Shown here: positions 1 to 52,835 of the stretch, one piece after another
Numbering within the stretch: the first letter of the stretch is position 1
Layout of the letters: every line of letters begins with the position of its first letter
NCBI GenBank assembly: GCA_021838945.1
Contig: JAKCCH010000011.1
Location: 1 to 52,835 of the forward strand
Direction: 5' to 3'
From: Actinomycetes bacterium
Lineage (GTDB): Bacteria > Actinomycetota > Acidimicrobiia > Acidimicrobiales > Bog-793
Length of the DNA stretch: 52,835 bases
The notes under the pieces: model-generated
What the model was told of the DNA's origin: nothing
What the model saw: the letters and a program-made list of their open reading frames with translations, nothing else
The model's database searches: none
Program-made: the position numbers and the translations under genes

Positions 1-896
1 GAGCGCTGCCGCTCCTGGGCGGACTCATTGACGGTTTCGACCGTCTGGAAAGGAAGAGCGATCTGTGGGGGGGAAGCTCGCCTGCCCAGTTCGTCGTACT
101 TTCCTTGCCAGGTCACCTCGGGCATCCACGAGACCCCTCCGGAGGAGAAAAACTCACCGGATCGGGCGGTCTCCTGATCTGGCGTGCCCGGCTGCTGGAG
201 CAGCTTGATGACCTGACCATCGTCGAGCTTGAGGCGGACCGTCAGGGGATCACGGGCCGGAACCTCGACCTTCTCGATGGTTCGGCCGACGACCGCTTCC
301 ACCTCGAACCCGAGATCAGCGGTGCGAAGCGCATCGAGCTGAATGAGCGCGTAGCGGAGCTGCTTCCGAGCCGCCTCGGTGATCGAGGCGATCTTGGCGA
401 CGTCAAGGCGGTCAATGGTGCATTGGTAGGTGAGATCGGCGACGCACTCGGCGACGAGGTTGTCGGGATGCGCCGGAACCGGCAGGTAGCCGATGACTCT
501 CCCCGCAAGCAGGTTCCCGCGACCGCCACGAAGGTCTCTCGGATCGACGAGCGGACTGACGACCAGGGTGCGGTCAAGGCTCACGTCTGAACCGGCCTCA
601 AGCTCGGCACGTTCGAGGGCCAGCCCGCTTCGCTGAAGCTCCCGGACTCGCTGATTCCACTCCTTGTCGAGCTGGCAGTCATGCGTCACCACCATCGCCA
701 GGCCGATGCCAGCTGCGATGCCAAGCGAGCGTCCGGTCTCCCAGGCGTCATCGATCTGCACGAAGTGAGCATCGAGCGACTCCCACTGCGAAGGACTGTG
801 GCGATCCCCCGCGATGATCCGCGAGACGCCGCAGAGCACGATGTCGCCCTGCCGGGGCTCGTCGTGCCACTCGTAGAACTCATCCGGAACCATCAT
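1..896 (-). CDS. Hypothetical protein with QGDI...THDC motif (3' end outside window)
   Basis: The frame stays open from the start at 896 to the window edge, so only about 298 residues are seen. The start is the first ATG of an ATGATG; it overlaps the TGA of the upstream gene by four bases, which suggests translational coupling. Visible marks are RQGDIV at residues 15-20 and VVTHDCQLDKE at about 69-79, followed by a VVSPL segment. That order (GDI near the N-terminus, then V-x-(S/T)-x-x-C-(D/Q) and a V-x-P strand) resembles small uncharacterised proteins I associate with neighbours of TIGR04255-family genes; this is recollection, not a search. No membrane segment or signal peptide is seen. It is the third gene of a tightly overlapping operon. 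Function unknown. Confidence 0.75.
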   Translation of the reverse strand, partial: MMVPDEFYEWHDEPRQGDIVLCGVSRIIAGDRHSPSQWESLDAHFVQIDDAWETGRSLGIAAGIGLAMVVTHDCQLDKEWNQRVRELQRSGLALERAELEAGSDVSLDRTLVVSPLVDPRDLRGGRGNLLAGRVIGYLPVPAHPDNLVAECVADLTYQCTIDRLDVAKIASITEAARKQLRYALIQLDALRTADLGFEVEAVVGRTIEKVEVPARDPLTVRLKLDDGQVIKLLQQPGTPDQETARSGEFFSSGGVSWMPEVTWQGKYDELGRRASPPQIALPFQTVETVNESAQERQR

Positions 897-1684
897 CGGT
901 AGCCCCTGCGGCTCCTTCGGACCGGCTCGTCGGGCATGAGGTGCTCGGCTCGCGAAAGGTCCTGTTCGTAGTCCGATTCAGGATGGATGGTGGCGGCACG
1001 TCCGAGGGGACGAAGCTCGCCCCGCAGGTAGGCGTCGAGTGCGTTCTGATGAAGCGGACGCTTGGCCGATCGGCGATGCACGATCGTCACCGAGGGCGAT
1101 CCCCGCAATGATTGCCAGTCACGGGGATGCGTGAAGCGACCAGCGGCTATGTGATCGAGAAGGTCCTGTCCTCCGGTGCGGCTCAGCAACACCTCCGTGG
1201 CACTTCCTGGTTCGGTGGCATCGATGTCCCGGACCACGTCTGCCAGAAGTTGCAGACGTTCCAGCTTGTCCAGGCCGGGGGCAGTTTCGCCTTTGACCCA
1301 GGCGCTCAGTGAGCGGCGATCCACGCCGAGCGCCCGAGCAATCTGCTCGCGGGTGAGGCGCGTTCGACGAGCGATCTCATCACGGAGCCTTTGCACCTCC
1401 TCGCGCACTGGACGAGGAGTACTGGTGTACGTGATCCCGGTCTCGGTGGAGCTGACATCGATCCGCCAAAACTGGTCGCTCCAGCTGATAGCTCCGCCAG
1501 TCATCCGTTCCGCACCGAGGAGCAAGTCGTCGAGATCGTGAACGAGAAAAGGCATCCCGAGTCGCGTCGTCGTCGAGGACTTCCGCTCAAAGAGCGTGTC
1601 AGCGATCGGAAGGATTGCCCAGGGTCCTTCAACGTCAGGATCGTCGAGACGGGTGCTCGGTCGTGCTTGAACTTGGGGGCTCAT
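893..1684 (-). CDS. HTH-domain protein, middle gene of the TIGR04255 operon
   Basis: 263 residues. A helix-turn-helix segment is visible at about residues 109-150 (LTREQIARALGVDRRSLSAW, then a GETxPGLDKLERL tail as in XRE-like DNA-binding domains). The N-terminal 90 residues look like a separate alpha/beta domain with no motif I recognise; the C-terminal third is basic and rich in Arg. The start ATG overlaps the stop of the TIGR04255 gene (ATGA), and its own stop overlaps the next start the same way, so all three are probably co-translated. Likely a DNA-binding regulator or adaptor of this operon; the HTH in the middle rather than at the N-terminus is unlike a simple XRE repressor. Confidence 0.8.
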   Translation of the reverse strand: MSPQVQARPSTRLDDPDVEGPWAILPIADTLFERKSSTTTRLGMPFLVHDLDDLLLGAERMTGGAISWSDQFWRIDVSSTETGITYTSTPRPVREEVQRLRDEIARRTRLTREQIARALGVDRRSLSAWVKGETAPGLDKLERLQLLADVVRDIDATEPGSATEVLLSRTGGQDLLDHIAAGRFTHPRDWQSLRGSPSVTIVHRRSAKRPLHQNALDAYLRGELRPLGRAATIHPESDYEQDLSRAEHLMPDEPVRRSRRGYR

Positions 1685-2478
1685 CGCTCTGCTCCGAACT
1701 CATCGAGGAACGTATCGGTGACTGCCCAGCGGAAGAACGTGTAGATACGATCGCAGAAATCGGCGACCTTCCCGCCAATCGTGGCGAGGTCGAAGTCTTC
1801 GGGCTGCGCGGTGTAGTGGTCGAGATCGAGCACCCACGACGATTCCCGCGCTGGCTCGATGCCTGGGTCATACGTCGCACCGGCGGGAAGCCTGCCCCAT
1901 CGTCCCCGGAGCTGCGAGGAATCGTCGAGGCGGAACAGCGTGTCGGACAGGGCGTGTACGACCTCCGCACTGCCGAGTGCAGCCTCATTCCCTGCGACGC
2001 CAAGGATTTCCGGACGGACGAGCGTGCTGATGCGAGCGAGCTGCTCACCTGTCACCCGGTCCACATACCGGACGCCGATGCGGTCGCAGACGTTCGGATG
2101 CAACCAGCCTTCGAGGGCATGGAGCACGACCGTCAGGCGAGCAAGGAGGTCGCTCCGGCGCGTGTACCGCTTCGCCGAGAGCGACACAAAGGTCGGCGCA
2201 AGCGTCACCTGCCAGGCATCCGGGTCCTTCGTCTCGAAGCGCCACACGGTCCCAGCATCCTGCGGCTGGACCCCTCCCGGCCCGATCAGGACGCCGAGCT
2301 GCCGCTCCGGCCTTAGGATCGGGTAGTCCTTCCGGATCGCCTCCTGGAAGTTCGCCACGAAGGCACTGTCCTCGATCTTCATCACGGCCGGGAAGCGCAC
2401 CTGAGCGATGACGTTCACCAGGGGTGCCCTGGTCAGCGGCACTTCCTGCACCGACGGTCCGAACGGGGTCATGGTCAT
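1681..2478 (-). CDS. TIGR04255-family protein
   Basis: 265 residues. The N-terminal segment PLTRAPLVNVIAQVRFP, the middle KRYTRRSDLLARL and DRIGVRYVDRV and the C-terminal helix with F..WAVTDTFLDEFG match the pattern of the sporadically distributed TIGR04255 family of about 250-residue proteins of unknown biochemical function. The ATG at 2478 is chosen because a GGGAAGG lies 5 bases upstream; an in-frame extension further upstream would run through the promoter. It is the first gene of a three-gene overlapping operon. Its patchy distribution and its place at an accessory locus would fit a defence or stress role, but nothing here proves that. Confidence 0.82.
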   Translation of the reverse strand: MTMTPFGPSVQEVPLTRAPLVNVIAQVRFPAVMKIEDSAFVANFQEAIRKDYPILRPERQLGVLIGPGGVQPQDAGTVWRFETKDPDAWQVTLAPTFVSLSAKRYTRRSDLLARLTVVLHALEGWLHPNVCDRIGVRYVDRVTGEQLARISTLVRPEILGVAGNEAALGSAEVVHALSDTLFRLDDSSQLRGRWGRLPAGATYDPGIEPARESSWVLDLDHYTAQPEDFDLATIGGKVADFCDRIYTFFRWAVTDTFLDEFGAER

Positions 2479-2490
2479 CGTCACCTTCCC

Positions 2491-2498
2491 AGTATACT
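2491..2498. promoter_or_regulatory. Palindromic -10 box AGTATACT between divergent genes
   Basis: AGTATACT is its own reverse complement, so TATACT can serve as a -10 hexamer on both strands. Leftwards it lies 12 bases before the ATG of the TIGR04255 gene; rightwards 40 bases before the small basic protein. The same octamer separates tnpA and tnpB at 38045. Confidence 0.55.
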
Positions 2499-2538
2499 TC
2501 CCATGACATCGGCTGGGAACCCACGGAGGTGTAACAGC

Positions 2539-2700
2539 ATGGCCGAGACCGAGAAGGGCAAGAAGATCGTCTACGTTCACCTGTACAAGCGGGCAGACGG
2601 GACGCGGGTGCCTGCGCACGAGCGCTCCACGCCCCACACGTCGAAGGGGGCAGCGCCTCGCCCGACGACCCGGCGGACGAGTCGCCGGTCGTCCCGCTGA
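2539..2700 (+). CDS. Small basic protein (53 aa)
   Basis: Starts at an ATG preceded by GGAGG with a 9-base spacer; an earlier in-frame ATG at 2503 has no ribosome site. The first 30 residues (KIVYVHLYKRADGTRVPAHER) form a compact conserved-looking segment, with the pattern (Y/V)-x-R-x-DG-T-x-V-x-x-H-x-R seen in many tiny actinobacterial and phage-associated proteins; the tail is Arg/Thr/Ser-rich. It is divergent from the TIGR04255 operon and shares its promoter region. Possibly nucleic-acid binding because of its charge; function unknown. Confidence 0.65.
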   Translation: MAETEKGKKIVYVHLYKRADGTRVPAHERSTPHTSKGAAPRPTTRRTSRRSSR

Positions 2701-2743
2701 GCAGCGTCAGGAGCGGCCTGACCTGGCCGAGCTGCAACGCCCG

Positions 2744-3184
2744 TCAGCCGACCACCACGACGTGGTCGACCACAGCGAGCCCGTGGCGGGCGCAGGCAGT
2801 CGCGATGGCCCGGAAGGACGCCTGCTCGGCTTCCGTGGCGCTGAGCGGCCCGGAGGGGCGATAGCGGACGAGGATGACGCCGCTCGCCCGGCACGCCTGC
2901 GCTCCGAGGAGCACCGGGTGGGCCGCAAGCCGAGCAACCTGGACCCAGCCCACGGCGACCACGGCATGACCGACGAAGCGGTGGCGGTCGTCCAGGTAGA
3001 GGACGAGCGTCACGTCCTCACGGCGGGAGCGGAGGAGGTCCCTCGCGACCCGTGCAGCCGATGCCGGGTCGTCGATCCGGCGGGGCAGGTTGAGCCCTGC
3101 CTCCGGTACAGCGTCCGGGTGGCGGACGCCCCGTCGTGAGCGGCGGGTGAACGTCCGGATGAGGTTGAAGGTTGTCGGGACCAT
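2744..3184 (-). CDS. RadC/JAB-domain-like protein with degenerate metal site
   Basis: 146 residues. From about residue 52 the order VTLVLYLDDRHRFVGHAVV, then VLLGAQACRASGVILV, R-P-S-G, and HGLAVVDHVVVVG follows the RadC-type JAB/MPN fold (LLD..N..I....VS.G; A......ILVHNHPSG; L....LVDHIIV). The metal-binding HNHPSG is RYRPSG here and the downstream S-x-x-D is changed, so the JAMM ligands appear lost; the protein is probably catalytically dead or only a binding module. The ATG at 3184 is chosen for the GGAGG eight bases upstream; an ATG eleven codons earlier has no ribosome site. The usual N-terminal helix-hairpin-helix of full RadC is absent. Confidence 0.6.
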   Translation of the reverse strand: MVPTTFNLIRTFTRRSRRGVRHPDAVPEAGLNLPRRIDDPASAARVARDLLRSRREDVTLVLYLDDRHRFVGHAVVAVGWVQVARLAAHPVLLGAQACRASGVILVRYRPSGPLSATEAEQASFRAIATACARHGLAVVDHVVVVG

Positions 3185-3431
3185 CGAGGTGCCCTCCAGT
3201 GAGAGTGGATTCATGGAGGTGACTGACCGCCCCCGGCCAGGGCGGAGCGCCCGAGGGGGACTCGTCTCCCGAGCACGTCTTGAGGCCGGAGCCCCACTGC
3301 ACGGGGTGGTACGTGTCCAGGAGTGAAGCCGCTCGACTGGCTGGGGTGCCAACGAGGCCGACGCGCCGCTCATCACCGGCGTTGACCGTTGCCACGAGAA
3401 GGCGCTACACTGTGTACACAAAGGAGACACA

Positions 3432-3689
3432 ATGGGCAAGGTGAAAAGCATCGGCGTCCGGGAGTTCCGCAACAACGCCAGCACGTACCTGTCCGGATCG
3501 GAGACGATCGCTGTCAACCGGCACGGCAAGGTGATCGGGTTCTACATCCCGCTCGAACGGGACGAGGACGAGGTTCGGCGTGCTGTCGCCCAACTCGGTG
3601 CTGCTGTCGGCCAGGTCCTCGAAGAGACGGGTATGACCGAAGAGGAGCTGGCACGGGTGTTCGACCTGCGACGGCCCATGCCTGAATGA
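3432..3689 (+). CDS. Phd/YefM-family antitoxin
   Basis: 85 residues starting at an ATG with AAAGGAG six bases upstream. The first 40 residues (KSIGVREFRNNASTYL, then ETIAVNRHGKVIGFYIPL) are the Phd/YefM DNA-binding fold: the strand-helix with REF-x-x-x-x-x-x-Y-L, followed by the hairpin carrying an x-R-x-G-K-V-x-G pattern. The C-terminal half is an acidic/amphipathic helix that would neutralise a toxin. In such pairs the toxin gene normally overlaps the 3' end; here only a 30-codon reading frame follows, so the antitoxin looks orphaned, unless the partner is unlinked. Confidence 0.85.
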   Translation: MGKVKSIGVREFRNNASTYLSGSETIAVNRHGKVIGFYIPLERDEDEVRRAVAQLGAAVGQVLEETGMTEEELARVFDLRRPMPE

Positions 3690-3778
3690 TCATCGTTGCC
3701 ATCCCAAAAAAATCTTCAAAACTGCGGGGATCGTGTCAGATGACCGTCCGCTGCCCGGAGGTGGTACGAGCTACATAG
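3686..3778 (+). pseudogene. Possible toxin remnant after the Phd antitoxin (30 codons)
   Basis: An ATG overlaps the antitoxin stop as ATGA, the normal coupling for a toxin gene. The reading frame begins MIIVAIP, like the first strand of PIN-domain toxins (MIIVDxS), but then runs into an A-rich stretch and stops after 30 codons. It may be the stub of a deleted toxin; the match is only four residues and could be chance. Confidence 0.3.
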
Positions 3779-4079
3779 GTCCAGCTCAGAGGCCAAATCT
3801 GGCATACACCGGACCACCAGATAACACCGGCCAGATCAGGGTTTGTGGTCTCATAACCCGAAGGTCGCACGCTGGTCGGTGGCTGGTGATCCCCGCCACC
3901 ACGACTGCTGGACAGGCGTGCACCTGGTGCAGGGGTTCAGGCGCTTGACCAGGAGCTTCGCGTTCGGGCCAGCGTCGGAGATCCGAGTTTCTCAGACGTC
4001 TTCTCAGTTGCCCGGCTGCGTCGGGTCCGGAGCGGCCCGTCTCGGGTGGTGAACAACGCCGCGACCCGATCCATCCCCG
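3779..4079. other. Gap before dnaE, no gene seen
   Basis: About 300 bases with no convincing reading frame, no tRNA and no ribosome site in front of the dnaE GTG. The long reading frame on the opposite strand that runs from here into dnaE is an antisense shadow. Confidence 0.5.
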
Positions 4080-7000
4080 GTGCACAGAGAGGGCGTGCGC
4101 TCCTTCGCCCACCTGCATGTGCACACCACCTACAGCGTTCGAGACGGGTTGGCCAAGCTCGCCACGATGGTCGACGCCGTCGTGGCCGACCGCCAACCGG
4201 CTGTTGCGACGACCGACCACGGGAGCCTCGGGGCGACCTGGAAGATGGCCGGGCTCTGCGCCAAGGCTGGGGTGAAGTACATCCCGGGCATCGAGGCCTA
4301 CCTCGCCTTCGGCGATCGGCGTGAGCGTGAGGGTCTCGCTGCGCCCGCCGGTGCCGCCGAGGGGGCTGGGTCGGACGCCGAGACGGCCTCCACCGGCACG
4401 AAGAAGTACCAGCACCTCACCGTGCTCGCCGGCTCCACCGAGGGCTGGCGGAACCTGCTGCTCATCTCCAACGCCGCGCACGACCCCGAGGCCTACTGGT
4501 CCAAGCCCAGGGCCGACATGGAGCTGCTCGCCGCCCACGCCGGCGGGCTCATCGTCCTCACCGGCTGTGCCGGCGGACCGGTGGCGGGGCGGCTCCTGCG
4601 CGGCGAGCCCGAGATCGCCGAAGCGAACCTCGCCGAGCTCGTCGACGCCTTTGGCCCCGAGCGGGTCTTCGTCGAAGTCATGGACCACGGCATCGAGGCC
4701 GAGCGGAGGATCCTCCCTGGATTGGTCGGCCTCGCCCGGCGTTTCGGGTTGCGGGTCGTGGCGACGAACGACTGCCACTACACCCGTCCAGACGAGCACA
4801 CGGCCCATGACGCGCTGCTCTGCCTCGCCGGCGACGACAAGACCCTCTCTTCTCCCGACCGCTGGCGCTTCGACGGCTCCGGTTACCACCTGCGCAGCGC
4901 GGCCGAGATGCGGGCCATCTTCGACGACCAGCCGGGCACCGAGGAGGCGTGCGACACGACGCTGCACATCGCCGAGATGGTGGAGGACCGCGTCATCCCC
5001 GAGGCCCGTATGCACCTGCCACGCTTTCCACTGCCCGAGGGCGTGACGGCCGAGCGTCGGCTGTTCGAGCTGGCGAAGCAGGGTGCAAAGCGCTTCTTCG
5101 GCGACCCGTACCCAGAGCGTGTCCGTGAGCGCCTGCGTCACGAGTACGCGGTCATCACCGAGAAGGGCTTGGCCGACTACTTCCTCATCCTGGCCGATCT
5201 CATCGCGTGGGCCCGTGATCGTGGCATCCGGGTGGGGCCGGGGCGAGGGAGCGCCGGGGGCAGCGTCGTCTCCTACTGCCTCGGCATCGTCACCATCGAC
5301 CCGATCCGCTACGGGCTCTTGTTCGAGCGCTTCCTCTCGCCCGACCGGGTCGGCATGCCCGATATCGACACCGACTTCGAGCAGGGCCGGCGCGAGGAGG
5401 TCTTCAGCTACCTGACGGCGAAGTATGGGATCGACTACACGGCCCACATCGGGACCTTCACCTTGCAGCTCACCAACGCAGCTCTGCGCAACGCCGGGCG
5501 GGTGCTCGACGAGCCGGGGCTCGGTGCGAGGCTCGCTGCCAAGGTCCCGAACGGCGCCGGCGGCAAGCCGGTCTCCCTCGCCGTGCTCGAAGACGAGCAC
5601 CAACCGGCCGGCGCGGAGCTGCGGGCAATGGCGGCCGCAGAGCCCAGGGCGCCGGCCGTGCTCGAGATCGCCCGGGCCTTCGAGGGCAACGTGACCGCCG
5701 AGGGCATCCACGCCTGCGGCTTCCTCATCTCCGACGAGCCGTTGGCGGGCCTGGTGCCGTTGCGCCGCGACCGCCGCAAAGGCCGCGACAGCCGGGGGCT
5801 CGTCACCGAGTGGGACGGCACGGACTGCGACGCGGCCGGGATGCTGAAGCTCGACGTGCTCGGCATCCGCAACCTGGACGTCATCGCCGCTACCGAGCAG
5901 ATCGTCGCGGAGCGCACCGGCGAGCAGGTCGATGCCGAGACGGCTACCGACGACGTCGACGACCCCGACCCGGTGGCGAGAGCGCGGGCGCGGGCCGCCT
6001 GGCAGCTCGTCGCCGAGGGGCGCACGGCGGGGGTCTTCCAACTCGAGAGCGCCGGGATGACCGAGCTCGCCCAGAAGGTCGCACCGACGAGCATCAAGGA
6101 GCTCTCCGCGATCGTGGCGCTGTTCCGCCCGGGCCCGCTCGGGGCAAGGACCCACGAGCGCTACGTCGAGCGCAAGGCCGGCCGGGAACCGGTCGACTAC
6201 ACCATCTTCACCGACGACCCCACCGAGGCCGAGGTGATCACCGACGTCCTCGGTGACACCTACGGGCTGATGATCTACCAAGAATCGATGATGCGCATCG
6301 GCCAGGTCGTCGCCGGCTTCGATGCGTACGGCCGGGACCGGCTCCGCAGGGCGATCGGCAAGAAGCTCGCTGCTGAGATGCTCGCCGTCGGCGAAGCCTT
6401 TCTGGCCGGGGCCGTGTCGAACGTCGACGCCGAAGGGCGCCCGAAGCTCGCTTTCAAGCGCTCGACCGCCGAGGCGCTCTGGCACGGCATGGAGAACGCT
6501 GCGAGCTACGCGTTCAACAAGGCGCATTCGGTCGGCTACGCCAGGCTCGCCTACGAGACCGCCTGGCTGAAGGCCAACTGGCCCGCTGCCTTCGGGGCCG
6601 GGCTCTTGTCCGTCACCGGCGCCGAGGACCGCCGTGCCCCGATCCTGCGCTCGCTCGCCGCTGAGGGGATCTCGGTGTCGACTCCGGACGTGAACCTCGG
6701 CGAGGTCCATACCACCTTGGGCGCCGACGACGTGGTGCGACTCGGCCTCGCCGAGATCAAAGGCATTCGCAACGACGACGCCCTGGCGATCGTCACCGAG
6801 CGGGCACGCGGGGGCCCGTTCGTCTCGCTCAGGGACCTGTTCGCCCGCGTGCGAGTGGAGCGCGCTGCCAGCTCGCCGTCCGACACAGATACGGCGGACG
6901 CCGACCCAGACGACGCTGCGACAGCCGATGACGGACCCGGCGCAGCTGGCGTCGGCTCGCCGATCTCGCTCGGGTCGCTGCGTGCGCTCATCGAGGCAGG

Positions 7001-7661
7001 GGCCTGTGACGCCTTCGGCCCACGAGCCGGGCTCGTGCGGGCCATGCGGGCGCTGCGGACAGGCGACTGCCCGGTGCCGGTCACCGAGTGGGGGGTGATC
7101 GAGCGGGCGAGCCGTGAGCGGGAGCGTCTCGGCGCGACGATTTCGGGCAACCCGTTGAAGCTCCTCTCCGAGCAGCTGCGTTCGTGGCGCTCGCCGAAGA
7201 CGGGTGCAAAGCCAGTCCCGCTGCATCGGATCGAGGAGCGATGCCCGAACGGTGGGGCGGTCTCGACCGTGGGCCTCGTGGCGAGCTTCGAGATCCGAAA
7301 GAAAGGCCGTCGCCGGGCGCAGATGACCCTTGAGGGCTCGGTCGGCTCGCTCGAGTGCGTCATCTGGTCCGACCAGCTCCAGGGCCTCGAACGCGCCGGC
7401 CGGGTCCCTGCCGTCGGCTCGGTCGTCGGCGTCGATGCACGGGTGCGCAAGACGACGATCGTCGTTACGTCAGAGGTCGTAGACGACGCTTCCGGCGACG
7501 ACGACGGCGAAGCTGACGGTGACAGCGCGGACGTCGCGGGTGAGTGCGCGCCGGAGACGATGACCAAGACCGAGCTCACGGTGAACGACATCTGGACCGG
7601 CGAGCTGGACGACGAGGGGCGGAGGGCTCTCCCGCTGCTGCGGGTGCCGAGAGCGGGATGA
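4080..7661 (+). CDS. dnaE: DNA polymerase III alpha subunit (replicative polymerase)
   Basis: 1193 residues, a normal DnaE length. Residues 8-230 are the PHP domain: HLHVH, TDHGSL, GIEAYL, QHLTVLA, TGCAGG and NDCHY keep what look like all the metal ligands, so a PHP exonuclease activity is plausible. The polymerase part follows, with GPGRGSAGGS (about 385) and the catalytic PDIDTDF at about 425; AIGKK and the FNKAHSVGYA segment are present. The C-terminus (about 1060-1110) is an OB fold (VGLVASFEIRKKGRRRAQM). The start is a GTG; another GTG five codons later is possible; no clear ribosome site is seen. Found next to ssb and T4SS genes rather than chromosomal housekeeping genes, so it is probably element-borne and not the cell's main polymerase. 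Confidence 0.95.
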   Translation: MHREGVRSFAHLHVHTTYSVRDGLAKLATMVDAVVADRQPAVATTDHGSLGATWKMAGLCAKAGVKYIPGIEAYLAFGDRREREGLAAPAGAAEGAGSDAETASTGTKKYQHLTVLAGSTEGWRNLLLISNAAHDPEAYWSKPRADMELLAAHAGGLIVLTGCAGGPVAGRLLRGEPEIAEANLAELVDAFGPERVFVEVMDHGIEAERRILPGLVGLARRFGLRVVATNDCHYTRPDEHTAHDALLCLAGDDKTLSSPDRWRFDGSGYHLRSAAEMRAIFDDQPGTEEACDTTLHIAEMVEDRVIPEARMHLPRFPLPEGVTAERRLFELAKQGAKRFFGDPYPERVRERLRHEYAVITEKGLADYFLILADLIAWARDRGIRVGPGRGSAGGSVVSYCLGIVTIDPIRYGLLFERFLSPDRVGMPDIDTDFEQGRREEVFSYLTAKYGIDYTAHIGTFTLQLTNAALRNAGRVLDEPGLGARLAAKVPNGAGGKPVSLAVLEDEHQPAGAELRAMAAAEPRAPAVLEIARAFEGNVTAEGIHACGFLISDEPLAGLVPLRRDRRKGRDSRGLVTEWDGTDCDAAGMLKLDVLGIRNLDVIAATEQIVAERTGEQVDAETATDDVDDPDPVARARARAAWQLVAEGRTAGVFQLESAGMTELAQKVAPTSIKELSAIVALFRPGPLGARTHERYVERKAGREPVDYTIFTDDPTEAEVITDVLGDTYGLMIYQESMMRIGQVVAGFDAYGRDRLRRAIGKKLAAEMLAVGEAFLAGAVSNVDAEGRPKLAFKRSTAEALWHGMENAASYAFNKAHSVGYARLAYETAWLKANWPAAFGAGLLSVTGAEDRRAPILRSLAAEGISVSTPDVNLGEVHTTLGADDVVRLGLAEIKGIRNDDALAIVTERARGGPFVSLRDLFARVRVERAASSPSDTDTADADPDDAATADDGPGAAGVGSPISLGSLRALIEAGACDAFGPRAGLVRAMRALRTGDCPVPVTEWGVIERASRERERLGATISGNPLKLLSEQLRSWRSPKTGAKPVPLHRIEERCPNGGAVSTVGLVASFEIRKKGRRRAQMTLEGSVGSLECVIWSDQLQGLERAGRVPAVGSVVGVDARVRKTTIVVTSEVVDDASGDDDGEADGDSADVAGECAPETMTKTELTVNDIWTGELDDEGRRALPLLRVPRAG

Positions 7662-7734
7662 TCTCGGCGCGATGGCCGAAGCCGGCCGGACACGAAGTGG
7701 GCGCGAGGCGGCAGGACGAAGTTATACGATGTGC

Positions 7735-7740
7735 TATAAT
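7735..7740 (+). promoter_or_regulatory. -10 box TATAAT, leaderless start of ATPase gene
   Basis: A perfect TATAAT lies exactly eight bases before the GTG at 7749, with no room for a Shine-Dalgarno site, so the mRNA is probably leaderless. An imperfect inverted repeat TTATA...TATAA (7722-7739) overlaps it and could be an operator. Confidence 0.7.
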
Positions 7741-7748
7741 AGCATTCA

Positions 7749-8882
7749 GTGGAACGACCTCCTTACCGCTTCGGCGCTCCAGTCGCTCCGCCGTGGTTCT
7801 GCGACCGGGAGGAAGAGCTCTCGACGCTCGTGTCGCGCATGCGCTCTGGCATCCATGCCTTCGTGCTCTCGCCACGCCGGTACGGCAAGACCTCGCTCGC
7901 ACGGCGGGCGCTCACGCTCGTCGAGGAGGGCGGCGGACGCTGCGCCTATGCGAACCTTCTCTTCGCGACGTCCGAGACGGAGCTGGCTGCGACGATTCTC
8001 CAAGCGGTGCTCCGTGGCGTACTCGGGAAGGCAGGTCGGGCAAGGCATTCGCTCGAGAGCATCTTGCGGCAGGTGCGGATCACGCCCAAGGTCTCCTTCG
8101 GACAAGACGGATCGTTGGACGTTGGCATCGACGCGCGCTCCATCGACATGCCCTGGCAAGAGGTCGTGGGCGATGCCATCGGTGTGCTTCGCAGGTCCGC
8201 CAAGCGCGAGCCCGCGGTTCTCGTCCTCGACGAGTTCCAGGTGGTCGCCGGGATCGGCCGCCAAGGCCTTGGTGGTGCGTTCAAGGCGATCGCCGACGAG
8301 GTCAGCTCGACGAGCATCGTGTTCACCGGGTCGCATCTCTCGATCATGGAGCGGCTCACCAAGGGCCACGGTGCCCCGTTGCACGGCATGGGCGAGCGGA
8401 TCGTGCTCGACGTCGTGCCCGAAGAGCCGATGGTCGCGTACCTCTGCGAGCGGGCGGAGGCCGTCGGCAGGCAGCTCGACGTTTCGACGGCGACGGCGAT
8501 CTATCACGCGGCTGATCGCATCCCGAACTACGTCCAGCAGCTCGCCCTTGCCGTGCTAGAGGCCGCCGACGAGGCGACGGTGCGGCCTAGGGATGTCGAG
8601 CGCGGTGTTGCCACCGTCGTCGAACGAGAGGCGAGCACCTTTGCCACGCAATTCGAGGACCTCCGTCGATCACCGGCCCAGCAACGCATCCTGCGGGCGC
8701 TCGCCCGGCATTCGACGACCTCGGTGTACACCCGTGCGTTCCTCGACGAGGTCGGCGTCGCGAACGCCAACGCGGTGACGACTGCCCTTCGTGCCCTGGA
8801 CGGCCGTGAGCTCGTCGTACGCCGTGGAAAGGTATGGGACGTGGCCGACCCCTTCCTCCGCCGCTGGCTGCTCGAGAGCTAA
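7749..8882 (+). CDS. AAA ATPase of the archaeal-type/ATPase_2 family
   Basis: 377 residues. Walker A is SPRRYGKTSLARRAL at about 36-50 and Walker B is AVLVLDEFQVV at about 156; FTGSHLSIM after it is the sensor-1 region (normally S/T-G-S). The C-terminal third is a winged-helix segment (SPAQQRILRALARH...YTRAFLDEVGVANANAVTTALRALDGRELV), ending in DPFLRRWL, typical of the ATPase_2 (STAND-like) ATPases often carried on archaeal and actinobacterial mobile DNA. The GTG start fits the leaderless TATAAT promoter. It sits between dnaE and ssb, but a role in replication is only suggested by this neighbourhood; such ATPases have no firmly known function. Confidence 0.88.
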   Translation: MERPPYRFGAPVAPPWFCDREEELSTLVSRMRSGIHAFVLSPRRYGKTSLARRALTLVEEGGGRCAYANLLFATSETELAATILQAVLRGVLGKAGRARHSLESILRQVRITPKVSFGQDGSLDVGIDARSIDMPWQEVVGDAIGVLRRSAKREPAVLVLDEFQVVAGIGRQGLGGAFKAIADEVSSTSIVFTGSHLSIMERLTKGHGAPLHGMGERIVLDVVPEEPMVAYLCERAEAVGRQLDVSTATAIYHAADRIPNYVQQLALAVLEAADEATVRPRDVERGVATVVEREASTFATQFEDLRRSPAQQRILRALARHSTTSVYTRAFLDEVGVANANAVTTALRALDGRELVVRRGKVWDVADPFLRRWLLES

Positions 8883-8942
8883 AACCCCTGGTAGAAGCCG
8901 AGATCCGACCCGATTCGAGGGGCCCTGCATAGAGACAGACGT

Positions 8943-8961
8943 AACCGCCACGGCGGCGGTT
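8943..8961 (+). other. Hairpin in the ssb leader
   Basis: AACCGCC-ACGGC-GGCGGTT forms a perfect 7-bp stem about 38 bases before the ssb start. It could be a weak attenuator or an RNA stabiliser; no function can be read from sequence alone. Confidence 0.35.
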
Positions 8962-8998
8962 GCGCCTCAGATGAGGCCGACACACAAGGAGCAGTACC

Positions 8999-9499
8999 AT
9001 GAACAGCACCATCCTCGTCGGGAACCTCACGGCCGACCCGAAGCTCTACGTCGGCGACAGTGGCAAGAAGCGGACGACGTTCTCCATGGCCATCAACGAG
9101 GGCCAGGGCGAGAACGAAAGGACGCACTTCGTCAACCTGACGGCCTTCGACACCCTCGCCGAAAACATCGTCGAGTCCTTCTCGAAGGGCATGCGGGTGA
9201 TCGTCGCCGCCCGCCTCAACACGTACAAGCAGGCCGTGACGATCAACGGCGAAGATCGCCAGCTGACGATGGTGGCCTATGTCGCCACCCACGCCGGCCC
9301 CGAGATCCGCTTCGCGCTGGCGAAGGTGACCAAGGTGACCCGCGAGGGAAACGCCGACGGGGCTACGAGCCCCGCTTCAACCAACTCGAAGTCGGCTGCC
9401 GCAAAGGCTGGCGGGGCGTCCTCCAACGGCTCCGCTCCGGCCGAGGCGGCGGTCGTCGAAGCCGGCGTGGCCGCTGCCGCTGACGACGACGACTTCTAG
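8999..9499 (+). CDS. ssb: Single-stranded DNA-binding protein
   Basis: 166 residues, normal for bacterial SSB. The OB fold covers residues 1-105 (NSTILVGNLTADPKL, TTFSMAIN, THFVNLTAFDTLAENI, KGMRVIVAARL). A Ser/Ala/Gly-rich linker follows, and the protein ends in DDDDF, the acidic tip by which SSB recruits partners such as helicases and polymerases. AAGGAG lies seven bases before the ATG. Together with dnaE upstream it suggests that the element supplies part of its own single-strand DNA processing during transfer or replication. A strong hairpin terminator follows directly. Confidence 0.95.
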   Translation: MNSTILVGNLTADPKLYVGDSGKKRTTFSMAINEGQGENERTHFVNLTAFDTLAENIVESFSKGMRVIVAARLNTYKQAVTINGEDRQLTMVAYVATHAGPEIRFALAKVTKVTREGNADGATSPASTNSKSAAAKAGGASSNGSAPAEAAVVEAGVAAAADDDDF

Positions 9500-9502
9500 G
9501 TC

Positions 9503-9536
9503 GCCGGGCTGGGGCGTTCCCCCCGCCCAGCCCGGC
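9503..9536 (+). terminator. Hairpin terminator after ssb
   Basis: GCCGGGCTGGGGCG pairs with CGCCCAGCCCGGC around a TTCCCC loop, a 13-bp G/C stem with one bulged base, starting four bases after the ssb stop. No U-tract follows, as is common in high-GC actinobacteria. Confidence 0.75.
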
Positions 9537-9540
9537 TGAT

Positions 9541-9593
9541 AGCCGCCGCCACCGGTTCGCTTTGTCCCCCTCCTGGGCCGGTCGGCGGCGGCT
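9541..9593. other. Second, larger inverted repeat after ssb
   Basis: AGCCGCCGCCACCGG pairs with CCGGTCGGCGGCGGCT over a loop of about 22 bases, with one unpaired base in the 3' arm. It stands directly behind the ssb terminator and before the next gene; perhaps a second terminator or a transfer-related structure. Confidence 0.4.
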
Positions 9594-9636
9594 GTCGCGT
9601 CCGAGCCGATCAGAAGCAACTTGCACAGGTATCACC

Positions 9637-10527
9637 GTGAACCACACACCGCTCTTGCGCACCGGACGCCAGACCGTGACCTGGTACCTGCGGACCGGAG
9701 CGCCGCTCTTGCTCGTGCTCGTCATCGGCATCGTCGTCGCTGTCGGCGTGACCCTGCGACACCCTGCGACGGGCGCCGTTGGAGAGCGGTCGAGTACGAG
9801 CCACACGACGGCTGGCGATCACCACGTCGTCCGACCACCACCACCGATCATCCCGCCGGTGACGACCCGGTCATCGCTGCCGCCGGCGCAGACCCGCCTA
9901 CACGTACGCCCCCGACCTCGGCACGACGTTGCACCGAAGCCGTCTACGCCCCGACCGTCACGGCCGAATAGGAGCACCTTCCCGCCGCCGACCACGACCA
10001 CTGAACCACCACCGACGACCACGACCACGACGACCACCGAACCGTTGCCGCCAACCACGACCACCACCACTGAGCCACCGCCACCACCGACGACCACGAC
10101 GACGACCACCACCACCGTCTCGCACCACAGGCCAAAGCCCACGACTCGGCTGTCGCATCACCCCAGGCCGCCGCGTACGACGACCACTACCACGACGACG
10201 TCGACGACCTCGCCGCCAAGTACCACGACGACGACCCAGCCGCCGACCCCGTCGCTCTATGTGTCCGTCGAGGTCGGTTCATCCTCGGGAGGCTCGGTCG
10301 CGGTGACCGCAACCGCGACGCTCACCGAGGGCACAGCACCCGGCGCCGATCTCCCGGTGAGCTTCGACGTCGGCGGAGGCTGCTCGCCCGCTGCCGTTTC
10401 GTCCCGAACCGACGGGGCAGGTAACGCAGTGGTGCACATCTCCTGTCCGATCGGCACAGCGTCGATCATCCTCACGGCGACAAGCGCGGGGACGCAGGCT
10501 GCCACGAGCTTCGTGGCCGAGCCATGA
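9637..10527 (+). CDS. Membrane-anchored protein with Pro/Thr stalk and Ig-like C-terminal domain
   Basis: 296 residues from a GTG with AGG upstream; an in-frame ATG 25 codons earlier lies inside the inverted repeat and has no ribosome site. One membrane segment at about 20-42 (APLLLVLVIGIVVAVGVTL) after a short basic N-terminus gives an N-in/C-out anchor. Residues about 60-205 are almost only P and T with some R, H and E, a likely extended, possibly glycosylated stalk. The last 90 residues (SLYVSVEVGSSSGGSVAVTATATL...) look like a beta-sandwich of the bacterial Ig-like type, with two Cys that could form a disulfide. Its stop overlaps the start of the phosphoesterase gene. Probably displayed on the cell surface; role unknown. 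Confidence 0.8.
   Translation: MNHTPLLRTGRQTVTWYLRTGAPLLLVLVIGIVVAVGVTLRHPATGAVGERSSTSHTTAGDHHVVRPPPPIIPPVTTRSSLPPAQTRLHVRPRPRHDVAPKPSTPRPSRPNRSTFPPPTTTTEPPPTTTTTTTTEPLPPTTTTTTEPPPPPTTTTTTTTTVSHHRPKPTTRLSHHPRPPRTTTTTTTTSTTSPPSTTTTTQPPTPSLYVSVEVGSSSGGSVAVTATATLTEGTAPGADLPVSFDVGGGCSPAAVSSRTDGAGNAVVHISCPIGTASIILTATSAGTQAATSFVAEP
9990..10240 (+). repeat. Low-complexity ACC/ACG/CCA repeat encoding the Pro/Thr stalk
   Basis: Long runs built from ACC, ACG and CCG/CCA triplets. The units are triplets, so slippage would change stalk length without breaking the frame. Confidence 0.8.
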
Positions 10528-11339
10528 TCGAACGCATCTGCTTCGTCGGCGACGTTCATGGTGAGCGGGATCGCGCGGAGGCTGTCGTCGCCGAGACGGC
10601 AGCGCAGGGCGCCCAGGCGATCATCCAGGTCGGCGACTTCGGCATCTGGCCGGAGATGCGCCACTCGAGGCCGCAGACCGACGGCTTCGAGATCGACGTC
10701 GCCGCGATGCTCGAGCGTCATGGCGTCGAGTCGCTCTGCTTCGTCGACGGCAATCACGACTGGCATCCCTGGCTGCGTGCACTGGGTCGCAAGCACGGTG
10801 CGTCGCCCGCCGGCGCAGACGAGCCGTTGGTCGCTCGGACGGTCCCGGTCGAGAGCACCGGTCGCGTGCGCTGGGTCCCCCGAGGGACCGTGCTCGAGCT
10901 GGCCGGGTTGCGGGTGCTCTGCTGCGGCGGTGCGCCGTCAATCGACCCCGAGCTGCGGGTGCTCGGTCAGTCCTGGTGGCCGGAGGAGCAGATCACCGAT
11001 GAAGACGTGACCCGCGCCTGCGCCGCGGGCCCGGTCGACGTGCTCGTCACCCACGACGTCTCGGAGCGGGTGACCGTCCAGGGCATCACCGATGGCTGGG
11101 CACCCGGCAAGGCCAGCCGCCACCGGGTAGAGCAGATCCGGGCGACGACGAACCCTCGCTGGGCGTTCTCCGGGCACTACCACAAGCGCTTCACCGCCAT
11201 CGTCGAAGATGGTGGGTCGCGCACCTGCTGGGAGGCGCTTGGCTGCGAGTCGGGGCCGATCGCCGAGCACCTAGTCGTCGTGGAGGTCGAGACGCTCCGG
11301 CAAACACCTTCCTTCGACGGCCTCCGCTCGGTTGCCTAG
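10524..11339 (+). CDS. Calcineurin-like metallophosphoesterase
   Basis: 271 residues. The motif series of the family is complete: GDVHG (9-13), GDFG (about 38), GNHD (about 76), THD (about 175) and GHYHKR (about 217), giving the two-metal site. The ATG overlaps the stop of the stalk-protein gene. Substrates of such enzymes range from phosphoproteins to nucleotides and DNA ends; nothing in this sequence fixes which. It closes the dnaE-ssb block, so a nucleic-acid role is possible but unproven. Confidence 0.88.
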   Translation: MIERICFVGDVHGERDRAEAVVAETAAQGAQAIIQVGDFGIWPEMRHSRPQTDGFEIDVAAMLERHGVESLCFVDGNHDWHPWLRALGRKHGASPAGADEPLVARTVPVESTGRVRWVPRGTVLELAGLRVLCCGGAPSIDPELRVLGQSWWPEEQITDEDVTRACAAGPVDVLVTHDVSERVTVQGITDGWAPGKASRHRVEQIRATTNPRWAFSGHYHKRFTAIVEDGGSRTCWEALGCESGPIAEHLVVVEVETLRQTPSFDGLRSVA

Positions 11340-11773
11340 ACGAGTGATTCCAGGGGGTCCCGGCTGACGCCAGGTCCGCCGCGTCCAGGTTCGGCGTTGC
11401 TCATTCTGTCTCAGCGCTCGAGTGGAAGAGGCATTCGCCCCGGCGGCTGTACTCGCCGCTAGTGGCATAGGTCTCGACGGGCGCGCAAGCGACGTGTACC
11501 TGGTACGTGTGCTGTTCATTGGCCATGGCGAGGTCGTTCACCCGCGCGCTTGGGAACCTGCGCGCGATCGTGGTCGCTGTCAGCTGAACCCCGGTTCCGC
11601 GGCCGGCGCAGTCGCAGATTCCCGCAACAGTGCGCTGACATCTCGTCAACCGTAGGCGTCTCTGGTCGACCACGCCCGTGCTTGGGTCCCACAAGCCACT
11701 CGACCCCGGGAACACCTGCGCCGGTCCACCAAGGTCATCGACGGGCGACCAGGGCTACGCGATGGATCGGCCA
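11340..11773. other. 434-base gap between convergent genes, no gene seen
   Basis: No reading frame with a ribosome site or recognisable motif. The base composition is less biased than in the flanking genes, and no strong terminator stem was found by eye. Confidence 0.5.
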
Positions 11774-13069
11774 TCAGTAGCTGAATCGGTCCGCCTTGGT
11801 GTCCGGCGAAGTCCCCCGGGCGGTTCTCACCCTGACAGCGACCATGCCGGTACCCTTCGGTGAGGTGACCTCGATCTCTCTAGCCGAGACGACCTTGTCG
11901 ATCTTCGCCGCCCCCTTGCCGAAGTGGACGGCAAGCGGCGTGCTCAGGTTCGTCCCGAAGATCTTGACCACCGTCCCGCCCGACGGTGGTCCCTTGTTTG
12001 GCGAGAGCCGCGTGACAGTGGGTGCGGGTGGAAGCTTGGGAACCTTGTAGGTGATCTCGACTGACGGCGGAGTGCCTATTGGGGCTATCCCAATCGTCAC
12101 GCCTGGCGGCCCGTACGAGGAGCCGCCACCGCCACCCCCGGCGGCACCTCCGGCGCCTCCGGTACCGTTCGCGACCGCGCCATAACCCCCGCTGGCCCCG
12201 CCGCCACCGCCGTAGTAGCCCCCGCCACCGCTACCACCTTGGCCGTTGGCGTCCCCGGGTCCGCCCAGGCCGAGCGAACCAGGTACGCCCGGCTTGCCGT
12301 CGGTTGTCGGGCCCGCTCCTCCGACTCCTCCACTGCCTCCGTGCGTGGAGGTGCCCGCCCCGCCACCTCCGCCACCCATGTCACCCACACCATCCGATGT
12401 CCCGCTGGACCCCGCTCTCCCAGCGGAGCCGCCGGCGCCTCCGGCGACTGTGACAGGCGCGGGAAGGGGTCCCCCGCCGATGCTGCCACCAGCACCGCCA
12501 CCGCCACCGGCGATGACCAGGCGGGAACGGAGCGAAGAGGCGCTGCCCCCCGACTGACAGCTCGAGCCGCACGACACGGTGCGCACGTCGGACGCGCCGC
12601 CGCCGCCGGCATCGCAGGCGCCTCCGGCGGTGAAACAGCTCGCGAGCTGACCGCCGCCGTTCCAGCCAACCCAGGGGCTCCCGGAAGTGCCCACGCCGGC
12701 CACACCACCGACCTCGACGTAGAGGGTGGAGTGGGGCTTCACCTTCACGGTGGCGCTGGCGACGCCCCCTTGTCCACCGGGGACGCCTCCGAAGTTAGCC
12801 CCTCCGTCGCCATGCGCTCCGACCGCCGTGACGTGCAGATTTGACACCCGGGGCAACACGAGGAACGTCTGCTCGTAACCGGTGTAGACGTACGAGCACG
12901 TCACAGTGCTCGACCGCTGCCGACAATTCGATGGAAGCGCCGCCGCCGTGCCGGCCATCGCCTGCGTCCCGGCTACCGCGAGCACCGGCACACACCAAAT
13001 TGCTGCCGTCAGCAGCGCGGCCGAAACCACGCGCCATCCAGACCTACGCCATGATCCGTGCCACCTCAC
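11774..13069 (-). CDS. Exported glycine-rich protein with IPT/TIG domain
   Basis: 431 residues. A basic N-terminus and hydrophobic stretch (about 12-40, with AGTAAA as a likely cleavage region) form a signal peptide. Residues about 45-330 are the Gly_rich type domain: CSYVYTGYEQTFLVLP..VSNLHVTAVGAHGDGG, VEVGGV, and long GGGGxGG tracts with a few Cys. Residues about 345-431 (PTVTRLSPNKGPPSGGTVVKI, then VHFGK...V...EIEVTSP) are an IPT/TIG immunoglobulin-like fold. The GTG start is preceded by a GGGG tract. Such proteins are surface or matrix adhesins in actinobacteria; binding partner unknown. It faces away from the T4SS genes and has its own transcription. Confidence 0.85.
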   Translation of the reverse strand: MRWHGSWRRSGWRVVSAALLTAAIWCVPVLAVAGTQAMAGTAAALPSNCRQRSSTVTCSYVYTGYEQTFLVLPRVSNLHVTAVGAHGDGGANFGGVPGGQGGVASATVKVKPHSTLYVEVGGVAGVGTSGSPWVGWNGGGQLASCFTAGGACDAGGGGASDVRTVSCGSSCQSGGSASSLRSRLVIAGGGGGAGGSIGGGPLPAPVTVAGGAGGSAGRAGSSGTSDGVGDMGGGGGGAGTSTHGGSGGVGGAGPTTDGKPGVPGSLGLGGPGDANGQGGSGGGGYYGGGGGASGGYGAVANGTGGAGGAAGGGGGGSSYGPPGVTIGIAPIGTPPSVEITYKVPKLPPAPTVTRLSPNKGPPSGGTVVKIFGTNLSTPLAVHFGKGAAKIDKVVSAREIEVTSPKGTGMVAVRVRTARGTSPDTKADRFSY

Positions 13070-13356
13070 CCCCGCTCATCCCCTCCCCGTCGTGACGACA
13101 TCCCGGCCAGCGGACCCGCTCACCCACGAGGAAGACGGCAGGGCGACACGGCGTCGGCAGCTGCTCTTCGACCATAAGTAGCGCATCGCGTGCACGTACG
13201 CAAGGGGGCCCGTCCCCGTCTCGCAGACGGGCCAGCCGGACACCGTCGGCCCAATAGGAAGAGGCTGGCCCGGATAGCGAGAACCTGCGCCGAGCTACCT
13301 GGCTACAGGACCTCGTACGGAGCTCGTGACGGAGGTGGGCCCTCGACCTTGCGACT

Positions 13357-13396
13357 GTGCGGTGTGGCGGCGCTCCGCCAGCTCGCCACACCGCAC
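13357..13396. repeat. 13-bp perfect inverted repeat
   Basis: GTGCGGTGTGGCG (13357-13369) and CGCCACACCGCAC (13384-13396) are exact reverse complements around a 14-base loop. No T-tract follows, so it need not be a terminator. Confidence 0.7.
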
Positions 13397-13580
13397 CAAG
13401 CTGTCTGCAGACGGATCGTCGCAGAACCGCGAGCCACCTGGCTCCTGTCGGTGTCCCGCCGGTCAAGGTCTACATCGAAAACCAGCAGTCGCCGAACAGG
13501 CCGACCCACCGGCGTCGACGACGTGCCGCAGAATGAGTCGCGGTCGCTTGACCCCGCCCTCTCGGACGGGGGTTGCGCTG

Positions 13581-13594
13581 CCCTCAATCTATGT
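13581..13594 (+). promoter_or_regulatory. CCCTCA-N8-start element in front of a small ORF
   Basis: CCCTCA (13581-13586), inside GCGCTGCCCTCA, followed by eight bases and a GTG. The same hexamer with the same spacing precedes four other genes of the window. Confidence 0.45.
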
Positions 13595-13795
13595 GTGATA
13601 CGTACCACCGCCAGAGGCGACAGTCCATTCACGCCAGCCCAGTTGGACGAACAACTCGAGCAGGACCGGCGTTTACGCGAGATCAAACAGGCTGCGTTCG
13701 CGCGCCAACTCGAGCGTGCAGAGCGTCACAACGTCTTGGTCGCCGCCGAGCGCGCGTTGGTCGACGCCGATCCCTTGCCAGTCTGCCGCCCCTAG
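13595..13795 (+). CDS. Possible 66-aa helical protein
   Basis: A GTG-started frame that reads as a charged helix (TPAQLDEQLEQDRRLREIKQ, then FARQLERAERHNVLVAAERA). Its 3' end overlaps the end of the convergent VirB4 gene by four bases. It was accepted because the coiled-coil-like composition is unlike a random frame and because the GTG carries the CCCTCA-N8 element; there is no ribosome site. It could instead be a remnant of a longer gene, since the frame is open further upstream without looking coding. No homologue recognised. Confidence 0.4.
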   Translation: MIRTTARGDSPFTPAQLDEQLEQDRRLREIKQAAFARQLERAERHNVLVAAERALVDADPLPVCRP

Positions 13796-16437
13796 TCCCA
13801 GTTCGGGTTCGGCGGCATCGCCGCTTCTGTTGCTGACGCCGGCACCATTGCGAGCGCCCGCTCCGGCGTCGCCGGGCCGGCATGCTCTTTCTCCCGCCGG
13901 GCAGCTGCCTCTCGCTCGCGGCGCTCGATGTCCTCTGGGTTCGTCGAGGCCGCTGCGAGGAACGCCTCGGGGATCTTGATCTCGACCGGGACGGCCCGGC
14001 CCTCCAGGTCGCAGTAGATGCCGATCGTGCCGCGCAGGGTCTTGCGGCTGACCGGGTCCCGCAGTGCCCGCATCGAGCCCCAGTTCGGTGCGCCTGCCTC
14101 GCCGGTGGTCGTGGCTCCGACCGTGGCGTTGGCCGTGATGCGTCCGATGCGCTCGGGCGTCGCCTCCAACTTGAAGAGCTCGCAGGCTGCGATCGCCTCC
14201 TGCTCGTCTCGGATCGGCAGGATGAGGCCTCGGGAGATGTAACCGGCGAGCCCTGCGTTGAGCGCGTCGGTCACCCTCTGGGTGAGAAAGATCGGGAGCA
14301 CCTGCTGGGACCGGGCGAGGCGGCCGAGGCGTTCCACCTCGGTCTTGCCGGCCGAGAGGAAGACCCAGCCCTCGTCGAGCATGATCACCCCGCGGCGCTT
14401 GTTGAGCGCCATCGCCGAGCCGAAGACCATCATCCGCACGAGCGCCAGCGCGATGCGCTGGGGAAGCGTCGGCTCGAGGGCCCCGGGCTCTGGCAGGTCG
14501 AGGTGGGCGCTCCCGACCATGATGAGGGTGATCCCCTCCGAAGCCCGCAGGCGCGGCCCGCCCTGTTCCATCCCGACGCACGCTCGGAACATCGGGCTCG
14601 ATTGGGCGAGGTCGAGGACCCGCTCGACCATCTCTTTCTCCTGAGGCCGCACCTGCCCGTCGCGCAGTGCCGTCTGCAGCGCCACGCCGATGCAGTCGGC
14701 TCCCGCCCTGGCGCCGTAGGAGAGCGCCTTCACGAGCGGCGTCTCGAAGTCGAACGCAGCGGTTCCCCAGGGGTTGATCGACATGAGCATGGACGCTGCG
14801 AGCTCGACGCCGGTGTCGATGGTGATGGAGAAGCGCATCGGGTCGTAGACGCCGTCGGCTGAGAGCAGGTCGTCGAGCGAGGCCACCCGGCCGCCGGAGA
14901 ACTTCACTGCTTCACGGAAATCAGACCCGGCTTTCGGATCGATCACGATGACCGGCGTCTGCTCTCCGAGCCCGTTCGGCAACCTGGCGAACTGGTCGGC
15001 AAGGAACATTGCGAGCAAGCTCTTGCCGGACCCGGTCTGACCCGGCACCACGACGCAGGGCAGGCTGTCGGCGCGCGCCGCTGCGACCGGCGACAGCCAC
15101 GCGGGTTGGCGGTCCCGTTCGGTGAAGCCGACGAGCGCGCCGTCCCGATCGCCTGCGACCGACAGCGATGGCAGCCCGGAGGCCGCCACGGTCTGGACCG
15201 GGAAGTCGTGCAGGTGCGGAGTCGCCCGTATCGGTGAGGCGAGCCAGCACTCGGCGAGGGCGGCCTCTTGGCGGGCCACCATGTTGACCATCGACAGCCC
15301 GCTCGTCCGCCCGACGTGGTCGAGCGTGTGGCCGAAGCGCTCGTCGTGCCCGGTGAAGGCGGCGAGCACCCCGCAGTCGACGAGGGTGGGCGGCCCTGCG
15401 GTCGCGTAGATGGACTCGACGGCGTCCAGGTCCGCGTAGAGCTCCTCTTGCTCGGCGCGCTCCATCTTCCCCTGGCTCGCTCGCTCGTTGATGTCGTCTC
15501 GGTACTGCTTGCGGCGCCGGCGCAGCTCCTCGCGGGTCACCTTGGGCGGCTCGACCTTCGCCCGGATGGAGATCGCCGCCGCCCCCTCGGCGAGCAGGAC
15601 TGGCGCCCACTGGGCGAGGGGCGACTCGGCCGGCACGTAACGAAGGTCCAGCTCGTACAGGCAGCCGAGTGCGAGCGTGTGGTGACGGGGCAGCTCCGGC
15701 CAGGTAAGGCAGTCGGTGTCGTCTTCTGCCATCAGCCGGGCGGCGGCCCGGGCCGAGGAGACGGCGCCGAAGACGTGGAGATGGTCCGCGTGCACGAGGA
15801 GCGGCGCCTCGGGGCTGCGACCGCCGTTCCACCAGGAGTTGGCCAGCGCCAGGTCCTCTGGGGAGGGCACCCGCATGCCCGCAGCGGTCATCGCCCGGTC
15901 GATGGCGAGGTAGTCCTCGTCGAAGTCCGACAATGGCGCCCCGCCGTAGCGGATGGTCTGGGCGACCGAGTCGATCGCCTGGCCGATGCCCGCCTTGGAC
16001 CACAGGCCGGCTTCGGCCACCTTGGCCCGGAGGCGCACCCCGACGAGCAGCACCCTGCGGTAGGTCTGCGCCGTGGCGAAGGCCTCGTGGAGATGGCCGG
16101 CGAGCGGGTGGTCACGGGGCGGGACGAAGCTGGCGGGGATGTTCACGAGCAGGATGTGCAGCTCGCGGTAGCCCCCGCGGTTCATCCGGCGGTTGGCCGG
16201 CGTACGGACGCGGGTCTCTGCGGCCAGCTGCTCGCACAGCGCGATGAGCGGGCCCGCCGCAGAGAGGCCCTCTGCCGGCGAGGCGGCGTCCACGACCGGG
16301 GCCATCGGGACGGCGCGATAGCACCACAGCGAGTTGTCGGTGCCGACCACCCGGCCGCCCGAAAGGCGCGAGCGCACGGTCGTCGGGTAGAGGGGCTTCA
16401 TCGGCACCTTGTGCACGGTCTGCTTCGCGCGCGCCAC
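13792..16437 (-). CDS. virB4: VirB4-type T4SS ATPase
   Basis: 881 residues, normal for VirB4/TrbE. The start is a GTG with GGGAGGAGG six bases upstream; the preceding gene stops two bases before it. The N-terminal half is the VirB4 N-domain (MKPLYPTTVRSRL, YRAVP). Walker A is PGQTGSGKSLLAMFLADQF at about 464, Walker B is RGVIMLDEGWVFL at about 684, and the VLPIFLTQR motif follows, as in conjugation ATPases. It would power pilus or channel assembly at the inner face of the membrane. It is the last gene of a leftward operon with the TcpC-like protein, the zinc-ribbon protein and the 192-aa protein. Confidence 0.92.
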   Translation of the reverse strand: MARAKQTVHKVPMKPLYPTTVRSRLSGGRVVGTDNSLWCYRAVPMAPVVDAASPAEGLSAAGPLIALCEQLAAETRVRTPANRRMNRGGYRELHILLVNIPASFVPPRDHPLAGHLHEAFATAQTYRRVLLVGVRLRAKVAEAGLWSKAGIGQAIDSVAQTIRYGGAPLSDFDEDYLAIDRAMTAAGMRVPSPEDLALANSWWNGGRSPEAPLLVHADHLHVFGAVSSARAAARLMAEDDTDCLTWPELPRHHTLALGCLYELDLRYVPAESPLAQWAPVLLAEGAAAISIRAKVEPPKVTREELRRRRKQYRDDINERASQGKMERAEQEELYADLDAVESIYATAGPPTLVDCGVLAAFTGHDERFGHTLDHVGRTSGLSMVNMVARQEAALAECWLASPIRATPHLHDFPVQTVAASGLPSLSVAGDRDGALVGFTERDRQPAWLSPVAAARADSLPCVVVPGQTGSGKSLLAMFLADQFARLPNGLGEQTPVIVIDPKAGSDFREAVKFSGGRVASLDDLLSADGVYDPMRFSITIDTGVELAASMLMSINPWGTAAFDFETPLVKALSYGARAGADCIGVALQTALRDGQVRPQEKEMVERVLDLAQSSPMFRACVGMEQGGPRLRASEGITLIMVGSAHLDLPEPGALEPTLPQRIALALVRMMVFGSAMALNKRRGVIMLDEGWVFLSAGKTEVERLGRLARSQQVLPIFLTQRVTDALNAGLAGYISRGLILPIRDEQEAIAACELFKLEATPERIGRITANATVGATTTGEAGAPNWGSMRALRDPVSRKTLRGTIGIYCDLEGRAVPVEIKIPEAFLAAASTNPEDIERREREAAARREKEHAGPATPERALAMVPASATEAAMPPNPNWD

Positions 16438-16439
16438 GA

Positions 16440-17420
16440 TCAGCCTCCTCCCAGCGCGTTCTCGTACGGGCGAAGAGTCGGCCCCGACCCGGGCGGCCCC
16501 CAGGCGACGACGACCGGGGCGGCCGAGGAGGCGTGCGCGACGAGCAGGTCCATCGTCGTCTGCGGCCCCGGCGGACCGCTTGTGGTCTGGCTCGGTGGCG
16601 GCTCGCGCTCGTGGTCCCAGAGCAGGTCGAGCTCGACTTCGACGATCAGCTCGTCCTGTGTCGCCTTGCCCACCGGGGCCGCGGCGACGACGACGTCGCT
16701 GGCCGCGGCCACGCCGGACAGCGCCACGTAGGTGTGCGTCGGGCTCGGGTCGCCGACCGCGAGGTGCAGCTCGGCGTCGTTGCCCGAGGTGTAGGCCGAG
16801 AGCCAGTTGTTGACGACCGTCTGGACCGCGCCGGAGACCGACGAGGTGGACGCGAGCCCCGGCCACGGGCCACCTTGGTCCCACGACCCGCTCGTCGCCT
16901 GGCTGGCGGGCAGGAACGACGGCCCGCTGAGCGCGACGGCCCCGCCGTGGCGGCCGATCGCCACCTCGACGCCGACGTACCAGATGGCCGGGCTCGTGCT
17001 CTGCGGGTGCGTGACGAGCGTGAAGGTCTCGATCGCCGCCCGAAAGGTCAACGGCGCCCCCTTGTAGCCCTTCGGGGGAGCGACCTCAGTTGTGCCGTCG
17101 TAGGAGAGGAGCGACGCTCCGGGCAACGGGGACGGTCGCTCCGCGAGCCACTGGTCGACGGCGATCGTCGCCGCCGCCCTCTGCGGGGAGCTGAGCACGG
17201 CCTGGGGTGTGTGCCGCTGCGTATGGGTGATCGCCGCGAGCGCTGCGATCAGGAGCACCGGGCAAAGGAGCACCGAGGCCTTGACGCAGCGCCTCGTCCA
17301 AGCCTGGCGCCGGGCGAGGCGGCGACCGTCGGGGAGCGCGGGGTTCGGCACCTCCTCGGCCTCTTCGTACCAGTCGAGGAACGGCTCGGCCGGGGTCGGA
17401 CGGCGACGCTGGGTCACCAC
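16440..17420 (-). CDS. TcpC/VirB8-like conjugation protein
   Basis: 326 residues from a GTG; the preceding GGAGA and a GTGGTGA overlap with the upstream stop support this region, and the second GTG is an alternative start. A cytoplasmic N-terminus (1-45) with WYEEAEE is followed by one membrane segment (about 48-68, ASVLLCPVLLIAALAAI) and two predicted extracytoplasmic NTF2-like domains (about 85-200 and 205-300), the architecture of TcpC, the VirB8 relative of Gram-positive conjugation systems. There is a short gap to virB4. Identification rests on topology, length and position rather than on a sharp motif. Confidence 0.75.
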   Translation of the reverse strand: MVTQRRRPTPAEPFLDWYEEAEEVPNPALPDGRRLARRQAWTRRCVKASVLLCPVLLIAALAAITHTQRHTPQAVLSSPQRAAATIAVDQWLAERPSPLPGASLLSYDGTTEVAPPKGYKGAPLTFRAAIETFTLVTHPQSTSPAIWYVGVEVAIGRHGGAVALSGPSFLPASQATSGSWDQGGPWPGLASTSSVSGAVQTVVNNWLSAYTSGNDAELHLAVGDPSPTHTYVALSGVAAASDVVVAAAPVGKATQDELIVEVELDLLWDHEREPPPSQTTSGPPGPQTTMDLLVAHASSAAPVVVAWGPPGSGPTLRPYENALGGG

Positions 17421-17962
17421 TCTCCGTCACCCCATTCGTCATCGGCATCGTCTCTTGGTGCCCGGGCGGCCGGGACGACGACGGCGGATCCCGGCTCGGT
17501 GCGTGCGAAGAGCGACCAGTCGTCCGCCGGCGGCTCGGTGCCGTCATCAGCTGATGCTGTCGCTCGCCGTACCGGCTCGAGCTCTGCGGTCGGGGCAGGT
17601 GCCGGTGCCACATACGGCGGATGGGTCACCGGATCGAGCTCTGCGGTCGGGTCGAGGGCCAGGACGCCTCCGCGCTCGAGCCGCTCGCTCGCAGCGAGCG
17701 CCACCCCGGCGTCGAGGTCGGTGACGAGCCGCTCGTTCAGCCGTTCAGGCACGTAGTCCTCCTCGAGCAGCATGCGCGTCCATCGCGGCGTGTTGAGCGC
17801 CAGGATCGCCTCGACGCACGCCTCGCAGCGGACGGTGACCCCGTCACGGGGGACCCTGGTAAAGCACGGTCGCCAGCAGGAACGGCACCTGCCTGGCTCG
17901 TGCCGGGGTGTGTGCGGGCGTGCCCCAGGTCGCCAGGAGTGGCACCGCCCATCGGGCGTCAA
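17414..17962 (-). CDS. Small zinc-ribbon protein of the T4SS operon
   Basis: 182 residues if translation begins at the TTG that overlaps the previous stop as TTGA, with GGGGTGG upstream. This start keeps a Cys cluster: C26-x2-C29 and C46-x2-C49, plus C7 and C33, a zinc-ribbon layout. The rest is acidic and Pro/Ala-rich, without membrane segment; it ends DDEWGDGEW. Longer in-frame starts exist upstream but run antisense through the neighbouring gene. Its place between the 192-aa gene and the TcpC gene suggests a role in transfer or its regulation. Confidence 0.65.
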   Translation of the reverse strand: MTPDGRCHSWRPGARPHTPRHEPGRCRSCWRPCFTRVPRDGVTVRCEACVEAILALNTPRWTRMLLEEDYVPERLNERLVTDLDAGVALAASERLERGGVLALDPTAELDPVTHPPYVAPAPAPTAELEPVRRATASADDGTEPPADDWSLFARTEPGSAVVVPAARAPRDDADDEWGDGEW

Positions 17963-18537
17963 CTGGCCACCCCGAGCGCCGTTCGGAGGGCCTTGCGCTT
18001 GGCGTCGGGCAGGGCGCGGGCCGAGCGGGCGGCGGCGAGCCCGGCCTGCACCGCACGCGACGGCGCGCCGGCGGGGAGCGACGGGTCCAGCGTCTTGAGC
18101 ACCGCCCACAGGCGCTTGAAGGCCGCCCGCTCGCTGGCCATGCCCGTCGCGATCACCCCGGCCTCGAGGTCGGCGACGGTCGCAAGCTCGACGAGGGTCG
18201 AAAGCGTCGAGCGCGCCAGGCCTGGGTCTTCGAGCGAGGCGACCGCGAGGTCGGCGAGCGAGGCGTCGCTTCCCCGGGGGATCTCCACGTCGAGCGCGGC
18301 GGCGAGCACCCCCAGAGTGGGCGCGTCGAGGCGGGCGATCGCAAGCGTCCGCTCGACCGCACGCCGGAACGCTGAGCCGCGGCGTGATGGCCGCGTGCCA
18401 CTGGGGCGGCGACGTCCGGCGACGCCGGCCGGAGGCCGGCTGCCGGCGTCCAAAACGGCCGATACCGCGTCGCCGAAGCGGGCATCCGTCTCGGTCTCGA
18501 CGTCGTGTTCGACAGTCCCCTCAGCAGTGTCGATCAT
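17959..18537 (-). CDS. Hypothetical protein, first gene of the leftward T4SS operon
   Basis: 192 residues; GGGAGG lies six bases before the ATG. The first 50 residues are acidic then Arg-rich and probably disordered; residues 55-190 are predicted nearly all alpha-helical and Ala/Leu-rich (AVERTLAIARLDAPTLGVLAA, LARSTLSTLVELATVADLE). No motif recognised. Divergent from the sigma-like gene with 97 bases between the two starts, so the intergenic region must hold the promoters of both T4SS arms. Confidence 0.75.
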   Translation of the reverse strand: MIDTAEGTVEHDVETETDARFGDAVSAVLDAGSRPPAGVAGRRRPSGTRPSRRGSAFRRAVERTLAIARLDAPTLGVLAAALDVEIPRGSDASLADLAVASLEDPGLARSTLSTLVELATVADLEAGVIATGMASERAAFKRLWAVLKTLDPSLPAGAPSRAVQAGLAAARSARALPDAKRKALRTALGVAS

Positions 18538-18634
18538 GTCTTGCCTCCCGTCGTCGCCGGTCGTAGATCACCATGCGGCGAGTACGAGCCCCGCCTCGTA
18601 ACTCTGGGCAATTCCGCTGCCCTCTTAGAGGTAC

Positions 18635-19642
18635 GTGAGGACGACGACGCCACGCGTACGCGCCGGGGTGCCTGCGGGCGGGCAGTTCGCGCCGATCAAC
18701 CGCCCAGAGGCGACCGGGGTCGAGCTCCTCGACGATCCTGGTCCTGGCGGAGCGGCGCTCGACGGCGAGGCCATCCTCGCCGAGGCGACGCGCTGGGGCA
18801 CGCGCTACGCCCGCCGCTACGGCGCGGACGCCGCCGAGGTGATCGGGGAGGTGGCCGTGCGCTTCTACGAGCGCCGTGCCGGCCTGGCGAGCGCCGCTCC
18901 GGTGCGCAACGACGTCGGCTACCTGCGCACCTTGGCGCACAGCATCGCCATCCAGGCCATCGGAGCGGAACGCAGCTACGTGCGCCAGGCCTGGCGAACC
19001 TACCAGGCTCGCTGCGACGAAGCCATGCAGAGGCTCGGCCACGGGCTGAGCCGCGCCCAAGAGGACGAGATCGCAGCGTCGGTCGTCGCCGCCCAGGAGC
19101 CCCGCAGGCGAGCACCCGCCGGCTTCCATCGCAAGCGCCACGTCGTGAGCCTCGACGGACCAGCCCACCGGCTCGATGCGCACGACAGGGGCGTCGCCAT
19201 CGCCACATCGCTTCGTGGCCCGGACGACACCGAGGCGCTCGCGACCGGCCGGGACCGGGCCCTCGGGCCGCTCGGCGAGATGGCCGAGCGGCTTGCGGCG
19301 GCCGGCGACCACGCAGGTGCCCGGCGGCTGGCCTGGGACGCGTTCGCCGAGCTCGTCGGGGCACCCGCCGTCGAGGCGTCCTCTGTGACCGAGCGAGAGG
19401 CCGCTACCGCGCGCAAGGCGGTCGCCGACGCCGGCGGGGCCGGTGCGCTCGCAGGGGATCACGCAAGAGGTCTCGCTGCGCCAGAGCAGGCCGAGGCGCT
19501 GTTCACGCCGTTCGGCAAGCTCGCCGACGACGAGCGCGACGCCGTCGTGGCAGCGCTCAGCGCCCGGCGTCCGCTGGCAGACGAGCTGTGGGACCTGGCG
19601 CTGCGGGCAGCGACGAAGAGGAGAGGAGGCTCCCATGTCTGA
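18635..19642 (+). CDS. Sigma-factor-region-2-like protein with N-terminal PAGGQFAP tag
   Basis: 335 residues from a GTG preceded by AGAGG. Residues 11-30 (GVPAGGQFAPINRPEA) are nearly identical to the N-terminus of the nucleotidyltransferase at 42378. Residues about 46-115 (AEATRWGTRYARRYG..AAEVIGEVAVRFYER, then VGYLRTLAHSIAIQAIGAERS) follow the pattern of sigma-70 region 2: a helix with A..YG.....DV..EV..R.YE, then YLRT.A...AI. The C-terminal part (ERDAVVAALSARRPLADELWDLALRAA) could be a degenerate region 4, but is not convincing. It is the first gene of the rightward T4SS operon and overlaps the next gene by eight bases. A transcription factor for the element is my inference; it could be a helical DNA-binding protein of another kind. 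Confidence 0.55.
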   Translation: MRTTTPRVRAGVPAGGQFAPINRPEATGVELLDDPGPGGAALDGEAILAEATRWGTRYARRYGADAAEVIGEVAVRFYERRAGLASAAPVRNDVGYLRTLAHSIAIQAIGAERSYVRQAWRTYQARCDEAMQRLGHGLSRAQEDEIAASVVAAQEPRRRAPAGFHRKRHVVSLDGPAHRLDAHDRGVAIATSLRGPDDTEALATGRDRALGPLGEMAERLAAAGDHAGARRLAWDAFAELVGAPAVEASSVTEREAATARKAVADAGGAGALAGDHARGLAAPEQAEALFTPFGKLADDERDAVVAALSARRPLADELWDLALRAATKRRGGSHV

Positions 19643-20078
19643 TCAGCTGCCCGACGGCATGCGGGTGGTCGTCGGCGACGAAGAGGTCGCCGAAGCGGGC
19701 GACCGCGGGCTGGCGCGGGCCGGCGCACGGGGAATGGCGATCGCAGGCGACTACGGCCGGGCTGAGGCGGGCGACGAGGGGTACGCGAAGGCGGGGATCT
19801 TGTCCTGCGCGCTGAGCGGTACACGTGGCCGCTCGCTGACCGCGGAGCGCGGCTACTCGCGCACCGGAGAAGCCGGCACCGCGATCACCGGGGAGTGGGG
19901 CACCGCAGTCGCCGGCCTCTTTGGGAAGGTGGCCGCGGGCGATGGCGGCTTTCTCGTCCTCGACGCGCTCGACGCCACCGGGAGACGCGTCCTTCTCACC
20001 GGCGCGGTGGGAACGGACGGGCTTCGTCCCGGCGTCTGCTACGAGGCGGCCGGCGGGGGCTTCGTCGAGGCCGACTGA
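19635..20078 (+). CDS. Gly/Ala repeat protein, probable beta-helix
   Basis: 147 residues; GGAGG upstream inside the end of the previous gene, which it overlaps. Residues 20-105 repeat the unit (A/T)-G-(D/E)-x-G-x-A-x-A about eight times (AGDRGLARAGARGMAIAGDY, then GYSRTGEAGTAITGEWGTA), the kind of short repeat found in right-handed beta-helix segments of phage and plasmid proteins. The last 40 residues (GFLVLDALDATGRRVLLTGAVG) form a non-repetitive domain. Its position between a regulator-like gene and membrane components of the T4SS suggests a role in transfer, but no activity can be named. Confidence 0.7.
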   Translation: MSDQLPDGMRVVVGDEEVAEAGDRGLARAGARGMAIAGDYGRAEAGDEGYAKAGILSCALSGTRGRSLTAERGYSRTGEAGTAITGEWGTAVAGLFGKVAAGDGGFLVLDALDATGRRVLLTGAVGTDGLRPGVCYEAAGGGFVEAD

Positions 20079-20233
20079 TGGACACAAAGGACCGCCGTTC
20101 AGAGCGGCTCGACGACACCCGTCGGGCGAAAGCCGAGATCGAGGACTGGCTCGCAGGACGCGGCGCCTACGTCATGGTCGCCATCTGCGTCGCCCTCGTC
20201 ATCGCGCTCGTGCTCGGCCTCGCGCATGTCTAG
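20078..20233 (+). CDS. 51-aa single-span membrane protein
   Basis: The ATG overlaps the previous stop by one base (TGATG). Residues 1-28 are charged (KDRRSERLDDTRRAKAEIED) and residues 31-49 are one hydrophobic span (AYVMVAICVALVIALVLGLA). It lies in the T4SS operon and is likely a small accessory subunit or assembly factor. Too short for family assignment. Confidence 0.7.
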   Translation: MDTKDRRSERLDDTRRAKAEIEDWLAGRGAYVMVAICVALVIALVLGLAHV

Positions 20234-20319
20234 GCGACAACCGGTGCTTCGGCTGCGACTCGCCGCATGGTTGGAAGCAAGGCCTCACGTAACGGCCGGC
20301 CCAAGAGGAGGTTGAGCAC

Positions 20320-20634
20320 ATGTCGTACCTAGCCATCCTGGCGTCCACCACCACCGTGAACTTCGCGGGCGACTGGAAGAGCGTCGACACGGCGCTCAAC
20401 AGCGCGCTCGGCGGCTCGCTCGTCACCTTCCTCGGGGTCGTCGGCACGCTCCTCATCGTCTTCTCGGTGATCAAGTACATCTGGGACCGGCGTCGCACGG
20501 GGCAGGGCAACCACACCCACGTCATGTGGACCCTCGCCATCGGGGCGATCCTCGCGGTGCCCTCCGTCGTCATGCCGGCGATCCTCACCATCCTCGACGC
20601 GGTCGTGAACACCTTTCTGAAGATCCTTCCCTGA
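20320..20634 (+). CDS. VirB2/TrbC-like small membrane protein (putative pilin)
   Basis: 104 residues; GAGGAGG with an 8-base spacer before the ATG. Two hydrophobic spans (about 34-52, LVTFLGVVGTLLIVFSVIKY, and about 70-95) are separated by a short basic loop WDRRRTGQGN, the topology of VirB2/TrbC pilin-like subunits; a short N-terminal segment precedes span 1. It stands directly before the VirB3/PrgI-like and VirB6-like genes, the usual order. Assigned by topology, size and position, not by a signature motif. Confidence 0.65.
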   Translation: MSYLAILASTTTVNFAGDWKSVDTALNSALGGSLVTFLGVVGTLLIVFSVIKYIWDRRRTGQGNHTHVMWTLAIGAILAVPSVVMPAILTILDAVVNTFLKILP

Positions 20635-20647
20635 CGGGCGGGCCGGC

Positions 20648-21073
20648 GTGCACGTCTACGACCTGACCGGCCTCACCCGGGGTGCGGGCGAGCAACGCCG
20701 CGTCGTCGTCCAGAGCTTCGACGTGCCGCTCCAGAGCCTTGTGCTCGCCATCTGCGGGTTCGTCGCCGCCTTGCCGTTCGTGATCGTGCTGTTCCCACTC
20801 CTCGGGTACGTCGCGCTCTTCGGCATCGGGCTGGTCGAGGTGGGTGTCTTCTGGCTCTTTCGATGGCGGAGCCGCTCAGGCCTGCGCCTCAAGCACTACC
20901 AGGCGATCCTCGATCGCCGACGCAGCCACGTCGACCGGTTCCTCGTCTGCGGCGTGCCCTACGACCTCACGAGGGGGCTCGCGCTGAGTGTCGTGCCGTC
21001 GTCGATCCCGGCCCCGAAGACGGAGAGACACCCCGACGACGACGTCGGGGAACTGTTCTCGAGGGTCTGCTGA
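20648..21073 (+). CDS. VirB3/PrgI/TcpE-like inner-membrane protein
   Basis: 141 residues from a GTG. Two closely spaced hydrophobic spans (about 29-47 and 50-72, FDVPLQSLVLAICGFVAALP onward) follow a short N-terminal domain, then a cytoplasmic tail with RLKHYQAIL, as in the PrgI/TcpE family that partners VirB4 in Gram-positive systems. It ends one base into the next gene start (TGATG). Family identity inferred from topology and context. Confidence 0.6.
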   Translation: MHVYDLTGLTRGAGEQRRVVVQSFDVPLQSLVLAICGFVAALPFVIVLFPLLGYVALFGIGLVEVGVFWLFRWRSRSGLRLKHYQAILDRRRSHVDRFLVCGVPYDLTRGLALSVVPSSIPAPKTERHPDDDVGELFSRVC

Positions 21074-24000
21074 TGCGCGCGTTGCGGGTCTTGTTCGCCT
21101 GCGTGGTGCTCGCCATCGTCGCAGTGGTCGTCTTGTACCCCGGAGCGGTCGCCGGGGCCTCGTCGACGACCGGCAGCACAGCTGCGCCGTCGTCGTCGTT
21201 CATCTGCTCGCAGGGCGCCAGCAACGCCAGCGCCTCTGCCAACAGCTACCTGCCCATCAACCGCTGGGCGGGCGCGGCGAGCACCCAGCACAGCCGCCTC
21301 AGCCTCAACCTGTTCAACATCGGCAACCTGCCGAACGTCGTGCAGCGCGACTTCGTGGTCGGCGACGCCCAGGCGCTCGGCAACACCTTCTGGAGGGCCG
21401 GCGTCGGCCTGACCGAGGCCGCGACGAGGTTCTGCTTCGCCGACTCGGTCGCTGCGACCGCTGACGGGCTCACCGCGACCATCGGCCGGGCGCTCGCGAA
21501 CGGCGGGCTGATCGCGATCCTGCTGGTCGCAGCGGCGATCCTCATCGTCGTCCGGCTCCGGCGCGGGGACAGGACCGCCCGGCACCAGATCGTAAAGATC
21601 GTCGTCGTCGTCCTCTGCTTCGCGGTCATGGTGAACGGGGCGACGCAGACGAAGACCAACGCCAACGGCTCGGTCACCTTCGGCTTCGGATCGCCGGGAT
21701 GGGTGATCACCCACGTCTACAACGCCGCGTCCACCGTCGCCTCTGCACCGGCCGCGGCGCTGTCGGGCGTGGCCGACAGCCTCAACTTCGGCGCCGCGGT
21801 CACCAAACGCATCGACGCCGAGGACCCACTCTCCTGCGGCAACTACGTGAACAACCTGCGTGCCGACTACCGGGCCGCTTACGGAGCCCCGGCCACCTCG
21901 AACATGGCCGCCACCGTCCCGCTCGCGCTCGACGCCATGTGGGAGCAGAGCGGGCTCACCACCTACGCCTACAGCCAGTTCGGCGCCGCCAACGACTACG
22001 CGGCACTCGTCTACTGCCGCCTGCTCGAGGCGAACGCCGGCATCTCCCCGTCCACACAGGTGTACATCACCGGCCAGACGCCCGGTGCGGCGGCCATGCT
22101 CTCTGGCACCAAGGACGTCGGCGGAGCGTCGACGGCGCTCGCGTGGGCCTCGGACCAGAGCCTCGGCGTGAGCCCGAACGCCACCGTCGACGAGTCGATG
22201 GTCGGCTGGGCGGCCTGCCAGACGAGCTCTGCGAGCTTCACACCGATGGAGTGGTCGTCTGCGACCGGCTCCCCGGTCACCTCCGAGTGGACCAAGGTCG
22301 TCGACCCGAACGCGAACGGCAGCGTCTACGGCGCGACAGGCACCGTCACCCCGAAGCTGTGCCAGGCGTTCTTCGACCGGTCCTGGACAGGCTTCGGGCC
22401 ACAAGGAACGGCCTTCGAGTGGGGCGACAACCCCTCCCAGATCACCGCTGCGGCGAACGGGCCGGGTGGCCCCTACCCCGGTTTCGCCGACTACGTGAAC
22501 ACGCTGCACGGGACCGCGAACGGGCCTGCAGAGATGCTCTCGATCATGTTCCTCATCTCTTCGACCGTCGACCTGGTGGTCTTCGGGGTGATGGCCGGTG
22601 CGGTGCTCGTCGCGAAGTTCTCCCTCCTCTTCCTCATGGCCTTCGCCGCCCTCCTCCTTCTCGTCTCGCTCTGGCCGGGCACGGCGGCCTCGAGCCGGCT
22701 CGCCGGGCTCACGAAGCACGCGTTCTCGATGGTGCTCTTCGTGACCGGCGCCCAGGTGATCCTGTCGATCGTCGCCATCACGACGAGCATCATCATGGAC
22801 ACCGGCACCGCCGTCGCCGGCCAAGGGACGTTCCTCTCGCTCTTGTGGATGGGCATTGCCCCGATCGCCGCGCTCTTCATCGTCCACCACCTCTTCAAGC
22901 AAGTCCTGAAGGCCCCGAGCCCCTTCAAGCTCTCCTCGGCGCTCGCCTGGGGGGCTGCGTCCGGCGGGATCGGTGCAGGCGTCGCCACGGGGCTCGACCG
23001 AATCGCCAACCGCAAGGCGGTCTGGGGGACGACCAAGCGCGCGGCAGGGGCGATCCAGGCGCCGTTCGCCGCCGGCAGGCTGAAGCGCCACACGATGGAG
23101 CCGATCGGCTCGGGCGCACAGGCGGCGCTCGGGACGAACGGCGCCGCGTCCGGCGCTACGAAGAACGGCTCCGCGCCCGGCGCGCTGCCCGGCGCCACGA
23201 AGGCGCCCAGCGCGCTCAACGGCCCGGGTGCGAGCACCGGCGGCTCGCCCGGCACGCTGACCGGCGCCGCCAAGCCTCGCGCCGGCGGCGGGCCGGCTGG
23301 GGGGAGGGCACCGACCGCCGCGGGCACCGGCAGGGCGACGCCGGCTGAGGGGGCGGGTGCGCTGGCTGCAGGCACAGGATCGTCGTACGACGTTGTCCGG
23401 CCGCTCACCGTCGCCCAGGCGCCTCACCAGAGGACCGATGCCACCGGGCCGGACGACACCCCCGACGGGGGCACCGGTCCCACGGGTGGTCTCGTCGTTC
23501 CCGTCGGGGCTGCCGCTGTGGGCGCTGGCGCTGTCGGGGCTGGCGTTGCCGGCATTGGCGCCGGGGGCGTCACGGCGCGTGCGCTCGCCAGGCAGCGCCG
23601 GCGCAGATGGCGCCAGAGGCAGCGGGCCCCGGGAGCTGTTCAGGGCGCACAAGATCAGACGGGGGGAGAAGGCGGGACGCTGTCGGCGGGCGGCACCGAC
23701 GTAGGTAGTGCGTACCACTCTGCGCTCGAGCACCTCGCCAAGCGTCGGGGGTTGTCGCTCGGGGCCGACGGCGTCCTTCGGACCCGGACCGGTCGCGTCG
23801 TCGGCGTTCCGCGCCAAGACGAGGTCGACACCCGCAGCGCGGCCGAGCAGGTGCACGACGACCGGGTGCTGCGCCGGGCCGAGGTCCGTGCCGGGCGCGC
23901 GCTCAACCAAAATGCGCTCTCCGAGCGGGCGTCGACGAACGTCCTCAGTCGCTTCGCCCGCTCGGAGCGCACGACCGCCGCCGGCAAGGCGCTCGCCAAG

Positions 24001-24825
24001 ACTGCCGGCGTGCTCGGCAACCGCCGCACGCTCCAGCGGGTGGCGGAGCGCACGCGCCGGGCAGCCCAGGAGCTCCGCGCAAACCCGGTTCATCGCCAGC
24101 TCGCCTCGGCTGCGAAGGTCGGCGCCATGGGCGTCGCAGCGATGGCGCTTATGGCCTCCCCGCCCGCCCTCGGAGCGGTGGCCGGCGCCTACGCGCTGCG
24201 CCGGGCGCACAAGGCCCGCTTCGGGCTCGACGCGCGGCACGCGACCAACCAGCGCCACGTCGCAACCTTCCGGGCTGCGGCGGCCGCAGATCGGGCACGG
24301 CGCCAGGAAGAGGCGAGAGGAGCCGCGCTGGAGCAGGCAGCAGCCGAGCGCCAGGCGAACACGGGAGGCGATGGCACGCCGGTCGCCAACGAGCCGAGCG
24401 CAGAGCAGCCGCCGCCGCGCGACGCCCCGAGCGACCTCGACACCGCCCCGAGCGAGTGGGTCCCGCCCACCCAGCCAGCGTCGAGCCACGTGCCAGCTGC
24501 ACGGCCGGCATCCCAGGGCCATCCCAGCCAGGCCCGCCCCGGTCAGGCCCATCCCAGCCAAGCACAGCCCGCGCATACGAGCGTCCCGGCGCACGAGCCG
24601 CCGACGAGCGCCGCGGAGGTTCTGCGCGACGACACCGGCCGGCCCGGCATCGATCGCCACGACGACAACGCCGGCGGGCCACGTCCGACCGAGAACGAGA
24701 GCCGCGCCCCGAGCCATCTCGTCGGCAACCGGCTCCCGAACCGACCGACGGACGCAGACGAGGTGCCGCCCGAGGTCCGTGCGCGCTTCGACGCCGGGGA
24801 CGAGACGGGTCTCGATGACGGCTAG
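21073..24825 (+). CDS. VirB6/TrbL-like polytopic T4SS channel protein
   Basis: 1250 residues starting at the ATG coupled to the previous stop. Residues 1-30 are a signal/anchor (RVLFACVVLAIVAVVVLYPG). A first pair of spans lies at about 140-190, a long extracytoplasmic part with several Cys at about 195-490, then a cluster of at least five spans at about 495-610 (MFLISSTVDLVVFGVMAGAV, FSLLFLMAFAALLLLVSLWP and following). From about 640 the protein is a Gly/Ala/Pro-rich then Arg/Ala-rich cytoplasmic tail with another hydrophobic patch near 1020. Fits the VirB6/TrbL channel of Gram-positive conjugation systems. The last 35 codons recur as a second copy at 32984-33089. Confidence 0.8.
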   Translation: MRALRVLFACVVLAIVAVVVLYPGAVAGASSTTGSTAAPSSSFICSQGASNASASANSYLPINRWAGAASTQHSRLSLNLFNIGNLPNVVQRDFVVGDAQALGNTFWRAGVGLTEAATRFCFADSVAATADGLTATIGRALANGGLIAILLVAAAILIVVRLRRGDRTARHQIVKIVVVVLCFAVMVNGATQTKTNANGSVTFGFGSPGWVITHVYNAASTVASAPAAALSGVADSLNFGAAVTKRIDAEDPLSCGNYVNNLRADYRAAYGAPATSNMAATVPLALDAMWEQSGLTTYAYSQFGAANDYAALVYCRLLEANAGISPSTQVYITGQTPGAAAMLSGTKDVGGASTALAWASDQSLGVSPNATVDESMVGWAACQTSSASFTPMEWSSATGSPVTSEWTKVVDPNANGSVYGATGTVTPKLCQAFFDRSWTGFGPQGTAFEWGDNPSQITAAANGPGGPYPGFADYVNTLHGTANGPAEMLSIMFLISSTVDLVVFGVMAGAVLVAKFSLLFLMAFAALLLLVSLWPGTAASSRLAGLTKHAFSMVLFVTGAQVILSIVAITTSIIMDTGTAVAGQGTFLSLLWMGIAPIAALFIVHHLFKQVLKAPSPFKLSSALAWGAASGGIGAGVATGLDRIANRKAVWGTTKRAAGAIQAPFAAGRLKRHTMEPIGSGAQAALGTNGAASGATKNGSAPGALPGATKAPSALNGPGASTGGSPGTLTGAAKPRAGGGPAGGRAPTAAGTGRATPAEGAGALAAGTGSSYDVVRPLTVAQAPHQRTDATGPDDTPDGGTGPTGGLVVPVGAAAVGAGAVGAGVAGIGAGGVTARALARQRRRRWRQRQRAPGAVQGAQDQTGGEGGTLSAGGTDVGSAYHSALEHLAKRRGLSLGADGVLRTRTGRVVGVPRQDEVDTRSAAEQVHDDRVLRRAEVRAGRALNQNALSERASTNVLSRFARSERTTAAGKALAKTAGVLGNRRTLQRVAERTRRAAQELRANPVHRQLASAAKVGAMGVAAMALMASPPALGAVAGAYALRRAHKARFGLDARHATNQRHVATFRAAAAADRARRQEEARGAALEQAAAERQANTGGDGTPVANEPSAEQPPPRDAPSDLDTAPSEWVPPTQPASSHVPAARPASQGHPSQARPGQAHPSQAQPAHTSVPAHEPPTSAAEVLRDDTGRPGIDRHDDNAGGPRPTENESRAPSHLVGNRLPNRPTDADEVPPEVRARFDAGDETGLDDG
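24721..24825 (+). repeat. Left copy of about 105-bp direct repeat (end of VirB6-like gene)
   Basis: This stretch, encoding the C-terminus ending DETGLDDG, is closely matched at 32984-33089; both end at a TAG. The copies share GTCGGCAACCGGCTCCC at the start and GTCCGTGCGCGCTT in the middle. They bracket the cargo region. Confidence 0.8.
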
Positions 24826-24839
24826 CGAAGGACAGCGCG

Positions 24840-25268
24840 ATGGCGAAGAGGCGTGCTGCTGGTCGGAGTAAAAGGCGAACGTTGGGCGCTCCCACCGCCT
24901 GCACCTTTCTGCCGGAGCCGCTGGGCGGCTCTGGCAGTGGGGTCATACTCGTAGGGCCGCCCGCGGAACACCCTCCTCTCGGACAGACTGCCGCCTTGAT
25001 GAGTCCTTGCACCTGAAGGCAGATCATCCTCGGTGCTTGTCCGCGAGATGCGAGCCCAGCACGACGGGACGGAGGACCTCCCGCACCAGGCGGCCGACAA
25101 GGTCGTCAGAGCGCCGTCATCGCCCCTCGACGGCGAGACACGGAACCCCACGCTTCTCGCCTGGGCGCGGGCGGTCCGTCAGCCTCGGGGTCGATTGCAA
25201 GGTCGCTCGGGCGCTGAAGAGCGGGCTCGCGCCGGTCGGAGTCGACTTCGGAGTCGCCTGCTCCGCTC
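24840..25268 (+). pseudogene. Decayed tnpB fragment
   Basis: Begins with the same bases as the intact tnpB at 38061 (ATGGCGAAGAGGCGTGCTGC) and follows it through several blocks, including CTTGCACCTGAAGGCAGAT and the region encoding VDFGVAC. It has several indels and lacks about 180 bp of the middle part, then loses similarity near 25268. No frame is open throughout. It abuts the left copy of the direct repeat, marking the left edge of the cargo. Confidence 0.85.
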
Positions 25269-25478
25269 ACCTGGCAGGAAGAGAAGACCGGGATCATGAG
25301 CAGCACCACGATGGCGACCGTGGAGAAGCGCTCTTCCTGGCACCGGTTGGTGTCGCCACGGACCAGAGATCGAGCCGGCCGGGCGCTGCACTCCTCACTG
25401 TCCCCGCACCCGTTGACGACCGGCAGCTCGTGGCACGGGTATAGATCGGATGACGGGCGCCCCGGATCACGGGCTCCG

Positions 25479-25910
25479 TCAGGAAGGATCGTGACCGGCC
25501 AGGAGCGACCGCCGGCGGTACTCGTAGAGACCGTCGAAGACCACGGCGCCGACTGCGACGAGCTCGGGATCGGCGAGCACGAACGACAGCCCGCGCGTCA
25601 CTGCGTCGAGGCCCGGTGCTTCTGGAGCGTCGAAGCGCGAGTCGGCGAGGTCAGCCTCGTGGACGATCCTCGCGACATCCCAGAGCACGGGGTCGTCCAA
25701 CCCGTAGTGGCGCAGCATCGTCTCGAAGGTGCAGTCCGGCCCGTGGTGGGAGAGCTCGACGCCGGGGACGTCGAACGCGATCGCGTGGCTCGGCAGCTCA
25801 GCGCGGTCCTCGACGAAGGAGAACGCCGCCTCGGCGTCGATGAACCGGCGGATGAGCCAGGCGCAGGCGATCCGGTCGATGTGGCAGTGGGCCCGGGTCA
25901 CCCAGCGCAT
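25479..25910 (-). CDS. ChrB C-terminal-domain protein (chromate resistance type)
   Basis: 143 residues. The opening MRWVTRAHCHIDRIACAWLI, then RRFIDAEAAFSFV and FDVPGVELSHHGPDCTFETM are the Chrome_Resist (ChrB C-terminal) domain; the His and Cys-rich segments are the family's conserved core. It overlaps the end of the ChrB-N gene by one base, so ChrB, usually one protein of about 310 residues, is split into two here. Known ChrB proteins regulate or support chromate efflux; no chrA efflux gene is seen in the window. Confidence 0.85.
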   Translation of the reverse strand: MRWVTRAHCHIDRIACAWLIRRFIDAEAAFSFVEDRAELPSHAIAFDVPGVELSHHGPDCTFETMLRHYGLDDPVLWDVARIVHEADLADSRFDAPEAPGLDAVTRGLSFVLADPELVAVGAVVFDGLYEYRRRSLLAGHDPS

Positions 25911-26434
25911 CAGGGCTGCTCCGGCCTGGTGGCGATCGGTCCAGTGCGACTCGGGACAGCGGTTCGCTCCTCGCGCGTATCAGAGGCGAGCGCCTCGATC
26001 GCCTGCACGGCACGCTCGCGCGCCGGCGGAGCGACGAAGTCACGCTGGCGGACCTGCTCGAGCTGCCTCCGGAGCCTCGAGCGCGCCCGCGCCCGTGAGG
26101 CACCGCTGGTCCGTGCCGCCTCGTCGGCCTCGCGGACGAGCGCCTCGTACTCAGCCGCGCGCTCTGCGCCCATGCGCTCCATGAGCAGGGCCGAGACCTG
26201 GGTCGTCGTCGGGCGGCTGGTCCACACGCTGGCCTCCCCGCCTGCTTCGACGATGCCGGCCGCCAGCCATTCGAGCTGCTCCTCGCTGCGCGCGGTGTGC
26301 GGGAGCATGGCGACGCCGTCCACGAGCCGGACCGCCCCGAGCTGGCGAAGTCGACGCCACAGGCCGATGCGGGGCGTCGAAGGCTCCCGCGGGAGACGGT
26401 AGACGAGCATCACCCACGAGCGCTCCCCGGCCAT
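25910..26434 (-). CDS. ChrB N-terminal-domain protein
   Basis: 174 residues from ATG. SWVMLVYRLPREPSTPRIGLWRRLRQLGAVRL, read in pieces (VMLVYRLPREPS; RIGLWRRLRQLGAV), is the ChrB N-terminal domain: a Y-x-L-P-x-E-P-S..R...WR.L...GA pattern, followed by a long helical part with basic residues. In characterised ChrB the N-terminal part is implicated in chromate-dependent regulation. Divergent from the propeller-MFS-ChrB operon, with a palindrome between them that may be its target. Confidence 0.82.
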   Translation of the reverse strand: MAGERSWVMLVYRLPREPSTPRIGLWRRLRQLGAVRLVDGVAMLPHTARSEEQLEWLAAGIVEAGGEASVWTSRPTTTQVSALLMERMGAERAAEYEALVREADEAARTSGASRARARSRLRRQLEQVRQRDFVAPPARERAVQAIEALASDTREERTAVPSRTGPIATRPEQP

Positions 26435-26456
26435 CCGAGCAGCGTAGCCTGACCCT

Positions 26457-26485
26457 TGTCGCGCTGTGAAACCATGGTTACACTC
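26457..26485 (+). promoter_or_regulatory. Promoter with palindromic operator for the propeller-MFS operon
   Basis: TTGTCG (26457) and TACACT (26480) are spaced by 17 bases, a sigma-70 type promoter reading right. The near-perfect palindrome GTGAAACCATGGTTACAC (26467-26484, symmetric except for one base pair) covers the spacer and -10, as expected for a repressor site. Candidate binder: the divergent ChrB N-terminal protein (inference). Confidence 0.65.
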
Positions 26486-26527
26486 ATCGCAGACGTCGGT
26501 CGGTGACGGCGCTACGGGAGGACACGT

Positions 26528-27409
26528 GTGGGGTTGACGAGGATCGCGACGGTGGAGCTGCCATCACGCGGCGACTACGACCACGCCGACGTGCACCTGC
26601 GAAGTGGCCGGGTCTACCTGGCCAACACCGCGCTCGACCAGGTCGAGGTCCTCGACGGACCGGGAGCGAGCCATCTCGACAGCATTGCGGGGTGCGCAGG
26701 CGGGAGCGGCGTGCTCGCCGTCGGCGAGGGGGTCGTCGCAGCGGCGCGCGGCTCGGGCGAGCTGCTCGTCCTCGACGGCGCAAGCGGCAGGCTGCTGCGC
26801 CGCTTCCCGGTCGGTCCCGCGCCGAACGGCTTGGCATGGGATCCCGACCGAGCCCGGCTGCTCGTCGCCGACACGAGCGAGCACACTGCTCGTCTCGTCG
26901 ACTTGGGTGGGTCGGCGCTCGCCACCGTCGCGCTCCCCGGTCGCCCCCGTTGGGCGGTCCACGACGCGTGCTCGGGCCACTTCTACGTGAACGTGAAGGA
27001 TCCCGCCGGCGTCATCGCCCTCGACGCCGCGAACCTTGCCACGGTCGGCTGGTTCCCGCTCGAGACCATCGGCCCGCACGGCCTCGGCCTCGACGCCGAG
27101 CGAGGCGTGCTGCTCGTCGCCTGCGACGACGCGTCGCTGCGCTGGGTGGACCCGAGCTCGGGTCACGAGCTGCACGCCGTCGCGCTCGCTGGCGAGCCCG
27201 ACGTCGTCCTCGTCGACGCCCGACGAGCCAGCGCGTACGTCTGCGTCGGCGACCCGCCGACCCTGCACGTCGTAGACCTCGACGAGCGCGCCATGCGCGG
27301 GGCCATCACCACGGGCGCCGGCGCCAAGACGGCCGCCCTCGATGAAGAGCGCGGGAGGCTCTACGCCTTCCTGCCTGCAGCAGGCCAGGCGTGGGTCTAC
27401 GGGCTGTGA
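26528..27409 (+). CDS. YncE-like beta-propeller protein
   Basis: 293 residues from a GTG with GGGAG just upstream. Repeating units of about 42 residues with the pattern G-x-V-Y-x-A-N...V-x-V-L-D (GRVYLANTALDQVEVLDG; GELLVLDGASGRLLRRFPVG; RARLLVADTSEHTARLVDL; GHFYVNVKDPAGVIALDA) build a six- or seven-bladed propeller as in YncE and YVTN proteins. No signal peptide, so probably cytoplasmic. It is the first gene of an operon with an MFS transporter and a ChrB-like gene; its role in metal handling is unknown. Confidence 0.82.
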   Translation: MGLTRIATVELPSRGDYDHADVHLRSGRVYLANTALDQVEVLDGPGASHLDSIAGCAGGSGVLAVGEGVVAAARGSGELLVLDGASGRLLRRFPVGPAPNGLAWDPDRARLLVADTSEHTARLVDLGGSALATVALPGRPRWAVHDACSGHFYVNVKDPAGVIALDAANLATVGWFPLETIGPHGLGLDAERGVLLVACDDASLRWVDPSSGHELHAVALAGEPDVVLVDARRASAYVCVGDPPTLHVVDLDERAMRGAITTGAGAKTAALDEERGRLYAFLPAAGQAWVYGL

Positions 27410-28683
27410 TCGGAGCGCACGGCCGCTCCGGGCACGACGGGGACCTCCACCGGATCCTTTTCGCCCGCGGCGCTCGGGGACTCGCGTCGGGGTACTTCGC
27501 CGTGGTCCTCGGCGTCGAGCTGCACCACCAGGGACTGCCGGGCATCGAGGTCGGCCTGGTGCTCGGTGCCGTCCTCGGCGGTGCGGCGTTCGCCCTGTTG
27601 GGGGTGCGCCGCTTCGCCGACGGTGCCGGTCGCCGGCGCTGCTACCTCGCCGGCTACCTCGCCCAGTCGACGGCGGGCCTCGTCCTCGTGCTCTCGCCGT
27701 GGTGGTGGCTGCTCGTCGTCGTCAGCCTGACCGGAGCACTGTCGGGCGAGATCATCGACTCGGGCCCCTTCGGTGCGCTGGAACAGGTCATGCTCACGAC
27801 CGCCGTCACCGAGGAGCGGCGACTGCGCACCTTCAGCCGCTACGGCGCGGTCGGCACCGCGACGGGCGCGCTGGGCGCGCTCGGTGCCGGGCTGCTCCAG
27901 CTCGTCGGCCCTGGTGCGACCGGTCGGTCGAGCTTCCTCCCCATCATCCCGCTGGCGCTGTTCGGGGCAGCGTGTGCCTGGGGGCTGTCCGCTCGCGTCG
28001 AGCACGCCGCGATCGACGTCACGAGCGCTTCGCCCGCGCCGGCCATCGCCAAGCGGCCCGCCGGCGGCGAGACCCGCCGGATCGTGCACCGGCTCTCGGC
28101 GCTGTTCGCCCTCGACTCGTTCGGAGCAGGCTTCACGGTGCAGGCATTCGTCGCCTACTGGCTCGCCGCCCGCTTCGAAGCGAGCACGCTCTCGATCGGG
28201 ATGATCTTCCTCGGGATCGGAGTGCTCCAGACGGCCTCGATGATGGTGGCCGGTCGCCTCGGCGAGCGGTTCGGGCTGCTCTCGACGATGGTGTTCACGC
28301 ATCTGCCGTCAAACGGCTTCCTCGCCGCCATCGCCTTCGCCCCGACCCTGCCGGTCGCCGCGGTGCTGCTCTGCCTTCGTGCCTCCCTGTCGCAGATGGA
28401 CGTCCCGACGCGCAACGCCTACGTCATGGCTCTCGTCCCGGCCCGGGACCGGACGGAGGCCGCGAGCACGACCGGACTCGCCCGGCTCCTCGCGCGCCCG
28501 CTCGGTCCACTGCTCGCGGGCGCGGCGCAGGGCCTGACGCTCGGCGCACCCTTCCTCATCTCTGGAGCGTTGAAGGGCATCTACGACGTCAGCCTGTGGC
28601 TGTGGTTCCGGCGCGTCCCGCTTCCCGAAGACGACGGTCGCCCCGCGGTCCCTGCGATGCGAGCCAAAGGAGCGAGCACATGA
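27406..28683 (+). CDS. MFS transporter
   Basis: 425 residues if translation starts at the GTG that overlaps the previous stop (GTGA); an in-frame GTG five codons earlier is possible. About 12 hydrophobic spans in two halves with a central loop around residue 205 (SPAPAIAKRPAGGETRRI). The loop between spans 2 and 3 is the positively charged VRRFADGAGRRR, the position of the MFS motif G-x-x-x-D-R-x-G-R-R; the second half has AGRLGERFGLL. Neighbouring ChrB genes suggest export of an oxyanion or metal, but the substrate cannot be read from the sequence. Confidence 0.85.
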   Translation: MIGAHGRSGHDGDLHRILFARGARGLASGYFAVVLGVELHHQGLPGIEVGLVLGAVLGGAAFALLGVRRFADGAGRRRCYLAGYLAQSTAGLVLVLSPWWWLLVVVSLTGALSGEIIDSGPFGALEQVMLTTAVTEERRLRTFSRYGAVGTATGALGALGAGLLQLVGPGATGRSSFLPIIPLALFGAACAWGLSARVEHAAIDVTSASPAPAIAKRPAGGETRRIVHRLSALFALDSFGAGFTVQAFVAYWLAARFEASTLSIGMIFLGIGVLQTASMMVAGRLGERFGLLSTMVFTHLPSNGFLAAIAFAPTLPVAAVLLCLRASLSQMDVPTRNAYVMALVPARDRTEAASTTGLARLLARPLGPLLAGAAQGLTLGAPFLISGALKGIYDVSLWLWFRRVPLPEDDGRPAVPAMRAKGAST

Positions 28684-28711
28684 ACAACCGCATGAACGAA
28701 GGAGCGACGAC

Positions 28712-29158
28712 ATGAAGTGGATGACCCGTGCCCGCCCGAAGACCGACCGGATCGCGTGCCCCTGGCTGATTCGGCGCTTCATCGACCCCGACGCGGCGAT
28801 CATCTACGTCCCCGCGGACGAGGTGATCGAACGAGCCGGAAGTGAGGGTGCGCGCACCTTCGACGCACCGGGAGCGGAGTTCACCCACCGCGACAACAAG
28901 TGCAGCTTCGAGGTGCTCATCGACGAGTTCGACCTCGCCCGCGACAACCCCGCGCTCGTGCGGCTCGCCAAGATCGTGCACGCCGCCGACATCGCCGCCG
29001 ACTCGGGCTCGGACCCCCTCGGAGCCGGGCTCGAGGCCATCGGTGTCGGCGGCCTCGACGTCGAAGCGGACGACCAGCTCCTCTGCGAGCGCGGCTCGTT
29101 CGTCTACGACTCGCTCTACGCCTGGTGCCAGCGCGAGGTCGCCTCCTCGATGTCCTGA
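28712..29158 (+). CDS. Second ChrB C-terminal-domain protein
   Basis: 148 residues; AAGGAG eight bases before the ATG. MKWMTRARPKTDRIACPWLI, RRFIDPDAAIIYV and FDAPGAEFTHRDNKCSFEVL align block by block with the ChrB-C gene at 25479, so the window has two diverged paralogues on opposite strands around the propeller and MFS genes. It retains the Cys and His of the core. Last gene of the rightward operon. Confidence 0.87.
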   Translation: MKWMTRARPKTDRIACPWLIRRFIDPDAAIIYVPADEVIERAGSEGARTFDAPGAEFTHRDNKCSFEVLIDEFDLARDNPALVRLAKIVHAADIAADSGSDPLGAGLEAIGVGGLDVEADDQLLCERGSFVYDSLYAWCQREVASSMS

Positions 29159-29313
29159 ACCCGCCCTCCGGCCAGCCAAGGTCGGCTCGACTGGCGCCTT
29201 CGGTACCGGACGCGTGCTGCTCGGTCTTGTTGGCGGCTGTCCTGGGCAGGGAGAAGCACCCGTGCCTCGGATCTCGTTGAACCGCTGCCGGCAGATGACA
29301 TCACGCGGCGTGG

Positions 29314-29991
29314 TCACCCAGCGCCAGCGTCTTCCCGCTGCAAGGAGAGCGCGACGAAGCCGGCTCTGGCGACCGCACCGCCGCGCACCGGCTCGACGAC
29401 GGGCTCGTCGCTCGGCGCCTGAAAGAGGGTCGAGCGAGCCTCGACAAGCCGGAAGCCAGCCGTAGCAAGCATCCGGCGGTGCTCGGGCAGGCTCTGGAAG
29501 CGAGCGTGGCGGTAGAACGGGTGGCCGGCGCGGCCCTTCTCTCCGTAGGAACGGCCCCAGGCGCTGTCGAGCGGGACGAGACCGACCACGAGACGGCCGC
29601 CGGGTCGAAGGACGCGGCCCGCCTCGGCGAGCACGCCTGCCGGGTTCTCGGCGAAGCAGAGCGTGACGACGAGCGCGACGGCAGCGAAGGTGGTGTCGGC
29701 AAACGGGAGCTGGTCGCCGACGCTGCGCAGCACGCGCACGCCGCGCGCCTTGGCGAGACGCAGCGGCGCCTCCACAGGATCGAGGCCGACCTCGATGCCG
29801 AGTGCGGCGGCGAAGCGTCCCGAGCCGACCCCGACCTCGAGCCGCGGGCGGGACGTGCCGTCGAACAGTGGCCGCAGGGCGCCCAGTTCGAGGTCGAACA
29901 GCACCCGTCCTGCCGCGGTGTCGTACCAGGCGTCGTAGCGGTCGGCGAGGTCCTCGAAGGCCTGTGCAGCCGGGTTGGCTTTGGTCCGCAC
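29314..29991 (-). CDS. Class I SAM-dependent methyltransferase
   Basis: 225 residues from a GTG with GAGGAGG four bases upstream. The N-terminal part AFEDLADRYDAWYDTAAGR is typical of small Methyltransf_11 proteins; the SAM-binding motif I is LEVGVGSGRFAAAL (about 50-63), motif II region LRSVGDQLPFADTTFAAVALV, and post-II LRPGGRLVVGLV. The acceptor cannot be told; neighbours (sulfide and metal genes) would allow an arsenite- or thiol-type substrate, but the three-Cys pattern of ArsM is absent. Divergent from the ArsR-rhodanese gene. Confidence 0.85.
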   Translation of the reverse strand: MRTKANPAAQAFEDLADRYDAWYDTAAGRVLFDLELGALRPLFDGTSRPRLEVGVGSGRFAAALGIEVGLDPVEAPLRLAKARGVRVLRSVGDQLPFADTTFAAVALVVTLCFAENPAGVLAEAGRVLRPGGRLVVGLVPLDSAWGRSYGEKGRAGHPFYRHARFQSLPEHRRMLATAGFRLVEARSTLFQAPSDEPVVEPVRGGAVARAGFVALSLQREDAGAG

Positions 29992-30045
29992 GTGGCCTCC
30001 TCGTGGTCCAACTTCCGCGACGCACACGACGTGTATTCGCTACTA

Positions 30046-30063
30046 TTCCATAGATTTATGGAA
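30046..30063. promoter_or_regulatory. Operator TTCCATA-N4-TATGGAA over the ArsR start
   Basis: A perfect 7-bp inverted repeat with four-base centre that includes the ATG of the regulator. A TACTAT box (30041-30046) directly upstream would be the -10, so binding here would block initiation. Matches the size and symmetry of ArsR-family operators. Confidence 0.75.
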
Positions 30064-30798
30064 CATGATTCCGGAAGCGCCGATGTCTACGAGCAGCTGG
30101 CGCGCATCGGCAAGGTAGTCGTGCACCCCAAGCGCATCGAGCTGCTCGACCTGCTCTGCCAGGCCGAGCGCAGCGTCGAGACCTTGGCCGAGGCGGCGGG
30201 GCTCAAGCTCACGACGGCGTCTGCGCACCTGCAGGTGATTCGCCAGGCCCGCCTGGTCGAGACCCGCCGGGAGGGGACCCGCGTCTACTACCGCGCCGCC
30301 GGCGAGGAGGTGTGCCGCTTCGTCGCCGCGCTCGGCGACCTCGGCCGGGCACGCCTGGCGGAGGTCGACCAGATCCTTCGCGCCATCGGGGCGGGCAGCG
30401 ACAGCGCCGAGCGGGTGACCCGTGCCGAGCTGCTCGAGCGCGTCCGGTCCGGTGAGGTCGTCGTCCTCGACGTCCGCCCGGCCGAGGAGTACGCAGCCGG
30501 GCACATCCCCGGGGCGGTCTCGCTGCCGTTGGAGCACTTGGAGGCCCGCCTCGGCGAGCTCGACCCCGGCCTCGAGGTTGTCGCCTACTGCCGGGGGCCC
30601 CTGTGCCTCCTCGCCCCCGAAGCCGTCGCGACCCTTCGTGCCCGAGGGCTGCGAGCGCGCTGCTTGGAAGACGGGCTTCCCGAGTGGCGCCAGGCCGGCC
30701 TCCCCGTCGCCACCGCCCCAGCAGGCCGCTCGGGGCGCGACACGCCAGCCACGGCACCGACGAACGGGCACGAGGCGAGGCCGGGCCGTCGCCGATGA
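30058..30798 (+). CDS. ArsR-family regulator fused to a rhodanese domain
   Basis: 246 residues, the ATG lying inside its presumed operator. Residues about 8-100 are a winged-helix ArsR domain (VVVHPKRIELLDLLCQAERS, TTASAHLQVIRQARLVETRR, EGTRVYYRA). Cys at about 35 (LDLLC) and Cys at about 89 (EEVCRFV) lie where persulfide-sensing SqrR/BigR regulators keep their two reactive Cys. Residues about 120-225 are a rhodanese domain (VVVLDVRPAEEYAAGHIPGA) with active-site loop YCRGPLC. With sulfide:quinone oxidoreductase downstream, a role as sulfur-responsive repressor with its own sulfurtransferase domain is likely (inference). Confidence 0.88.
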   Translation: MEHDSGSADVYEQLARIGKVVVHPKRIELLDLLCQAERSVETLAEAAGLKLTTASAHLQVIRQARLVETRREGTRVYYRAAGEEVCRFVAALGDLGRARLAEVDQILRAIGAGSDSAERVTRAELLERVRSGEVVVLDVRPAEEYAAGHIPGAVSLPLEHLEARLGELDPGLEVVAYCRGPLCLLAPEAVATLRARGLRARCLEDGLPEWRQAGLPVATAPAGRSGRDTPATAPTNGHEARPGRRR

Positions 30799-31132
30799 GC
30801 GCCGCGGCGACCGACGAGGCCGTCTACCTCGACCACAAACCCACGTCTCGTTCCCCGGCGTCCTCGGCACGGACGTCCTTGCCCGGGTCCCCCAGCTCGC
30901 GGCGTCCACCGGGTCCGCCTGCCACGCCGGCGAGCACACCGAGAACACGACCCTGCTCGTCATGGGTGCCGCCCCCGAGGTTGCCCTCGGCGCGGTGCGG
31001 CTCTCGCCCGGTCGCGGCACCCACCCGGGCTGAGATCGAAGCGGCCGCCGAGCTGCTCGCCGGCGCGCATCTGGCCCTTGTCGCCACCACGCCGTCTCCG
31101 ACCAGTCCCAGCACGAGCAAAGGAACGCCCCC
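30795..31132 (+). pseudogene. Cysteine desulfurase (NifS/IscS-like) pseudogene with internal deletion
   Basis: The ATG is coupled to the previous stop and the frame begins DEAVYLDHKPT, like the Y-L-D-(H/N)-x-(A/S)-T start of aminotransferase class V desulfurases. After about 16 codons the family similarity jumps to another frame and to the C-terminal part: HVSFPGVLGTDVLARV then the catalytic-Cys loop STGSACHAG and ALGAVRLSPGRGT; the final helix (EIEAAAELLAGAHLALV) is in a third position. The PLP lysine and most of the enzyme, some 270 residues, are missing. An ancestral operon of regulator-desulfurase-DsrE-SQR is implied. Confidence 0.85.
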
Positions 31133-31483
31133 ATGAAGATCCTCGTCGTCTTGAACGACCCGCCCTATGGCACCGAGCGCTCCTACAACGGCCTGCGCCT
31201 CGCCGGCGCGCTCTCCAAGCGCGAGGGGGTCGAGGTGCGGGTGTTCTGCTTCGGCGACGCCGTCGGCTGCGCGATAAGGAACCAGAAGGTCCCCGACGGC
31301 TACTACCACATCGACCGCATGGTCACCGCGGTCGTCCGCCACGGCGGGGTGATCGGCTGCTGCGGCACGTGCATGGACGCCCGGGGCCTCGCCGACGAGC
31401 TGCTCGCCGGCGGTGCCCGTCGCTCCACCTTGGAGGAGGCGACCGACTGGACGATCTGGGCCGACAAGGTGGTGAGCTTCTGA
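31133..31483 (+). CDS. DsrE/DsrF-like sulfur-carrier-type protein
   Basis: 116 residues. KILVVLNDPPYGTERSYNGL and EGVEVRVFCFGDAVGCAI give the DsrE fold (beta-alpha, then V-x-V-F-x-x-x-D-x-V), and GGVIGCCGTCMDARG carries the conserved G-x-C-G-x-C-x-x-x-R-G motif with potential persulfide-carrying Cys. The AAGGAACGCCCCC upstream gives a weak ribosome site. The stop overlaps the SQR start. It probably relays sulfane sulfur between the quinone oxidoreductase and the cytosol. Confidence 0.88.
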   Translation: MKILVVLNDPPYGTERSYNGLRLAGALSKREGVEVRVFCFGDAVGCAIRNQKVPDGYYHIDRMVTAVVRHGGVIGCCGTCMDARGLADELLAGGARRSTLEEATDWTIWADKVVSF

Positions 31484-32700
31484 TGGGCACCGTGCGCATC
31501 GTGATCGTCGGCGGCTCCTTCGGCGGACTGACCGCCGCCTACGAGCTCCGCCGACGCTTCAGCCCCGAGCGCGCCGAGATCACGCTCGTCTCCAGGGACG
31601 ACCAGTTCCGCTTCGTCCCCTCCTTCCCCTGGGTGGCGACCGGGCGGCGGCGCCTCGAGCAGATCTCGTTCCCCCTCGCGACCCCCCTCGCCCGAAAGCA
31701 GGTCCGCTTCGCGAACGAGACGGTCACCCACATCGACACCGCCGCCAAGGTGATCGCGTCGGACGCGGGCGAGCACCCCTACGACTTCCTCGTCGTCGCC
31801 ACCGGGCACCGCAGCGCGAACGAGGCCGTCCCTGGGCTCGGGCCCTTCGACGGCCCCGGCCACTCGCCGATGTCGGCACCGGAGACCGAGGAGCTCGCCC
31901 AGGCGATCCGGCGCCTCCTCGCCGAGCCGGGACCGGTCGTCGTCGGCGCGGCCCCGGGAGCGAGCTGCATAGGCCCGGTCTACGAGCTCGCGTTCTGCCT
32001 TGACCACCTGCTCCGGCGCCGCGGGCTTCGCCACCAGGTCCCCATGAGCCTGCTCACGCCCGAGCCGTTCCTCGGCCACATGGGCATGGGTGGCGCCGGC
32101 ACCATCCGCCAGCTCTTCGAGGCCGCCCTCGAAGAGCGAGACATCGCCTATCGCACCTCGGTCGCGATCACCCGGGTCACCGGGGAGTCCGTCGAGACGA
32201 CCGACGCGGCCCCGACGCCCTCGGTGTGCTCGATCGTCATCCCGCCCCTCGCCGGCGCCGCGGCGGTCGCTGCGAGCGAAGGGCTCACGAACCCGAAGGG
32301 CTTCGTGCCCGTCGACGACCACTACCGCCACACCTCGGCCGAGGGCGTGTACGCGGTCGGCGTCGCCGTCGCCCTCCCCCCCGTCGGAGAGACCCCGGTG
32401 GCCGTCAACTTCCCGAAGACCGGCCACATGACCGAGCAGATGGCGAGGATCGCCGCCGTCGACCTCTCGGCGCGCCTCGACGGCCACGAAGCCCCCAGGG
32501 CCGAGCTGTCGGCCCGCTGCATCCTCGACATGGGCGACCGCGCCGCCTACCTCGCCGTCGACCCCGTCCGCCCGCCCCGCAACCGCATTCCGACGGTCTC
32601 CGAAGGCCGTTCCTGGCTCGTCGCCAAGATGGGCTTCGAGCGCGCCTACCTCGCCTTCGCCCGGCGCGGGAAGCTCGTGCCGACGAGCATCGGATGGTGA
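31483..32700 (+). CDS. sqr: Sulfide:quinone oxidoreductase-type flavoprotein
   Basis: 405 residues, typical for SQR. IVIVGGSFGGLTAAYELRR is the FAD-binding Rossmann motif; DFLVVATGHRS the second FAD contact; VVVGAAPGASCIGPVYELAF holds the GASC-x-GP-x-YE motif characteristic of SQR with one redox Cys; GVYAVGVAVALP and NFPKTGHMTEQMA are the C-terminal FAD and quinone-side segments. A further Cys in PSVCSIVIPP may complete the disulfide. The C-terminus (SWLVAKMGFERAYLAF) is the amphipathic membrane-attachment part. It oxidises sulfide to sulfane sulfur at the inner membrane, passing electrons to quinone; likely controlled by the ArsR-rhodanese protein. Confidence 0.9.
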   Translation: MGTVRIVIVGGSFGGLTAAYELRRRFSPERAEITLVSRDDQFRFVPSFPWVATGRRRLEQISFPLATPLARKQVRFANETVTHIDTAAKVIASDAGEHPYDFLVVATGHRSANEAVPGLGPFDGPGHSPMSAPETEELAQAIRRLLAEPGPVVVGAAPGASCIGPVYELAFCLDHLLRRRGLRHQVPMSLLTPEPFLGHMGMGGAGTIRQLFEAALEERDIAYRTSVAITRVTGESVETTDAAPTPSVCSIVIPPLAGAAAVAASEGLTNPKGFVPVDDHYRHTSAEGVYAVGVAVALPPVGETPVAVNFPKTGHMTEQMARIAAVDLSARLDGHEAPRAELSARCILDMGDRAAYLAVDPVRPPRNRIPTVSEGRSWLVAKMGFERAYLAFARRGKLVPTSIGW

Positions 32701-32777
32701 GCGATGTACGAGCGGCCGGCGTGCAGTCGTCCAGCCGTCCCTGCAGGGGCGCCGACGCGCTCGGGCGAGCCCGGCGG

Positions 32778-32979
32778 TCAGCCTCCTTGGTCGATGACGT
32801 GACAGACGAGTCTCGGGTCGCATCGACTCGGATCGAGGCGTCGTGCCCGCCGGTGGAGGCTCGACAGCTCGTCGCGCAGCGCCCGAAGCTCGGCGATCCG
32901 GGCATCGAGCTCGGCTGCCCGGCGCCCGATCAGGTCCACCACGAAGCGACACGGCGTCTCGCCCCGGTCCCGAAGGGCG
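32778..32979 (-). pseudogene. C-terminal remnant of a MerR-family regulator
   Basis: The frame ending at 32778 reads LRDRGETPCRFVVDLIGRR, then AAELDARIAELRALRDELSSL and CDPRLVCHVI, which is the dimerisation helix and metal-type C-terminus of MerR regulators (Cys at GETPC and VCHVI). The N-terminal winged helix is gone: upstream of about 32979 the sequence changes into the right copy of the VirB6-end repeat. A broken regulator, cut at the right edge of the cargo. Confidence 0.75.
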
Positions 32980-32983
32980 ATTT

Positions 32984-33089
32984 GTCGGCAACCGGCTCCC
33001 AAAACCGACCGGCGGACCAAGACGAGGTGCCCCCCGACGTCCGTGCGCGCTTGGACGCCCAAGACGAGACGGGCCTCGACTCGACATAG
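32984..33089 (+). repeat. Right copy of about 105-bp direct repeat
   Basis: Matches 24721-24825 with scattered substitutions and one extra A after GGCTCCC, which breaks the frame at that point; the last 28 codons still read NRPADQDEVPPDV...DETGLDST and stop at TAG. No VirB6-like gene precedes it here. Confidence 0.8.
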
Positions 33090-33112
33090 AGTGCCCGAGC
33101 GTCGGGCACTCT
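33088..33112. terminator. Perfect hairpin at the cargo's right edge
   Basis: AGAGTGCCCGA pairs with TCGGGCACTCT around GCG, an 11-bp perfect stem starting at the stop codon of the repeat. It would terminate transcription coming from either side; no T-tract. Confidence 0.65.
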
Positions 33113-33127
33113 GGTCCCGACAACGGA

Positions 33128-33475
33128 CTACGGAAGCCCTTCAATGAGGGCCACGACGTCCTCACGCCGCAGACCCCAGTGGCGGGCGAGGCGGAGCAGC
33201 TCGACAGCCTGTGCGACGACGATGCCGTGCGCAGGCTCGCCGGCGACCGTGATGCCGCGACCACGCCGGAACTCCAGCACTCCCTCGTCGCGGAGCATCC
33301 GAACGGCCCGCAGGACGGTGTTGGGATGAACACCAAGCACCGCGGCCATGTCGCGCGCCGGAGGGAGGCGTCCGCCGGGACGGACCTCCCCGGCGTTGAT
33401 GTCGTGCCGGATCGCAGCCGCGACCTGCTCGTGCAGCGGAGCATCTCCGTTCCGCTCGACCTCGGCATCCAACAT
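33128..33475 (-). CDS. GntR/YtrA-type transcriptional regulator
   Basis: 115 residues. APLHEQVAAAIRHDINAGEV, RPGGRLPPARDMAAVLGVHP and NTVLRAVRMLRDEGVLEFRR are the GntR winged helix; the short C-terminal helix pair (about 80-115) is the YtrA-like effector/dimer part, without the larger FadR or UbiC domain. The ATG is chosen because it abuts the palindrome that separates it from the divergent BNR protein gene; the transcript is probably leaderless. Expected to repress itself and the divergent gene. Confidence 0.85.
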   Translation of the reverse strand: MLDAEVERNGDAPLHEQVAAAIRHDINAGEVRPGGRLPPARDMAAVLGVHPNTVLRAVRMLRDEGVLEFRRGRGITVAGEPAHGIVVAQAVELLRLARHWGLRREDVVALIEGLP

Positions 33476-33498
33476 GGTGACATGTATAGTATCACCAT
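33474..33498. promoter_or_regulatory. Shared operator ATGGTGA-N11-TCACCAT with divergent -10 boxes
   Basis: A perfect 7-bp inverted repeat lies between two start codons. TATAGT at 33485-33490 is eight bases before the ATG of the BNR gene; on the other strand TACTAT serves the GntR gene. Probable GntR autoregulatory site. Confidence 0.7.
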
Positions 33499-35673
33499 AT
33501 GCTGACGTCTGATCCTCCCGTCCACAAGGCACCGGCTCTTGAGCCCGAGGTCGTGGTGCGGGAGGCGCGGCGGCGCCAGCGGCGGCGCTGGGCCCTTTGC
33601 GCGCTCGCCGTCTGCATGGCGGCCGGTCTCGTCGCAGGAGCCGTCGTCGTCGCCGGCTCGCCACCTCCGGCGGGCCCGCGCGGTCATAGGCCGGGTCAGA
33701 AGCAACCTCGGTCCTCCGTCGCCTCGTCGGTCTCGCATCACCCGTCCGTGCCGTTCGGATCCTCCGCCGCCTGTCCCGCCACACCGACCGGGTCGATGTT
33801 CAACCCGCTGCCTGACGGCACCTTCACGAGCTGCCTGCGGGTCGGCCCACTCTCGGCCGGCCGCTACCACGTCGTCGTCACCGGGGCCCTCACAATCCCA
33901 AGGTTCACCCGCCAGGCGCGCCTCGCTCCGCCCGAGACAAGGGTTCGCCTCACCATCGAACCGACGAGGGGAGGCCCGGGGACCAGGGTCACGGTGGCGG
34001 GAACGGTCCCCACTCGAGCACGGATCGCCACAACATACGGCGTGGTCTGCTGGGATGGCTGTGCAGACGGCCTCCAGTACACGATGGCCAAGCACTGGAC
34101 GTCACCGACGACGTTCGTCGAGCACTTCAGGGTCCCGGCCGCGCCCTGGGTTGTCGCCGCACGTGTCGGGAAGTACCGGATCGCGCCCCTCGTGAGTGGG
34201 AACTACCAGGTCGGCATCGACTGCGTCGTCGTCTCGAAGGCCTGTGGCAGCACGGAAGGATCGGCCATCTTCCACCTCGTGGTGCCCCGCAGCACCCGGC
34301 GGCGTCTCTGCACGTCGCGGACTCCAACCGCGTGCATCTACCTCCAGCTCCGCCGCGACGCAGCCATGCCCGCAGAGGCCGTGCGCGTGCGCGGCTTCGT
34401 CCCGCTCACGTCCAATCTCCTGAGTCTCGAAGTGCTGCCGGGGAGTACGAAGGGCCCAGCGCTTGCCCTTCGTCGAGCGCCCAAGGGCGGCCTCACCCTG
34501 CGCTACGGGCAGGCGAACCTCACAGTCCGCGCCGCACCGACGCTCGCGAGCTTGGGGAAGCTCGAAGTCCTCGGAGAGCAGTCCGACGGCCCGGCGCCGG
34601 TCTCTGCCAATCCCGCTGCGCCGGGTCGGATCGCATGGTGCGGGCAGGGCCTGATCGGCCTTGTCGACTCGAAGGGTGCGGGGCTCGGCAACGTGTCGAC
34701 GGCGGGCGTTCCTGCGGCGATCGCCGACGCGGGCATCGGCTACGGCCTGCTCGGAAGCGGGGGCATCGGCTACGACCTGGCTGCCAAGACAGTGGTGTGC
34801 CACGACGTCGCGATCCCGAGATCAGGCCCTGCGCTGTTCGCAGCCTTCAGTGTGGCGGTCGTGCCGACACGAACGGTCGCCGGGTACGTCGCGCTCGAGA
34901 CGACCGATGGCGGGGGGAGCTGGACGCTCGTGCCTGCGCCTCCGGGTGCTCATGTCACAGGCTTCGGCGGCTTCCATTACCAAGACGATCGCGTCGTCGC
35001 CCTCTACACGCCTGGGTCGACAGGTGCGAGGGGTGGATACACGTCGAAGGTGACCCCACCGATCGTGGAGACCTTTGACACAGCGACGGGGACGTGGGCG
35101 ACCTCCTCATTGGCGTGTCCGCAGGGGCAACCCTGTACGAGGTTCGGCTCGGCAGTACCCGTCAACTGTGCGATGAACGGAGCTCCCGAGTGGGTCCTGA
35201 TCTCGACCGATGGCGGGAAGAGGTGGCGTTTGCCCACATGGCCCGTCGCCGTGGACGGCTGCACCTCCTCGTCGCTCGTCGCAACCGGCCCGTCGAGCGA
35301 GCTCTTCGTAAACGCGGCTGCCTCCTATCCCATGCTCCGCTCGACGGACGGCGGCAAGGACTGGTCGGACGTGGCGCTGCCGACGCCGCCCTTCACAATT
35401 GGCGCAATTGGCGGTTTGGGACCCGACACGATCTTCCTGCCCAACGGTGCGCTCCTCGCCATCAAGGCGGGCGCAGCCGTCGACTGGGCCCTGCTTCGGC
35501 CTCAGAGAGCTCGATGGTGCGCGGTCACCTCGATCTCCCCGACCATCGGCAGGTCGGTCGGTACGTCCGCACCGGCACTGTTTGCGACAGCACTGTGGTG
35601 GGTGAGCAGTGGGGCAAGCAGCGGCCGGCCGGCGTCGCTTCAGCGCATTGGGGTATCGAGCATCCGCTGCTGA
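33499..35673 (+). CDS. Membrane-anchored extracellular protein with BNR/Asp-box repeats
   Basis: 724 residues. A basic stretch (REARRRQRRRW, about 23-33) precedes one membrane span (ALCALAVCMAAGLVAGAVVVA), so the rest is outside the cell. Residues about 85-330 hold two beta-sandwich-like segments with paired Cys (VRLTIEPTRGGPGTRVTVAG and RVRGFVPLTSNLLSLEVLPG). The C-terminal half has Asp-box turns (TTDGGGSW, STDGGKRW, STDGGKDW), the S/T-x-D-x-G-x-x-W marks of BNR or sortilin/YCF48-like propellers. Not necessarily a sialidase: the arginine triad was not identified. Under GntR control. Confidence 0.8.
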   Translation: MLTSDPPVHKAPALEPEVVVREARRRQRRRWALCALAVCMAAGLVAGAVVVAGSPPPAGPRGHRPGQKQPRSSVASSVSHHPSVPFGSSAACPATPTGSMFNPLPDGTFTSCLRVGPLSAGRYHVVVTGALTIPRFTRQARLAPPETRVRLTIEPTRGGPGTRVTVAGTVPTRARIATTYGVVCWDGCADGLQYTMAKHWTSPTTFVEHFRVPAAPWVVAARVGKYRIAPLVSGNYQVGIDCVVVSKACGSTEGSAIFHLVVPRSTRRRLCTSRTPTACIYLQLRRDAAMPAEAVRVRGFVPLTSNLLSLEVLPGSTKGPALALRRAPKGGLTLRYGQANLTVRAAPTLASLGKLEVLGEQSDGPAPVSANPAAPGRIAWCGQGLIGLVDSKGAGLGNVSTAGVPAAIADAGIGYGLLGSGGIGYDLAAKTVVCHDVAIPRSGPALFAAFSVAVVPTRTVAGYVALETTDGGGSWTLVPAPPGAHVTGFGGFHYQDDRVVALYTPGSTGARGGYTSKVTPPIVETFDTATGTWATSSLACPQGQPCTRFGSAVPVNCAMNGAPEWVLISTDGGKRWRLPTWPVAVDGCTSSSLVATGPSSELFVNAAASYPMLRSTDGGKDWSDVALPTPPFTIGAIGGLGPDTIFLPNGALLAIKAGAAVDWALLRPQRARWCAVTSISPTIGRSVGTSAPALFATALWWVSSGASSGRPASLQRIGVSSIRC

Positions 35674-35695
35674 GCGGTCTCGGACTCTAGGTCGA

Positions 35696-36328
35696 CTAGA
35701 CGATCAGATCGGGGCGCCAGGTGCGGTAGAGGGCCGCGATCGTCTGGCGCTCGCCCATGAAGAGCACTGTGAAGCTCCAGAGCGCCCTGCGCTCGCCGTC
35801 TCGCAGCTCTTGTGCGTTGTAGATGAGCATGCCGACACGGGCGGCCGTGCGAACCTGCTCGGCGGGGATCCTCCTCGGTGGCACCGAGGAGACGAGGGAA
35901 TCCGTCCGCTCGATCGCCAGCCGGAGATCGAGCATCGCTTCGGTCTGCTCGAGACGTTCGGGGTGACGCCGGTACTTGCGGGTCCGAGCGAGCGCGTCGA
36001 CCTCTGCTTGGAGCAGCTCGGGCGAGAGCGGAGGGCGCCAGATGCTCCGGATGGTGTAGATGCGCGTCCTCTCCTCGCGGTAGCGACGCGTGTGGTGCAG
36101 CTCGTGGAGCTGCGTCTCCATCTCTTTGTGCCGTTTCTCGTCGCGTGCTTGGACCATGCGCAGCACGTCGTCGGGCACGAAGACGTACGTCCAGAAGTCG
36201 AAGACCTGGTCGGCGTTGATGGGCGGCGGCGGGTACGCGTAGGAGCCGTCGGCGTTGTAGGCCTTGATCTGTGCCCAGTAGTCCTCTTCGGACAGATGGG
36301 CGTCACCCTCGTCGTGCTCGATCGTCAT
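35696..36328 (-). CDS. Hypothetical element protein (210 aa)
   Basis: Starts nine bases after the stop of the preceding gene, with GGAG upstream. The N-terminal part is Tyr/Pro-rich (YWAQIKAYNADGSYAYPPPP), then VFDFWTYVFVPDDV; the middle is strongly charged and helical (KRHKEMETQLHELHHTRRYR), possibly coiled coil, and the C-terminus ends LYRTWRPDLIV. No membrane segment, no motif recognised. Last gene of the leftward helicase operon. Confidence 0.72.
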   Translation of the reverse strand: MTIEHDEGDAHLSEEDYWAQIKAYNADGSYAYPPPPINADQVFDFWTYVFVPDDVLRMVQARDEKRHKEMETQLHELHHTRRYREERTRIYTIRSIWRPPLSPELLQAEVDALARTRKYRRHPERLEQTEAMLDLRLAIERTDSLVSSVPPRRIPAEQVRTAARVGMLIYNAQELRDGERRALWSFTVLFMGERQTIAALYRTWRPDLIV

Positions 36329-36337
36329 GATGAGGTC

Positions 36338-37486
36338 TCACTCCGAAGAGCCCTGCGGCTGCGCTACGGCTGCGAGGGAGACGAACAGCGGCAGCTCTCG
36401 GGTGACGCTGCGGCCGGAAGACCAGCTGCCCTGGTGCCCCCTGCCGCCCCCGGGGGGAGCCGAGCCGGTGAAGGGCTGGGTCGTGACGTAGAACGTCTCT
36501 GTGGTGCTCTGTCCCCGACCCACGGTGGCGTCGAAGAGGGCGTCGTAGCCGTTCCGGCGCCGCTTGCCGGTCGCAGGCGGTGCGAACTTCGCCGTCAGGC
36601 ACTCGGCCTCGGGGTCGAAGCCGAGGGCGACGAGGGTGGCCGGCAGCCCGCTCTCGCCGTCGCGCCAGACGAGGACCGCAGAGCCGGGGCGGATCTTGAA
36701 CGGCGTGGAGACACGGCACTCGACGAGCCCGCCGAGCGGCTTGAACGGGACGGCGGCGACGGTGTCGCCGCTGTCCAGGTAGGCCGTCCGCAGCAGCGGG
36801 TCGGTGTGCTGGACCGCCGCCCAGAGATCGCCGTGGCGGGTGACGGCCTTGTAGGCGTCGATCGCCTTCGAGCGGCCCGCGAAGAGGTGCATCATGGCTT
36901 CTTTGCCGTGATGACGGAGATTCGAGATGGCGTCGGAAATGACCTCCGTCTCGCCGGCGGCCGCCTCTTTCGCCAGGCGCACGAGCAGCTCGGGCGTGGG
37001 GAGTCCCTCGAGGTGGAAGGCCGCACGCCAGGTCGAAAGCGCATTGGCTGGGCCAGGGGGCACGAAGCGCATCGCGAGGGCGTCGGTGAGCACGGCGTAC
37101 TGGCCGTTCATCGGCAGACGGCAGAGGTAGGCGATCGCCCGAGCCTTCGCCCCGCCGGCCGGCGAGCCGCCGAGCACCTTCATCGTCGCCGCGAGCGCCG
37201 TACGGTCGGCGAAGATCACCCCGGGACGCCAGGTGCCGACACGAGCGGCCACGTCGTTCGTGACGGCGTCGTTGATGGTGCCGAGTACCGACAGGTCGGC
37301 CATCGCAAGGCGCTTGCCCGCCAGGTACACGAAGGCCTCGCCAGAGCCGTCGAAGGAACAGGTGGGCGCCTTCATGCGAAGGAGCGGGGAGCCCCCTTCT
37401 GCGACCTGGCCCGGAGAGCGGGAGACGAGGTCGCTCTCACAGGGGCGGGTGCCGCCCTCGACGTCGAAGGGTGGGATCCGGTGCAT
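36338..37486 (-). CDS. Hypothetical element protein (382 aa)
   Basis: The ATG at 37486 is chosen because CCCTCA lies exactly eight bases upstream, as at four other genes; an alternative TTG at 37525 has a good AAGGAGG and would add 13 residues. Internal landmarks are FVYLAGKRLAMADLSVLGTI, a Ser/Gly-rich loop with GGAKARAIAYLCRL, HHGKEAMMHLFAGRSKAIDA and a C-terminal RELPLFVSL. Mixed alpha/beta, cytoplasmic by composition. I do not recognise the family. The IS200/IS605 element sits about 75 bases upstream, between this gene and the 227-aa gene. Confidence 0.72.
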   Translation of the reverse strand: MHRIPPFDVEGGTRPCESDLVSRSPGQVAEGGSPLLRMKAPTCSFDGSGEAFVYLAGKRLAMADLSVLGTINDAVTNDVAARVGTWRPGVIFADRTALAATMKVLGGSPAGGAKARAIAYLCRLPMNGQYAVLTDALAMRFVPPGPANALSTWRAAFHLEGLPTPELLVRLAKEAAAGETEVISDAISNLRHHGKEAMMHLFAGRSKAIDAYKAVTRHGDLWAAVQHTDPLLRTAYLDSGDTVAAVPFKPLGGLVECRVSTPFKIRPGSAVLVWRDGESGLPATLVALGFDPEAECLTAKFAPPATGKRRRNGYDALFDATVGRGQSTTETFYVTTQPFTGSAPPGGGRGHQGSWSSGRSVTRELPLFVSLAAVAQPQGSSE

Positions 37487-37494
37487 GACAACAC

Positions 37495-37522
37495 TGAGGG
37501 CGGCGGCGGGCGGAGTCCCGCG
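37495..37522 (-). promoter_or_regulatory. CCCTCA-N8-ATG element
   Basis: On the minus strand CGCCGCCGCCCTCA ends eight bases before the ATG at 37486; TGAGGG on the plus strand is 37495-37500. Confidence 0.5.
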
Positions 37523-37621
37523 CAATGCGGCCGCCTCCTTGTCCGGCTACCGAAGGACAGGTGAGAGTGCACCGCCCTTCAGGGCGGTGATGAATCGCCG
37601 CAACGCCTGGCTGCGACGACC

Positions 37622-38038
37622 TCAGGCGGGCCTTTTCTGGCTCTCGATGTAGCTGCGCAACACCTCGAGCGGAGCACCTCCCACGCTGCCGGCGAAGTAC
37701 GAACCCGCCCATAGGCGCTTGGCTCGCCAGTAGTGACGCTCGAGCTCGGGGAACTCCTGGCGGAGCCGACGCGAGGAGACCCCCTTCAAGCTGTTCACGA
37801 GCCGCGAGACGGCCACCGTCGGGGGGAGGCTCACGAGCAGATGGACGTGCTCGGCCTCGCCGTTGAACTCCGCGAGGTGAGCGCCGAAGTCTGCGCAGAC
37901 ATCGCCCATGATCTCCTCCATGCGGCGGTGATGCCGGGCGGAAAAGACCTTGTGGCGGTACTTGGTCACGAACACCAAGTGAGCATGCAGTAGAAAAACG
38001 CAGTGTCGCCCTTGCCGAATAGCCGATGATTGATACAC
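37622..38038 (-). CDS. tnpA: IS200-type HUH transposase TnpA
   Basis: 138 residues if the GTG at 38038 is used (a TTG one codon earlier is possible), within the usual 130-155. RQGRHCVFLLHAHLVFVTKYRHKVF is the N-terminal Y1_Tnp strand-helix, in pieces; EAEHVHLLVSLPP has the HUH motif (H-V-H), and LRSYIESQ carries the catalytic Tyr with the following Gln. A -10 box (TATACT, in the palindrome AGTATACT at 38045) lies six bases upstream, so the message is likely leaderless. It cuts and joins single-stranded ends during transposition. Confidence 0.92.
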   Translation of the reverse strand: MYQSSAIRQGRHCVFLLHAHLVFVTKYRHKVFSARHHRRMEEIMGDVCADFGAHLAEFNGEAEHVHLLVSLPPTVAVSRLVNSLKGVSSRRLRQEFPELERHYWRAKRLWAGSYFAGSVGGAPLEVLRSYIESQKRPA

Positions 38039-38044
38039 CAACCA

Positions 38045-38052
38045 AGTATACT
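38045..38052. promoter_or_regulatory. Palindromic AGTATACT, divergent leaderless promoter of tnpA and tnpB
   Basis: On the plus strand TATACT ends exactly eight bases before the tnpB ATG; on the minus strand it ends six bases before the tnpA GTG. Confidence 0.65.
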
Positions 38053-38060
38053 GTGATGCG

Positions 38061-39407
38061 ATGGCGAAGAGGCGTGCTGCTAGCAAGGGGGCGAAGGCGA
38101 ACGCTGGACGTACCTACCGCCTGCACCCTTCGGACGAGGTTGCCGAGCGGCTCCGCCAGTGGGGTCACGCCCGCAGGGGCATCTGGAACACCCTCCTTGC
38201 CGACCGCCGCCTTGCCGAGTCCTTGCACCTGAAGGCAGATCCGTCCTCCGTGCTCGTCGACGAGATGCGAGCCCAGCACGACTGGGTGGAGGACCTCCCA
38301 CGCCAGGCGGCCAACGAGGTCGTAAGAGCGCTCGATGCCGCCTATGCCAGCTGGCTCGATCCCGAGCACCCTGCGCAGCGCCCGACCCTCGAGAAGCGGG
38401 GCTCTGTTCTTCGCTTCTCGCTCCCTGGCCAGGCGAGCGATGTCCGCCACCTCGGGCGCAAGTGGTCCGAGGTGTGGCTGCCGAAGATCGGCTGGGTCCG
38501 GTTCCGCCGCCACCGCCCCCTCGACGGCGAGGTGCGGAATCTGACCGTACGCTTCTCGCCAGGGCGCGGCTGGTCCGTCAGCTTCGGGGTCGCGTGCAAG
38601 GACAAACGTGCACCGAAGAACGGGCTCGCTCCAGTCGGTGTCGACTTCGGAGTCGCCTGCTCTGCGTACTGCTCGGACGAATCCGAGCCCCGGCTGATGC
38701 CTCCGACGCTCACCGAGGGAGAGAAGCGGAGACTTCTCGGCTTGGAGCGGCGAAAGGCTCGCCAGATCACCTACGCGAAGCGCCACAACGACGGCCGGTA
38801 CTCCAATCGCCTGCGCCACACCATCAATGAGATCGCCGCGCTCAAGGCCCGTGAGGCCTGTAGGCGCAACGACTTCACCCACAAGCTCACGACCGACCTC
38901 GCCAAGAGCCACGGCATCGTCGGCATCGAGGACCTCTTGGTGAAGAACATGACCGCCTCCGCCAAGGGGACGGCCGAGGAGCCTGGCACCAACGTCGCCC
39001 AGAAAGCTGGCCTCAACCGGGGCATCTTGGACAACGCCCCCGGTGAGCGACGTCGCCAGCTCGAGTACAAGTGCCCGAAGCTCGGATCGACGCTGGTTCC
39101 AGTTCCACCACGCGGTACGTCCTACACCTGCCCAAACCCTGCTTGCGAGAAGGCCGACCCGGCCAATCGCGCCGGGTGTGGGCGCGTGTTCGCCTGCGTG
39201 TGGTGTGGCTATCAGGGGCACGCCGACAAGGTGGCGTCGGTGAACATCGAGCGCAGAGCAGCGAAGCTGTATGCAGCAGATGCCGCTGGACCGGCGGTGA
39301 ACAGCAAGGGCAGGCGCAAGCCAAGTCGCCGCAAGGCAGGCGGATCCGTGAAGCGAGTAGCCCCAGCTCTTACCCGGGCTGGTCGAGACGAAAGCAGAGC
39401 TGCGTGA
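38061..39407 (+). CDS. tnpB: TnpB, RNA-guided nuclease of IS605 family
   Basis: 448 residues. The N-terminal basic part (MAKRRAASKGAKANAGRTYR) and WED/REC-like region precede the split RuvC domain: catalytic Asp in PVGVDFGVACSAY (about 200), Glu in HGIVGIEDLLVKNM (about 297), Asp in GHADKVASVNIERRAAK (about 392). The zinc ribbon between the last two has TCPNPACEK...CGRVFACVWCGYQG with its four Cys. All catalytic residues are present, so it is probably active; TnpB proteins of this kind use an omega-RNA from the element's right end. The tail after about 410 is basic. Confidence 0.93.
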   Translation: MAKRRAASKGAKANAGRTYRLHPSDEVAERLRQWGHARRGIWNTLLADRRLAESLHLKADPSSVLVDEMRAQHDWVEDLPRQAANEVVRALDAAYASWLDPEHPAQRPTLEKRGSVLRFSLPGQASDVRHLGRKWSEVWLPKIGWVRFRRHRPLDGEVRNLTVRFSPGRGWSVSFGVACKDKRAPKNGLAPVGVDFGVACSAYCSDESEPRLMPPTLTEGEKRRLLGLERRKARQITYAKRHNDGRYSNRLRHTINEIAALKAREACRRNDFTHKLTTDLAKSHGIVGIEDLLVKNMTASAKGTAEEPGTNVAQKAGLNRGILDNAPGERRRQLEYKCPKLGSTLVPVPPRGTSYTCPNPACEKADPANRAGCGRVFACVWCGYQGHADKVASVNIERRAAKLYAADAAGPAVNSKGRRKPSRRKAGGSVKRVAPALTRAGRDESRAA

Positions 39408-39473
39408 ACAGCGCAGCCGAACCTCGCCAGGGCAGGGCCGAGAAGCCCCGCCCTTCAGGGCGGGGAGGAGTCA
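39408..39473 (+). ncRNA. Likely 3' part of the TnpB omega-RNA scaffold at the right end
   Basis: In IS605-type elements the guide RNA overlaps the 3' end of tnpB and the right end; here the hairpin 39446-39465 followed by GGAGGAGTCAC would be the scaffold end, and the flanking bases from about 39474 (GCCGACTCGGG) would be the guide. Position inferred from the family, no separate signal seen. Confidence 0.5.
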
Positions 39474-40154
39474 CGCCGACTCGGGCAGCCCGGAGACCTC
39501 CGGGATCTCGTCCGAGGCGTCGAAGTTCGGGACGATCACGAGGCCGTGATTGCCCGAGCGGCTCGTCATCCGGGCCAGCTCGAGCAGGTGCAAGACGATG
39601 CGCCGGCTGCCGGCGAGCCCGGCGGGGTCGAGATCGCCGGCGCACACCAGGCGGAACGGGGCATCCCCGTCCAGCTGCACGCCGAGCAGCGCCTCGCCGA
39701 GACGGCGGAGCTCGTGGTCGAAGATCCGAAGCCCCTGCCAGGAGAGGGGCACACAGCCGTCGGCTCGTGCCCGGCAGGCCGCGGGGAAGACCATCGCGGC
39801 CAGCAGCCCGGCCGCTGTGCGGGAGAGGACGCCTGCACCCACCGCAGGGTCGAGGCAGGCTTCGAGCTCGGCCTGCCGGTCGAACAGCACCCCGGTGATC
39901 AGCTCGTGAAGGTCGATCACCGCCGGCGGGCGACCCGAGCGCTCTACCTCGTCGGCGAGCAGGCAGATGAGCCAGGCCCGCAGGTCGGGATCGTGGCCAG
40001 AAGGGCTGCCCTCGGCGACGACGATGTCGGCCAGGCGATCGACGACGAGCTCCATGTGGCTCGTGAGTCGGTGAAGCTCGGCGAGGAACGTCCCGACGTC
40101 TGCGAGGACGAGCACGTCGACGAGCCAGCGCTGCGAGTGGCGGTCAGGCGACAT
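39471..40154 (-). CDS. Hypothetical element protein, 3' end probably altered by the IS
   Basis: 227 residues from the ATG at 40154, which overlaps the end of the helicase gene by 11 bases. Helical in the N-terminal part (WLVDVLVLADVGTFLAELHR); HELITGVLFDRQAELEACLD and the C-terminal half (CAGDLDPAGLAGSRRIVLHL; VIVPNFDASDEIPEV) look alpha/beta. Family not recognised. Its TGA (39471-39473) is formed by the last bases of the IS right end, so the original C-terminus must have been a little different; joining the flanks by eye gives stops within a few codons. Confidence 0.68.
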   Translation of the reverse strand: MSPDRHSQRWLVDVLVLADVGTFLAELHRLTSHMELVVDRLADIVVAEGSPSGHDPDLRAWLICLLADEVERSGRPPAVIDLHELITGVLFDRQAELEACLDPAVGAGVLSRTAAGLLAAMVFPAACRARADGCVPLSWQGLRIFDHELRRLGEALLGVQLDGDAPFRLVCAGDLDPAGLAGSRRIVLHLLELARMTSRSGNHGLVIVPNFDASDEIPEVSGLPESA

Positions 40155-41502
40155 GGCTGGTGGTGAGCCGGTCGTGGCCGTCGGTGCAGGTGGCCTCGTG
40201 CCCGACGAGCGCCTCACGCACCGCCCGCCCCCGCACAGCGGTGATCGAGCGCCCGGCGAGGGCCTTGCGCCAGGCGGCGTCGTGGAACCAGGAGAGATGC
40301 GTCGTGTGCCGGGAGACCATGACGCACAGCCGCCCGTTCGACAGCGCGTGATCGTTTGTCCTGCTCGCGCCGACGAGAGGGTCGAGGGCGACGATGATCG
40401 GGTACTCGGCGCCCTGGATACGGTCCGCCGTGCTCACGATCACCTCGGGGAGCCCTCGCTCGACGAGGAGGCCTTTCACGATGGAGACCTGGGAGTTGCG
40501 GGCCAGCACGACGGCGATGTCCGACTCGGAAACGTGCCGGGTGGCCTCTTTATTCTCGCTGCCGGCAGGGTCGGGCCAGTACAGCCGCGTGTGCACCAGC
40601 TCACAGGCACGATCGACGATCGCCCGGAGCACCGAGAGGTCGTCGGGCGAAGCGGCCGGCGGCATCTCGATGGCCTCGATCTCGCCGTAGGGGCGCCCCC
40701 GGTTGGCCTCCCCGGCCCCGACGAGGCGTCGCGGCACGCCAGCCGAGGTGAACGGGAAGTTGTAGAGCGGAGCGATGGCCGCAGCGCTGGCCGGGCCGAG
40801 CCGGAAGGTCTTGTCGAGCGAGAAGCATCTGGCGTCCTTCAAGCCGGTGAGGACCTCGGGCGCGGGGCGGTGCGGGGCGTCGGCCATGTGCTGGAAGATC
40901 GAGGTGTCGATCGTGATGACCGGGCCGATCTGGCCTGGATCGCCGACGCAGACGATCTGGGGTGCACGCGAAGCCCCGAGCGCGATGTCGGCGTAGGTGG
41001 CCTGGTACGCCTCGTCGACGACGACCACGTCGAAGTCGGACGGCGGGCGGATCGCGCAGGACGCCACCGTCTTCACGGTGACACGGGCGGGCTCGACCTT
41101 GGCGCTCCGGGCGCCGCTGTAAAGGCCGGCTGGGAGCGAGCCCGGCTCGACGTTTCTGATCGCGATCTCGACGTGCCTGGGTGCGATCTGCTCGACGAGG
41201 CGGTGGGCGAGGGCGACGCCCTGGTTGCGGGTGACGACCTGGACGAGGACACGAAGCCCGGCGTGCTCGCTGAGCTGGGCCACGAGGCTCACCACGCCCT
41301 GGGTCTTGCCCGACCCGGGCGGGGCGTTGACGATGGTCACGGACGCGCCGGACCAGACGGCAGCGAGCGCCTTTGCGACCGGGGAGCCGGGCACGAGCGG
41401 GGTGGCCGAGGGCTCGGGTGGCCCAGAGCTCGATGCTGCGCCGGCGGGCTCGGGCTCCTGGCGGGTGGACCTCGGGCGGATGGCTGCGACGTCGATCGGC
41501 AT
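40144..41502 (-). CDS. Superfamily 1 DNA/RNA helicase-type ATPase
   Basis: 452 residues from the ATG at 41502, which carries the CCCTCA-N8 element; a longer frame to 41571 would be in the leader. Walker A is VTIVNAPPGSGKTQGVVSL (about 55-73); motif Ia is VQVVTRNQGVA; DEAY in FDVVVVDEAYQATYADIAL (motif II); IVCVGDPGQIGPV is motif III; SLDKTFRLGP motif IV-like; VSTADRIQGAEYPIIVALDP motif V and NGRLCVMVSRHTTHL motif VI. The set is that of UvrD/AAA_11-AAA_12 SF1 proteins. No nuclease or other added domain is seen. First gene of the leftward operon. Confidence 0.88.
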   Translation of the reverse strand: MPIDVAAIRPRSTRQEPEPAGAASSSGPPEPSATPLVPGSPVAKALAAVWSGASVTIVNAPPGSGKTQGVVSLVAQLSEHAGLRVLVQVVTRNQGVALAHRLVEQIAPRHVEIAIRNVEPGSLPAGLYSGARSAKVEPARVTVKTVASCAIRPPSDFDVVVVDEAYQATYADIALGASRAPQIVCVGDPGQIGPVITIDTSIFQHMADAPHRPAPEVLTGLKDARCFSLDKTFRLGPASAAAIAPLYNFPFTSAGVPRRLVGAGEANRGRPYGEIEAIEMPPAASPDDLSVLRAIVDRACELVHTRLYWPDPAGSENKEATRHVSESDIAVVLARNSQVSIVKGLLVERGLPEVIVSTADRIQGAEYPIIVALDPLVGASRTNDHALSNGRLCVMVSRHTTHLSWFHDAAWRKALAGRSITAVRGRAVREALVGHEATCTDGHDRLTTSHVA

Positions 41503-41510
41503 GGTGACTA

Positions 41511-41538
41511 TGAGGGCGGCGGCGCAGGTCGCTCCGAC
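41511..41538 (-). promoter_or_regulatory. CCCTCA-N8-ATG element of the helicase gene
   Basis: GCGCCGCCGCCCTCA, with GCGACC a little further upstream, ends eight bases before the ATG at 41502. Confidence 0.55.
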
Positions 41539-41583
41539 ACCTGGGCTCGACGATACAAGTAGACAAGGCATATCCGCTTTATG

Positions 41584-41612
41584 TTGCGTATCTGATATCT
41601 TGGTGCTACGCT
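41584..41612 (+). promoter_or_regulatory. Promoter TTGCGT-N17-TACGCT of the AbiE-like pair
   Basis: TTGCGT (41584-41589) and TACGCT (41607-41612) are 17 bases apart; the ATG follows seven bases later without a ribosome site. GATATC palindrome in the spacer may be part of an operator for the HTH protein. Confidence 0.7.
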
Positions 41613-41619
41613 CACACCC

Positions 41620-42378
41620 ATGACCGACGTTGCTCGACTGCTGGCCAGAGCCCGGGCATTCAGCGGGCTGAGCCAGCGCCAGACCGCGGCCGTTGCCGGT
41701 GTCTCCACCTCCACCGTCAGCCGGATCGAACGAGGCGAGCTCGATCCAACCATCGCGACCCTCGAACGAGTCCTTGTTGCCTGTGGCTTTCGCTACGGCG
41801 ACGGGCTACGACCGAACGTCGACGTCGACGCCGTCCGAGCGGCGCGACGCGTGCTCGAGCCTGAGCTCGAGATCCCGGCGACCCTCGGCTCGGACGAGTG
41901 GTTCCGCCGCTGGGAGGCTGCTGGGCTCCTGCGGGCGAGGACCAAGGAAGAGCGTGTCAACGAGCTCTGCGTCAGGGCAGCCCAGCAGGCCGAGCTCGGC
42001 AGGCGCCCGGGCGCCCGGCTGTTCGTGGACCGTGGCTGGAAGGCCATCGCCCGAGACCTCAACGCGGCAGGTGAGCCCTGGGCGCTCACCGGAGCCTTCG
42101 CCGCCTTGGCGTACACGAAGATCGCCGTCGCGGTGAGAACGGACCTCTACGTCGCCGACGTCGAGCGCGCGGCATGCGCTGCGGGTCTCGAGTCAAGCTG
42201 TAGTGGACCCTACGTCGCGCTGATCCCCTTCGACGAGGTGACCTCTGCGGGCGTCCAGCAGCTCGACAGCGGTGTGCGCCTTGCCTCGTACTGGCAGATT
42301 GCCATTGACTGCTTCGCCGGCAACGACCGGATGCCAGACCAGGCGGAGGACATGATCCGAAAGGCGGTGTTCGACTGA
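41620..42378 (+). CDS. XRE-type HTH protein, probable antitoxin of an AbiE-like pair
   Basis: 252 residues. Residues 5-65 are a clear XRE helix-turn-helix (ARAFSGLSQRQTAAVAGVST, STVSRIERGELDPTIATLER). The C-terminal half (WALTGAFAALAYTKIAVAVR, TDLYVADVERAACAAGLESS) resembles the AbiEi-like or nucleotidyltransferase-related fold found in regulators that pair with AbiEii-type toxins. It overlaps the next start (TGATG). By context it binds DNA at its own promoter and neutralises the partner. Confidence 0.75.
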   Translation: MTDVARLLARARAFSGLSQRQTAAVAGVSTSTVSRIERGELDPTIATLERVLVACGFRYGDGLRPNVDVDAVRAARRVLEPELEIPATLGSDEWFRRWEAAGLLRARTKEERVNELCVRAAQQAELGRRPGARLFVDRGWKAIARDLNAAGEPWALTGAFAALAYTKIAVAVRTDLYVADVERAACAAGLESSCSGPYVALIPFDEVTSAGVQQLDSGVRLASYWQIAIDCFAGNDRMPDQAEDMIRKAVFD

Positions 42379-43298
42379 TGTCACCCCAGCCACGCCGTCC
42401 CGCAGGGACGCCAGCCGGTGGTCAGTTCGCCCCCACTTGGCGACCGGAAGCCGAGGGCATCAGCCTCGTCGATGAGACGATGCTTGCCTCCCCCGAGCTC
42501 GTGAGAGCGCGACGCGTGCTGCTCAAGGGGCTGAGGGTGCTTGCCCCGCAGCGTGAGGCGATTGCCCTCATCGGTGCGCAGGCGGTCTACGAGCACACCG
42601 CGTCGATCGCGTCCATCCCGGCAACGCTGACCACCGATGGTGACACCTGCGTCATCCCTCAGTACGCCGTTGTCGGCTTCGACATCGGCCAGGCGCTTAC
42701 TGACGCGGGCTTCACCACTCACCCGGACAGGCCGGGGATCTGGGGCATCGATATCGACGGCGAACGGGTCGCGCTCGATCTCCTGGTGCCAGAGGCCCTT
42801 GCCGGTCCGGGTCGACGCGGCGCAAGGGTCCCCGGGCAGAACAAGCGAGCGATCGGTCGAGCCCCCGGCCTCGAGCTGGTGGTCGTCGACAGGGAGCTTC
42901 GCACGCTGGCCGCTCTCGACGGCTCCGGCGATGCCGTCGACGCGTACGTCGCCGGACCCGCTGCGCTGCTATGCGCCAAGGCGCACAAGCTCATGGAGCG
43001 GATCGGCGAGCGTGACAGAGGTGGGCGCAACCGAGTCAAGGAGAAGGATGCCGGTGACGCGTGGCGCCTGATGTCGGTCTCGGATCCAAGCGTGGTGTCG
43101 AAGACCTTTGCAGACGGGACCAACGATCAGGTCATCGGCTCTGCTGTCGCGCTCGGGAGGAACTATCTGATCGAGCTCTTTGCTCCTGAAGGAGACGGCC
43201 TCGCCCTGGCCGTGCGTGACCTGGGTCGGTACACCGACGAGCGCAGCATCACCGCTGTCACTGGATCCTGGATGGAGGCGTTCCGAGCAACGGCGTAG
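42378..43298 (+). CDS. AbiEii-like nucleotidyltransferase with PAGGQFAP tag (putative toxin)
   Basis: 306 residues. The first 30 residues (RRPAGTPAGGQFAP, then RPEAEGISLVDE) repeat the tag of the sigma-like protein at 18635. Residues about 58-85 (REAIALIGAQAVYEH, then TLTTDGDTCVI) have the nucleotidyltransferase pattern G-(A/G)-x-A-V-x-x-H....T-x-D-x-D with the metal-binding acidic pair; GERVALDLLVPEAL is the third-acid region and KAHKLMERIGERDR a following helix with K-x-H/K as in AbiEii proteins. Type IV toxin-antitoxin systems pair such enzymes with an HTH/AbiEi protein, as here. Confidence 0.75.
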   Translation: MSPQPRRPAGTPAGGQFAPTWRPEAEGISLVDETMLASPELVRARRVLLKGLRVLAPQREAIALIGAQAVYEHTASIASIPATLTTDGDTCVIPQYAVVGFDIGQALTDAGFTTHPDRPGIWGIDIDGERVALDLLVPEALAGPGRRGARVPGQNKRAIGRAPGLELVVVDRELRTLAALDGSGDAVDAYVAGPAALLCAKAHKLMERIGERDRGGRNRVKEKDAGDAWRLMSVSDPSVVSKTFADGTNDQVIGSAVALGRNYLIELFAPEGDGLALAVRDLGRYTDERSITAVTGSWMEAFRATA

Positions 43299-43316
43299 GA
43301 CTGACAGGCCCGCCGT

Positions 43317-44648
43317 TCAGGCCGCCGAGGCCTCCTCGTCCGGGTCGACGGCGACGACCGTCGCCCAGCAGGGGGCCGCCTCGACGAGCCGTGACAGGTC
43401 ACCTCGTCCGACGATGCAGACGACGACAGGGATCCGCGGCTTCACGTCCGGCCAGGGCGTGTAGCCGTCGGTGATGACGACCACGACGGTCGGCCGGGGA
43501 CGCATCGTGGCGGCGAACGCGATGCCCGCCCCCATGTCGGTCCCGCCCCGTCCTGCCACCTCCTCGAGGCTCGACACCCCGCGATAGCCCTTCACGGCAC
43601 CGACCTCGACGTCGACGTCGAGGATCCGCAGCGCCTCACCGCGCACGCCGAGCTGCTTCGCGATCCCCTCGACCTCGACGCTCACCATCTGCAGCTCGTC
43701 GTGCCCCATCGACCCGGAGGTGTCCCGAGCGACGACGATCTGCGGCTCGGGCGCATAGCTGCCCGGGTAGACGGCCCGCCGCCCTGGGGCGACCTCGACC
43801 TGGCCACGGCGGCGGTTCGGACGCAGGTAGGTCGTGTCGTGGACGCCCGCCCGCATCGCGGCGGCTCGGCGCACCGACGAGGCGAGGATCTGGCGCCAGG
43901 GCAGCTTGGAGGGTGCGAGGATCATCTCGGCCCGTTCGACGAGCCCGGCCGGGGTCGAGCCGGGGTGCTTGGCGGCGTGCTCGCGCACGGCGGCTGCCGT
44001 GGCGATCTGGACGACCTTCTTCTCGGCCTCGCTCGCACCAGGAGCGGCCCCGCCCGCGTCGTCGTCGGGGTCGAGCTCGCAGGGGGCGGACTCGCCGCCC
44101 GAGCCGGAGCCGCATCCAGCGAAGGGCTGGCTGCCATCACCGCCGGGCTGGCCTCGACCGGCACTGCCACCTGACGGCGGGCGCTGGCGCCGGAGCTCGT
44201 CCATGTACTGCTCGGCGAGCAGGTGGTCGTCCATCTCGAGATGGCTCGGGAGCACGCCGCTCTCGGCGATGGTCTTGCACCCCGCGACGACGAGGTCGTC
44301 GTTAATTTCCGCGTCTCCCGAGAGATTCCATAGGAACCGCTCGTCGTCCCGCACCCCGTGCTCCACGGAGCGAACGGCGTGGTCGTTGTACATGTGCCCG
44401 CACTCGTGCAAGAGGGCCTCGGTGCACCAGCGGACGCCCTTCTCGGCCACCGCCTCGAAGTCGATGTAGAGCCGGTAGCCGGGGTCGCAGGCGAAGGTGC
44501 CGAGCCCCGGCGCGTCGAGGGGACGGAAGGCGTAGAGGATCCGGGCGAAGTACGGCATGCGCTCGAGCGCCTCGGACCGCCAGACCATCAACTGGTCCAG
44601 CTGGTCCTTCGTGAGCGGGGAGACCCTACGGTGCGTGGCGGTCGTCAT
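43317..44648 (-). CDS. Metallopeptidase-like plus VWA-domain protein (DUF2201 type)
   Basis: 443 residues. Residues 15-140 are the metallopeptidase-like part with HECGHMYNDH (HExxH-like) at about 81-90 and MPYFARILYAF before it. A Gly/Ser/Pro-rich linker (about 155-215) follows, then helices (LPWRQILASSVRRAAAM), and a VWA-like C-terminus: VVARDTSGSMGHDEL is the MIDAS D-x-S-x-S, with GRGGTDMGAGI and VVVVITDGYTPW as the other metal-site strands. This domain pair usually works with a MoxR-type AAA ATPase; none is adjacent, though the DUF4143 ATPase is near. The ATG has CCCTCA eight bases upstream. Confidence 0.88.
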   Translation of the reverse strand: MTTATHRRVSPLTKDQLDQLMVWRSEALERMPYFARILYAFRPLDAPGLGTFACDPGYRLYIDFEAVAEKGVRWCTEALLHECGHMYNDHAVRSVEHGVRDDERFLWNLSGDAEINDDLVVAGCKTIAESGVLPSHLEMDDHLLAEQYMDELRRQRPPSGGSAGRGQPGGDGSQPFAGCGSGSGGESAPCELDPDDDAGGAAPGASEAEKKVVQIATAAAVREHAAKHPGSTPAGLVERAEMILAPSKLPWRQILASSVRRAAAMRAGVHDTTYLRPNRRRGQVEVAPGRRAVYPGSYAPEPQIVVARDTSGSMGHDELQMVSVEVEGIAKQLGVRGEALRILDVDVEVGAVKGYRGVSSLEEVAGRGGTDMGAGIAFAATMRPRPTVVVVITDGYTPWPDVKPRIPVVVCIVGRGDLSRLVEAAPCWATVVAVDPDEEASAA

Positions 44649-44656
44649 GCCCTAGA

Positions 44657-44684
44657 TGAGGGCGGTGGCCGAGGTCACCCCGCC
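44657..44684 (-). promoter_or_regulatory. CCCTCA-N8-ATG element of the metallopeptidase-VWA gene
   Basis: Minus-strand GGGGTGACCTCGGCCACC then GCCCTCA, eight bases before the ATG at 44648. It shares most positions with the element at 45130 over about 30 bases. Confidence 0.6.
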
Positions 44685-44716
44685 GGGCGAGCACCGTCTC
44701 GCGGTCGAAGGGATGG

Positions 44717-45121
44717 TCAGACGTTGACAAGGCTCGCCCTCTGGATGAAGACGCCACGCCCGGACAGCGCGGCAGGCGTTTCGACGATCGCCGTTGGTCG
44801 CATCGAGATGAACGAGGTCACGAACCACCACCTCGAGAGGTAGCGGGAGGGGTCGAACACCCAGGATGGGGCAGGCAACCCATGGTGAAGCGCGAAATCC
44901 TCCACCACGCCGGCGATGAGGGCGTCCCAGCGAGCGTCGCCGGAGGACGGCGGATTCTGAGCGAACAGGGTCGCCCCGTCCTCGGCGGCTTCCAGGTCCA
45001 TGATGAACTGGCGAACGAGACGCAGGGCGTCACCGACCGGCTCGCCGTCGGCGAGGCTGCGGCGCACCGCGTGGGCGAGGTCGACGACGTCTACCTCGGC
45101 AGTATGGCAGCCGGTCGTCAT
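44717..45121 (-). CDS. Hypothetical protein with RWDALIAG...RWWF motif
   Basis: 134 residues from the ATG at 45121, which carries the CCCTCA element; an in-frame ATG at 45151 lies within that element. Helical N-terminus (VDLAHAVRRSLADGEPVGDAL), ARWDALIAGVVEDFALHHGL followed by PAPSWVFDPSRYLSRWWFV, and a C-terminal PAALSGRGVFIQRASL. Small actinobacterial proteins of this layout (W-D-x-L..A..E..A.R.G.P.P.W, then RF/YL.R.WF and R-G-(I/V)-F-I) occur near HTH and toxin-antitoxin genes as far as I recall; the function is unknown. Confidence 0.7.
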   Translation of the reverse strand: MTTGCHTAEVDVVDLAHAVRRSLADGEPVGDALRLVRQFIMDLEAAEDGATLFAQNPPSSGDARWDALIAGVVEDFALHHGLPAPSWVFDPSRYLSRWWFVTSFISMRPTAIVETPAALSGRGVFIQRASLVNV

Positions 45122-45129
45122 GCCTGGGT

Positions 45130-45157
45130 TGAGGGCGGCGGCCGGGGTCATCCCGCC
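45130..45157 (-). promoter_or_regulatory. CCCTCA-N8-ATG element of the 134-aa gene
   Basis: Minus-strand GGGATGACCCCGGCCGCC then GCCCTCA, eight bases before the ATG at 45121. Confidence 0.6.
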
Positions 45158-45206
45158 GGATGACGTCCTCCGCCGCGTCGGACACACGGTTGCGCTCGCC
45201 GGTTGG

Positions 45207-46673
45207 TCAACCCAGCAACACTGCGACGAGCGGTGCCGGCACTGCCCACACGGATCGCTCTACATGGAGAACCGACTTCGTCGCCAGTATCCCCGTTTTG
45301 TACTTCCCGTCGAGTCCCTTCGCTTCAGAACGCCAGCCGTCGTCCACCCACTTGGACTCGATAGGGACCGTCGTACGTGCACCCGAAGCGGCCGGGAGAG
45401 CGACTGGCCCAAGATCGATCTCGTTCCCCGACTCGGTTCGCACGTACCCGATCGTGTCGCCGGCCAGCCACCGCCCCTCGTCGACCCGGTCGATCGCCGC
45501 AGCCATGGCCACTCCAATGGCCGACTCCGTGAGAGTCGTCATCTCGGGTTCTCGCAGGCCGGCGCGCAATCGGGTCGGCAGCCAAGCGAGCAATGGATCG
45601 ACGAGGTAGATCTTCGACTGGGCACCGTCGACTGGTCTGCCGCCTTCGTGACGTGGAACCCACAGCGCGCCGAAGGTCGCGACGAGGCGGTTCAGCAGCG
45701 AGGCAAGTGCCGTTCGCGACTGCGAACGCACCTCTGCCATGGACCTGATGCTCAACGGGCTCGTCATGTTCCTGGCGATCTCCTCCAGAAGCCGAGGGAC
45801 CGACTGCGGAGCGGCATCCGGGTCGACGTCACGTTCGATCCAGGAGAGAAGATCGCGAAGGAAGGATTCGGACACGCTGCCGGTACGCACGTACTCACCG
45901 ACGGCCCGCGGGAAGCCGCCGCACGTCAGGTATTCCTGCCACGCGAGGTCGTAGCTGTCCACGTCGAACGCCAGCTTCGTGAGCGTCTCGCGTACCGCGT
46001 GCGACTGGAGGTCTGCCGGGTCGGAAGGATCAGGAACGGCGAGCTCGGGGCGGCTGACTGCGAGGAAGCTCCGGAAGGACATTGGGAGGAGGATGCGAAC
46101 TCGCTGGCGGCTCCTGGTCCCCGCCCGCCCGGCGAGGAGCTTTCCCTGGACGTCGTCCTCGCGCCGCAGGCGGCTTCCGGTGAGGACGACCGTGTCGTCG
46201 CCGAATGCCGTCCCGTCACGGGCGGACTTCAGGACTGTCGTCCAGCCAGGGACACCGGTGACCTCGTCGAGAAGCCAGACGCGTCGCTCGGGGGAAGGCG
46301 TGTCGACTACGCGGGTCAAGTCCCGTCCGAGGGTGAGCACCCGACGGAGGTCACGGCTCGTGAAGCCGTCACAGGGAAGGTAGATGACCCGGCGCGGGTC
46401 GACGTCGCCGCGAGAACAGAGGTGCTCGGCCAACTCGAGGACGGCGACGCTCTTTCCGACTCGCCTCGGTCCGGTGAGGACAGCGAGAGAGTCGGTGACC
46501 GGGCCCACGGCAAGGTCGTGGAACACGTCTGCCCTGTAGCCGAGGTCGTAGTCCGCCCGGTCGCGGAAGAGCCGGTGGTCTCGTGCCCATGCCGTTGGGT
46601 CGGTCCCGGCGGCAACAGCCCTCCACCAGGGGTTCTGACCGCTCAGCAATCGGCGCAGCTCGTCGTCTCGCAT
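45207..46673 (-). CDS. AAA_14/DUF4143-type ATPase
   Basis: 488 residues. Walker A is LAVLTGPRRVGKSVAVLEL (about 64-82), Walker B is RRVWLLDEVTGVPGWTTVLK, and VVLTGSRLRR is the sensor strand; RILLPMSFRSFL is the typical L-x-P-L/M-S-F-x-E/S-F segment of AAA_14. The C-terminal half has YLTCGGFPRAVGEY (the G-G-(F/Y)-P motif) and, near the end, the nuclease-like DUF4143 strands with ESGNEIDLGPVAL and VPIESKWVDDG (E-x-D...E-x-K), suggesting a PD-(D/E)xK-like fold. The start MRDDELRR is used; an in-frame ATG three codons earlier is possible. Preceded by a G7-containing tandem repeat. Confidence 0.85.
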   Translation of the reverse strand: MRDDELRRLLSGQNPWWRAVAAGTDPTAWARDHRLFRDRADYDLGYRADVFHDLAVGPVTDSLAVLTGPRRVGKSVAVLELAEHLCSRGDVDPRRVIYLPCDGFTSRDLRRVLTLGRDLTRVVDTPSPERRVWLLDEVTGVPGWTTVLKSARDGTAFGDDTVVLTGSRLRREDDVQGKLLAGRAGTRSRQRVRILLPMSFRSFLAVSRPELAVPDPSDPADLQSHAVRETLTKLAFDVDSYDLAWQEYLTCGGFPRAVGEYVRTGSVSESFLRDLLSWIERDVDPDAAPQSVPRLLEEIARNMTSPLSIRSMAEVRSQSRTALASLLNRLVATFGALWVPRHEGGRPVDGAQSKIYLVDPLLAWLPTRLRAGLREPEMTTLTESAIGVAMAAAIDRVDEGRWLAGDTIGYVRTESGNEIDLGPVALPAASGARTTVPIESKWVDDGWRSEAKGLDGKYKTGILATKSVLHVERSVWAVPAPLVAVLLG

Positions 46674-46695
46674 ACGTTCATGTTACCGGGAGGAA

Positions 46696-46755
46696 GCCAA
46701 CATAGGGGGGGTTGTGGCTCTCGTGAGTGCCAAAACAGGGGGGGTTGTGGCACTC
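46696..46755. repeat. Two 27-bp tandem repeats with G7 tract, each with GCCA...TGGC symmetry
   Basis: GCCAACATAGGGGGGG (46696) and GCCAAAACAGGGGGGG (46729) begin two copies with period 33; each goes on TTGTGGC(T/A)CTC. Within each copy GCCA and TGGC are inverted; GAGTGCCA (46725-46732) and TGGCACTC (46748-46755) form a further perfect inverted repeat. It lies between the DUF4143 gene start and the end of the next gene. Confidence 0.85.
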
Positions 46756-46762
46756 TGCCGGG

Positions 46763-48049
46763 TCATTCCGCCGAAGTCTGGTCCTCGTCCAAGACCTCGT
46801 CGTCCGGTGGCTCTGGCGACTGCCCGGTCGGCAGCTCGATCCGCCAGACCTGGGTCGCGCCGGAGCGCTCAGGGTGGATGAACGTCGGCGGGATCCAGTG
46901 CCCGACGTAGCGCCAGTCAGTCCCGTGCGATCCGTGGACGTCGCCGGTGATCCGCCCCTCGGCGTCCCTCGTCGCTACACGGGATCGGCGCCAGTGCCCA
47001 CGGCGTGCGTGCGGGGGCATCGGGCGGCCGCTGCCGGCCGGACGGCCGTCCGATCGCCCTCCTGGCGACCTGGACGCAACGGCCGTCACGATCCGCACGC
47101 CAGAGCCGGCTCCTCGCTCGAGCAGGCGCCGGGCTCTTGCTCGCCGGAGGGACCGGACCCACCGGTCGCTCCCCGGCTCGCCGATCCCAGGTACCCGGGG
47201 CGGCGCATCGGTCCACGGGGTCGTCGCCACCAGCATGGCCAGGTTCTCGACGACCGGTGCGAGGAGCGCCCTCGAGCGGGCGCCCGAAAGCGCACCTCGC
47301 TGGCGGTCGAGGTGCTGGGGCGGCGGCATGGCCGGGTCCGGGTTCGCAGAGACCGTCCAGATCACGTCGTCGGCGAGCCCGACGCCGCCTTCGCCGGCGA
47401 AGACGACGACGCCGCAGATCGCCCCTCCCCGGTCGTGCAGCGCGCCGGCGATGTTGCGTCGCCAGGCGCCGAGGGCGGGACCGGCCAGCTCTCTCACGCT
47501 CGCCGGGATCTCGAAGCTGGTGCCGACGGGCCAGGACATGTCGAGCGGAAGCTCGAGGTCGTGGCCGAAGACGATCCAGACGGACGGGAACGGCAGGCGC
47601 AGGTCGTCGATGAGCCCGGCGGGCGGACGGTCGCTCGCTGCGGCGGCAAGGGCGAGCTCACCCGACACGAAGAACGGCGCCGCCTCGTAGACGAGCATCG
47701 GGGAGGCGACGTGGAGCTGTGCGAGCTCGAAGAGCTCCGAGAGATGTCCAACGTTGACCGCAGGCGTGGATGCGAGCTTGCTCAGTATCGCCGCGGTCAC
47801 GTTCAAGTTCGTGCCGGCCAGGGTCGCCCGCATGGCTGGCACGTCGCCTGGCAGGTAGGACACCGGGTCCAGCTGACCTGGGCGCCAGCGGTCCGATGCC
47901 GCCAGGAGCTCGACGTCCCGATCGCAACGTGCGACAGTCTGGCGCAGCAGGTGGCTCAGTCCGCCAAACTCTTCCGGCAGGAACCGGGAGACGGCGTACG
48001 CCTCCTCTGGCGTCGTTGGCACCCCAAGCGGGGTTCTTTCTCTCGACAC
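46763..48049 (-). CDS. Hypothetical protein, C-terminus resembling AcrVA2-like proteins
   Basis: 428 residues from a GTG next to a GGGAAGG; a GTG nine codons later is an alternative. The N-terminal two thirds contain FGGLSHLLRQTVARCDRDVE, a Pro/Phe-rich LRLPFPSVWIVFGHDLELPL and YEAAPFFVSGELAL, strands of a compact fold. The C-terminus has PPHARRGHWRRSRVATRD and WRYVGHWIPPTFIHPE; the spacing R-R-x-H/G-H-W....R/W-I-x-P recalls the C-terminal domain of AcrVA2-like proteins, common on mobile DNA. This is recognition by eye of a short pattern and needs a profile search. Confidence 0.55.
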   Translation of the reverse strand: MSRERTPLGVPTTPEEAYAVSRFLPEEFGGLSHLLRQTVARCDRDVELLAASDRWRPGQLDPVSYLPGDVPAMRATLAGTNLNVTAAILSKLASTPAVNVGHLSELFELAQLHVASPMLVYEAAPFFVSGELALAAAASDRPPAGLIDDLRLPFPSVWIVFGHDLELPLDMSWPVGTSFEIPASVRELAGPALGAWRRNIAGALHDRGGAICGVVVFAGEGGVGLADDVIWTVSANPDPAMPPPQHLDRQRGALSGARSRALLAPVVENLAMLVATTPWTDAPPRVPGIGEPGSDRWVRSLRRARARRLLERGAGSGVRIVTAVASRSPGGRSDGRPAGSGRPMPPHARRGHWRRSRVATRDAEGRITGDVHGSHGTDWRYVGHWIPPTFIHPERSGATQVWRIELPTGQSPEPPDDEVLDEDQTSAE

Positions 48050-48092
48050 ACCTTCCCTGTGCAGGCGAGACGGGATCGGGTGCGCTTTCGCC

Positions 48093-50966
48093 CTACGAGA
48101 TGGACGGGGCCATCTCGATGGCAAGGCGCAGGGGGTGAGCGACCTTGCGCACCCGCCAGACGAGACGCACCCGGCCGTGCACCTTGGCCCGCACCCGGAC
48201 CCGGACAGAGGTGACCAGGTCCCCGATCGCGACCGCATGCACGCGCTTTCCCGTGAGCGACACGTCGGCGAAGGAGTGGAAGACGAGCGCGCCGCGGTGG
48301 GCGGGCTCGACGAGGACGAGCACCCCGGCGTAGAAGAAGACGCGCCGTGCGACGAGGCGCCGTTGGCCGTGGACCATCTCTGGCACCTTCACCGTCCGCA
48401 GATCGCGCTGGATGACGACGTGCACCCGCCCGAGCCTGCCGTGCACCGAGAACCCGAAGTTCGACTGGAGGGTCTGGAGGATCTTCCCACGCGTCGCCAT
48501 CCGCACGGCTCTTGCGACAACGGGGCTCAGGACCCGGTCGTGCAGGGCGCCGTACAAGACGCCGGTGAAGTGGTAGTCAGGCCCCGAGGGGTGGACCACG
48601 ATCACCTTGGGCGCCTGGACGACGAAGACGAAGGACTGCGTGGCCGAGCCGCTCGCGTTCGAGGCGGTCACCGAGAAGACGTAGGTCCCCGGCTTCTTCG
48701 GAGTGCCCGAGACGAGGCAGCTCTTCGACAAGGTGAGCCCCGGCGGGAGGGACCCCCTCGTAAGCGCACACGTCGGGGTGGGCGTCCCGGTCGCAAGGAT
48801 CTGGAAGCTCCCACCGGTCCCCTCGGTGAAGGTCACCGCCGGGGGGCGCTGGCCGGGGCGGGGGCTGGCGGGGAACCTGGGCACACCAGGTGTGCCACTA
48901 CCACCGGCCGGCGGCGGCGTCACCGTGAGCGTGAAGGACTGGACGGCGTCGGACCCGACGCCGTTGCTGGCGGTCACGGTGAAGGTGAAGGTGCCTGCGA
49001 CGCTCGGGGTGCCCGAGAGCACGCACGAGCTGGACAGGCTCACCCCGCCAGGCAGCACGCCGGACTCGCTGCACGTCGGGGTGGGGGTGCCGGTCACAGA
49101 GAAGGCGACCGGCGTCATCGCCTGGCCGACCGTCGCGGTGGCCGAGGTCTCGGGCGCAGAGATGGTCGGGGGCGCGTCGACCGTCAACGTGAAGGACGTG
49201 ACGGCGTTGGACCCGACGCCGTTGCTCGCGGTCACGGTGATGGGGAAGGTCCCCGACTGGGTGGGCGTGCCTGCGAGCACCCCCGAGCTGGACAGGCTCA
49301 CGCCATCAGGCAGGCTGCCGGTCTCGGTGATCGTCGGGGCCGGATACCCCGTCGCAGAGAAGGTGACCGGGGTCATCGCCTGGCCGACCGTGGCGGTGGC
49401 CGAGGTCTCGGGCGCAGAGATGGCCGGGGGCGCGTCGACCGTCAACGTGAAGGACGTGACGGCGTTGGAACCGACGCCGTTGCTCGCGGTCACGGTCATG
49501 GGGAAGGCCCCCGACTGGGTGGGCGTGCCTGCGAGCACCCCCGAGCTGGACAGGCTCACGCCATCAGGCAGGCTGCCCGTCTCGGTGAGCGCCGGGGCCG
49601 GATACCCCGTCGCAGAGAAGCTGACCGGGGTCATCGCCTGGCCGACCGTGGCGGTGACCGAGGTCTCCGGCGCAGAGATGGCCGGCGGTGCGTCGACCGT
49701 CAGCGTGAACGACGTTGTCGCGTTCGGCGAGACGCCGTTGCTCGCGGTCACGGTGATGGGGAAGGTCCCCGACTGGGTGGGCGTGCCCGACAGCACACCC
49801 GAGCTGGACAGGCTCACACCATCAGGCAGGCTGCCCGTCTCGGTGATCGTCGGGGTCGGGGTGCCGGTCGAGCTGAACGTGACCGGCGTCATCGCCTGGC
49901 CGACCGTCGCGGTGGCCGAGGTCTCGGGCGCAGAGATGGTCGGCGGTGTGCTGGCCGGCGCCGTGCCCCCGTCGGCAGCGTACGAGACGGTTGTGCTCTC
50001 GTAGTTCGCCACGTAGACGGTGCCGGTCGCCGGATCGACCGCTACTCCGCTCGGATATGACCCCACCGAGATGGTGGAGGAGACGGCGTTCGTCGAGCCG
50101 TCGATCACCGAGACGGTGTCACTGGTGCGGTTCGTGACGTAGACGGTGTCGGTCGCCGGGTCGACCGCGACCCCGACGGGCACTGTCCCGACCGAGACGG
50201 TGGAGACGGCGTTCGTCGAGCCGTCGATCACCGAGGCGGTGCGGCCCAGGTTGTTCGCGACGTAGATGGTGTCGGTTGTCGGGTCGACCGCGACCCCTGT
50301 GGGTCTGGACACCCCTGAGACGGTGGCCGTCAGTGTGTCCGTCGAGCCGTTGATCACCGAGACGGTGTTGCTGTTGTAGTTCGTGATGTAGACGGTGTCG
50401 GTCGCCGGGTCGACCGCTACCCCGTTGGGGCCTGACGACCCTACCGAGATGATGTGTGCCACGAAGTTCGTAGAGCCGTTGATCACCGAGAAGTTGTTGC
50501 CGTTGTAGTTCGCGACGTAGACGGTGTCGGTTGTCGGGTCGACCGCGACCCCAACGGGTCTTGCCGACACCGAGATGGTCGACGTCACGGCGTTCGTCGC
50601 CCCGTCGATCACCGAGACCGTTGTGCTTGTGGAGTTCGTGACGTAGACGGTGCCGGTCGCCGGGTCGACTGCGACTCCGCTGGGCCCTTGCCCCACTGAG
50701 ATGGTGGCCGTCACGGTGTTCGTCGAGGCGTCGATCACCGAGACGGTGTTGCCGCTGGAGTTCGCAACGTAGACGGTGCCGGTCGCCGGGTCGACTGCTA
50801 CTCCGCTGGGTCTTGACCCCACCGAGATGGTGGGGACCGTCGATGCCCCGGCCTGCGTCGAGCCCACCAGCGCACCCATGGCTCCGGCGACAGAGGCCGT
50901 GAGCAAGAAGGCGAGCAGCGAATGCCAGTGCGCTCGACCTCGTGTCCGGGTCTTGTGCTCGAGCAT
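48093..50966 (-). CDS. Exported protein with seven YVTN propeller blades and five Ig-like repeats
   Basis: 957 residues; AAAGGAG five bases before the ATG. Signal peptide at about 12-42 (SLLAFLLTASVAGAMGALVG, AGA). Residues about 43-350 hold seven repeats of about 42 residues with GVAVDP(A/T)T(G/D)T(V/I)Y(V/I)(A/T)N, the YVTN beta-propeller. Then four closely similar Ig-like (He_PIG-like) repeats of about 88 residues (ISAPETSATATVGQAMTPV, GSLPDGVSLSSSGVLSGTP, ITVTASNGV) and a fifth, diverged one. The last 170 residues are basic and non-repetitive (VHVVIQRDLRTVKVPEMVHG). Probably surface-exposed; could mediate cell contact. No sortase motif. Confidence 0.88.
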   Translation of the reverse strand: MLEHKTRTRGRAHWHSLLAFLLTASVAGAMGALVGSTQAGASTVPTISVGSRPSGVAVDPATGTVYVANSSGNTVSVIDASTNTVTATISVGQGPSGVAVDPATGTVYVTNSTSTTVSVIDGATNAVTSTISVSARPVGVAVDPTTDTVYVANYNGNNFSVINGSTNFVAHIISVGSSGPNGVAVDPATDTVYITNYNSNTVSVINGSTDTLTATVSGVSRPTGVAVDPTTDTIYVANNLGRTASVIDGSTNAVSTVSVGTVPVGVAVDPATDTVYVTNRTSDTVSVIDGSTNAVSSTISVGSYPSGVAVDPATGTVYVANYESTTVSYAADGGTAPASTPPTISAPETSATATVGQAMTPVTFSSTGTPTPTITETGSLPDGVSLSSSGVLSGTPTQSGTFPITVTASNGVSPNATTSFTLTVDAPPAISAPETSVTATVGQAMTPVSFSATGYPAPALTETGSLPDGVSLSSSGVLAGTPTQSGAFPMTVTASNGVGSNAVTSFTLTVDAPPAISAPETSATATVGQAMTPVTFSATGYPAPTITETGSLPDGVSLSSSGVLAGTPTQSGTFPITVTASNGVGSNAVTSFTLTVDAPPTISAPETSATATVGQAMTPVAFSVTGTPTPTCSESGVLPGGVSLSSSCVLSGTPSVAGTFTFTVTASNGVGSDAVQSFTLTVTPPPAGGSGTPGVPRFPASPRPGQRPPAVTFTEGTGGSFQILATGTPTPTCALTRGSLPPGLTLSKSCLVSGTPKKPGTYVFSVTASNASGSATQSFVFVVQAPKVIVVHPSGPDYHFTGVLYGALHDRVLSPVVARAVRMATRGKILQTLQSNFGFSVHGRLGRVHVVIQRDLRTVKVPEMVHGQRRLVARRVFFYAGVLVLVEPAHRGALVFHSFADVSLTGKRVHAVAIGDLVTSVRVRVRAKVHGRVRLVWRVRKVAHPLRLAIEMAPSIS
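48900..49950 (-). repeat. Tandem repeat of about 264 bp (Ig-like units)
   Basis: Four units with blocks such as CTCGGGCGCAGAGATGGYCG and GGCGTGCCTGCGAGCACCCC recurring at the DNA level, the middle two nearly identical. Such units can change in number by recombination. Confidence 0.85.
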
Positions 50967-51173
50967 CGAAGCTCCTTTCGTCGGGATCCTGCTGATCACC
51001 ATGCGGCGAGTCGCAGGACACCCAGGCTGGAGCACCGATCACGGGAGCGGCTTTTCAGACCGTGGCCGAGTGGGGTCGCGACACGACTTTTCGACCTCGC
51101 TGCGCGAGGAGCCCGGGCTGGGCTGATGGTCAGACACCCGACGGCGACAAAGTCGGGTGAACGCTCCGGCAGG

Positions 51174-51195
51174 AACCATATGCTAGCATATGGTT
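51174..51195. promoter_or_regulatory. 22-bp perfect palindrome directly before the CopG start
   Basis: AACCATATGCTAGCATATGG followed by TT reads the same on both strands and ends on the base before the ATG at 51196. Expected autoregulatory operator of a ribbon-helix-helix antitoxin; TATGCT within it may be the -10. Confidence 0.8.
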
Positions 51196-51441
51196 ATGCG
51201 AACCCAGGTGCTCATCCAACTCGATGACGACCTCCTCGCCCAACTCGACGAGCGAGCCGGTGCCGAAGGAGTCTCACGCTCAGAGCTCATCCGTCGAGCG
51301 GCACGGGCGTTGATGGCGAGCGACGCTGAGGCGGCGCTCGACCGTGCCATCGCCGACGGTTACCGCCGCCACCCCGCATCCCCACCAGGTCCCGACGTCG
51401 TAGCCGCGGCCGCTGCCTCGATCGACGAAGAGCCGTGGTAG
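51196..51441 (+). CDS. CopG/ribbon-helix-helix antitoxin
   Basis: 81 residues. RTQVLIQLDDDLLAQLDERA and EGVSRSELIRRAARALM are the RHH strand and two helices; the C-terminal acidic tail (ASIDEEPW) would occupy the toxin. An ATG two codons earlier is inside the palindrome, so the second ATG is preferred. Overlaps the MazF gene by seven bases. Ends DEEPW as in many actinobacterial MazE-type antitoxins. Confidence 0.88.
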   Translation: MRTQVLIQLDDDLLAQLDERAGAEGVSRSELIRRAARALMASDAEAALDRAIADGYRRHPASPPGPDVVAAAAASIDEEPW

Positions 51442-51749
51442 CCCGAGGGGAGGTCTGGTGGGCGGAGTCGCCGGCCGCCAAGCGTCGCCCTTATCTCGTA
51501 CTCACCCGCCAGGGGGCGATCGCACACCTGCACTCGGTCTTGGCCGTCCCGGCCACCCGCAACGTCCGCAGCATCCCGACCGAGGTGTGCTTGGACACCG
51601 AAGACGGCATGCCAGAGCCCTGCGCCCTCTCGTTCGACAACCTCACCACGATGCCCAAGGCGTTCCTCGTAGAGCGGCTCTGCCGGCTCCCTCTCACCAA
51701 GATGGCACAGGCATGCCAAGCCTTGCGGGTCGCGTCGGGGTGCTCTTGA
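51435..51749 (+). CDS. mazF: MazF/PemK-family mRNA interferase toxin
   Basis: 104 residues from a GTG inside the end of the antitoxin gene. RGEVWWAESPAAKRRPYLVL is the opening strand pair of the PemK/MazF barrel (R-G-E-V-W-W....K-x-R-P-x-L-V-L), followed by VLAVPATRNVRSIPTEVCLD and CALSFDNLTTMPKAFL, with the S-F-D-N-L segment and K after it near the active site (Arg, Ser/Thr) of the family. An endoribonuclease stabilising the element; pairs with the preceding RHH protein. Confidence 0.92.
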   Translation: MVARGEVWWAESPAAKRRPYLVLTRQGAIAHLHSVLAVPATRNVRSIPTEVCLDTEDGMPEPCALSFDNLTTMPKAFLVERLCRLPLTKMAQACQALRVASGCS

Positions 51750-51776
51750 AGTCGCCGGTCGACCTGACCTACGGCT

Positions 51777-51802
51777 GCCGGTGAAGTCGTAGCTCCACCG
51801 GC
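51777..51802. terminator. Possible hairpin after mazF
   Basis: GCCGGTG and CACCGGC form a 7-bp stem with a 12-base loop 27 bases after the mazF stop; no T-tract. Confidence 0.4.
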
Positions 51803-52011
51803 CAACCGTGATCGGATGCGGCCTGCCCCCGCATCGCCTCGATCGTGGTGGTCACCCAAGCCCCTGGGTGTCTCCGCCGCTCCCCCATTCCTCCCCCATC
51901 GGGTGCGGTAACGACGCTCACCGAGGTTGAACGACGACAAGCCACCAATGACGAAGGAGCAGGTCAGCGCATAGATTCGTCTTCGTGACTGGTCATCAAC
52001 GTGCTGTTAGG

Positions 52012-52060
52012 GGCACTGATAATGCTGAGGCCGGTGGTTCAAGTCCACCTAGCCCCACCC
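52012..52060 (+). other. 3' fragment of tRNA-Ile(GAT): right attachment site of the element
   Basis: The fragment begins in the anticodon stem: loop CTGATAA with anticodon GAT at 52019-52021, then a 5-base variable loop, T arm GGTGG-TTCAAGT-CCACC (52034-52050), acceptor 3' strand TAGCCCC, discriminator A and CC. The D arm and the 5' acceptor (GGGGCTA expected) are absent upstream. Tyrosine recombinases of ICEs use precisely this part of tRNA genes as their core site, so this is the duplicated end left at the right junction. Confidence 0.85.
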
Positions 52061-52477
52061 GGAAAAATCGAGTCATGTGACGATTTCGTGCTGGCTTTCC
52101 GCACATCCGGCGCGCCGGACCCTTTTACGTCCCCCACCCCTCCGCTCGCTCGACACGTCGGATCTCGGCGTCCTCGAGCTCTGACAGGGGTCCTGAGCGA
52201 CGAGGTGGCCCGCAGGGCGGGCGAGTCATGCGGACGCTCCCGGACCACCGACATCGTCGACGGTGTGGTGATCCAGTCCGCAGCCCCCCGCAACGACGAC
52301 GTCTACACGGGCGATGCCGCTGACGAGACGCACCTCGCCGAGCACGCGATCAGCCAGGTCGCAGACATTCCAAATGTGCCTTGACGACCACGCATCACCG
52401 CCACGCTCTGCACGAGTCCGCGCCGTCGTTGCGCCACCATCAGGATGCCAAACGGGGGCAAGCGGCGCGCCCTGCGA
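52061..52477. other. 417 bases between the att site and the chromosomal gene, nothing recognised
   Basis: No supported gene and no strong hairpin. Probably chromosomal flank. Confidence 0.4.
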
Positions 52478-52835
52478 TCAGCCCGCTGCAGCGACGGCTT
52501 CGGCCATTCGCTCCACAGCGTCGGCGAGCACGGTGGCCGACGTGGCGAAGTTCAGGCGAGCGCAGCGCTCCCCACCCGGCCCGAACGCCGGTCCCGAGCT
52601 GAGCAGCACTCGGGCGCGCTCGAAGAACCACGCCGCCGCACCGACGCGGACGCTGGCGTCTCCGCGCGATGGTGAGCCGCTGCCGGCCGCGAGCGACAGC
52701 TCGGGCACCTCCGTGAAGTCCAGCCACGCAAGGTAGGTGGCCGCCCCCGGCGCCCAGCGCACTGTCGGCAACCGGTCCGCCAGGAGACCCCCGAGCAGCA
52801 CACGGTTGCGTTCCAGGCCGGCGAGGACCGTGTCG
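52478..52835 (-). CDS. C-terminal part of a MalY/PatB-type aminotransferase (5' part outside window)
   Basis: About 118 residues reach the window edge without a start. GLERNRVLLGGLLADRLPTV, ATYLAWLDF, FFERARVLLSSGPAFGPGGE and RCARLNFATSATVLADAVER give the C-terminal domain of PLP-dependent fold-type I enzymes of the MalY/PatB (cystathionine beta-lyase) group: T-Y-L-A-W-L-D and the substrate-carboxylate Arg in R-x-N-F-A. A housekeeping-type chromosomal gene, consistent with lying outside the element. Confidence 0.85.
   Translation of the reverse strand, partial: DTVLAGLERNRVLLGGLLADRLPTVRWAPGAATYLAWLDFTEVPELSLAAGSGSPSRGDASVRVGAAAWFFERARVLLSSGPAFGPGGERCARLNFATSATVLADAVERMAEAVAAAG

Follow-up and report, generated by a model that had tools for sequence, protein, structure and literature searches.

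The stretch of DNA analysed here (52,835 nt, called the window) is most likely a mosaic in which two diverged versions (X and Y) of one conjugative-element locus are combined. We give this reading a rough probability of 0.7. The two versions would have been fused by an illegitimate join inside a merR gene, leaving an orphan end of a virB6-like gene at the junction. The features concerned are collected in Table 1.

Table 1. Positions of the features discussed, numbered from the first letter of the window.
Feature	Positions	Strand	Remarks
VirB6-like channel protein gene, attributed to lineage X	20863-24825	+	1320-aa ORF; probable start near 21073; last gene of its block
Left repeat copy (L)	24721-24825	+	3' end (last 105 nt) of the intact virB6-like gene
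Post-stop flank CGGCTAGCGAAGGACAG (CGGCTA-CGAAGGACAG)	24819-24835	+	recurs at 37544-37560
tnpB remnant	24837-25341	+	without IS left end and tnpA; decayed
Cargo module	25432-32981		same edges in several contigs of other genomes, 86-92% identity; Pfam
merR remnant	32778-32981	-	C-terminal 67 codons, MerR-type; N-terminal DNA-binding part lost at the junction
Illegitimate junction GGGCGAT/TTGTCGGC	32981-32984		merR joined to virB6 tail; also in G023:C72
Right repeat copy (R)	32984-33083	+	orphan 3' end of a diverged virB6-like gene, attributed to lineage Y; final codons to 33089 differ
Block splitting the Y copy at the virB6 stop, ~4.5 kb	33080-37543		left copy contiguous across this point; Pfam
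Perfect hairpin AGAGTGCCCGA-GCG-TCGGGCACTCT	33088-33112		11-bp stem
gntR	33128-33475	-	inside the 33080-37543 block
BNR-type protein gene	33499-35673	+	inside the 33080-37543 block
Orphan protein gene	35696-36328	-	inside the 33080-37543 block
Orphan protein gene (395 aa)	36338-37525	-	last gene of the 33080-37543 block
Second post-virB6 flank copy	37544-37560	+	adjoins the intact IS605 on its left; outside the IS
IS200/IS605-type element	37566-39472		Pfam and NCBIfam; repeats; left end set by copies in other genomes
IS left hairpin	37570-37589		IS200/IS605-type element
tnpA (Y1)	37622-38086	-	IS200/IS605-type element
tnpB, intact	38061-39407	+	IS200/IS605-type element
IS right hairpin	~39445-39472		IS200/IS605-type element

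The gene whose end is repeated encodes a protein with strong hydrophobic segments, 27-30% identical to megaplasmid proteins that have the same preceding genes. The Pfam TrbL/VirB6 family matches one of eight aligned homologues (E=0.0014) and not the window protein itself, and the IMG/VR scan returned no relatives of it. Judged by its position, its membrane segments and this one weak Pfam match of a homologue, the product is probably VirB6-like. A DNA polymerase III alpha (dnaE-type) gene lies inside the conjugative backbone (4080-7661), as it does in Micrococcales megaplasmids. The nearest backbones found are megaplasmids. No integrase, att site or chromosomal attachment ends were seen among the scanned window ORFs, and the contig ends may cut the element. 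The first-pass annotation had called the host element an ICE; since no ICE integrase was seen, the term is better read as 'conjugative element'.

The same annotation had described about 105 bp at the end of the virB6-like gene as repeated at 32984-33089. BLAST of R against the window confirmed this (87.5% over 96 nt, E=3.5e-29; next best match E=0.001). L and R have the same orientation and are separated by 8.26 kb. Homology between them sets in abruptly at GTCGGCAACC and extends as far as the stop codon. R has one base more than L (CCCAAAACC in place of CCCGAACC), so that its first part is out of frame, and its last codons read TCG ACA TAG where L has GAC GGC TAG. The longest identical run is 17 nt. 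We compared both with F, the virB6 end of contig L005 (JAJZAM010000027.1, from an Actinomycetes MAG). Over the 105 nt, L and R are 83% identical, L and F 87%, and R and F 82%. R is as far from L as either is from F, and thus represents a third lineage rather than a recent duplicate of L. An origin of the right copy in a related element, as had been suggested, is therefore borne out over a recent duplication. About 7 of 13 differences in R fall at third codon positions, with the replaced last codons left out; the numbers are small, and so weak a bias leaves room for long drift of an old duplicate. We had also considered a C-terminal secretion tail common to several proteins. This was rejected, because among 147 genomes the 37-aa tail occurs in L, R and G023 alone, other matches having E values of ~0.02 or worse.

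The duplication extends beyond virB6, a point absent from the first annotation, which had recorded neither the second flank (37544-37560) nor the second tnpB sequence (38058-38741). The two flank copies agree at 16 of 17 positions; at up to two mismatches, two matches were found against 0.04 expected by chance. That CGAAGGACAG might belong to the IS left end was rejected. IS copies in other genomes lack it, so the 17-mer is flanking DNA. The tnpB remnant aligns with 38058-38741 of the intact gene at 80% over 491 aligned positions, with a large internal deletion in the remnant. Flank and tnpB thus have right-hand counterparts about as diverged as the two virB6 ends. The whole locus, and not only virB6, is present twice, which shifts the reading towards two copies of one ancestral locus. 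A composite transposon was also discarded: it needs two IS copies able to move the segment, and the left one is a tnpB remnant lacking tnpA and the IS left end.

The same evidence bears on an old in-place duplication, in which the virB6 end, its flank and the IS605 were copied within one element, the cargo and the gntR block coming to lie between the copies at a later time. The direct orientation on one contig fits this, as does the joint duplication of flank and tnpB with the virB6 end. However, R is no closer to L than to F, so the event must be about as old as the split of X from F. The untranslated R tail would also have to have stayed nearly open and similar at the protein level, and the break in merR requires a separate event. 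We regard this account as unlikely, though it deserves some weight.

The right junction lies inside merR. Two or three bases at most are common to the merR and virB6 sides of GGGCGAT/TTGTCGGC, and there is no long homology, as in an illegitimate join. An intact merR-type gene is present in contig L097. Past the right edge, the sequence runs on into merR in L097, L099, L102 and L107; in L103 it continues for ~35 bp only and then has its own break. Beyond the break stands R, diverged and in direct orientation downstream of the intact virB6-like gene, as expected of an orphan 3' end. That a broken gene lies at each junction (the tnpB remnant to the left, the truncated merR to the right) and that a perfect hairpin closes the right side had both been noted before, and both observations hold. 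The simplest account of the tnpB remnant and the orphan virB6 end is that they are the X and Y versions of one ancestral locus, and not two breaks at cassette junctions. The hairpin is probably a terminator between convergent gene ends. It was also considered as part of a mobile gntR module, and this was set aside because distant gntR relatives have no perfect hairpin behind the gene.

A junction of this kind could also arise if contigs of two strains were joined in metagenome assembly. The window comes from a fragmented MAG (178 contigs, 81% complete), and binning is unreliable here, near-identical contigs being found in bins of different families. Nevertheless, the right junction is also present on a separately binned contig of a second MAG, G023:C72, which matches window positions 30525-36629 at 99.6% over 6.1 kb, including the merR-R-gntR junction, and has different ends and a different gap, although both MAGs may share one sample. 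Moreover, merR and virB6 have no long common sequence that could mislead an assembler. An artefact is, in our estimate, improbable.

The cargo between the repeats comprises, in order, ChrB_C/ChrB_N, a beta-propeller-like protein, an MFS transporter, ChrB_C, a methyltransferase, an ArsR-rhodanese protein, a decayed cysteine desulfurase, DsrE, an SQR-like protein and the merR remnant. By Pfam, the chromate and sulfur proteins are two ChrB_C, one ChrB_N, the MFS transporter, rhodanese-ArsR, DsrE and an SQR-like flavoprotein, so the initial description as chromate-type and sulfide genes was right in outline; no ChrA was found among the cargo proteins tested. The two ChrB_C genes face each other as diverged paralogues in one module, and form a 93-nt inverted repeat of 77% identity (25812-25904 and 28718-28810). 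The remnant of the cysteine desulfurase (class V aminotransferase) lies at 30799-31100; L097 has a full gene, being ~870 bp longer between the points that match window positions 30709 and 30845.

G042, G015 and further genomes of the order contain colinear cargo DNA, 86-92% identical, which has edges of its own there. The similarity to the window begins at 25432 in L097, L098 and L101, some 600 bp inside the left repeat, and ends at 32980-32981 in L097, L099, L102, L103 and L107. The right repeat copy is missing from at least five contigs with this cargo, and relatives of this kind were what the first-pass annotation had named as a refutation. These results count against the earlier proposal that the repeats delimit the module. 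In G042, the same cargo lies between direct repeats of ~320 bp that are 86% identical (L097:7948-8269 and 18272-18591). One of the two has at its end a GGTGGCGGGGG motif that resembles the 3' end of a tRNA. Neither this site, the window nor the fetched relatives contained a tRNA, and tRNA-associated integration was rejected despite these flanking repeats. Contigs G015:C165 and C195 match G042:C46 over 8.8 and 11.2 kb at 100% and 99.97%, with the two MAGs placed in different families; this near-identity reflects either recent transfer or misbinning of a mobile element.

Many islands integrate at gene ends and restore them, and the repeats could accordingly be attL and attR of an island that entered the 3' end of virB6. 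The duplicated gene end, intact on the left, is what such an event would leave, and differing copies are expected if the island brings its own gene end. Against this, no integrase was found among the proteins tested between the repeats. The edges of the mobile DNA seen on other contigs with the same cargo and no repeat (25432 and 32981) do not match the repeats in position. Each inner end has a broken gene, merR or tnpB, and the duplication takes in the post-stop flank and tnpB as well, which lie outside the proposed core of an att site. We therefore consider att-type integration very improbable.

The right copy is itself split at its stop by the 4.5-kb block. GGCTAG stands at the stop in both L and F, so the split state is presumably derived. 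The products of the two orphan genes in the block matched no family in Pfam, PHROGs or NCBIfam, and the 395-aa protein had no relative in the plasmid or viral (IMG/VR) collections searched. Further right, tandem repeats of ~258 and 250 nt with Ig-like and PKD domains (48906-50817) belong to a large minus-strand protein with an NHL/beta-propeller part.

For the two-element mosaic, the anatomy suggests the following course, in which we infer the direction and order of events, the anchor, and X and Y as separate elements. The ancestral order would have been the virB6 end with its stop GGCTAG, CGAAGGACAG, an IS605-type element and the backbone. X would have kept this order (virB6-X, flank, decayed tnpB) with the chromate and sulfur cargo behind it, while Y acquired the gntR block precisely at the stop of its virB6. 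A single illegitimate join in the merR of the cargo would then have connected X with the last ~35 codons of virB6-Y, so that all sequence from 32984 rightwards would be Y. The most likely route is that X recombined homologously with Y in or upstream of virB6, which served as the anchor, and was joined illegitimately at the other end; this one-sided route would have displaced the old virB6 end, which now lies further downstream as an orphan. Equally compatible is a deletion between two elements that were co-resident or in tandem, since it would give the same product. The identity profile of virB6 against L005, the sole relative that covers its 3' part, has no clear mosaic break. Searches of 397 genomes of the order, and of the other collections, yielded no Y element whose virB6-Y is complete.

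The content behind virB6 is variable. In L005, the virB6-like gene is 85.6% identical over 1.9 kb, and within ~100 bp of its stop begins a different cargo. As read from the sequence, this consists of FCD-type gntR, hydrolase, enolase-superfamily, ABC-transport, DHDPS-like and SDR genes, that is, sugar-acid catabolism genes directly behind virB6. L005 has a single repeat copy on its 23.4-kb contig. With L005, X and Y, three different contents are seen at the same backbone position, from one relative and the two lineages of the window. The first-pass annotation had placed a hot spot behind the channel-protein gene, and had asked whether relatives differ just after it and whether a form with one repeat copy exists; L005 supports the hot spot and answers both questions in the affirmative. 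A general hot spot behind virB6 in distant homologues was rejected: five Micrococcales megaplasmids that encode remote VirB6-like homologues all have the same, conserved genes downstream. In two Curtobacterium plasmids, the genes behind the homologue differ from those of these five. The hot spot would thus at most be limited to the group of this element. Tentatively, the virB6-like stop may be a recurrent landing site in conjugative elements of Actinomycetota from acid environments, where the gene would act as an anchor, successive cargoes would push old ends downstream, and orphan tails would record the order of acquisition.

The mechanism first proposed for this hot spot, active exchange of cargo by homologous recombination between L and R, has the different content behind virB6 in L005 in its favour, but it is very improbable. 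With 83% overall identity and no identical run above 17 nt, the repeats offer too little for RecA to recombine them efficiently. The right join, within merR, is illegitimate, L005 has just a single copy, and relatives of the cargo have no repeat.

If the mosaic reading is right, conjugative elements of acidophilic Actinomycetota, about which little is known, may acquire genes for metals and sulfur without a dedicated cassette system, through imprecise joins for which a conserved transfer gene provides the anchor. The orphan tail can be used as a marker: a search for additional 3' ends of transfer genes could bring to light earlier changes of cargo in other elements.

The ICE families SXT/R391 and ICESa2603 have cargo hot spots with variable genes at a fixed backbone position. 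The site behind virB6 is similar, but here it is known from one relative and the two lineages of the window, no integrase or ICE ends were seen, and the host element may be an ICE or a plasmid. Micrococcales megaplasmids such as pACHL01 share the VirB6-like homologue with the same two preceding small genes and a nearby dnaE; their proteins are less than 31% identical, and their post-virB6 genes are conserved, with no cargo there. Homology-facilitated illegitimate recombination has been shown during E. coli conjugation, at ~3x10^-10 per recipient (PMC3240628). The window resembles it in having an illegitimate join at one end, seen at merR/virB6, and presumably a homologous one at the other. Those experiments used introduced DNA, whereas here the process is deduced from anatomy, and the virB6 profile gave no position for the homologous crossover. 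A one-sided mechanism has been proposed to explain orphan 3' ends in T6SS loci, with Rhs loci cited as a parallel (PMC5361080). The displaced 3' ends of Rhs/CDI and T6SS effector-immunity arrays share with the window a conserved upstream anchor, new DNA behind it, and the old 3' part downstream, in direct orientation and diverged. Unlike in those arrays, the anchor here would be a conjugation-channel gene, the new DNA is ~8 kb of metabolic and metal cargo, and the orphan is a 100-nt tail without evident function. Set beside these systems, the window clearly exemplifies a known type of genome patchwork and is no new cassette machine.
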